Origin: an uncultured Alistipes sp.
GTDB taxonomy: Bacteria; Bacteroidota; Bacteroidia; Bacteroidales; Rikenellaceae
DNA length: 35,274 nucleotides
Assembly (NCBI GenBank): GCA_947178025.1
Contig: CAMWWU010000004.1
Coordinates: forward strand, 1-35,274
Direction: 5' to 3'
Shown here: positions 1 to 35,274 of the stretch, one piece after another
How positions within the stretch are numbered: the first letter of the stretch is position 1
Layout of the letters: every line of letters begins with the position of its first letter
Program-made: the position numbers and the translations under genes
The notes under the pieces: generated by a model
Databases searched by the model: none
Told to the model about the DNA's origin: nothing
What the model saw: only the letters and a program-made list of their open reading frames with translations

Positions 1-541
1 GCAGGCGGTTGATGGCCGTGGCCAGCCCGTTGCCGATGGCCGTGCCGTCTTCGATCAGGCCGCTGCGGATGCGAGCCAGCAGGGTCTGGAGGGTGCTCTG
101 ATCGGTGGTCAGGGGGCTCTGCGTGAAGGCCTCGCCGGCGAATGCGACCAGACCGATCCGGTCGCCGTAGCGGTCGGCGATGAAGGCTCCGGCGACCTCC
201 TTGGCTGCCGTGATGCGGTCGGGTTTGAAGTCGCGGGCGAGCATCGAGCCCGAGACGTCGATGGCCAGCATGATGTCGATGCCCTCGGTGTTGGTCCGGG
301 CGTTCTGCTCGACGCCCTGCGGGCGGGCCAGCGCCACGACGGCGAGGGCCAGCGCAGCGGCGCGCAGCACGAACGGCAGGTGGCGCAGCCAGTAGCGGAA
401 TGTCTTCGGGGCGCCGGCGAGACCGTCGACGGTCGAGATGCGGATCGCGGCACCGCCCTGCATCGTCCGCCAGACGTAGTAGACGGTCAGCGGCACGAGC
501 AGCGTCAGCAGCCAGAGGCAGTATGGGGATGCGAAGTGCAT
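1..541 (-). CDS. batA: BatA-like VWA-domain membrane protein (partial, C-terminus off window)
   Basis: The visible 180 residues begin MHFASPYCLW and open with a hydrophobic helix (about 8-24) and a second one (about 55-72), followed by a von Willebrand A domain. The MIDAS signature DVSGS lies at about 95-99, after EGIDIMLAI, and SPLTTD follows at about 142-147, matching the metal-binding pattern of BatA-type proteins. In Bacteroidetes these proteins sit in the inner membrane and are encoded with MoxR, DUF58 and TPR partners; the cluster was named for aerotolerance in Bacteroides fragilis, but its biochemical role is unclear. It is the last visible gene of the minus-strand cluster, separated from the upstream TPR gene by 169 bases containing hairpins. 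The frame stays open to base 1, so the rest of the VWA domain and the C-terminal membrane segment lie outside. BatB is the alternative, but the RPQ...EGIDIMLAIDVSGSM context favours BatA. Confidence 0.88.
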   Translation of the reverse strand, partial: MHFASPYCLWLLTLLVPLTVYYVWRTMQGGAAIRISTVDGLAGAPKTFRYWLRHLPFVLRAAALALAVVALARPQGVEQNARTNTEGIDIMLAIDVSGSMLARDFKPDRITAAKEVAGAFIADRYGDRIGLVAFAGEAFTQSPLTTDQSTLQTLLARIRSGLIEDGTAIGNGLATAINRL

Positions 542-629
542 GGTTCCTTGTAATTAAAAATTATCGGCATATACATCTCTTTCGTCGTGGCGGGCGGCAG
601 CCTGCGGAGGTTTGCGCGAACGAAGAGAG

Positions 630-678
630 CGGGCCTCCGCTGCCCGGAGGCTGCGGCCCGCACGGCTCCGGGAGCCGT
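630..678. repeat. Two adjacent GC-rich hairpins in the gap between the TPR gene and batA
   Basis: Two strong inverted repeats lie in the 169-base gap between the TPR gene and the BatA-like gene. The first pairs GCCTCCG (633-639) with CGGAGGC (645-651), with outer CGGGCC (630-635) and GGCCCG (655-660) offering an alternative pairing. The second pairs ACGGCTCC (662-669) with GGAGCCGT (671-678). No T-run follows on the minus strand, so a classical intrinsic terminator is unlikely. An RNA processing or stability element that tunes batA relative to the upstream genes is possible. Confidence 0.5.
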
Positions 679-710
679 AAAGGATATATTTGTAACCTGT
701 CATCGGGCGG

Positions 711-1499
711 CTACCAGTTTTTCTTCCCGCGCACCACGACGCCCTGTTTCTCCTTGAGCTTCTCCTGCGTGCGGTCCTCCTGGGCCTGGATGGCGTCGAG
801 CAGCTGTTCCTGCTCCTGCTCCGAGATGCCGGCCGGTACGGGCTGCGGATCGCCCGGCTGTTCGCGGTCGTTCGGCTCTCCGTCGCCCTGCTCCGGCTGC
901 GAGGGCTGCTCCGGCTGCGAGGGCTGCTGCCCGTCGTCGCCGTTCTGTCCCTTGTCGCCGTTCGGGTCCTGCTTGTCGTCGCCGCCGCCCTGCTGATTCC
1001 GGTCCTGGTTTCGATCCTGGTCCTGATTCTGCCGGTCGTCGTCGCCTCCGCCTCCGCCGTCCTGGTTCTCGTCGAGCAGCCGTTTGGTGTAGGCGTAGTT
1101 GTATTTGGCCTCCATGTCCGAGGGGTTCAGGCGCAGCGACTGCCGGTAGCTTGCGAGCGCCTCCTTGTACTTCTGCTGTTTGAACTGGGCGTTTCCGAGG
1201 TTGTAGAAGGCCTCGGCGCGCTCGGCTTCGGTACGCAGCGTGTCGGCCGCCGCCTGACGCATGGTCTGCTCGGCGTTGTCGAACCGCTCGGCCTTGTAGA
1301 GGGCGTTGCCCAGGTTGTACGTCGCCTCGAAGAGTCCCGGCGAGTATTCGAGCGCCCGGCGGTAGCGTTCGATGCTCCGGTCGTAGTTGCCTTTGTCGTA
1401 TTGTCTGTTGCCGCGGCGTACCTCCTTGCGCTCGGGCATCCGTTGGGCCGAGGCGCCGAGGGCGGCGAAGAGCAGCAGCAGTGTCAGAATGTGGTGCAT
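711..1499 (-). CDS. TPR protein of the Bat cluster (BatC-like)
   Basis: A 262-residue protein with an N-terminal signal peptide (MHHILTLLLLFAALGASAQ). Three or so tetratricopeptide repeats follow (about 30-145), with typical patterns such as ALEYSPGLFEATYNLGNALYK and AFYNLGNAQFKQQKYKEAL. The remainder is a strongly polar, low-complexity tail rich in Gln, Asp, Gly and Asn, including a duplicated PSQPEQ unit. TPR domains of Bat clusters are thought to scaffold periplasmic protein-protein contacts. The start codon lies one base downstream of the stop of the preceding membrane-protein gene, so the two are surely co-transcribed. In the commonly described batABCDE order the TPR gene follows the VWA genes; here it precedes a BatA-like gene. 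Function is inferred from context only. Confidence 0.85.
   Translation of the reverse strand: MHHILTLLLLFAALGASAQRMPERKEVRRGNRQYDKGNYDRSIERYRRALEYSPGLFEATYNLGNALYKAERFDNAEQTMRQAAADTLRTEAERAEAFYNLGNAQFKQQKYKEALASYRQSLRLNPSDMEAKYNYAYTKRLLDENQDGGGGGDDDRQNQDQDRNQDRNQQGGGDDKQDPNGDKGQNGDDGQQPSQPEQPSQPEQGDGEPNDREQPGDPQPVPAGISEQEQEQLLDAIQAQEDRTQEKLKEKQGVVVRGKKNW
888..923. repeat. 18-base perfect tandem duplication inside the TPR gene
   Basis: The unit CTGCTCCGGCTGCGAGGG occurs at 888-905 and again at 906-923. On the coding (minus) strand it gives two copies of a six-residue Pro-Ser-Gln-Pro-Glu-Gln unit in the disordered tail. It is in frame, so copy-number slippage would only lengthen or shorten the tail. 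Confidence 0.8.
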
Positions 1500-1500
1500 G

Positions 1501-2475
1501 TCATTGTTCGATTTCCGGTTGCGATTCGGGATTCGCGGCCTGCGACTCCTCGACGAGCTTGGTCTCCTCGACGAAGTAGTAGGCCTTCAGGTAGTCGGCT
1601 TCGTTCTGCTCGGCGTCGGGCGTGTCCTTGGCGAACTTCACCAGGTCGGCGTCGCGCAGGATGGTCGCGAGGTCCATCGAAGCCTTGTCGGGCATCTCGA
1701 CGTCGCGCATCGCCGCGAGGATCTCGTCGGAGGTCATCTCCATGGCTCCGACGCCCCAGCGTCCGGCGATGTAGGTGCGCAGAATCTCCGTGAGTCCCGA
1801 ATAGTATTGCTTGTGCTTGTTGTTCTGCCACAGTTTCTGGTGGTGCAGCGCTTCGAGCGCCCGGATCGCCACCACGTGGGGCGGCTGGGGCGGTGCGGGG
1901 CGGAAGAGGTCGCCCAGAGCCTTGCCGCGGGCCGCGAGCCAGCGGCGCAGCAGGTAGAGCGCCCCGGCGAGCAGAAGCAGCCCGAACAGACCCCACAGCG
2001 CGTAGCCGCTGATTTCGGCGAAGCGGAACGGCAGGCGCCGCTGTCCCTTGACGTCGTAGATCGACTGCGAGGTGGAGTCGATCTGAAAGGTCGTGACCGT
2101 CAGTCGCAGCGAATCGCGGCTGCTGAGCGTGTCGACGATGTTCTTGTCGGCATAGAGTACGCGGGCCACGCCGAGGTTGTAGTTGCCCTCTTCGAATGCG
2201 GCCAGACGGTATCGTTTGCGCAGTCGCAGGCGGCGGCCGTCGCGTTCGAGCGTGTCCACAGGCATTTCGCGGTAGAGCTCGATCTTGTCGTCGTGCGGAT
2301 CGAAGGCGGGAAACTCCACCACCTGCACGAGATCCTGCTCGACGTCGATCACGTAGTCGAAACGGTCGCCGATGCCGATGCTGTCGGGTTCGACGAAGCC
2401 CGTGACGACGGGGACGCGCTGTGCCGCAGCTCCGGAGGCGCATGCGAGGGCGAGCAATGCGAGGATTCGTTTCAT
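1501..2475 (-). CDS. Bat-cluster membrane protein, BatD/DUF4381-like
   Basis: A 324-residue protein. A start at 2475 gives a clean signal peptide (MKRILALLALACASGAAAQ) and an ATGA overlap with the stop of the DUF58 gene; longer readings upstream lack this. A beta-rich extracytoplasmic part (about 20-150) is followed by one membrane helix (about 157-180, YALWGLFGLLLLAGALYLL) and then a cytoplasmic helical part (about 190-324). This topology resembles the small BatD/DUF4381-type proteins placed between DUF58 and VWA genes in Bacteroidetes Bat clusters. It may link the cytoplasmic MoxR/DUF58 pair to the periplasmic TPR and VWA proteins; that role is inference. No catalytic motif is evident. Confidence 0.8.
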   Translation of the reverse strand: MKRILALLALACASGAAAQRVPVVTGFVEPDSIGIGDRFDYVIDVEQDLVQVVEFPAFDPHDDKIELYREMPVDTLERDGRRLRLRKRYRLAAFEEGNYNLGVARVLYADKNIVDTLSSRDSLRLTVTTFQIDSTSQSIYDVKGQRRLPFRFAEISGYALWGLFGLLLLAGALYLLRRWLAARGKALGDLFRPAPPQPPHVVAIRALEALHHQKLWQNNKHKQYYSGLTEILRTYIAGRWGVGAMEMTSDEILAAMRDVEMPDKASMDLATILRDADLVKFAKDTPDAEQNEADYLKAYYFVEETKLVEESQAANPESQPEIEQ

Positions 2476-3356
2476 CGCTGTTTGAATAGTTTGATGAGTT
2501 CGGTCACGTAGTCGCCGCCGGTGGAGATCGTCGCCGTGTCGATGCGGTTGTGGCGCAGCGTCTCGTCGATGCGCTGGCTGCGGCGGCGCCACTGCTCGGC
2601 GTAGTGGTCGCGCACGGCGCGCGACGAGGTGTCGACCCAGAGTTTGCGGCCGCTTTCGGCGTCCTGCAACTCGACGATCCCCACGTCGGGAAGCTCCGCT
2701 TCTCGCGGGTCGCAGACGCGGATGCCCACCAGGTCGTGACGGCCTCGGGCGATCTTGAGTGCGTCGTCGAGCGCCTCGCGGTCGCTTTCGGGCGTCAGGA
2801 AGTCCGAGAGGATGAAGGTCGTGCAGCGCTTCTTGTTGACGTTCGTCAGAAAACGCACCGGCTCCGCGAGGCTCGTGCCGGTCGATTCGGGCCGGAAGCC
2901 GATCAGCTCGCGGATGATGGTGAGGATGTGGCTGCGCCCCTTTTTCGGGGGGATGAACTTCTCCACCCGGTCCGAGAAGAAGATGCAGCCCACCTTGTCG
3001 TTGTTCTGCGAGGCGGAGAAGGCCAGTACGGCGGCGATCTCGGTCATCACCTGCTGCTTGAGGCGGTCGGTGGTGCCGAACAGGCGCGAGGCGGAGACGT
3101 CCACGAGCAGCATCATCGTCAGCTCGCGCTCCTCCTCGTAGACCTTGATGTGGGGCTTGCGCGAGCGGGCCGTGACGTTCCAGTCGATGTCGCGCACGTC
3201 GTCGCCGGCGCGGTACTCCCTCACCTCGGAAAACGACATGCCCCGTCCGCGGAAAGCCGTATGATACTTTCCGGCGAAGATCTCGTTCGACAGCCCGCGG
3301 GTCTTGATCTCGATCTTGCGGACGCGCCTGAGGATATCGTTCTCGCTCTGCTGCAT
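2472..3356 (-). CDS. DUF58 domain protein (VWA-like)
   Basis: A 294-residue soluble protein with the DUF58 hallmark YRAGDDVRDIDWNVTAR at about 48-64, followed by a VWA-like fold with DVSAS at about 86-90 (a degenerate MIDAS, Ala in place of Gly). DUF58 proteins are almost always encoded next to MoxR ATPases and are thought to be their partners or clients in protein assembly or cofactor insertion. The MoxR stop lies four bases upstream of this start, and its own stop overlaps the next gene by four bases (ATGA), indicating translational coupling. No signal peptide or membrane helix is seen, so it is probably cytoplasmic. Confidence 0.93.
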   Translation of the reverse strand: MQQSENDILRRVRKIEIKTRGLSNEIFAGKYHTAFRGRGMSFSEVREYRAGDDVRDIDWNVTARSRKPHIKVYEEERELTMMLLVDVSASRLFGTTDRLKQQVMTEIAAVLAFSASQNNDKVGCIFFSDRVEKFIPPKKGRSHILTIIRELIGFRPESTGTSLAEPVRFLTNVNKKRCTTFILSDFLTPESDREALDDALKIARGRHDLVGIRVCDPREAELPDVGIVELQDAESGRKLWVDTSSRAVRDHYAEQWRRRSQRIDETLRHNRIDTATISTGGDYVTELIKLFKQR

Positions 3357-3360
3357 CGCC

Positions 3361-4359
3361 TTACGGTACGATTACGTTGTTGAGGATGTCGGTGACGATC
3401 TCCTCGGTGGTGATGTTCTCGGCTTCGGCCTCGTAGGTCAGGCCGATGCGGTGGCGCAGCACGTCGTGGCAGACGGCGCGCACGTCCTCCGGGATCACGT
3501 AGCCGCGGCGGCGGATGAAGGCGTAGGCCCGGGCGGCCTTGGCCAGCGAGATCGAGGCGCGGGGCGAACCGCCGTAGGCGATCAGGTTCTGCAACTTTTG
3601 GAGGTTGTATTCGGCCGGTTCGCGCGTGGCGAAGATGATGTCGATGATGTACTTCTCGATCTTCTCGTCCATGTAGACGTCCTCGACCACCTTGCGGGCC
3701 TTGACGATATCTTCGGGCGCGATGACCTTGTTCACCTCGGGGAGGCCTCCGCCGGCCAGGTTCATGCGCACGATGTCGCGCTCCTCCTGCTTCTTGGGGT
3801 AGGAGATCTTGGCCTTGAGCATGAAACGGTCGACCTGCGCCTCGGGCAGCGGGTAGGTGCCCTCCTGCTCCAGCGGGTTCTGCGTGGCGAGCACGAGGAA
3901 GGGCTGCGGCAGCGGGTAGGTCTCGTCTCCGATGGTCACCTGGCGCTCCTGCATCGCTTCGAGCAGCGCCGACTGCACCTTGGCCGGCGAGCGGTTGATC
4001 TCGTCGGCCAGCACGAAGTTGGCGAAGACGGGGCCCTTCTTGACGACGAACTCCTCGTTTTTCTGCGAGTAGATCAGCGTGCCCACCAGGTCGGCGGGAA
4101 GCAGGTCGGGGGTGAACTGGATGCGCGAGAAGTTGGCGTCGACGGCTTTGGCCAGCGTGGTGATGGCCAGCGTCTTGGCCAGTCCGGGCACGCCTTCGAG
4201 GAGGATGTGCCCGTTCGAGAGCAGGCCGATGAGCAGCGTGTCGACCAGGTGCCCCTGGCCCACGATGACCTTGCTCATCTCGCTGCGGAGCGTATCGACG
4301 AAAAACGATTCGCGTTCGATGCGCTCGTTGAGTTCCTTGATGTTGATGACTTCGCTCAT
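3361..4359 (-). CDS. moxR: MoxR-family AAA+ ATPase
   Basis: A 332-residue AAA+ ATPase. The Walker A motif EGVPGLAKT is at about 55-63, Walker B LADEIN at about 114-119, followed by RSPAKVQSALLEAMQE and a sensor 1 region (FLVLATQNPLEQEGTYPLPEAQ in pieces), all diagnostic of the MoxR group. MoxR proteins act as chaperone-like ATPases with VWA-domain partners. It is the first gene of the Bat-type operon and lies divergent from the helicase gene, with a 179-base intergenic region. Length is normal for the family (about 320-335) and the start MSEVINIKEL is the only good one. Confidence 0.95.
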   Translation of the reverse strand: MSEVINIKELNERIERESFFVDTLRSEMSKVIVGQGHLVDTLLIGLLSNGHILLEGVPGLAKTLAITTLAKAVDANFSRIQFTPDLLPADLVGTLIYSQKNEEFVVKKGPVFANFVLADEINRSPAKVQSALLEAMQERQVTIGDETYPLPQPFLVLATQNPLEQEGTYPLPEAQVDRFMLKAKISYPKKQEERDIVRMNLAGGGLPEVNKVIAPEDIVKARKVVEDVYMDEKIEKYIIDIIFATREPAEYNLQKLQNLIAYGGSPRASISLAKAARAYAFIRRRGYVIPEDVRAVCHDVLRHRIGLTYEAEAENITTEEIVTDILNNVIVP

Positions 4360-4420
4360 GATATGTCTTTTATTGTATCGTTTGCAGGTGTGTGTCCGTC
4401 CGCCCTAACGGAGCGGCAGG

Positions 4421-4428
4421 CAAATATA
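4421..4428 (-). promoter_or_regulatory. Candidate -7 box for the moxR/Bat operon
   Basis: On the minus strand TATATTTG (read 4428 to 4421) matches the Bacteroidetes -7 consensus TAnnTTTG and sits about 61 bases before the moxR start. No convincing TTTG is found 19-20 bases further upstream, so the call rests on the -7 element and position alone. A second, weaker match (TATTTTTG, 4439 to 4432) lies just upstream. Confidence 0.5.
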
Positions 4429-4499
4429 TTGCAAAAATACGATTTTTTTCCGATAATGTGCACCGCCTTACGGCGGCAGCCGCCGGGCGGAACAAAAAT

Positions 4500-4530
4500 T
4501 TTGTTCTGCCGCCGGTTTGTCGTATCTTTG
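4500..4530 (+). promoter_or_regulatory. Consensus Bacteroidetes promoter for the helicase gene
   Basis: TTTG at 4500-4503, a 19-base spacer, and TATCTTTG at 4523-4530 match the primary sigma factor consensus of Bacteroidetes exactly. Only eight bases separate the -7 box from the ATG at 4539. Transcription is therefore expected to begin a few bases before the start codon, giving a very short leader. Confidence 0.85.
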
Positions 4531-4538
4531 TCGTCATT

Positions 4539-7112
4539 ATGGAATCTCCGATATTGCAAGGTCTGAATACCGCCCAGTACGAGGCGGTCGTCAACTACGA
4601 TTCGCCGTCGCTCATCATCGCCGGAGCGGGCTCGGGCAAGACGCGCGTGCTGACGTCGCGCATCGCCTATATGATCGAGCAGGGCGTCGCTCCGTTCAAC
4701 ATCCTGGCGCTCACCTTCACCAACAAGGCCGCCGAACAGATGCGCGAACGCATCGCACAGATGATTCCCGACAACCGCAGCCGATATATCCGCATGGGAA
4801 CCTTCCACTCGGTCTTTTCGCGCATCCTGCGCGAAAATGCCGAGCGCATCGGCTTTCCCGAGTCGTTCACGATCTACGAGCCGTCGGATGTCAAGAATCT
4901 GCTGAAGACGATCGTCCGCGAGCTGAACCTGGCCGACGACAAGTATAAACCCAACGTGCTGGCCTCGCGCATCTCGTTCGCCAAGAACGCGCTGGTGACG
5001 CCGGGGGCCTACCTGGCCAACACGACCTGCGCCGCCGAGGACCGGCAGGCCCAGATCCCCGAGTTCGGCAACATCTACAACATATATTGCCAGCGCTGCA
5101 AGCGCAACGGCGCGATGGACTTCGACGACCTGCTGCTGCAGACCAACATCCTGCTGCGCGACTGTCCCGAGGTGCTGGCCCGCTATCAGGAGCAGTTCAA
5201 GTACATCCTCGTCGACGAGTATCAGGATACGAACTACGCCCAGTACGTCATCATCCGCCGCCTTTCGCAGCATCACGGCATGGTCTGCGTCGTGGGCGAC
5301 GACGCGCAGTCGATCTACTCGTTCCGCGGTGCCAAGATCGAGAACATCCTCTCGTTTCAGAAGGACTACCCCTCGGCCAAGGTCTTCCGCCTGGAGCAGA
5401 ACTATCGCTCGACGCGCACGATCGTCGACGCGGCCAACTCGGTGATCGTCCGCAACTCGAAGCGCATGGAGAAGCACTGCTTCTCGGCCGGCGAGGAGGG
5501 CGAGCCGATCCGCATCCTGAAGGCCTACACCGACCGCGAGGAGGCCGAGATGGTCGTCACGGACCTGCGCGACAAGGTGCGCGCCGCGGGCGACGAGTGG
5601 TCGGAAGCGGTGATTCTCTACCGCACGAACAACCAGTCGGCCGTGCTGGAGGACAACCTGCGGCGGCGGGGCGTGCCCTACCGCATCTACAAGGGGTCGT
5701 CGTTCTACGATCACAAGGAGATCAAGGACATGCTGGGATATATCCGGCTGGTGGTCAATCCGCGCGACGACGAGGCGTTCCGGCGCATCGTCAACTACCC
5801 GGCGCGCGGCATCGGCGACACGACGGTTCAGCGGATCGCCGACCTGGCCGCCGCACGCGGCGTTTCGATGTGGGAGGCGGTCGACTGCCTGGTGGCCGAA
5901 CCCGCCGCGGATCCCGTGCAGCGGACCATCGCCCGCAAGGTGGCGGAGTTCGTGGCGATGATCCGGGCGCTGTCGCTGACCCGCAACGAAAAGGGGCTCT
6001 ACGACTTCGGTATGGAGATCGCCTCGCGGTCGGGGATTCTGGCCGCCTACCGCACGGAGAACACTCCCGAGGCCACCTCGGCGCTGGACAACATCGAGGA
6101 GCTGCTCAACTCGATGCAGCTCTTCAAGGAGCAGCGCGATGCCGAGATCCGCAACGGCGAGCGTTCCGAAGAGGAGGAGGCGACCGTCGAGGAGTGGCTG
6201 CAGAACGTCATGCTGATGACCGACATGGACAAGGACGATCCGGCCGATCGCAACAAGGTGACGCTCATGACCGTACACTCGTCCAAGGGACTCGAATACA
6301 AATACGTCTACATCGTGGGCATGGAGGAGAACCTCTTCCCCTCGCAGCGGGCGGCCGAGTCGCCCGACGGCATGGAGGAGGAGCGGCGCCTCTTCTACGT
6401 GGCGCTCACGCGCGCCAAGGTCGCGGCGACGCTCTCCTATGCCGAGATGCGTTTCAAGTGGGGCAACATGGAGTTCTCGCGTCCGAGCTGCTTCCTGCGC
6501 GAGATCGATCCGAAATACGTGCAGTGCGACTTCGATCGCGACGACGAGCAGCCGCGGCCGCGCATGGACGGTCAGGGGCCGAAGGCCATCGACGAACTGC
6601 GCCGCCGTTTCGACTACCGCTTCCAGCAGAAGCGGCAGGAGGGGGGCTCGGGGCGCGGCGGCTCCTACGGCGGTCGTGCGGCAGGCGGTTCGGGAACCGG
6701 GTCGGGCGGCTACGGCGGCAGCCGGGTCGGCGGACGTCCCGCCGACGGCGAGTCGGGCATGGCGCATCGCTACGCGCGGCCCCGGCAGGGATTTTCGCAG
6801 CAGCAGCCGTCGCCGCAGCGTGCTGCCGTGCATCCCGCGACGGTGCAGGTGCCTCCCCCCTCGACCGACGGCATGCGCCGTCTGGGCGTGCGGCAGGCGG
6901 CGCAGGGCGTCGCGCTTCCCGGCGGGGGTGTCGCGTCGGGGGCATCGGGCGACTACGCCGTGGGACAGCGCGTGGAGCATGCCAAGTTCGGCGTGGGCAT
7001 CATCGAACGGATCGAGACCCTCGCCACCGATCAGAAACTCGTGGTGCGCTTCGACAACGCAGGCGAAAAGACCCTGCTGGCGAAGTTCGCCAAACTCACC
7101 CGACTCGGATAA
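4539..7112 (+). CDS. pcrA: PcrA/UvrD-family superfamily 1 DNA helicase
   Basis: An 857-residue 3'-5' DNA helicase of the UvrD/PcrA/Rep group, acting in repair and replication-fork maintenance. Visible motifs are the Q-motif and NTAQYEAV near the start, Walker A AGAGSGKT (about 28-35), motif II VDEYQDTN, motif III with DDAQSIYSFRGA, and motifs V/VI VTLMTVHSSKGLEYKYVYIVG and FYVALTRAK in pieces. A glycine/serine-rich linker (bases about 6640-6740) is followed by a C-terminal Tudor-like module (GQRVEHAKFGVGIIERI, bases about 6960-7105), as in PcrA and UvrD, where it binds RNA polymerase. The start at 4539 was chosen because the frame upstream overlaps the promoter and MESPILQGLNTAQYEAV is the conserved N-terminus. 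Endonuclease III follows three bases later. The gene symbol is by family; uvrD would be equally acceptable. Confidence 0.95.
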   Translation: MESPILQGLNTAQYEAVVNYDSPSLIIAGAGSGKTRVLTSRIAYMIEQGVAPFNILALTFTNKAAEQMRERIAQMIPDNRSRYIRMGTFHSVFSRILRENAERIGFPESFTIYEPSDVKNLLKTIVRELNLADDKYKPNVLASRISFAKNALVTPGAYLANTTCAAEDRQAQIPEFGNIYNIYCQRCKRNGAMDFDDLLLQTNILLRDCPEVLARYQEQFKYILVDEYQDTNYAQYVIIRRLSQHHGMVCVVGDDAQSIYSFRGAKIENILSFQKDYPSAKVFRLEQNYRSTRTIVDAANSVIVRNSKRMEKHCFSAGEEGEPIRILKAYTDREEAEMVVTDLRDKVRAAGDEWSEAVILYRTNNQSAVLEDNLRRRGVPYRIYKGSSFYDHKEIKDMLGYIRLVVNPRDDEAFRRIVNYPARGIGDTTVQRIADLAAARGVSMWEAVDCLVAEPAADPVQRTIARKVAEFVAMIRALSLTRNEKGLYDFGMEIASRSGILAAYRTENTPEATSALDNIEELLNSMQLFKEQRDAEIRNGERSEEEEATVEEWLQNVMLMTDMDKDDPADRNKVTLMTVHSSKGLEYKYVYIVGMEENLFPSQRAAESPDGMEEERRLFYVALTRAKVAATLSYAEMRFKWGNMEFSRPSCFLREIDPKYVQCDFDRDDEQPRPRMDGQGPKAIDELRRRFDYRFQQKRQEGGSGRGGSYGGRAAGGSGTGSGGYGGSRVGGRPADGESGMAHRYARPRQGFSQQQPSPQRAAVHPATVQVPPPSTDGMRRLGVRQAAQGVALPGGGVASGASGDYAVGQRVEHAKFGVGIIERIETLATDQKLVVRFDNAGEKTLLAKFAKLTRLG

Positions 7113-7115
7113 ACG

Positions 7116-7775
7116 ATGACTGTAAAACAGCGATACGACGGCATCATCGCCTGGTTCTCGGAGCACATGCCCGTGGCCGAGAGCGAACTGCATTACGAAA
7201 ATCCCTATCAGCTGCTGGTGGCGGTGATCCTCTCGGCGCAGTGCACCGACAAACGGGTCAACATGACCACGCCGGCGCTCTTCGAGGCCTTCCCCACGCC
7301 GTTCGCGATGGCCGAAGCCACGGCCGAGGAGATCTATCCCTATATCAAGAGTATCTCCTATCCCAACAACAAGGCGAAGAACCTCGCGGGCATGGCGCGC
7401 ATGCTCTGCGCGGAGTTCGGGGGCGAGGTGCCCGCCGATCTGGAGCAGATGCAGCGTCTGCCGGGCGTCGGCCGCAAGACGGCCAACGTGCTGGGGGCCG
7501 TGCTGTGGCAGCGGGAGGTGATGCCCGTCGATACGCACGTCTTCCGCGTGTCGGAGCGCATCGGCCTCACCACGCGCTCGAAGACCCCTTTGCAGACCGA
7601 GCTGGCGCTCGAAAAGAACATCCCCGGGCACCTGCTGCCCGTCGCCCATCACTGGCTGATCCTGCACGGACGCTATGTCTGCACGGCGCGGGCGCCGAAA
7701 TGCGCCGAGTGCGGCATCGCGACGTGGTGCCGCAAGTATGCCGCCGACCGGAAATCAATCGAAAACAAGTCATGA
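7116..7775 (+). CDS. nth: Endonuclease III (DNA glycosylase/AP lyase)
   Basis: A 219-residue base-excision-repair enzyme that removes oxidised pyrimidines and nicks the abasic site. The helix-hairpin-helix LPGVGRKTANVL lies at 115-126 and contains the catalytic Lys121; the catalytic Asp is D139 in VDTHVFRV. The C-terminal 4Fe-4S ligands are C189, C196, C199 and C205, with the canonical C-x6-C-x2-C-x5-C spacing. All key residues are present and the length is normal. It starts three bases after the helicase stop, forming a DNA-repair pair, and its stop overlaps the next start (ATGA). Confidence 0.97.
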   Translation: MTVKQRYDGIIAWFSEHMPVAESELHYENPYQLLVAVILSAQCTDKRVNMTTPALFEAFPTPFAMAEATAEEIYPYIKSISYPNNKAKNLAGMARMLCAEFGGEVPADLEQMQRLPGVGRKTANVLGAVLWQREVMPVDTHVFRVSERIGLTTRSKTPLQTELALEKNIPGHLLPVAHHWLILHGRYVCTARAPKCAECGIATWCRKYAADRKSIENKS

Positions 7776-8539
7776 TACGCATCCTTTTGTCGCTTCTCTT
7801 GCTGCTGCCCCTGGGGGCTGCGGCTCAGCAGGACTCGCTGCGCGTGCTGTGGGTCGGCAACAGTTTCACGTTCTACAACGATCTGCCTGCGATGGTGCGC
7901 GAGATCGCCTCGACGCAGAAGGTCAAGCTCTCCTGCACGCGCTTCCTCAAGGGCGGCGAACGCTTCACGGGGCACCTCGGGAACGAAGCCCTGCTGAAAG
8001 CCCTCGCCGACGGAGGCTGGGACTACGTGATCCTCCAGGAGCAGAGCACGGCGCCCGCCATGACGACCGAATCGGTGGCGCGCGAGGTCTATCCGGCCGC
8101 CCGGAGGCTCGACAGCCTGGCCCATGCCGGTTCGCCCGGCGTGCGGGTGATCTTCTACATGACCTGGGGGCACAAATACGGCAACCGCAAGCCCGACGCG
8201 TCGTATCCGCTCGCGAACGGCTACGAGGGGATGCAGGAGCGGCTCAAGACGAGCTATCTCGAAATGGCCTACGCCAACGACGCCTGGTGCGCTCCGGTGG
8301 GGATGGCCTGGCGGCAGGTGCGCGCCGAGCGTCCCGACTGGCAGCTCTACCGCAACGACTGCTACCACCCGTCGGTCGTCGGCAGCTATCTGGCGGCCAA
8401 CGTGATCTTCACGACGATCTTCGGGAGAACCTATCAGACCGGATTCACGGCCGACCTCCCCGTAGAGCAGGCCGAGTACCTGCAGCGGACGGCTCAGCGG
8501 ACCGTGCTCGACAACCTCGTGCTGCTGAATATCCGGTAA
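7772..8539 (+). CDS. Secreted SGNH/GDSL hydrolase, DUF4886 type
   Basis: A 255-residue protein with a signal peptide (MIRILLSLLLLLPLGAAAQQ). The mature protein opens with VLWVGNSFTFYNDLP, the SGNH block I with the nucleophilic Ser. A C-terminal DCYHPS supplies the Asp-x-x-His pair of block V. Such enzymes are esterases or lipases and may deacetylate carbohydrates, but the substrate cannot be read from the sequence. The start overlaps the nth stop by four bases, so it is translationally coupled although functionally unrelated. Confidence 0.87.
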   Translation: MIRILLSLLLLLPLGAAAQQDSLRVLWVGNSFTFYNDLPAMVREIASTQKVKLSCTRFLKGGERFTGHLGNEALLKALADGGWDYVILQEQSTAPAMTTESVAREVYPAARRLDSLAHAGSPGVRVIFYMTWGHKYGNRKPDASYPLANGYEGMQERLKTSYLEMAYANDAWCAPVGMAWRQVRAERPDWQLYRNDCYHPSVVGSYLAANVIFTTIFGRTYQTGFTADLPVEQAEYLQRTAQRTVLDNLVLLNIR

Positions 8540-8564
8540 GGGGGCGGATTCCGGATATTTTGCG

Positions 8565-8572
8565 TATATTTG
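8565..8572 (+). promoter_or_regulatory. Candidate -7 box for the nrnA gene
   Basis: TATATTTG matches TAnnTTTG and lies 25 bases before the ATG at 8598, the expected distance for a Bacteroidetes promoter. No clear TTTG lies at the 19-20 base distance, so the -33 part is weak. Confidence 0.5.
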
Positions 8573-8597
8573 CCTTGTCTACCAAAGCGAATACCGA

Positions 8598-9626
8598 ATG
8601 AAACTGTCGAAAGAGGGAGTCGAAGAGCTGCGGGGGCTGCTCGCCAGGCCGCAGCGCATCGTGATCGTCTCCCATACCAATCCCGACGGCGACGCCGTGG
8701 GCTCGTCGCTCGCCTGGGCCGAAGCGCTCCGGACGATGGGGCACAGCGTGACGTGCGTCGTGCCGAACAAGTATCCCTATTTCCTCGACTGGATGCAGGG
8801 CATCGAACAGGTCGTGATCTTCCGCACCGACACCGAGGGGCGCGCCGCCCGGGCCATCGCCGAGGCCGAAACGATCTTCTGTCTCGACTTCAACGCCGTG
8901 TCGCGGCTCGAAAACCTGACCGAAACGATCGAATCCAACCGCACGGCGCGGCGCGTGCTGATCGACCACCACCTCGCCCCCGGCGAGGGCTTCGACATCG
9001 CCTTCTCGCACCCCGATTCGTCGAGCACCTGCTTCGTGGTCTACTCGCTCATCGAGGCGATGTTCGGCCCGGAGGCGATCTCGCCGCGGATGGCCGAGGC
9101 GCTCTACGTCGGCATGATGACCGACACGGGGAACTTCGCCTTCTCGTTCCTCACGCCCGAGCTCTTCCGCGCCGTGGCGGTGCTCGTCGAGCGCGGCATC
9201 GACATTCCGCGCATCCACAACAGCGTCTACAACTCCTACACCGAGGGCCGTGCGCGGCTCTTCGGCTACGCCATCAACCGCAAGATGGAGCTTATCGAGG
9301 ACGGTACGGTGGCCTACATGTCGCTTCTGGAGCACGAGATGCGCCGCTTCCAGTTCCAGCAGGGCGACAGCGAGGGGTTCGTCAACTACGCGCTGACGAT
9401 CAAGAAGGTGAAGATGTCGGCGATGTTCCTGGCGCACCGCAAGTTCATCCGCGTGTCGCTGCGCTCGCGCGGCGACGTGGACGTCAACCTCTTCGCCCGC
9501 AAGTACTTCAACGGCGGCGGCCACCGCAATGCCGCCGGCGGCAAGTCGTTCGACTCGATGCCCGAAACCATCGAACGCTACGTTCGCGCCGTGCGCGAAT
9601 TCGCCGAGGAGGGGCATCTCGGTTAA
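8598..9626 (+). CDS. nrnA: DHH/DHHA1 phosphoesterase, NrnA-like nanoRNase/pAp phosphatase
   Basis: A 342-residue cytoplasmic DHH phosphoesterase. The DHH domain shows SHTNPDGDAVGSS (25-37), the metal-binding Asp in CLDFNA (about 95-100) and DHH itself at 123-125. The DHHA1 domain ends with the substrate-binding GGGHRNAAGG (about 313-322). NrnA-type enzymes degrade short oligoribonucleotides and dephosphorylate 3'-phosphoadenosine 5'-phosphate; cyclic-dinucleotide breakdown products are also substrates in relatives. It lacks the PAS/GGDEF extensions of GdpP, so stand-alone NrnA is the best call. The next gene starts three bases after its stop. Confidence 0.92.
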   Translation: MKLSKEGVEELRGLLARPQRIVIVSHTNPDGDAVGSSLAWAEALRTMGHSVTCVVPNKYPYFLDWMQGIEQVVIFRTDTEGRAARAIAEAETIFCLDFNAVSRLENLTETIESNRTARRVLIDHHLAPGEGFDIAFSHPDSSSTCFVVYSLIEAMFGPEAISPRMAEALYVGMMTDTGNFAFSFLTPELFRAVAVLVERGIDIPRIHNSVYNSYTEGRARLFGYAINRKMELIEDGTVAYMSLLEHEMRRFQFQQGDSEGFVNYALTIKKVKMSAMFLAHRKFIRVSLRSRGDVDVNLFARKYFNGGGHRNAAGGKSFDSMPETIERYVRAVREFAEEGHLG

Positions 9627-9629
9627 AAA

Positions 9630-10568
9630 ATGAAGAACGGTATGTTTTCTGCTCGTCCCGCCTGGCTGCGGGCGGCTTTCGCGGCGCTCTTCTGCGCCGC
9701 GTTCTTCTGTTCGCCCGCCGTGTCGCTTTTCGCGGGCATTCTGTTCGCCCTTTTGCTGGGCAATCCCTACGCTGCGTTGAGCAAGTCGCTCTCGAAGAAG
9801 ATGCTTCAGTGGTGCGTGGTGGGGCTGGGCTTCGGCATGAACTTCCACGCTTCGCTGGCAGCCGGCCGCGACGGCATGCTCTTCACGATCGTTTCGGTCG
9901 TGGCGGTCATGCTGCTGGGTGTCGTGCTGGGGCGTCTGCTCGGCGTAGGCCGCAAGAGCGCCTACTTGATCTCGGCCGGTACGGCCATCTGCGGCGGCAG
10001 CGCCATTGCGGCCGTGGCCCCGGTCATCGACTCCGACGAGAACGAGACCTCGCTTTCGCTGGCGACGATCTTCGTGCTGAACGCCGTGGCGCTCTTCCTC
10101 TTTCCGGCCCTGGGGGCCCGGATCGGCATGACGGAGCGCGAATTCGGAACCTGGGCGGCCATCGCCATCCACGACACCTCGTCGGTGGTGGGGGCCGGAG
10201 CCGCTTACGGCGAGGAGGCCTTGCTGGTGGCGACGACCGTGAAGCTGACCCGTGCGCTGTGGATCATTCCGCTGTCGCTGGTCTCGATGGCCGTGTTCCG
10301 TCGCAAGGGAACGAAGATCCGCATCCCCTGGTTCATCGGGTGGTTCGTCGTCGCCATGTTGGTGAACACCTACTGCAACCTGCCCGGGTGGTTCTCGCAC
10401 GGCGTGTCGCTCGCGTCGCGCGCCGGGCTCTCGGCTACGCTCTTCCTGATCGGTGGCGGGCTTTCGGCGGAGGTGATCCGTCGCGTAGGGATCCGGCCGC
10501 TGGTGCTGGGCGTGGCGCTCTGGGCCGTGATCTCGCTCTTGTCGCTCGGGGTGATTCTGCTGCCGTAA
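9630..10568 (+). CDS. YeiH/UPF0324-family membrane protein (putative sulfate exporter family)
   Basis: A 312-residue polytopic membrane protein with about ten hydrophobic helices. Family signatures are VVGLGFGMNF near residue 70, SAGTAICGGSAIAAVAPVI (about 115-133) and WAAIAIHDTSSVVGAG in the second half. The family is annotated as putative sulfate exporter, but for most members the substrate is unproven. It is probably co-transcribed with the NrnA gene, three bases upstream. A sulfur link through pAp (a product of sulfate assimilation) is attractive but only inference. Confidence 0.88.
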   Translation: MKNGMFSARPAWLRAAFAALFCAAFFCSPAVSLFAGILFALLLGNPYAALSKSLSKKMLQWCVVGLGFGMNFHASLAAGRDGMLFTIVSVVAVMLLGVVLGRLLGVGRKSAYLISAGTAICGGSAIAAVAPVIDSDENETSLSLATIFVLNAVALFLFPALGARIGMTEREFGTWAAIAIHDTSSVVGAGAAYGEEALLVATTVKLTRALWIIPLSLVSMAVFRRKGTKIRIPWFIGWFVVAMLVNTYCNLPGWFSHGVSLASRAGLSATLFLIGGGLSAEVIRRVGIRPLVLGVALWAVISLLSLGVILLP

Positions 10569-10571
10569 GGA

Positions 10572-10584
10572 CGGGGCCGCCCCG
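10572..10584. terminator. Small GC hairpin between convergent genes
   Basis: CGGGG (10572-10576) and CCCCG (10580-10584) enclose CCG in the 18-base gap between the YeiH-family gene and the convergent GNAT gene. No T-run follows on either strand, so efficient termination is doubtful. Confidence 0.25.
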
Positions 10585-10586
10585 AA

Positions 10587-11168
10587 TCAGTGCGCCGGCA
10601 TTTCGATGCGCGGCATTTCGGGGCGCTCGTGATCCGAATAGAGGAGCACGTGCTCCCGTATGAAGTCCGCGAATGCGCGGGCTTCGTCGTTTTCGAGGGG
10701 TGCCGGACGGCTCAGCAGCACGAGTCGGTGCGGCTCGAAGGGGCGCCGGTAGGAGGGGTGCAGGTAGTGCCAGGGATTGGCTGCGAAGCCCGAGCGTTCG
10801 TAGAAGTGCAGCCGCCGGACGGAGATCTCGTCCTCGGGCGGGTCGATCTCCAGCACGAGGCGTCCGAACCGTTCGCCGAGCGCTTCGAGGGCCCGGCTGC
10901 CGATCTGCTGTCCGCGCAGGGCCGGATCGACGGCCAGGTGCTCGACGTAGCGGAACGGGCCCGCCTGCCAGTGGAACAGCAGGCCGGCCATGCGGTCGCC
11001 GAGCCGGATGGCGTCGGCCTCGAAGAGCGGGTCGGCGAGGGCTTCGGCATAGCGCTCCTCGTGCCAGCGCTCCTTGGCCGGGAAGGCGTTCCGGTAGATC
11101 GTCATCGCCTCGGCCCAACCCGGGTCGTCGCACGAAGCGAAGGGAACGAGTGTCGGGGCGGGGATCAT
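10587..11168 (-). CDS. GNAT-family N-acetyltransferase
   Basis: A 193-residue acetyltransferase-type protein. HLAVDPALRGQQIGSRALEAL (in pieces, about 77-98) is the GNAT motif A, with RGQQIG at 85-90 as the acetyl-CoA pyrophosphate loop. VLEIDPPEDE and RRLHFYERSGF (about 105-128) correspond to motif B. The start at 11168 overlaps the stop of the LacI-family gene by four bases (ATGA), so the two are translationally coupled. The acceptor substrate is unknown. The C-terminal about 45 residues extend beyond the minimal GNAT fold. Confidence 0.87.
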   Translation of the reverse strand: MIPAPTLVPFASCDDPGWAEAMTIYRNAFPAKERWHEERYAEALADPLFEADAIRLGDRMAGLLFHWQAGPFRYVEHLAVDPALRGQQIGSRALEALGERFGRLVLEIDPPEDEISVRRLHFYERSGFAANPWHYLHPSYRRPFEPHRLVLLSRPAPLENDEARAFADFIREHVLLYSDHERPEMPRIEMPAH

Positions 11169-12193
11169 TCGGCGGTCGTTTTGCGGGGTGCGCGCACCGA
11201 GTCGCGCACGGTGATGGTCGGCGGCAGCAGGATCTGCGAATGGTTCGCGCGGTTGTCCCGGATCATTTGCAGGAGCATCTTGATGGCCAGAATCCCCATC
11301 TCTTCGATCGGCTGATTCACGCGCGTGATGGCCGGCGAGAGGAAATCGAGGTAGGTATAGTTGTCGAACGATATGACCGACAGATCGTCGGGGATCCGCA
11401 GTCCGGCCTCTTCGGCGGCCTTCATCGTGCCGAGCAGAATCGTGTTGCTCAGGGCGAAGATCGCCGTGGGCGGCTCGGGTTCGGCGAGGGCGAGCTTGGC
11501 CTCGATGTAGCCGTTCTGGATCGAGAAGTCGCTGCCCGAAACGACGGCCCGGTCGTCGAGTCCGAAGTCGTGCAGCGCTTCGCGGTATCCCCGCACGCGT
11601 TCGGACGAGGTGATCGACGCCGACGGCCCCTGGATGCAGCGGATGTTGCGGTGGCCGTAGTCGAGCAGCATCCGGGTGGCGTTGTAGCTGCCCTGAAAGT
11701 TGTCCGTCGAGACGTAGGGGAGCGACGATTCGGGGAAATAACGGTCGATCAGTACGATGGGCGTGTGCTGCGCGACCTCTTCCAGCTGCTCGGGCGTGTT
11801 GCTGCACGGCACGACGATCACGCCGTCGATGTTGCGGCTCAACAGCGAATTGAGCCCTTCCGACTCCTCTTTCTCGTTCTCCATCGAGTCGATCAGGATC
11901 ACGGTGTAGTCGTGCAGCCGCGCTTCGTGGATGATGACATTGGCGATGTTGGCGAAGAAGGGGTTGTCGATGCTCGGAACGAGCAGCCCGACCGTATTGG
12001 TGCGTTTCGTGCGGAGACTTTGTGCCGTCAGGTTGGGCGTGTAGTTGCACTTTTGCGCAAATTCTTTGATTTTGCGCACGGTCTGCTCGCTGATCCGGTA
12101 CTTCTGCGCTTTCCCGTTCAGCACGCGCGATATGGTCGATATGGAGAAACCGGTTCGCTCGGCGATGGAAATCAGGGTCTCTTTTTGCGTCAT
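11165..12193 (-). CDS. LacI-family transcriptional regulator of the ribokinase/SusCD locus
   Basis: A 342-residue LacI/GalR-type repressor. The N-terminal helix-turn-helix reads TLISIAERTGFSISTISRVLN (in pieces, about 6-26), followed by the hinge and YTPNLTAQSLRTKRTNTVGLLVP, then a periplasmic-binding-protein-like effector domain (about 66-340). The start at 12193 places the HTH at the N-terminus as usual; a longer reading upstream would cross its own promoter. It is divergent from ribokinase, with a palindromic operator in between, so it most likely controls the plus-strand locus and responds to ribose or a related sugar. Effector identity is inference. Confidence 0.93.
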   Translation of the reverse strand: MTQKETLISIAERTGFSISTISRVLNGKAQKYRISEQTVRKIKEFAQKCNYTPNLTAQSLRTKRTNTVGLLVPSIDNPFFANIANVIIHEARLHDYTVILIDSMENEKEESEGLNSLLSRNIDGVIVVPCSNTPEQLEEVAQHTPIVLIDRYFPESSLPYVSTDNFQGSYNATRMLLDYGHRNIRCIQGPSASITSSERVRGYREALHDFGLDDRAVVSGSDFSIQNGYIEAKLALAEPEPPTAIFALSNTILLGTMKAAEEAGLRIPDDLSVISFDNYTYLDFLSPAITRVNQPIEEMGILAIKMLLQMIRDNRANHSQILLPPTITVRDSVRAPRKTTAE

Positions 12194-12212
12194 TTCCTTG
12201 AATTTAATGAGA

Positions 12213-12244
12213 CAAAGATAGGTTTTTTTTGAAAAATTATCAAA
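12213..12244 (-). promoter_or_regulatory. Promoter of the LacI-family regulator gene
   Basis: Read on the minus strand, TTTG (12244-12241), a 20-base spacer and TATCTTTG (12220-12213) match the Bacteroidetes consensus. The start codon at 12193 lies 19 bases after the -7 box. Confidence 0.75.
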
Positions 12245-12250
12245 AAACGC

Positions 12251-12281
12251 TTGGAAGAAAGCCGTATTTATATTATGTTTG
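12251..12281 (+). promoter_or_regulatory. Promoter of the ribokinase/SusCD locus
   Basis: TTG (12251-12253), a 20-base spacer and TATGTTTG (12274-12281) form a Bacteroidetes-type promoter facing ribokinase. The expected start of transcription falls around 12284-12289, inside the operator, giving a leader of about 80 bases. Confidence 0.72.
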
Positions 12282-12298
12282 CACAAACGTTTGCGCAA
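12279..12298. promoter_or_regulatory. LacI-family operator overlapping the -7 box
   Basis: TTGCACAAACGTTTGCGCAA is a 20-base near-perfect palindrome with a central CG (12288/12289), the typical form of a LacI/GalR-family operator; only one symmetric pair mismatches. It covers the last three bases of the ribokinase-side -7 box and the predicted transcription start, so binding would block initiation. It lies about 35 bases upstream of the regulator's own promoter and so may leave that one largely free. Confidence 0.82.
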
Positions 12299-12365
12299 GG
12301 CTCTTTCCGACCGGAGGCCGAACGTGGGCGAAACCATGCCGCAAAAACCTTAAAACTTATCTCGA

Positions 12366-13298
12366 ATGAACCCCCGTAAAATTGTCGTCATCGGCAGCAG
12401 CAACACCGACATGGTGATTAAATCCGAGCGGCTGCCCGCTCCCGGCGAAACCGTCCTGGGCGGTACTTTTCTGATGAATCCCGGCGGAAAGGGTGCCAAT
12501 CAGGCCGTCGCAGCCGCCCGGCTGGGCGGCGATGTGACCTTTGTCTGCAAAACCGGAACCGACCTCTTCGCCCAACGTGCCGAGGAGGGTTACCGGCGCG
12601 AGGGTATCGACACCGCATTCGTATTGCGCAATGCCGACGTGCCGTCGGGCGTGGCGCTCATCACCGTCGATGCCGAAGGCGAAAACTGCATCGTCGTCGC
12701 GCCGGGTGCCAATGATACGCTTTCGCCCGCCGACATCGAGCAGGCGCGTGCCGTGATCGAATCCGCCGATCTGGTCGTCATGCAGCTTGAGATTCCGCTC
12801 GATACCGTTCTGGCGGCCGCACGCATCGCCCGCGCCGCGGGAGCGCGCGTGCTGCTCAACCCTGCGCCTGCGCCCGCCCGCCCGCTCTCCGACGAGTTGC
12901 TCTCGCTGGTCGACCTGCTGATTCCCAATCGCACCGAGGCCGAGCTGCTCTCGGGAGTCCGTATCGCGGAGTGGGAGGATGCCGAATCGGCGGCCGTCCG
13001 GCTTCATGAACGCGGCGTCGGCAGCGTGCTCATTACGCTCGGCTCGCGCGGGGCGCTCTGTTTCGACGGCATACGCCATGAGCGCATCGCATCCTGTCCG
13101 GTCAAATCCGTCGACTCGACCGGTGCGGGCGATACGTTCTGCGGTGCGCTCTGCGTGGCGCTCTCCGAAGGCCGCGACCTCGTGGCGGCGGCCCGTTTCG
13201 CTTCGCTCGTGGCGTCGATTTCGGTGACTCGGGTCGGAGCGCAGCAGGCGATCCCCTATCGGACGGAGGTGGATCGGGCGCTCGCTGCGCAATCCTGA
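12366..13298 (+). CDS. rbsK: Ribokinase (PfkB family)
   Basis: A 310-residue cytoplasmic sugar kinase converting D-ribose to ribose 5-phosphate. PfkB signature 1 is at NPGGKGANQA (38-47) and signature 2 at DSTGAGDTF (250-258), with D256 as catalytic base. The N-terminal SSNTDMV (11-17) and NPAPA (about 165-169) are also typical of ribokinase rather than fructokinase or adenosine kinase. It is the first gene after the LacI operator, with the nucleoside hydrolase and permease downstream, which supports ribose as substrate. A related PfkB substrate such as deoxyribose cannot be excluded. Confidence 0.93.
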   Translation: MNPRKIVVIGSSNTDMVIKSERLPAPGETVLGGTFLMNPGGKGANQAVAAARLGGDVTFVCKTGTDLFAQRAEEGYRREGIDTAFVLRNADVPSGVALITVDAEGENCIVVAPGANDTLSPADIEQARAVIESADLVVMQLEIPLDTVLAAARIARAAGARVLLNPAPAPARPLSDELLSLVDLLIPNRTEAELLSGVRIAEWEDAESAAVRLHERGVGSVLITLGSRGALCFDGIRHERIASCPVKSVDSTGAGDTFCGALCVALSEGRDLVAAARFASLVASISVTRVGAQQAIPYRTEVDRALAAQS

Positions 13299-13342
13299 CC
13301 GTAAGGACGAACCTTGAAAAACTATACCTAAAACCCTATTGT

Positions 13343-14518
13343 ATGAGAAACCTGAACTTAAAGGTTCTCGTCTGCGCGCTCGCTTTTGCTTCGGCGGGAT
13401 GCAGCGACGAGAGCGAACCGAATGCGGTGCCTGTCGCGCCTATTCTGAAGGAAGTGGTCATGCCGGCAGAGAGCAGGGCGCTTCCCGGAACCACGGTGAC
13501 GATCTCCGGAAAGGGATTCGATGTCTCCGACAAGATTTTCTGCGAGTCGCTCGCGGAGGAGCTCGATTTCGTACCCGAAATCGAGCATGTAAACGACCAG
13601 GGCATCTCGTTCGCCATCCCGGCGGAGGCCGCTGGCCCCTATGCCGTGACGGTCGAGCGCGCCGGTTTGACGAGCCGTCTGCCCGGCGAGCTGAAAGTGC
13701 CTTATGTCATCGTCATCGAAGGGCTGTCCGTGCCTTCGGGCAACGTGGTGCGCGGCGCCGTACTCGCTGTCCGGGGCAGCGGTTTCGAAGCCGGCGACGT
13801 GGCGAACTTCTCGTCTGACGGATATCCGGGCGGTACGATCGTCGCGACGGACGTGAACGTTACGGACTCCGGTATCGAAGTGAAGATTCCCGAGTCGTGC
13901 TACGGTGTCAATACGCTGACGATCGTGCGCGGCACGCGCCAGGCCAACCTCGGCCGGGTGAATGTCTCCGTTTCGGTCGGCGACGAGGTCGGCGGCGGTA
14001 TCGTCTTCTACACCTCCGACAAGGGGCTGCACGGGCTGATCGTCAAACGGACCAACACCGGCACGCCGACCCAGCAGTGGGGGCCGACGTCGCTGCACGG
14101 AGGTACGAAAAAGGATCTTTACACCGGTAAGGAGAATACGCGCCTTTGCGTGGCCAAGATGGCCGATTTCCATCAGCAGTTCGCTACCTGGCCCGCGGAC
14201 AAGCTGTCGGCCGCCGAGCTGTGCGCCGCCGAGAGCGAAACGGTCGACGGCGTGGTTTACGACGACTGGTTCCTCCCCTCGCAGCAGGAGCTGGCGGAAC
14301 TCTTCAAGGCTCGGGCTGCCGGCCTTTTCTCGGGCGGCAAGTCTGCGGCCGATCTTCCGGCCAACAACTACTGGACGTCGACCGAGGGCGACAACGATGC
14401 CAACGCTCCGATCTGGAGCGCCTACTACGTGAATTTCTACGAAACGGAGTCGCTCGTGTCGAGCAACAGCGACAAGGAGGCTTGGCAGATCGGTATTCGC
14501 GCCATCCGTCAATTTTAG
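13343..14518 (+). CDS. Surface lipoprotein with IPT/TIG repeats and a C-terminal DUF1566/Lcl-like domain
   Basis: A 391-residue lipoprotein with lipobox ASAGC (C20). The residues after the Cys, SDESE, fit the acidic export signal that sends Bacteroidetes lipoproteins to the cell surface. Two immunoglobulin-like IPT/TIG repeats follow (about 33-120 and 121-210). The C-terminal domain (about 212-391) shows GGGIVFYTSDKGLHGL, DDWFLPSQQELAELF, NNYWTSTE and IGIRAIRQF, the pattern of DUF1566/Fib_succ_major-type domains. SusE/SusF-like glycan binding is a reasonable role, but such genes usually follow SusD; here it precedes SusC by 24 bases. It begins 44 bases after ribokinase with no separate promoter seen. 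Confidence 0.82.
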   Translation: MRNLNLKVLVCALAFASAGCSDESEPNAVPVAPILKEVVMPAESRALPGTTVTISGKGFDVSDKIFCESLAEELDFVPEIEHVNDQGISFAIPAEAAGPYAVTVERAGLTSRLPGELKVPYVIVIEGLSVPSGNVVRGAVLAVRGSGFEAGDVANFSSDGYPGGTIVATDVNVTDSGIEVKIPESCYGVNTLTIVRGTRQANLGRVNVSVSVGDEVGGGIVFYTSDKGLHGLIVKRTNTGTPTQQWGPTSLHGGTKKDLYTGKENTRLCVAKMADFHQQFATWPADKLSAAELCAAESETVDGVVYDDWFLPSQQELAELFKARAAGLFSGGKSAADLPANNYWTSTEGDNDANAPIWSAYYVNFYETESLVSSNSDKEAWQIGIRAIRQF

Positions 14519-14542
14519 CGAACCTACTAACCGAATAAAACG

Positions 14543-17482
14543 ATGAAAAAGATACTTTTCGTGCTGACAGTCTTGCTGTTGGCCGTTACCCCCCCCCTCC
14601 GGGCCCAGAATCGGGTCGAGGGCGTGGTGATGAATGAGAATTCCGATGCGCTCGCCGGCGTCGCGGTGGTTGTCAAGGGCACGCAGCGCGGTGTGTCGAC
14701 CGATGCCCGCGGGCACTTCGCCATCGAGGCGAAGAGGGGCGAGTCGCTGCTGTTCTCCTACATGGGAATGATCGATCAGACGGTCCCCGTGGCTTCGGGC
14801 CGTATGGAGGTCCGCATGGTTTCCGACAACTTCAACCTCGACGACGTGGTGGTGATCGGTTACGGCTCGGCCAAGAAGAGCGACCTGACGGGCTCCGTGG
14901 CGTCGGTCAAGCCCGATGCGCTCAAGAACGGCAAGGTCGGCATGGTTTCGTCGGCCCTTCAGGGTGCGGCGGCCGGTGTGCAGGTGACGCAGGGGAATAT
15001 GAAGCCCGGTGCCGATGCCAGCATTCTCATCCGCGGCGCGGGCTCGATCAATGCCGGAACCGAGCCGCTCTACATCATCGACGGCGTACCCGTGCAGGGC
15101 GGTCTTCAGGATCTTTCGGCCGTCGACATCCAGTCGATCGAGATCCTCAAGGACGCGTCGTCGGCTTCGATCTACGGTTCGCGCGGTTCGAACGGCGTGG
15201 TGCTCGTGACCACGAAAAACGGTACGGCCGGCAAGACCCGCGTTTCGTTCAATGCGACGGCCGGCGTGCAGAAGCTGATGAACAAGCAGGACATGATGAC
15301 TGCTCAGCAGTACTACGATCTGATCGAATCCTCGGGTCAGAACTACACCTGGTCGTCGGCCGAGCTGCGCCATCTGAGCCGCGGCGAATCGACCGACTGG
15401 CAGGATGCCGTGACGCAGGACGGCAGCTTCCAGAACTACAGCTTCTCCGTGTCGGGCGGCGGCAAGTCGACGACCCACTATCTCGGTCTGGACTACTACG
15501 ATCAGGAGGGTACGGTCAAGAATTCGTCGTTCAACAAGTTCACCGTCCGTTACAACATGGACGCCACGCTCAACAAGTGGCTGCGCTCGGGTGTCCGCGT
15601 GAATGTCGTCGAGTCGAAGCTGATGAACATCAACGAGGAGTCCGATTCGGGCTACGGCACGATGCACAGCGCCATTACGGCCCAGCCGACGGCGCCGATC
15701 TACAACGACGACGGCAGCTATTTCGACGGCTTCCTCAATACGAAAGCCAACCCCGTGGCCATCGTCGACCTGCTCGACAAGGCGACCAAGCGCACCCGTG
15801 CCGTCGGGTCGTTCTACCTCGAACTGGAGCCCGTAGAGAATCTCCGCATCCGTTCGGACAATGCCGGCGAGCTGGTCTTCTTCAAAGTCGACGAGTATGA
15901 GGACGGCCGCATGGGCCAGCACTATACGGCCGACGGCCACGCCCGCATCATGTCCAACAAGAAGAGCTACTGGCAGACCGAGAACACCGTTACCTACGAT
16001 CTGATCCGCGAGCGTCACAAACTGACGGTCATGGGCGGCTTCTCGGCTTCGCAGGTCCGCTACGAGGAGGTGACCGCCGACTCGAAGGGGCTCGATCCCA
16101 CCACGAAGTACAACAACCTGGGCGGTGCCGCCACGCACGGCCCCAACGGCTCCTACGCTTCCGGTTCGTCGCTCGTGTCATTCTACGGCCGTGCCACCTA
16201 CAATTTCGACGAGCGCTACCTGCTGACGCTGACCATGCGCGGCGACGGCTCCTCGCGTTTCGCCCCCGGGCACCGCTGGGGCTACTTCCCCTCGCTGGCC
16301 GCCGCATGGCGTGTGTCGGAGGAGCCTTTCATGAAGAGCGCCGCATGGGTGGACAACCTCAAGGTGCGCATCAGCGCCGGTATGCTCGGCAACCAGAACA
16401 TCGGCGACTACTCCCATGCCGCACAGATCAGCCAGGGCGGTTCGGGACTCGACTACGTGTTCGGCGGAAACCTCGCTTCGGGAGCCGTCTATACGACGAT
16501 CAGCAATCCCGAGCTGACGTGGGAGAAGGCCAAGCAGCTCGATCTCGGTATCGACTTCGGGTTCCTCGGCAACCGCATCGCCGGTACGATCGAAACCTAC
16601 TACAAGCGGACGACCGATCTGCTGTGGACGGTTCCGCTGCCTTTGGAGTCGGGCTACCGCAGCTCGATGACCAACGTGGGCGTCCTCGACAACAAGGGCG
16701 TCGAGTTTACGCTCAATACGGTGAATGTCAATATGCGCAACTTCCAGTGGACTACGTCTTTCAATATCTCCTACAACCGCAACGAGATCGTCGAGCTTTA
16801 CGACGGCAAGCAGGATGTCAACAAGTCGCTCTTCGTGGGCCACTCGCTGGGCGAGTTCTACCTGCTGCACTCCGCTGGCATTTGGCAGATTCCCGATGCC
16901 GAGCAGGCTGCCGCATACGGAGCCTATCCGGGCGACCGCAAGATCTACGATCGCGACGGGAATAACGTCATCAACGGCGAGGACCGCATGTTCGCCGGCC
17001 AGAGCACCCCGACGTGGTTCGGCGGTCTGACCAACACGTTCCGCTTCTACGGTGTCGACCTCACGCTCTTCATGAACTTCGCGGGCGGTCACAAGATCAA
17101 CAACTCGCTGCTGCGTTCGCAGAACTCCTACAATGTCTGGGGCAACATGAGCAAGGACTACTACGAGGGTTATTGGCGCATCGACCGTCCGAGCGACGTC
17201 TATCCGGCTCCGCGCGTGGGCAGCGCCTATGCCAACGGCGATGGTACGGACGCCAACCTGCAGGATGGCAAATACCTACGCATCAAGAACCTCGAAATCG
17301 GCTATACGCTGCCGAAGCGCTGGACCGACGCGATCCGCGCCAGCAGCGTCCGCCTCTTCTTCTCGGTGCAGAACCTGGCCACGTTCACCGGCTACACGGG
17401 CTATGACGTGGAGGCTTGGGACAACACCAATCCTTATCCCGGATCGCGCAGCTACATCGGCGGGATCTCCGTCAATTTCTAA
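14543..17482 (+). CDS. SusC-like TonB-dependent outer-membrane transporter
   Basis: A 979-residue outer-membrane importer. A signal peptide (1-21, ending PPLRA) is followed by a carboxypeptidase-D-like regulatory domain (about 24-95, VEGVVMNENSDALAGV), a TonB-box-like DDVVVIGYG (about 100-108), the plug domain with IRGAGSINAGTEPLYIIDGVP (in pieces) and a large beta-barrel ending in GGISVNF with the terminal Phe. It forms the import gate with the SusD partner encoded 22 bases downstream. Length is normal for the class. The imported substrate is unknown from this protein alone; context suggests ribose-containing molecules. Confidence 0.96.
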   Translation: MKKILFVLTVLLLAVTPPLRAQNRVEGVVMNENSDALAGVAVVVKGTQRGVSTDARGHFAIEAKRGESLLFSYMGMIDQTVPVASGRMEVRMVSDNFNLDDVVVIGYGSAKKSDLTGSVASVKPDALKNGKVGMVSSALQGAAAGVQVTQGNMKPGADASILIRGAGSINAGTEPLYIIDGVPVQGGLQDLSAVDIQSIEILKDASSASIYGSRGSNGVVLVTTKNGTAGKTRVSFNATAGVQKLMNKQDMMTAQQYYDLIESSGQNYTWSSAELRHLSRGESTDWQDAVTQDGSFQNYSFSVSGGGKSTTHYLGLDYYDQEGTVKNSSFNKFTVRYNMDATLNKWLRSGVRVNVVESKLMNINEESDSGYGTMHSAITAQPTAPIYNDDGSYFDGFLNTKANPVAIVDLLDKATKRTRAVGSFYLELEPVENLRIRSDNAGELVFFKVDEYEDGRMGQHYTADGHARIMSNKKSYWQTENTVTYDLIRERHKLTVMGGFSASQVRYEEVTADSKGLDPTTKYNNLGGAATHGPNGSYASGSSLVSFYGRATYNFDERYLLTLTMRGDGSSRFAPGHRWGYFPSLAAAWRVSEEPFMKSAAWVDNLKVRISAGMLGNQNIGDYSHAAQISQGGSGLDYVFGGNLASGAVYTTISNPELTWEKAKQLDLGIDFGFLGNRIAGTIETYYKRTTDLLWTVPLPLESGYRSSMTNVGVLDNKGVEFTLNTVNVNMRNFQWTTSFNISYNRNEIVELYDGKQDVNKSLFVGHSLGEFYLLHSAGIWQIPDAEQAAAYGAYPGDRKIYDRDGNNVINGEDRMFAGQSTPTWFGGLTNTFRFYGVDLTLFMNFAGGHKINNSLLRSQNSYNVWGNMSKDYYEGYWRIDRPSDVYPAPRVGSAYANGDGTDANLQDGKYLRIKNLEIGYTLPKRWTDAIRASSVRLFFSVQNLATFTGYTGYDVEAWDNTNPYPGSRSYIGGISVNF

Positions 17483-17504
17483 AACGTAAATCAAGACAAG
17501 AATC

Positions 17505-18929
17505 ATGAAAAAACTGATATATGCTGCGGCTTGTCTGCTGACCGTCGTCGCCGTCTCCTGCGAAAGTTTCCTCGACGAAACGCCCAAGAGCACGCTGACC
17601 CCGCAGAACTCTTTCAAGGACGAGGCAGACTGGAACAAGACCCTGACGGCGGCCTACGGATCGTTGCAGAACATCACTGCCGGCTTCGAGGCCAAGTATG
17701 CCATCACGCTGGGCGAGTTCGGCACCGACGAGGTGATCCCCTTCGACCTGGGGTGGGCCGCCTATGCCGAGCTGCACTACTATACGTTCTCGGCGCAGCA
17801 CGCCTTTCTGGACAACCACTACGGGCACTGCTACGATGGCGTCAAGCGATGCAATATCGTGATCGATATGCCGGCCGATGCCGCCGTGAGCAGCTCCGCC
17901 CGCACGATGATGATCGCACAGGCCCGGTTCCTGCGTGCGCTCTTCTATTTCGACCTGGTGCGCATGTACGGCGGCGTGCCCCTCTGGACCTCGGGTTCGG
18001 TGGATCGCGACCAAATCATGAAGCCGCGCGCCACGGCCGACGAGGTGTACGACCTGATCGTCTCGGATCTGCGCGCCGCGGCCTCCGTGCTGCCCGCGAA
18101 GTGGTCGGAGAACTCCGACAAGGGCCGCGCCACCTCCTATGCCGCGAACGCCATCCTGGGCCGCGTGCTGTTGCAGTGGGGGCGTCCTGCCGAGGCGCTC
18201 GCCGCCCTCGACCTGGTTTACGGCAAGTTCCGTCTTTACGACGACTACTCCTTCATCTTCTCGCCCGCGCATAAGAACGAGGAGATCGAGAATATCTTCG
18301 AGGTGCAGTTCCGCCACTCGGGCAAGTGGGGCGAGGAGGGTTCGCTCCAACACAGCTACTGGGGCCCGCGCGGGGTCGGCGGCCCGACCGCTTTCGGCGG
18401 CTGGGGCGGCTTCGGAGCTTCGCAGTACCTCTACGACAGCTATGCCGACAACGACCGTCGCAAGCAGGCCTTCTTCTGGACCGAGTTCGGAGGCATCCGT
18501 CAGGATCCGCCGTGCATCAGGAAGTTCTGGGACGAGAACTACGGCAACGAGATCGAGAACGACGACCTGAATTTCATCTACATGCGTTATGCCGACGTGT
18601 TGCTGATGCGTGCCGAGGCGCTGAATGCCGTGAACGACGCGACGAATGCCAAATACGACTGTCTGAACGAGGTGCGCCGTCGTGCGGGAGTCGCCGAGGT
18701 CTTTTCGGAGACCAACGAGCGGTTCGCTGAGATCCTGCTCGAAGAGCGTATGAAGGAGCTCTGCTGCGAGCATCTGCGCCGCTTCGACCTGATCCGTTTC
18801 GGCAAGCTCGCGCAGCAGGTGCGTCTTGCGCACGGTGTCGAGGTGCGCGATCACCACGTGCTTTATCCCATTCCGCAGAGTGCGATGGACGCCAACGATG
18901 CGATTACGGAGAACAATCCGGGTTATTGA
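17505..18929 (+). CDS. SusD/RagB-like surface lipoprotein
   Basis: A 474-residue lipoprotein with Cys at about 19 (TVVAVSCES) and an acidic stretch soon after (ESFLDETP), consistent with surface display. N-terminal DEADWNKTLTAAYGSL, ARFLRALFYFDLVRMYGGVPLW (in pieces) and C-terminal VLYPIPQSAMDAN with NNPGY are SusD-family hallmarks; the TPR-like helices lie in the first half. SusD proteins cap the SusC barrel and bind the substrate. The spacing to SusC (22 bases) and the pairing are standard. Confidence 0.96.
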   Translation: MKKLIYAAACLLTVVAVSCESFLDETPKSTLTPQNSFKDEADWNKTLTAAYGSLQNITAGFEAKYAITLGEFGTDEVIPFDLGWAAYAELHYYTFSAQHAFLDNHYGHCYDGVKRCNIVIDMPADAAVSSSARTMMIAQARFLRALFYFDLVRMYGGVPLWTSGSVDRDQIMKPRATADEVYDLIVSDLRAAASVLPAKWSENSDKGRATSYAANAILGRVLLQWGRPAEALAALDLVYGKFRLYDDYSFIFSPAHKNEEIENIFEVQFRHSGKWGEEGSLQHSYWGPRGVGGPTAFGGWGGFGASQYLYDSYADNDRRKQAFFWTEFGGIRQDPPCIRKFWDENYGNEIENDDLNFIYMRYADVLLMRAEALNAVNDATNAKYDCLNEVRRRAGVAEVFSETNERFAEILLEERMKELCCEHLRRFDLIRFGKLAQQVRLAHGVEVRDHHVLYPIPQSAMDANDAITENNPGY

Positions 18930-18955
18930 TCTGAAAAAAATATTATCTGTAGCAT

Positions 18956-20578
18956 ATGAAAACGACATTTCGATTTGCCTGCGCCCTGTTGTTCGTCGCA
19001 GCGGCCGGATGCGAAAAAGAGGGCGGTCAGCGCCTGGCCGATGTCGAACTCGGTCGCACGACGGTGGAGAACGGTGTGGTGACGGTGGTGCCGACCGAAT
19101 ACTATCAGGCTTTCCGCAACCCGATGAAGGGGCTGCGCGAGTTCTTCGGTCCGGGATACGACAAGAAACGCGATGAATACCCCTATCCCTACGGTTCGAT
19201 CATCAAGGAGTACATGCAGTGGAACATGATGGAGGATGTCGAGTCGGATGGCGTGGACAAGGTGATCGCCTACAGCGACCATCGCTGGGAGGGCGTCGAG
19301 GATATGAACGTCAAGGTGATTCCGCGTCCGTTCATCATCTGGATGGAGCCCTACGAGGGCGGATACCCGAAGAACACCTACACGAACCATCCCGACGATC
19401 TGAACGGCTGGCACTGGCCTTCGGACTTCCCGATGGAGGTGCGTTCGGCCGACGACAATACCCCTTCGACAGGCGGTTACTTCGATCCGCGGTTTCAGGA
19501 TCGCATGAAGAAGCTCGTTGCCAAACTGGGCGAGGCGTGGGACAACGATCCGCGCGTGGCCTATGTCGAGATGGGGCTCATCGGCGAGTGGGGCGAGCAT
19601 CACGATCCCAACGTTACGACCGTATGGCTGCCCCACACGCAGTCGTTCCATGTGGCCAACCGCACCTGGATTCCGGGTATCGAGAAGACCCTGGGCGATG
19701 CGTTCCGCGACGCTTTCAAGAACAAGAAGGTGATGGTCCGCTACGCTTACGAGTTCGAGGACTACGACTTCGGCATCTACTGGGATTCGTGGGCTATCGA
19801 CGAGGAGCTGGAGCGAGGTTACAATGCCATGGTCAAGCGCGGCGACTATTGGCGCGATCAGGTCGTGGGCGGCGAGATCACCTGGAACTGGGGCTCGCTG
19901 ATGGCCAACGGCTACAAGAGCTTCGAGGATTGCGTGGCCGACACCGGAACCCGTGCCCTGGTGCTGGAGCAGATCCGCACGCTGCACTGCAACCACCTGG
20001 GCGGCATCACGTGGGCCAACTTCAAGGATCAGCAGTTCCAGACCAATGCCGCTACGATACAGAAGGCGCTCGGCTATCGTTTCGTGATCCGGCAGTTCAG
20101 CTATCCGACGCGCATCGAGCGCGGCGTGCCGTTCGAGGTGAAACTCGACGTGGTGAACACGGGTTCTTCGCCCTTCTATTACGACTGGCCCGTGGAGGTG
20201 GCGCTGCTCGATGCCGAAACGCATGAAAAGGTGTGGGGTGCGACGCTCGACGACGTACATGTCTCGCAGTGGATGCCCGGCGACCGGTGGGACAAGGCCA
20301 AGAACTGCTATGCGGTGCCGGCGGAGGTGAACGAGGTGGCCGGCACGCTGACCCTCGATGAGGATCTGGCTCCCGGCAAGTACATCGTGTCGGTCGCCGT
20401 ACTCGACCCGGCGGGCATGCTCCCCTCGCTGCGCTTCGCGGCCATGAACTACTTTACGGGAGGCCGCCATCCGATGGGTTACGTCGGCGTGGGGGCTGAG
20501 AGCGACGAGTATGCGCTGACCTACGGTTTCGACGATATCCAGGCCGATAAGACGCTGCACTATGTCGTCGAGAAATAG
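18956..20578 (+). CDS. DUF4832-type lipoprotein, copy 1 (putative TIM-barrel glycosidase-like)
   Basis: A 540-residue lipoprotein with Cys19 (AAAGC) followed by EKE, partly acidic, so surface exposure is possible. The N-terminal part (about 50-370) looks like a TIM barrel of the DUF4832/DUF4874 type, with RNPMKG, YPYPYGS, VAYVEMGLIGEWGEHH (201-216) and GGEITWNWGS (305-314). Conserved Glu205, Glu211 and Glu307 sit at strand ends, as in retaining clan-A glycosidases, but their role is unproven. A C-terminal beta-sandwich (about 385-520, NTGSSPFYYDWP) completes it. No biochemical function is established for the family to my knowledge. A close paralogue follows with a 17-base overlap. Confidence 0.82.
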   Translation: MKTTFRFACALLFVAAAGCEKEGGQRLADVELGRTTVENGVVTVVPTEYYQAFRNPMKGLREFFGPGYDKKRDEYPYPYGSIIKEYMQWNMMEDVESDGVDKVIAYSDHRWEGVEDMNVKVIPRPFIIWMEPYEGGYPKNTYTNHPDDLNGWHWPSDFPMEVRSADDNTPSTGGYFDPRFQDRMKKLVAKLGEAWDNDPRVAYVEMGLIGEWGEHHDPNVTTVWLPHTQSFHVANRTWIPGIEKTLGDAFRDAFKNKKVMVRYAYEFEDYDFGIYWDSWAIDEELERGYNAMVKRGDYWRDQVVGGEITWNWGSLMANGYKSFEDCVADTGTRALVLEQIRTLHCNHLGGITWANFKDQQFQTNAATIQKALGYRFVIRQFSYPTRIERGVPFEVKLDVVNTGSSPFYYDWPVEVALLDAETHEKVWGATLDDVHVSQWMPGDRWDKAKNCYAVPAEVNEVAGTLTLDEDLAPGKYIVSVAVLDPAGMLPSLRFAAMNYFTGGRHPMGYVGVGAESDEYALTYGFDDIQADKTLHYVVEK

Positions 20579-22199
20579 GTTGGCGGCGGCATTCGCACTG
20601 TGCGCCTTCGTTTGCGCAGGCTGTGCGGGGCGGGGGACTCCCGCCCGCTACACGGCCGCGTGCGACGAAGGCCGCGTGCGTGTCCGGATGGTCGAATACG
20701 AACCCGCCCTGCGCAATCCGATGAAAGGATTCCGGGAGTTCTTCATGATCGGCACTGACCGACGGCGTGCGGAGTATCCCTATCCCTACGGTTCGCTCGT
20801 CAAGGAGTACATGCAGTGGAACATGCTCGAAAACGTCGAGTCGGACGGCGTAGAGAAGATCGTCGCCTACAGCGACCGCCGCTGGCAGGGCGTCGAGGAG
20901 CAGAATGTGAAGGTTATTCCGCGCGTGCTGCTCGTGTGGGTCGAGCCGTGGCACGGAGGATGGGCCAAGGACGAGGCCAATCCCGACGATCTGAACGGCT
21001 GGCACTGGCCCTCGGACCTACCCGGCGAGACGGGGCCCTACAAGCAGATTCCGGGTTCGGTCGGCGCCTATGTCGAGCCGCAGGATTCGCTGACGACGAT
21101 CCGGGGCGGATATTTCGATCCGTCGTTTCCGGAGCGTGTGAGGAGGCTCGTCGCCAAGCTGGGCGAAGCGTGGGACGACGATCCGCGCGTGGCTTATGTC
21201 GAGATGGGCATCGTCGGCGAATGGGGCGAACACCATGACCCCGACCTGTCGACCCTCTTCGCGCCGCACGACGAGCCGCGGCATGTCGACGGCCGCACGT
21301 GGATTCCGGGCATGCAGCAGGTGCTGGGCGATGCGTTCCGCGATGCTTTCAGGAACAAGAAAGTGATGGTGCGTTATGCCTACGAGTTCGAGGATTACGA
21401 CTTCGGCATCTACTGGGACTCGTGGTCTCAGCCCGAGGAGCAGCAGCGCGGGTACGACGCGATGTTGCGCCGCGGCGACTACTGGCGCACGCAGCCCGTG
21501 GGCGGCGAGATCACCTGGAACTGGGGATCGCTGGCCCGCTATCCGAGTTTCGAGGCGGTGGTGGCCGACGACACGACCCGGCGTTTCGTCGTGGAGCAGA
21601 TCCGCAACCTGCACTGCAACCATCTGGGAGGCATCACATGGGCCGACTTCGACGATCCGGTATTCGCACGGAATGCCGCCGAGCTGCAAAAGGCGATGGG
21701 GTATCGTTTCGTGCTGGACGAGGCGGACTATCCCTGCCGGATCGAGGCGGGCGAGCCGTTCGGGGTGACCTTCTCGCTGCGCAATACGGGCTCTTCGCCC
21801 TTCTATTACGACTGGCCTGCGGAGGTGGCGCTGCTCGATGCCGCGACGCACGAAAAGGTGTGGGGCGCGACGCTCGACGACGTGCGCATCTCGCAGTGGA
21901 TGCCCGGCGAGGAGTGGGATGCCGACCGACAGGCTTACCGCAAGGCCCCCGAATCGGTGACGGTGCGGGCGCAGCTCGTGGCGGAGGGTGTCGCCGCCGG
22001 ACGTTATATCCTGGCACTGGGAGTTCTCGATCCTGCCTGCGGCCGTCCGACGCTGCGTTTCGCCAATACCAACTATTTTACGGGCGGCTATCATCCGCTC
22101 GGGTATGTCGGAGTCGGCGTGCCGGAGAGCGATCCCGCGCTCGATCCCGCATGTTTCGACGATTTGCAAAGCGATACTACATTGAATTACAAAATCTAA
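20562..22199 (+). CDS. DUF4832-type lipoprotein, copy 2 (tandem paralogue)
   Basis: A 545-residue paralogue of the preceding protein, sharing long identical blocks such as VRYAYEFEDYDFGIYWDSW and GGEITWNWGSL. The putative active-site Glu residues are kept (E214, E220, E316). The start at 20562 overlaps the previous gene by 17 bases and gives a good lipobox (AFVCAGC, C21). The residues after this Cys, AGRGTPARY, are not acidic, unlike copy 1, so it may stay on the periplasmic face. It carries an insertion of about 20 residues near 155-180 (GPYKQIPGSVGAY region) absent from copy 1. The C-terminal domains are nearly identical even at DNA level (about 20160-20290 against 21785-21915). Confidence 0.82.
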   Translation: MSSRNRLAAAFALCAFVCAGCAGRGTPARYTAACDEGRVRVRMVEYEPALRNPMKGFREFFMIGTDRRRAEYPYPYGSLVKEYMQWNMLENVESDGVEKIVAYSDRRWQGVEEQNVKVIPRVLLVWVEPWHGGWAKDEANPDDLNGWHWPSDLPGETGPYKQIPGSVGAYVEPQDSLTTIRGGYFDPSFPERVRRLVAKLGEAWDDDPRVAYVEMGIVGEWGEHHDPDLSTLFAPHDEPRHVDGRTWIPGMQQVLGDAFRDAFRNKKVMVRYAYEFEDYDFGIYWDSWSQPEEQQRGYDAMLRRGDYWRTQPVGGEITWNWGSLARYPSFEAVVADDTTRRFVVEQIRNLHCNHLGGITWADFDDPVFARNAAELQKAMGYRFVLDEADYPCRIEAGEPFGVTFSLRNTGSSPFYYDWPAEVALLDAATHEKVWGATLDDVRISQWMPGEEWDADRQAYRKAPESVTVRAQLVAEGVAAGRYILALGVLDPACGRPTLRFANTNYFTGGYHPLGYVGVGVPESDPALDPACFDDLQSDTTLNYKI

Positions 22200-22209
22200 A
22201 GCTTTTTCC

Positions 22210-23220
22210 ATGAAACGACTTCCGATTCTTCTGTTCGTGTTGTTGCTGGCCGTTTCCTGCGGCCGTCGCACGGCCGAGGAGCACCCCGTCCGAATTATTT
22301 TCGATACGGATCTGGGCAACGATATCGATGACGTGCTGGCGCTCGAAATGCTGCTCAACTACGAGCGGGAGGGCCGGGCCGAACTGCTGGGCGTGACGCT
22401 CTGCAAGGCCAATCCCCATACCGCCGAGTTCGCCGACGGCTATCTGCGGGCCGCCGGTCGCGGCGACATGCCGCTGGGCTTCGCCCATCGGGGCGTGACG
22501 CCCGAGGACGGGAGCTATCTGCTGCCGACGCTCGGTGCGTCGTTCGACGGGCAGCCGCTGCTCAGTCCCGAGCGCACGGCCGACGAGCTGCCCGAAGGTT
22601 ATGTGCTGCTGCGGCAGCTGCTGGCGCAGCAGCCCGATGCGTCGGTCGTACTCGTCGCCGTGGGGCCGTTGACCAACATCGGCAATCTGCTCGCGAGCGA
22701 GGCTGACGAGATCTCACCCCTCGCGGGGCGTGAACTGGTGGCGGCCAAAGTGAAGCGCGTGGTGACGATGGCCGGCTTGTTCGGCGACGAATTCGATTTC
22801 CCGGAGTGGAATGTCATGTGCGACGTCGAGGCGGCGCAGCGGACCTTCCATCTCTGCCCCGTGATGCTGACGACGACCGGCTGGGAGGTCGGCAACCGCT
22901 TGCTCTATCCGCACGAGAGCATCCTGAACGACTTCGGCGATCCCGAGGCCAGTCCCCTGGCGGTGGCTTACTGCCACTATATGGAGATGCCCTACGATCG
23001 GCAGACGTGGGATCTGACCGCCGTGCTGGAGGCCGTGGAGCCCGGCGTGTGGTTCGACCGCTCGCCCCGGGGCCGGATCCGGATCGCTGATGACGGTCGG
23101 AGTACGCTCGACGTGGCGGCGGAGGGCGTGCAGGATTATCTGATCATTCCGCAGGAACGCACGGCGGCGGCTCTGGAGGCGCTCGTCGCCCGGACTGCGG
23201 GTAAAACGCCGGAGCAATGA
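22210..23220 (+). CDS. Lipoprotein nucleoside hydrolase (IUNH family)
   Basis: A 336-residue enzyme of the inosine-uridine nucleoside hydrolase family, which splits nucleosides into base and ribose. The N-terminal calcium-binding Asp cluster DTDLGNDIDDVLALEML lies at about 32-48. VGPLTNIGNLL (about 155-165) and the later MCDVEAAQRTF (about 205-215, normally N-x-x-x-D-P-x-A) follow. A lipobox gives Cys17 (LAVSC) with GRR after it, so a periplasmic lipoprotein is predicted; most characterised family members are cytoplasmic. It sits between the DUF4832 pair and GH97 and overlaps the latter's start by four bases. Released ribose would enter through the permease and be phosphorylated by ribokinase. 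Confidence 0.9.
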   Translation: MKRLPILLFVLLLAVSCGRRTAEEHPVRIIFDTDLGNDIDDVLALEMLLNYEREGRAELLGVTLCKANPHTAEFADGYLRAAGRGDMPLGFAHRGVTPEDGSYLLPTLGASFDGQPLLSPERTADELPEGYVLLRQLLAQQPDASVVLVAVGPLTNIGNLLASEADEISPLAGRELVAAKVKRVVTMAGLFGDEFDFPEWNVMCDVEAAQRTFHLCPVMLTTTGWEVGNRLLYPHESILNDFGDPEASPLAVAYCHYMEMPYDRQTWDLTAVLEAVEPGVWFDRSPRGRIRIADDGRSTLDVAAEGVQDYLIIPQERTAAALEALVARTAGKTPEQ

Positions 23221-25175
23221 GACGCTGGGTGATCGCACTGCTGGCGCTGGCAGCCCTGCTGCCGGCCTCGGCCGGCCGGCGGCCGCTGGCGAGTGTCCTG
23301 TCTCCCGACGGTAAAAACCGGGTGGAGGTGTCGTTCGACGGCGGGACGCTGTGTTACGAAGTATTCCGCAACGACGACCGGATTCTGGCGCCGTCGCCCC
23401 TTTCGATGAGCGTCGAAGGGCGGACGTGGGGCGCCGATGCCCGGCCTCGCAAGGTCGTGCGGCGGCGTGTGGAACGCGTAGACCGGCCGGTCGTACCCCG
23501 CAAGAGCGCCGAGCTTCGCGATGCCTATTGCGAGGCGGCGCTCCATTTCCGCGGATACCGTGTCGAGGTGCGTGCTTATGACGACGGCGTGGCTTATCGC
23601 TTCGTCGGCACGACGCCCGAAGAGGGGCGTGTCGAACGCGAGCAGGTCTGTTATCGCTTCGATGGCGATTACCCCTCGCTAACGCTGCTGACCAAGGAGT
23701 TGCAGAATTGGTTCGAGGAGGATTACACCGAGCGGAGGCTCGGGGCGCTGCCTGCCGACAGCATGTCGATCGCGCCGGTCATGGTGCGTGTCGGCCGCTA
23801 TGGGGTGCTGCTCGCCGAGGCGAATCTGTACAGCTATCCGGGCCTTTACCTGCATCCTGCGGGGCTGGGTTTCGAGGGGGTTCAGGCCGCCTATCCGAGC
23901 CGGGAGGAGTTTCGCGACGGCACGAACAAGCTCTATGCCGTCGAGCGCGAACCGTGGCTCGTGAAGTGCGGGCTCGATCGGGCTTTCCCGTGGCGCGTGA
24001 CGGGGATCTTCGACGATGACGCCTCGATGCTCGCCAGCGACCTGGTTTACCTGCTCTCCGAGAAGAGCGACCGCGACTATGCGTGGGTTCGGCCGGGCAA
24101 GGTGCTTTGGGACTGGTGGAATCATAACAATATCTACGGTGTCGATTTCGAGGCCGGCATCAATACGGCGACTTACCTCTATATGGTCGATTTCGCTGCG
24201 GAGCACGGCATCGAGTATCTGCTCATCGACGAGGGGTGGTCGGGACGCGACGACCTGCTGACGCTCGCTCCCGGCGTGGATATTCCTGCCGTCTGCCGCC
24301 ATGCGGCCGAAAAAGGCGTCGGCATCCTGCTGTGGGCCAAGTGGATCAATGTGGACCGGCAGCTCGACGAGGCATTCGAACGGATGGCTTCGTGGGGTGT
24401 GCGCGGCGTGAAGATCGACTTCATGGACCGCAACGACGCCCGAATGGTCGACTTCTACGAGCGGGTGGCCCGCAAGGCCGAGGAGTGTCGGCTGCTGATC
24501 GATTTCCACGGCTCCTATCCCAACGAGGGAATGCGGGCGAAGTATCCGCTGCTGATGACCCGCGAGGGAGTGGTCGGCCTGGAGTATAACAAGTGGAGCG
24601 AGCGTGCGACGCCGCGCCACGATCTGATCATTCCGTTCCTGCGCATGTGGGTCGGCCCGATGGACTACACGCCGGGCGCCATGCTCAATGCGCAGCCCGA
24701 GTCGTTCCGGATCAGCCATGTCGAGCCGATGAGCCAGGGTACGCGGGCCCATCAGCTGGCCATGTACGTCGTCTACGAGAGTCCGTTGCAGATGCTTTCG
24801 GACAGTCCGACGAAGTACCTCGAAAACCCCGAGTCGTTCGCATTTCTGAAGCAGGTGCCGACCGTCTGGGACGAGACCCGTCCGCTGTTCGGCACCGTCG
24901 GAAGCAACGTCGGCGTGGCACGTCGCAGCGGCGACATGTGGTTCGTCGGCGTGATGGGCGGCAGCGAGGCGCAGTCGCTCGCGGTCGATCTTTCGTTCCT
25001 CGGCGGGGGAGTGTGGGAGATGACCCAGTGGGCCGACGGTGCGAATGCCGCGACGAACGGCAAGGACTGCCGCCGCAGCGCGCTGCGGGTGACTGCTGCC
25101 GACCGGATTCCCGTGGCCCTGGCGCCCGGTGGCGGTTTTGCGGCGGTGATCCGCCGGGGAAGCGGCGCCGAATGA
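23217..25175 (+). CDS. GH97 glycoside hydrolase, retaining (alpha-galactosidase-like) type
   Basis: A 652-residue periplasmic enzyme with a signal peptide (MRRWVIALLALAALLPASAG). An N-terminal beta-sandwich (about 25-270) is followed by the catalytic barrel (about 290-560, VLWDWWNHNNIYGVDFEAG and LLIDEGWSG) and a C-terminal beta domain. VKIDFMDR places Asp401, and GLEYNKW places Glu456, 55 residues apart. In the retaining GH97 alpha-galactosidase of Bacteroides thetaiotaomicron the nucleophile and acid/base have the same spacing (Asp415, Glu470, from memory), whereas inverting SusB has Gly at the first site. A retaining enzyme on an alpha-galactoside or beta-L-arabinopyranoside is therefore inferred. 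The start overlaps the nucleoside hydrolase stop (ATGA). Confidence 0.92.
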   Translation: MRRWVIALLALAALLPASAGRRPLASVLSPDGKNRVEVSFDGGTLCYEVFRNDDRILAPSPLSMSVEGRTWGADARPRKVVRRRVERVDRPVVPRKSAELRDAYCEAALHFRGYRVEVRAYDDGVAYRFVGTTPEEGRVEREQVCYRFDGDYPSLTLLTKELQNWFEEDYTERRLGALPADSMSIAPVMVRVGRYGVLLAEANLYSYPGLYLHPAGLGFEGVQAAYPSREEFRDGTNKLYAVEREPWLVKCGLDRAFPWRVTGIFDDDASMLASDLVYLLSEKSDRDYAWVRPGKVLWDWWNHNNIYGVDFEAGINTATYLYMVDFAAEHGIEYLLIDEGWSGRDDLLTLAPGVDIPAVCRHAAEKGVGILLWAKWINVDRQLDEAFERMASWGVRGVKIDFMDRNDARMVDFYERVARKAEECRLLIDFHGSYPNEGMRAKYPLLMTREGVVGLEYNKWSERATPRHDLIIPFLRMWVGPMDYTPGAMLNAQPESFRISHVEPMSQGTRAHQLAMYVVYESPLQMLSDSPTKYLENPESFAFLKQVPTVWDETRPLFGTVGSNVGVARRSGDMWFVGVMGGSEAQSLAVDLSFLGGGVWEMTQWADGANAATNGKDCRRSALRVTAADRIPVALAPGGGFAAVIRRGSGAE

Positions 25176-25210
25176 ACCCGGCCGGCCTCCGGAGCCGTCG
25201 CCGCTCCTTC

Positions 25211-25226
25211 CCCGAAGAGCTTCGGG
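25211..25226. repeat. Hairpin between the GH97 gene and the permease gene
   Basis: CCCGAAG (25211-25217) and CTTCGGG (25220-25226) form a perfect stem with a two-base AG centre, and flanking CTCC/GGAG-type pairing can extend it with a bulge. It lies in the 106-base gap before the permease gene. No T-run follows, so processing or partial attenuation is likelier than full termination. Confidence 0.45.
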
Positions 25227-25281
25227 AGGCGCCGGCGCACGATCGGGACGATCGAATCGAATACTAACCAAAATCTGAATT

Positions 25282-26289
25282 ATGTATATTGTAGGCAACT
25301 ATTTTACGGCGGTCGTATTCTGTCTGATTACGATGCTGTGCTGGGGTTCGTGGGGCAATACGCAGAAACTCGCTTCGAAGAGCTGGCGTTACGAACTCTT
25401 CTATTGGGATTACGTGATCGGCATGGTGCTCTTCGCGCTGGCGCTGGGTCTGACGATGGGCAGCACGGGCGATGCGGGCCGTTCGTTCCTCGCCGATCTG
25501 GGGCAGGCCGAATGGGCAGCCGCGGGATGCGTGCTGCTGGGCGGCGTGATCTTCAACGCCTCGAACATCCTGCTCTCGGCCTCGGTGTCGCTCGCGGGCA
25601 TGGCCGTGGCCTTCCCGCTGGGCGTGGGTATCGCGCTGGTGTTGGGCGTTGTGGTCAACTATATCGGCGCGCCTTCGGGAAACGCATCGGCGCTCTTCGC
25701 GGGCGTGGCTCTCATCGTGCTGGCCATCGTCTGCAACGGCATCGCCTCGGGGCGTATGTCGCAGGGCGAGGAGGATCGCCGGAACAACCGCAAAGGGTTG
25801 TGGCTCGCGCTGGCGGCCGGCGTGCTGATGTCGCTCTTCTACCGCTTCGTGGTGATGGGCATGGATGTCGAGAACTTCCAGTCGCCCGCCGCAGGGATGC
25901 TGACCCCCTATTCGGCGATCTTCGTCTTCTCGCTCGGCGTGCTGGCCAGCAATCTCCTCTTCAATACGCTGGTCATGCGCCGTCCGTTCGTCGGCGAGCC
26001 CGTGAGCTACCGTGCCTACTTCGGCGGATCGCTGCCGACGCACCTCGTAGGCATGCTGGGCGGTGCCGTGTGGTGTCTCGGTACGGCCTTCAGCTATATC
26101 GCTTCGGGCGAGGCCGGGCCGGCTATCTCCTATGCGCTCGGACAGGGCGCTCCGATGGTCGCCGCCGTGTGGGGAGTCTTCGTCTGGAAGGAGTTTCGGG
26201 GGGCGTCGATGCTTGTGAAGCGGCTGCTGGCCCTCATGTTCGTGCTCTTCGTGGGCGGGCTGGCACTCATTATCTCCGCCGGCAACTGA
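25282..26289 (+). CDS. Inner-membrane sugar permease, DMT/GRP (RhaT/GlcU-like) type; probable ribose transporter
   Basis: A 335-residue integral membrane protein with about ten helices arranged as two five-helix halves. It starts MYIVGNYFTAVVFCLITMLCWGSWGNTQKL; the CWGSWGNT stretch is the hallmark of the Bacteroidetes sugar permeases in the drug/metabolite superfamily. SVSLAGMAVAFPLGVGIALV and SYALGQGAPMVAAVWGVFVWKEF (in pieces) are the conserved glycine-rich helices. Placed last in the locus, it would carry the released sugar into the cytoplasm for ribokinase. Rhamnose or another monosaccharide is an alternative substrate; ribose follows from context only. Confidence 0.85.
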   Translation: MYIVGNYFTAVVFCLITMLCWGSWGNTQKLASKSWRYELFYWDYVIGMVLFALALGLTMGSTGDAGRSFLADLGQAEWAAAGCVLLGGVIFNASNILLSASVSLAGMAVAFPLGVGIALVLGVVVNYIGAPSGNASALFAGVALIVLAIVCNGIASGRMSQGEEDRRNNRKGLWLALAAGVLMSLFYRFVVMGMDVENFQSPAAGMLTPYSAIFVFSLGVLASNLLFNTLVMRRPFVGEPVSYRAYFGGSLPTHLVGMLGGAVWCLGTAFSYIASGEAGPAISYALGQGAPMVAAVWGVFVWKEFRGASMLVKRLLALMFVLFVGGLALIISAGN

Positions 26290-26308
26290 CGCCGTATTCC
26301 GCAAAGTG

Positions 26309-26337
26309 AAAGGGCTGCCCCGACGGGCAGCCCTTTT
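26309..26337. terminator. Bidirectional intrinsic terminator between the permease and xylE
   Basis: A perfect 12-base stem, AAAGGGCTGCCC (26309-26320) with GGGCAGCCCTTT (26325-26336) and a CGAC loop, is followed by T-rich sequence on both strands. It lies between convergent stops at 26289 and 26357 and should end both the ribose-type and the xylose transcripts. Confidence 0.93.
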
Positions 26338-26356
26338 CTTTCACGCGGCGTGCGGG

Positions 26357-27790
26357 TTATTTCGCGGCGTTCGAGCGCCACAGGGCGGACATCTCCTCCA
26401 GCGTCTTGCCCTTCGTTTCGGGCACCCAGCGCCAGACGAAGATCGCCGAGGCGAGCGACATCAGCGCATAGAGGCAGTAGGTGCCGCCGATGCTCCAGGC
26501 GCTCAGCGAGGGGAACGTGGCCGAGACGAGGAAGTTCGAGATCCACTGCGCCGCGACGGCGATGGCCACGGCCTGCGAACGGATCGTGTTGGGGAAGATT
26601 TCGGCGATGAGCACCCAGCAGATCGGGCCCCACGACATCATGAACGAAGCCGTATAGATGATGATGAAGACGAGGGCCGCCAGGCCGATCGAGTCGGTGA
26701 ACGAGAGTGCGGCCAGCGCGACCATACCGATCATCATGCCGGCCGAACCGATGATGAGCAGCGGCTTGCGGCCCACCTTGTCGACGGTGAAGATCGCCAC
26801 GACGGTGAAGAGGATGTTGACGATGCCCATCACGACCGTCTGCACCATCGATGCGTCGCCCGTGGCGCCCATGTTCTCGAAGATGCGCGGTGCGTAGTAG
26901 AGCACGACGTTGATGCCGACGGCCTGCTGGAAGAACGAGAGCAGCACGCCGATCGCGATCACGGCGACGCCGTAGGCGAAGAGCCGTTCGCGCTTCTCGT
27001 GCACCGTGGCTTTGATGTCGGCCAGGATCGAGCGGGCCTCCTCGCTGCCGTTGATGCGTGCGAGGATCGAGAAGGCACGGTCGTCGCGGCCCCTCAGGGC
27101 GAGGAAGCGCGGCGTCTCGGGGACGAGCAGTACGAGCAGTCCGAATGCGCCGGCCGGGAAGGCCTCGCTGACGAACATCCGGCGCCAGCCGATGGCGTTC
27201 ATGGCGCTTTGGATGGCTTCGGAGGTGTCGCCCAGCGAATTGCGGATCAGGTAGTTGACGAAGTATACGACCAGCATGCCGAAGATGATGGCGAACTGAT
27301 TGCACGATACGAGCGTGCCGCGGATGCGTGCGGGCGAGATCTCGGCGATGTACATCGGGCAGACGGCCGAGGCCAGTCCGACGCCGATGCCGCCCAGGAT
27401 GCGGTAGAGGTTGAAGACGACGAGCAGCGTCTTCGACGCTTCGCCGTAGGGCAGGATGCCGCTTTCGGGGCACCACGAGCCGACGGCCGAGATGAAGAAC
27501 ATGATCGCCGCGGCGATGAGCGAGCGTTTGCGGCCCAGGCGCGACGCCATCAGGCCCGAGATCGCGCCGCCGATGACGCAGCCGAGCAGGGCGCTCGAAG
27601 CCGTGAATCCGTGCCACCCCGAGGTGTAGAGGTCGCCCAGACCGTTGCGGAAGAAGTTTTCGAGGGCTTTCTCGGCTCCCGATACCACGGCGGTGTCGTA
27701 GCCGAAGAGCAGTCCGCCGATGATCGCCACCAGAACGATGGAGAAGAGGTAGAGACGGCTGCCCTGTGTGTTGGTTTGTGTCGAAGTCAT
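26357..27790 (-). CDS. xylE: XylE-like D-xylose:proton symporter (MFS sugar porter)
   Basis: A 477-residue, twelve-helix MFS sugar porter. The signatures are GGLLFGYDTAVVSGA near the N-terminus, the GRKRSL loop, PETPRFLALRGR after helix 6, the sugar-binding FQQAVGINVVLYYAPRI in helix 7, and the C-terminal PETKGKTLEEMS. The neighbourhood (xylose isomerase and xylulokinase) makes xylose the likely substrate. It is the last gene of the xylose operon, separated from xylA by 107 bases that contain two hairpins, and it ends on the shared terminator. Confidence 0.94.
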   Translation of the reverse strand: MTSTQTNTQGSRLYLFSIVLVAIIGGLLFGYDTAVVSGAEKALENFFRNGLGDLYTSGWHGFTASSALLGCVIGGAISGLMASRLGRKRSLIAAAIMFFISAVGSWCPESGILPYGEASKTLLVVFNLYRILGGIGVGLASAVCPMYIAEISPARIRGTLVSCNQFAIIFGMLVVYFVNYLIRNSLGDTSEAIQSAMNAIGWRRMFVSEAFPAGAFGLLVLLVPETPRFLALRGRDDRAFSILARINGSEEARSILADIKATVHEKRERLFAYGVAVIAIGVLLSFFQQAVGINVVLYYAPRIFENMGATGDASMVQTVVMGIVNILFTVVAIFTVDKVGRKPLLIIGSAGMMIGMVALAALSFTDSIGLAALVFIIIYTASFMMSWGPICWVLIAEIFPNTIRSQAVAIAVAAQWISNFLVSATFPSLSAWSIGGTYCLYALMSLASAIFVWRWVPETKGKTLEEMSALWRSNAAK

Positions 27791-27809
27791 AGGTTGTCAG
27801 GTTGGTTGG

Positions 27810-27872
27810 GTTGCCGGCCTTCGGGCCGGAAAAATACCCGGCGCCCGGACCTCTTCCGGGGAAGAGATCCGG
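27810..27872. repeat. Two hairpins in the xylA-xylE gap
   Basis: The 107-base gap holds CCGGCC-TTCG-GGCCGG (about 27815-27830) and a longer imperfect stem, CCGGA-C-CTCTTC (27845-27856) with GAAGAG-A-TCCGG (27861-27872). On the transcribed minus strand neither is followed by a T-run. They may stabilise the xylA 3' end or limit read-through into xylE. Confidence 0.5.
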
Positions 27873-27897
27873 GGCGGGTGTGCGGATGCGGTCGGAA

Positions 27898-29211
27898 TTA
27901 TACGTACATGTTCACGATCGCCTCGTAGAGCTCCTGCTTGCCGCTGTGGGGCACGGGCTCGTGGGTGCGGGCGTACTCGGCCACCTGCTCCAGGGTCAGC
28001 TTGCCCTCTTCGAACGCCTTGCCTTCGCCGGCGTCGTAGGAGGCGTAGCGGTCGGCGAGCATCCGGGTGTAGGGCGAGTTTTCGAGGATGTCGGCAGCGA
28101 TCAGCAGCGCGCGGGCCATGACGTCCATCGCGGCGATGTGGGCGATGAAGAGGTCTTCGGGGTCGGTCGAGTTGCGGCGCGTCTTGGCGTCGAAGTTCGT
28201 GCCGCCGCCCTGGAGGCCGCCGCCGCGGATGATGACCAGCATGGCCTGCACCATCTCGTAGAGGTCGATCGGGAACTGGTCGGTATCCCAGCCGTTCTGG
28301 TAGTCGCCGCGGTTGGCGTCGATCGATCCGAGCATGCCGTTGTCGACGGCGCACTGCAACTCGTGCTCGAAGGTGTGGCCGGCCAGCGTGGCGTGGTTGA
28401 CTTCGATGTTCACCTTGAAATCCTTCTCCAGACCGTGGGCCTTCAGGAAGCCGACGACGGTCTCGGTGTCGACGTCGTACTGGTGCTTCATCGGCTCCAT
28501 GGGCTTGGGCTCGATCAGGAAGTTGCCCTTGAAGCCCTTCGAACGGGCGTAGTCGCGGGCCATCGTCAGCATCGTGGCCATGTGCTCCTTCTCGCGCTTC
28601 ATGTCGGTGTTGAGCAGCGACATGTAACCCTCGCGGCCGCCCCAGAAGACGTAGTTTTCACCGCCCAGCTCGATCGTGGCATCGATGGCGTTCTTGATCT
28701 GCAGCATGGCGCGGGCCGCCGTGTCGAAATCGGGGTTGGTCGAGGCGCCGTTCATGTAGCGGCCGTTCGAGAAGACGTTGGCCGTGCCCCACAGCAGCTT
28801 GATGCCCGTTTCGGCCTGCTTCTGCTTGGCGTAGGCTACGATCTCCTTGAGGTTCTTCTCGTACTCCTCGACCGTGGCGGCCTCGTCCACGAGGTCTACG
28901 TCGTGGAAGCAGTAGTACTCGATGCCCATCTTCTGCATGAACTCGAAGCCGGCGTCCATCTTGGCCTTGGCGCGCTCCATGGGGCAGGCCGACTCGTTCC
29001 AGGGGAACTGCTTCGTGCCGCCGCCGAACTGGTCGCCGCCCTCGGCGCAGAGGGTGTGCCACCAGGCCATCGAGAAGCGGAACCAATCCTTCATCTTGCG
29101 GCCGGCTACGACCTGCTCGGGATTGTAGTAGCGGAAGGCCATCGGGTTCTTCGACTCCTTGCCTTCGAATGCGATCTTACCCACGGAGGGGAAATACTCT
29201 TTTGTTGCCAT
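27898..29211 (-). CDS. xylA: Xylose isomerase
   Basis: A 437-residue cytoplasmic enzyme converting D-xylose to D-xylulose. It is full-length for the long (class II) type and begins [20 protein letters not shown]. The catalytic His/Asp lie in [10 protein letters not shown] (about 100-109), metal ligands in [16 protein letters not shown] (about 230-245) and [19 protein letters not shown] (about 298-316). It follows xylB by 30 bases in the order regulator, xylB, xylA, xylE, as known in Bacteroides. Confidence 0.98.
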
Positions 29212-29241
29212 AGTTTTTATTTGTTATTAAGTGTATGCGAA

Positions 29242-30726
29242 TTAATTTTTGATTCGGTGCTCCACCTCCCGTTTCCAGGCCCGATAGCCTTTTTCGAGTG
29301 CCTCGCGGTCGGCCTCGACCGGCTCCACGACTTCGAGGCGCCGGAGCGAGGCGAACGCCTCCTCGCGCGTGCGGTAGTAGCCGGCGCCCAGCGCGGCACC
29401 GCGGGCGGCACCCAGGGCGTTGTCGGTGTTGAAGAGCTCGATGCGGGCCCCGGTGAGGGTGGCCAGCGTGCTGCGGAAGAGCGGCGAGAGGAAGAGGTTG
29501 GCCTGCCCGGCGCGGATGACGTCGGGCTTGAGCCCCATTTCGCGCATGATGTCGATGCCGTAGCGGAACGAGTAGGCGATGCCCTCCTGCGTGGCGCGCA
29601 GGATGTGGGCCGTGGTGTGGCGGTTGAGGTCGATGCCGACGAGTGCCGCTCCCGTGGTGCGGTTTTCGAGCACGCGCTCGGCGCCGTTGCCGAACGGCAG
29701 CACGAGCAGACCGTCCGATCCGGCGGGCGCCGTGGCGGCCAGGTCGTTCATCTCGGGGTAGGAGAGCGTGTTCTGCACGACGTTGCGGTGCGTCCAGGAG
29801 TTCATGCACCCCGTGCCGTTGATGCAGAGCAGGATGCCGTAGCGGGGTGCTTCGGGACGGTGGTTGACGTGCACGAAGGTGTTCACGCGCGACAGCGGGT
29901 CGGCCTTCGGGGTGTCGACGACGCCGTAGACGACACCGCTCGTGCCGCCCGTCGCGGCGATCTCGCCCGCCTCCATGACGTTGAGCGAGAAGGCGTTGTT
30001 CGGCTGGTCGCCGGCGCGGTAGGAGATCGGCGTGCCGGCGGGAATGCCCAGCAGCCGCTCGGTGGCCTCGTCCGTGCGGGCCTCGATGCCGATCGAGACG
30101 CCCGCCTCGGGGATCATCCGCTCCGGAATGCCGTAGTAGTCGGCGACGAATCCGGCGCGGCGCTCTTCGCGGAAGTCCCACAGAATCTGCTCCGAGAGGC
30201 CGCTGATGCTGGTCGACATGCGCCCCGAGAGGCGGTAGGCGATGTAGTCGCCCGGAAGCATGAACTTGTGCACGGCGGCGAAGAGCTCCGGTTCGTTGCG
30301 CTTGACCCAGGCGAGCTTCGAGGCCGTGAAGTTGCCCGGCGAGTTGAGCACGTGCTCCAGGCAGCGGTCGCGGCCGAGGGCTTCGAGGGCTTCGGCGCCG
30401 ATTCCGACGGCCCGCGAGTCGCACCAGATGATCGATTTGCGCAGCGGGCGGCCCGCCTCGTCGAGGCATACGAGACCGTGCATCTGATAGGTGATGCCGA
30501 TCGAACGCACGTCGCTCATCGGATGTTCGGCGGCCATGCGCCGAATGCCTTCGCAGGCGTAGTGCCACCACATTTCGGGGTCCTGCTCCGCCCAGCCGCT
30601 CTGCGGCGCGTCGATGGGCATCTCCTGCGCGGGGTTGGTCGAGGAGGCCACGCACTCGCCCGTCGCGATGTCGAGCAGCGAAACCTTGACCGAGGATGAA
30701 CCGATGTCGATTCCTAAACTTTTCAT
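29242..30726 (-). CDS. xylB: Xylulokinase (FGGY family)
   Basis: A 494-residue FGGY carbohydrate kinase that phosphorylates D-xylulose to xylulose 5-phosphate. The N-terminal phosphate-binding loop LGIDIGSSSVKVSLLD (4-19), GWAEQDPEMWW (about 49-59), the central ATGGTSGVVYGV and C-terminal DNALGAARGAALGAGYY fit xylulokinase. It starts 13 bases after the Nudix regulator stop and precedes xylA by 30 bases, so the three genes form one operon. Confidence 0.95.
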   Translation of the reverse strand: MKSLGIDIGSSSVKVSLLDIATGECVASSTNPAQEMPIDAPQSGWAEQDPEMWWHYACEGIRRMAAEHPMSDVRSIGITYQMHGLVCLDEAGRPLRKSIIWCDSRAVGIGAEALEALGRDRCLEHVLNSPGNFTASKLAWVKRNEPELFAAVHKFMLPGDYIAYRLSGRMSTSISGLSEQILWDFREERRAGFVADYYGIPERMIPEAGVSIGIEARTDEATERLLGIPAGTPISYRAGDQPNNAFSLNVMEAGEIAATGGTSGVVYGVVDTPKADPLSRVNTFVHVNHRPEAPRYGILLCINGTGCMNSWTHRNVVQNTLSYPEMNDLAATAPAGSDGLLVLPFGNGAERVLENRTTGAALVGIDLNRHTTAHILRATQEGIAYSFRYGIDIMREMGLKPDVIRAGQANLFLSPLFRSTLATLTGARIELFNTDNALGAARGAALGAGYYRTREEAFASLRRLEVVEPVEADREALEKGYRAWKREVEHRIKN

Positions 30727-30739
30727 TGGTCGGTTGAAA

Positions 30740-31486
30740 TTAATATCTCCAGTTGTTGATGAATCCCAGCCGCAGCTTCTCCTTGAGCGCTCGTTTGTAG
30801 GCGCTGCGGTTGAACGTATAGTATTGGGCGGGTTTGTGCGCCACGCCCTGCTCCTTTTCGGCCGTGGGGGTCAGGAAACCCGAGGCGAGGATCTTCTTGC
30901 GGAAGTTGCGGTTGTCGATCTCGATGCCGAGCACCGCCGAGTAGAGCGTCTGCAACTCGCGGATGGTGAACTTGCGGGGCAGCAGCTCGAACGCCACGGG
31001 CGACTGGAGCATTTCGCGGCAGAGCATCGCCAGCGCCGAGGCCAGAATCTGCTTGTGGTCCATGGCCAGCCGCGGGATCGACTCCACGTCGACCCACTGG
31101 GCCCCCTTGGCGGTCGTGTAGGCGATCGTGGGGGCGTCGAGCTTCACCAGGGCGTAGTAGCCTACCGTCACCACCCGCTCGGTGCGGATGCCGTGGTGGC
31201 GGTTGATCCACTGCAACTCCTCGCCGCTGACACGCTGCGGGTCGGAGAAGATCTCCATCTGTTTGAGGTAGACTTTGCGCAGCCCGGTCGCCTCCTCCAG
31301 CACGCGGGAGGCAGCCTCGGGCAGCGTCTCGTTTTCGAGGATCATCGCTCCGGGGAGCTTGAGCTTGTCCAGCGGCGTGTCGGAGGTGTAGTAGCGCCGT
31401 TCGATCAGCAGGACTTTCAGCGTCCGGCCGTTGAAGCCGAAGACGGCGCAGTCCACCGACAGCGATTGGTTCATCTGAATGGACAT
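30740..31486 (-). CDS. Nudix-domain transcriptional regulator of xylose use (NrtR/XylR type)
   Basis: A 248-residue protein with an N-terminal Nudix fold (about 8-150) and a C-terminal winged-helix domain (about 160-248, FTIRELQTLYSAVLG and NRNFRKKIL). The Nudix box is degenerate: around 46-69 the usual R-E-U-x-E-E-x-G reads RVLEEATG, with Val62 and Ala66 in place of two Glu. That loss of catalytic residues is typical of NrtR-type proteins that sense a ligand rather than hydrolyse one. In Bacteroides a Nudix-type regulator precedes xylBAE (called XylR in regulon studies), and a related AraR controls arabinose genes. Control of this operon is therefore likely; the effector is inferred to be a pentose or its phosphate. 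Confidence 0.9.
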   Translation of the reverse strand: MSIQMNQSLSVDCAVFGFNGRTLKVLLIERRYYTSDTPLDKLKLPGAMILENETLPEAASRVLEEATGLRKVYLKQMEIFSDPQRVSGEELQWINRHHGIRTERVVTVGYYALVKLDAPTIAYTTAKGAQWVDVESIPRLAMDHKQILASALAMLCREMLQSPVAFELLPRKFTIRELQTLYSAVLGIEIDNRNFRKKILASGFLTPTAEKEQGVAHKPAQYYTFNRSAYKRALKEKLRLGFINNWRY

Positions 31487-31507
31487 GGTTGCGGTTTTAG
31501 GTTATTG

Positions 31508-31515
31508 CAAATGTA
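31508..31515 (-). promoter_or_regulatory. Candidate -7 box of the xylose operon
   Basis: Read on the minus strand TACATTTG (31515 to 31508) matches TAnnTTTG and lies 21 bases before the regulator start at 31486. At the -33 position only TTAC is seen, a weak match, which would suit an activated or regulated promoter. Confidence 0.55.
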
Positions 31516-31614
31516 CGTCTTATCGTGCGAAAAAGTAAATAAATGCCGGAAATTACGCTAACTGTCCGGCCGAATCCTCCGCAGCGCTTCGCCGTGCGCC
31601 GTTTCGGCGTATGC

Positions 31615-31635
31615 CGTATAAGGGGCTTTTATACG
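31615..31635. promoter_or_regulatory. Inverted repeat, candidate regulator site or hairpin
   Basis: CGTATAA (31615-31621) and TTATACG (31629-31635) are perfect inverted half-sites separated by seven bases. They lie roughly midway between the divergent promoters. An operator for the Nudix regulator or another sugar regulator is possible; a simple RNA hairpin is the alternative. Confidence 0.35.
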
Positions 31636-31761
31636 TTAAGTGTCTCGGGCGGATGGGGCTGCGCGAGGCGGTCGGTTCGTGCGTAAGGCATTGATAATGT
31701 TTCGATTCATTGCTTTTGTGCGGGCGCCTCTTCGCGTGTGCGTGTGCGGGCGGGCTATTTT

Positions 31762-31789
31762 TTTGTTCGGCAAATTCTCCCTATCTTTG
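31762..31789 (+). promoter_or_regulatory. Candidate promoter of the GH43 gene
   Basis: TATCTTTG at 31782-31789 is an exact -7 box. TTTG at 31762-31765 is present but the spacer is only 16 bases instead of 19-20. The start codon at 31833 is 43 bases after the -7 box. Confidence 0.6.
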
Positions 31790-31832
31790 GATTCGGAGCT
31801 GCATGCCGATTATCAACCAACCATAAAACATC

Positions 31833-33476
31833 ATGAAAAAACTTTTGTTCTGTCTGCTGGCGGTCCTGCCGTCGGGGCTCTTCGCCCAGTCGGTCTGGAC
31901 GTCCGATCTGGGAAACGGGAAGTATAAGAATCCGGTGCTCTTCGCCGACTACTCCGATCCCGATCTGATTCGCACGGGCGACGATTACTGGATGACCGCT
32001 TCGTCGTTCAACTGCGTCCCGGGACTTCAGATCCTCCACTCGACCGATCTGGTGAACTGGGAGATCGTCAACGCCGTCATGCCGCGTCTGTACGACGGCG
32101 AGGCGTTCGACAAACCCCTGCACGGAGAGGGTGTCTGGGCCCCCGCCATCCGTTTCCACGACGGCTGGTACTATATTTATTGGGGTGATCCCTACCGGGG
32201 CGTCTACATGTCCCGCACGCAGGATCCGCGCGGCGAGTGGTCGGAGCCGCTGCTGGTCAAGAAGGCCGACGGCATCATCGACACCTGCCCCTTGTGGGAC
32301 GACGACGGGCGCGCCTACCTCGTGCACGGATGGGCCGGCTCCTGCGCCGGGCTCAAGAGCGTGCTGAGCGTCACGGAGATGTCGCCCGACGGCACGCGTC
32401 TGATCGGCGAGGAGGTGATGATTTTCGACGGTCACGGCGAGCACCCGACGGTCGAAGGGCCCAAGTTCTACAAGCGCAACGGCTGGTACTACGTCTTCGC
32501 TCCGGCGGGCGGCGTGAAGCCCGGCTGGCAGATCGTGCTCCGTTCGCGGTCGCCGTGGGGACCCTACGAGTGCCGCACGGTGCTGCATCAGGGCGACACG
32601 GAGACTCCCGGACCTCACCAGGGCGGCTGGGTCGAGGATGTCGAGGGCAACTCGTGGTTCATGCACTTCGTGGATATGTACGCCTACGGCCGTGTGGCGC
32701 ATCTGCAACCGATGACCTGGAGCGACGACGACTGGTGCATCATCGGTGTCGACCGCAACGGCGACGGCATCGGCGAGCCGGTGGATACCTACCGCAAGCC
32801 CGCCTGCCATAACCCGATGCGCGGAACGGCGACGCCGGCCGACAGCGACGAGTTCTCGGGCCGCACGCTGGGGCTCCAGTGGCAGTGGCACGCCAATCCG
32901 CAGCCGGGATGGTACTTCAACAATCCGTCGGACGGGGAGCTGCGGCTCTACTGCCGGGCGCACGACGAGGCGTGGCGCAACCTGGCCGACAACGGCAATC
33001 TGCTGCTGCAAAAGGTCAACGCTCCGACCTATACGGCGACGACCAAGCTGCGTTTCCACCCCTCCTACGAGGGTGACCGCGCCGGTCTGATGATCATGGG
33101 CTACGACTATGCCACCGTGGGACTGCGTCTGGCGGAGGGGAAGATCCTCGTCGAGCAGAACGTGGCGGTGAAAGCCATCAAGAAGGGGGCGCCCGAAAAG
33201 AGCGTCGCTTCGGAGGAGTTCGCGGCGTCGGCGGATCCGGTGGACGTGTGGCTGCGCTGCCGCATCGAGCGGCAGGCCAACGACGACGGAACCCCGCGCA
33301 TGGTGTGCCGCTTCTTCTGGAGCCGCGACGGCAAGCGCTTCCGTCCGATCGGCGAGCCCTTCACGGCCGATGCCGGACATTGGATCGGCGCCAAGATCGG
33401 CTACTACGCCGATGCGGAGATCCTCAAGAACGACGGCGGCTGGATCGACATCGACTGGTTCCGCACCTCGAAGTAA
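31833..33476 (+). CDS. Secreted GH43-family beta-xylosidase/alpha-L-arabinofuranosidase
   Basis: A 547-residue enzyme with a signal peptide (MKKLLFCLLAVLPSGLFAQ). The five-bladed propeller occupies about 30-315; the catalytic base is probably Asp42 (SDPDLIR), the pKa-modulating Asp is Asp140 (GIIDTCPLWDDDG), and the general acid is Glu198 (TVEGPKFYKRNGWYYVF). A C-terminal beta-sandwich (about 335-547) corresponds to the GH43 C2-type domain. Such proteins remove xylose or arabinose from xylo-oligosaccharides. It is divergent from the xylose operon, which would use the released xylose. Exact substrate cannot be read from sequence. Confidence 0.93.
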   Translation: MKKLLFCLLAVLPSGLFAQSVWTSDLGNGKYKNPVLFADYSDPDLIRTGDDYWMTASSFNCVPGLQILHSTDLVNWEIVNAVMPRLYDGEAFDKPLHGEGVWAPAIRFHDGWYYIYWGDPYRGVYMSRTQDPRGEWSEPLLVKKADGIIDTCPLWDDDGRAYLVHGWAGSCAGLKSVLSVTEMSPDGTRLIGEEVMIFDGHGEHPTVEGPKFYKRNGWYYVFAPAGGVKPGWQIVLRSRSPWGPYECRTVLHQGDTETPGPHQGGWVEDVEGNSWFMHFVDMYAYGRVAHLQPMTWSDDDWCIIGVDRNGDGIGEPVDTYRKPACHNPMRGTATPADSDEFSGRTLGLQWQWHANPQPGWYFNNPSDGELRLYCRAHDEAWRNLADNGNLLLQKVNAPTYTATTKLRFHPSYEGDRAGLMIMGYDYATVGLRLAEGKILVEQNVAVKAIKKGAPEKSVASEEFAASADPVDVWLRCRIERQANDDGTPRMVCRFFWSRDGKRFRPIGEPFTADAGHWIGAKIGYYADAEILKNDGGWIDIDWFRTSK

Positions 33477-33481
33477 TGCGA

Positions 33482-33517
33482 AGCGGGGGACGTTGCGAAA
33501 CGTCCCCCGCTCGTTTT
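33482..33517 (+). terminator. Intrinsic terminator of the GH43 gene
   Basis: A 13-base stem, AGCGGGGGACGTT (33482-33494) with AACGTCCCCCGCT (33499-33511) and a GCGA loop, is followed by CGTTTT. It begins a few bases after the GH43 stop. Confidence 0.9.
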
Positions 33518-33546
33518 ATCCGCCGGGCGGCGGGTCGGGATAAAAT

Positions 33547-33578
33547 AAAAAAGGAGTTGAATTTTCAACTCCTTTTTT
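33547..33578 (-). terminator. Terminator of the tRNA-Leu transcript (symmetric)
   Basis: A 14-base perfect stem, AAAAAAGGAGTTGA (33547-33560) with TCAACTCCTTTTTT (33565-33578), has T-runs on both strands. It starts two bases past the 3' end of the minus-strand tRNA and can also back up the GH43 terminator. Confidence 0.92.
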
Positions 33579-33580
33579 CG

Positions 33581-33666
33581 TGCCCAGGACAAGACTCGAA
33601 CTTGCACGAACCTAATTGTTCACTACCCCCTCAAAGTAGCGTGTCTACCAATTTCACCACCTGGGC
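33581..33666 (-). tRNA. tRNA-Leu (anticodon GAG)
   Basis: On the minus strand an 86-base cloverleaf begins GCCCAGGTGGTGAAATTGG. The acceptor stem pairs GCCCAGG with the 3' CCTGGGC, followed by discriminator A at 33581. The anticodon arm CTACT-TTGAGGG-GGTAG gives anticodon GAG. A long variable arm (about 12-15 bases) marks it as a class II tRNA, and the T-arm has GTTCGAGTC. CCA is not encoded. A promoter lies just upstream and a terminator immediately downstream, so it is a single-gene transcript. Confidence 0.97.
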
Positions 33667-33694
33667 TTCGGGTCCTTTTCGGATTTCGAGTGTG

Positions 33695-33726
33695 CAAATA
33701 TAGGACTTATATTCCGAACCGCCAAA
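33695..33726 (-). promoter_or_regulatory. Promoter of tRNA-Leu
   Basis: Read on the minus strand, TTTG (33726-33723), a 20-base spacer and TATATTTG (33702-33695) fit the Bacteroidetes consensus. The tRNA 5' end lies 28 bases downstream, leaving a short leader to be removed by RNase P. Confidence 0.85.
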
Positions 33727-33787
33727 TTTTTTTGCGGCAATGTCGCATTTTTTTGTTTTCGGCGGCAGCGGCGGGGGTGGTAAAGCG

Positions 33788-33815
33788 CGGGAGGCGGTCG
33801 CAGGGCCGCCTCCCG
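33788..33815 (-). terminator. Probable terminator hairpin after the S46 peptidase gene
   Basis: A perfect 10-base stem, CGGGAGGCGG (33788-33797) with CCGCCTCCCG (33806-33815), begins seven bases past the stop of the peptidase gene on the minus strand. Only a short T-run (CTTT) follows, so termination may be incomplete. Confidence 0.6.
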
Positions 33816-33821
33816 GCCGGG

Positions 33822-35274
33822 TCAGCGGAGGGTCATTTCGTCGATCAGGTAGCCCGCGCCGCCGATGCGGTCGATCACCAGCAGCACGTAGCGGATGTCG
33901 ACGGCGATGTTGCGGCAGATGGTCGGGTCGAAAGCGATGTCGCTCATCGTCGAGCGCCACGTGCGGTCGAAGTTGATGCCGACGAGTTCGCCCCGGGCGT
34001 TGAGGATCGGCGAGCCGGAGTTGCCGCCCGTGGTGTGGTTCGTGGCCAGGAAGCAGACCGGAGCCGTGCGGCGGCCGTCGAGCTCGATCGCCCACCGTCC
34101 GTAGTCCTGCGAGGCGTGCAGGTCGCGCAGCGACTGCGGGATATCGTAGTCGTAGATCTCGGGGTTGTCCTTGGCGATGATGCCGTCGACGGTCGTGAGC
34201 GGCTTGTGGTACTCGCCGTCGGCGTATTCGTAGCCGGCGACGGTGCCGTAGGCGACGCGCAGCGTGAGGTTGGCGTCCGGGAACATCTCGCCCGATTCGC
34301 CTTGCGAGGCGGCGAATTCGCGCAGCCCCTGCACGTAGCGGGCGTAGAGCCCGGTCATGCGGGCGCTGTTGAAGTTGCGCAGGGCGCGGGTGCCGAGCTG
34401 TCCGACGATCTCCTTGTCGCAGGCCGCGATCTGTTCGCGGAGCGTCTTGAGCTCCTCGCTGTCGGGCTGCTCCGTCGCGAGGGCGAAGATCCGGTCGGCA
34501 TAGGCCTCGGGCGAACCGTAGGCGGCGATGCCCTCGGCGACGGCCGGAATCAGGGGCATCCGGTCGTTGTAGTCGACGTATTTGCGCATCACCAGCCGGC
34601 AGAGCGCCTGCTCGGTGGGGCGGCGCCGGTCGAAGAGCGGGTCGGCGAGCTCCTCGGCCGTGTAGACGGGGAGCGTGCGGAGCGTTTCGGTGAGCAGTTC
34701 GCGCGTGTAGTACGAGGGCAGCGCCCGGTCGAACTCCTGCTTCAGGTCGGCCAGCACGGTGTCGTATCGGCCGGGGGCCTGCGCGCTCATGACCTGTGCG
34801 AATCGGCGTTCGGTCTCGCACTTCTTATTATAGGTGCCCAGACGTTTGAGCCCCAGCACCTCGCCCTGCCACTTCTTCCAGGCGTTCGCGATGTTGGCGT
34901 GCTTGGCGGCGTAGTGGATGCGCAGCGCCGGGTCGCTCTCCTGTGCTTTCGAGATCAGGGCGAGCCGCTCGGTGCGGATGTCGATCTTCATCGGGTCGGA
35001 GAGCTCCTGGATGTATTGCACGACGTCCGAGGTGATGAACTGCTGCGTGTTGCCCGGAAAGCCGTAGATCATCGTGAAGTCGCCCTCCCGGACGCCGCGC
35101 GTCGAGACGGTGAAGTGGCGTTTCGGCCGGTAGGGGACGTTCTCGGGCGAGTAGGCTGCGGGCCGGTTGTCGGGACCCGCATAGACGCGGAAGACGGAGA
35201 AGTCGCCCGTATGGCGGGGCCAGATCCAGTTGTCGGTGTCGCCGCCGAACTTGCCGATCGACGAGGGCGGGGCG
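33822..35274 (-). CDS. S46-family dipeptidyl-peptidase, DPP11-like (partial, N-terminus off window)
   Basis: The visible 483 residues are the C-terminal two-thirds of an S46 serine exopeptidase (full length about 720). GGDTDNWIWPRHTGDFS at the right edge contains the catalytic Asp. The catalytic Ser is in GGNSGSP (codon 34019-34017), and the catalytic His is off window. Eighteen residues after the Ser comes FDR, an Arg (codon 33965-33963). In Porphyromonas DPP11 the equivalent Arg673 (Ser655 plus 18) sets preference for Asp/Glu at P1, whereas DPP7 has Gly. An acidic-residue-specific dipeptidyl-peptidase in the periplasm is therefore inferred. The frame is open to the window edge; an internal Met at 35072 is not the start because the conserved catalytic Asp motif lies upstream of it. 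Confidence 0.93.
   Translation of the reverse strand, partial: APPSSIGKFGGDTDNWIWPRHTGDFSVFRVYAGPDNRPAAYSPENVPYRPKRHFTVSTRGVREGDFTMIYGFPGNTQQFITSDVVQYIQELSDPMKIDIRTERLALISKAQESDPALRIHYAAKHANIANAWKKWQGEVLGLKRLGTYNKKCETERRFAQVMSAQAPGRYDTVLADLKQEFDRALPSYYTRELLTETLRTLPVYTAEELADPLFDRRRPTEQALCRLVMRKYVDYNDRMPLIPAVAEGIAAYGSPEAYADRIFALATEQPDSEELKTLREQIAACDKEIVGQLGTRALRNFNSARMTGLYARYVQGLREFAASQGESGEMFPDANLTLRVAYGTVAGYEYADGEYHKPLTTVDGIIAKDNPEIYDYDIPQSLRDLHASQDYGRWAIELDGRRTAPVCFLATNHTTGGNSGSPILNARGELVGINFDRTWRSTMSDIAFDPTICRNIAVDIRYVLLVIDRIGGAGYLIDEMTLR

Follow-up and report, generated by a model that had tools for sequence, protein, structure and literature searches.

Two tandem DUF4832 lipoproteins, D1 and D2, encoded on a 35,274-nucleotide stretch of DNA from an uncultured Alistipes sp. 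(the window), are members of an anciently duplicated pair that, with a probability that we put at roughly 0.6, divides the work of a ribose-utilisation PUL. In the proposed scheme, D1 would face outward beside the SusD and TIG proteins and make the first cuts in a ribose-containing glycan. SusC/SusD systems are importers of glycan fragments, and SusCD would take up the fragments made by D1. D2 would face the periplasm together with a protein of the nucleoside hydrolase family, joined in Bacteroidales by a GH97 enzyme, and there the fragments would be trimmed and ribose released; a RhaT-like carrier and ribokinase would then feed the ribose into metabolism. D1 and D2 are both proposed to be retaining glycosidases resembling clan GH-A, their catalytic residues being E214/E307 in D1 and E223/E316 in D2. 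Action before and after import by SusCD, as we infer it here, fits the operon.

The genes of the locus are listed in Table 1. The GH97 protein keeps the nucleophile D401 in a K-x-D-F-M motif (at the aligned position, the 5e1q chain has Gly and 3a24 has Asp), and its NCBIfam equivalog score of 622.7 is below the cut-off of 800. A 519-aa ORF at 10673-12232 (+) was rejected as spurious, as its translation is of low complexity and without a family match and the LacI gene lies on the opposite strand; it looks like a high-GC shadow ORF. The locus is neighboured by a minus-strand xylose cluster (26357-31486) composed of a XylE transporter, xylose isomerase, a xylulokinase-like kinase and a NUDIX/AraR-type regulator, and a GH43 gene (31833-33476, +) comes next after this cluster. 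The plus-strand ORFs overlying the cluster have no family match and look spurious as well.

Table 1. Genes of the DUF4832 locus (positions in the window) and fused reading frames of related loci (locus handle:positions)
Feature	Position	Strand	Remarks
LacI-family regulator	11165-12337	-	divergent from operon; best NCBIfam hits are RbsR (ribose repressor) models, scoring below cut-off
Ribokinase (pfkB family)	12366-13298	+	TIGR02152, 364.5 bits (cut-off 299.65)
IPT/TIG-domain lipoprotein, probable surface glycan-binding protein	13343-14518	+	CSDESE at the Cys, a Bacteroides export signal (PMC6222051)
SusC-type TonB-dependent importer	14543-17482	+	TIGR04056, 848.8 bits
SusD-type surface lipoprotein	17505-18929	+	CESFLDE; PF07980, PF14322
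D1, DUF4832 lipoprotein, predicted surface-facing	18956-20578	+	540 aa; C-EKEGG; candidate catalytic E214, E307
D2, DUF4832 lipoprotein, predicted periplasmic	20562-22199	+	545 aa; C-AGRGTPAR; candidate catalytic E223, E316; PYK loop
Nucleoside hydrolase family lipoprotein	22210-23220	+	PF01156; C-GRRTAEE; fused to D2 elsewhere
GH97, retaining alpha-galactosidase type	23217-25175	+	PF10566, PF14508, PF14509; periplasmic type (signal peptide, no lipobox)
RhaT/ureide-permease-like inner-membrane sugar carrier	25282-26289	+	last gene of the operon
D2-nucleoside hydrolase single ORFs (844-864 aa)	L012:11636-14191; L014:11636-14191; L018:11617-14151; L028:9905-12499; L029:8136-10712
Nucleoside hydrolase-GH97 single ORF (958 aa)	L007:14608-17484

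The ORFs of D1 and D2 overlap by 17 bases, and both proteins are full-length, with 62% identity over 519 aa. Both score above the cut-off of 29.2 bits for DUF4832 (PF16116; 59.1 bits for D1 and 49.0 bits for D2), which bears out the earlier note's description of tandem DUF4832 paralogues, and the same profile matches all 50 of 50 homologues at E values up to 1. The N-termini (...FVAAAG-C-EKEGGQR in D1 and ...FVCAG-C-AGRGTPAR in D2) confirm the contrast of EKE and AGRGTPAR after the lipid-bearing Cys to which that note had drawn attention. Three Glu residues that it had singled out as shared are indeed all present in both copies, but since 122 alignment columns are invariant across the 50 homologues, their presence alone is uninformative. 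DUF4874 (PF16173) reaches 14.2 bits, below its cut-off of 30.1, with a match only around the WGE motif, and homology to this half is visible by profile alignment only. By that means, proteins with a DUF4874-DUF4832 architecture (PF16173 plus PF16116) show end-to-end homology with the D1/D2 subfamily (probability 99.5) at about 18% identity and have the GxxGxWGE and GGE motifs in common with it; unlike them, the D1/D2 subfamily has E205 and E211 as additional invariant residues and is tied to SusCD.

A scan of 84,980 species genomes yielded 29 related loci across Bacteroidota, including Alistipes, Bacteroides congonensis, Dysgonomonas, Mariniphaga, several Chitinophagaceae and Sphingobacterium. 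In about 22 of the 29, D1 and D2 are adjacent and have the same neighbours, and the order ribokinase-TIG-SusC-SusD-D1-D2-NH-RhaT(-GH97), where NH is the nucleoside hydrolase, is found in about 22 loci from Bacteroidales, Marinilabiliales, Chitinophagaceae and Sphingobacterium. Since GH97 occurs in 11 loci only (none was seen in the loci of Chitinophagaceae or Sphingobacterium, some of which are incomplete), the core consists of SusCD, TIG, D1, D2, NH, ribokinase and RhaT. The locus is rare: within the window's genus, 3 of 61 genomes (the window's own among them) carry a close pair, and of 393 genomes sampled across the order, only the window's own has it. A search of a plasmid collection returned no relatives. 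The pair is not obligatory: D1 occurs without D2 in L013, and D2 has no D1 nearby in L026, L028 and L029.

In a tree of 50 sequences from which the N-termini were left out (24 D1 and 26 D2 rows), D1 and D2 form two groups split by a 100/99 branch, indicating that the duplication is old. The duplication predates the dissemination of the locus among these orders, which horizontal transfer of entire cassettes may have aided. L028 (6130-12499) and L029 (7379-10712) both have a D2-NH fusion, no D1 or SusD nearby and an adjacent nitroreductase gene, and in L028 a TonB-dependent receptor is located upstream of the fusion. These D2-NH loci without D1 possibly serve a different substrate.

The earlier note had placed the two copies on different faces of the outer membrane because of the residues that follow the Cys. 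The surface export signal of B. thetaiotaomicron is CS(D/E)2 (PMC6222051) and that of Capnocytophaga is C-X-K-(D/E)2, where K plus a single E is weak (about 16% surface-positive cells; PMC5080379). D1 (CEKEGG), with two acidic residues separated by Lys, is a weak match to the published signals and not a textbook one; its Alistipes relatives, with CAKDDG and CSKDNG, follow the Capnocytophaga pattern. Within the operon, the TIG protein (CSDESE) and SusD (CESFLDE) differ in this region from the nucleoside hydrolase (CGRRTAE) and from GH97, which lacks a lipobox. We calibrated the signal on the SusD loci of the window's own genome, where each of the 23 readable SusD N-termini has between one and three acidic residues within +2 to +6, unlike D2.

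Among the related loci, a loose form of the rule (at least two acidic residues near the lipid Cys) holds for 16/24 D1s and 2/19 D2s. In the 17 loci with a Cys in both copies, acidic residues at +2 to +7 are more numerous in D1 in 13, more numerous in D2 in none and tied in four (sign test, p=2.4e-4), and counting at +2 to +6 gives 12 to 3 (p=0.035); both p-values are optimistic since the compared loci are related. The lipobox Cys is never lost in D1, whereas it is gone from seven D2 rows (L026 being the least certain), corresponding to four changes on the tree.

A single ORF with one signal peptide encodes both D2 and the nucleoside hydrolase in L012, L014, L018, L028, L029 and the broken L030; among the rows that the tree includes, this takes three changes. 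The predicted structure of the L014 fusion has a pLDDT of 85, and its C-terminal part matches nucleoside hydrolases. In L007, a nucleoside hydrolase is fused to GH97; the neighbours of this ORF are another, divergent nucleoside hydrolase-like gene, a CotH-like gene, a GDSL lipase and one gene that matches no Pfam family. Together, the two kinds of fusion make a shared compartment probable for D2, nucleoside hydrolase and GH97, and the usual lipobox-free signal peptide of GH97 marks this compartment as the periplasm, where GH97 enzymes such as SusB act. The fusions are the strongest argument for a periplasmic D2 and do not depend on the acidic-residue rule; they also provide a sequence-based readout of compartments in PULs.

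It is conceivable that both copies sit on one face, be it the periplasm or the surface, and differ in the position or linkage that they attack in the substrate, the residues after the Cys merely reflecting neutral drift. The EKE of D1 is indeed weak as an export signal by the published tests (PMC5080379), acidic residues at +2 to +6 are scarce in the D1s of Chitinophagaceae (CSKLGPE, CQKIKPE), acidic patches exist in some D2s (CKEDM in L015, CTSDQE in L010), and a loop specific to D2 (see below) would be enough to explain why both copies were retained. However, the anchor has been lost repeatedly and in D2 only, the acidic excess has the same direction in 13/13 untied pairs, and the nucleoside hydrolase is fused to D2 alone, so that we consider a common face unlikely. 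The prediction of two faces would be weak from one genome, whereas the 29 related loci support it well: the old duplication, the anchor loss, the D2-NH fusions and the acidic excess of D1 all favour a D1 that probably faces outward and a D2 that probably faces the periplasm.

An insert beginning with PYK, located after D1 position 161, is present in 26/26 D2s and 0/24 D1s; conversely, D1 residues 141-142 are absent from all 26 D2s. The insert is situated between barrel strand 3 and helix 3, on what is the catalytic-face side of a barrel. Since every D2 and no D1 has it, the copies are probably not the same enzyme acting twice, and this part of the earlier proposal has become doubtful. The shape of the cleft probably differs between the copies, with the D2 loop probably turning an open cleft into a pocket, which would fit an endo-acting D1 at the surface and an exo-acting D2 in the periplasm.

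The predicted structure of D1 has a mean pLDDT of 89, and its best matches in the PDB are GH5 endoglycoceramidase, GH30 xylanases, GH35 and GH157 (probability 1.00). Judged from this model, D1 resembles clan GH-A glycosidases with their TIM barrel. The barrel proposed earlier is supported by the fold matches, which are mostly of GH-A type, but the full-chain Foldseek TM-scores are low (about 0.3-0.4, with an rmsd above 10). The clan members have a barrel plus beta-sandwich, as predicted for D1, and Glu at strands 4 and 7, as the candidate Glu of D1; D1 differs from them in its lack of a sequence match, the missing Asn before the strand-4 Glu and the low global TM-score.

As a sequence search of solved structures, with single and profile queries, gave no match, the catalytic Glu residues were placed through the distant family alignment instead. 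All 18 aligned sequences, distant DUF4874-DUF4832 members included, retain E214 (in WGE, past strand 4) and E307 (in GGE, on strand 7); in the D1 model, E214 is nine residues past strand 203-205 and E307 forms the end of strand 304-307. Glu205 and Glu211 were rejected as general catalytic residues because the distant members have Q/D and I/A/T/M there. Glu211, previously suggested together with Glu307, therefore gives way to E214, which fits better, while Glu307 is retained, and the likely catalytic pair is E214/E307 in D1 and E223/E316 in D2.

Inactive GH scaffolds serve as glycan-binding proteins in some PULs, and one or both copies could likewise be non-catalytic, a GH-like barrel acting as a surface glycan-binding protein. 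A barrel of this kind could support SusD and the TIG protein, both already present in the locus, and the portions of the literature that were searched report no activity for DUF4832. Nevertheless, neither clade shows any variation in E214, E307, R124 or the WGE and GGE motifs, and distant relatives show almost none, whereas catalytic residues are usually lost in binding proteins. A dockerin-bearing DUF4874-DUF4832 protein is, moreover, known from a cellulosome (PMC7480376). A purely binding role is therefore quite improbable, and we continue to regard D1 and D2 as putative glycosidases.

The ribokinase, the RbsR-like regulator and the nucleoside hydrolase family protein point to ribose, and the accessory genes of variant loci (GH97, GH127, GH3, GH109-type and acetylesterase, in the few loci scanned) suggest a decorated glycan. 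In L010, a GH127 beta-L-arabinofuranosidase-type gene (16653-18554) follows the DUF4832 locus in the usual place of GH97, hinting at substrate variants. The substrate might also be nucleoside-like (glycosylated nucleosides or nucleic-acid fragments) rather than a glycan, with D1 and D2 stripping a sugar or another group ahead of the nucleoside hydrolase; this concerns the substrate and is compatible with two faces. The fusion of D2 to a nucleoside hydrolase, the ribokinase and RbsR-like regulator of the locus, and the scavenging of ribose and nucleosides by BT2803-2809 of B. thetaiotaomicron, the type case of the ribose-utilisation systems (RUS; PMC12596196), would all agree with such a substrate. 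On the other hand, the conserved genes yielded no nuclease or nucleotidase, the accessory genes point to a glycan, and nucleoside hydrolases are also able to split O-ribosides, 4-nitrophenyl riboside for example (PMC8910321). A nucleoside-like substrate seems possible but less likely than not.

As to which ribose-containing glycan is involved, the O-polysaccharide of Klebsiella O4 consists of alpha-galactose and beta-ribofuranose, [4)-alpha-Galp-(1-2)-beta-Ribf-(1] (PMC11231755). The pair might represent a new GH family that splits ribofuranosyl bacterial glycans of this kind, with D1 as surface endo-enzyme, D2 as periplasmic exo-enzyme, the nucleoside hydrolase as O-ribosidase and GH97 removing alpha-galactose. 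This is a guess, and quite an improbable one in its particulars.

D1 and D2 appear to be sister enzymes kept as a pair across distant bacteria, with one copy apparently made for the cell exterior and the other for the periplasmic side of the outer membrane. Two paralogues in one operon, followed across a phylum, constitute a natural experiment in lipoprotein sorting, in which D1 is always lipid-anchored with acidic residues and D2 repeatedly loses its anchor. Since DUF4832 is bracketed here by an importer, a nucleoside hydrolase, a ribokinase and a ribose-type regulator, its function is directly testable.

On gene content, the locus belongs with the RUS of Bacteroidota, as it holds SusCD, ribokinase, nucleoside hydrolase and a carrier (RhaT-like, with ribose transport presumed). 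In RUS PULs, ribokinase and nucleoside hydrolase likewise occur together with SusC/SusD and an inner-membrane carrier of ribose, a comparison by gene list with BT2803-2809 and RusT of B. thetaiotaomicron as the reference. The DUF4832 pair, the TIG lipoprotein, GH97 and the LacI-type regulator go beyond that system. In the Sus starch system, SusG is located outside and SusA and SusB inside, SusB belonging to GH97. By analogy, the locus described here would also arrange a surface hydrolase and periplasmic hydrolases around SusCD; however, the outer and inner enzymes of Sus are not so close a tandem pair, whereas here they would be paralogues of one DUF4832 family.
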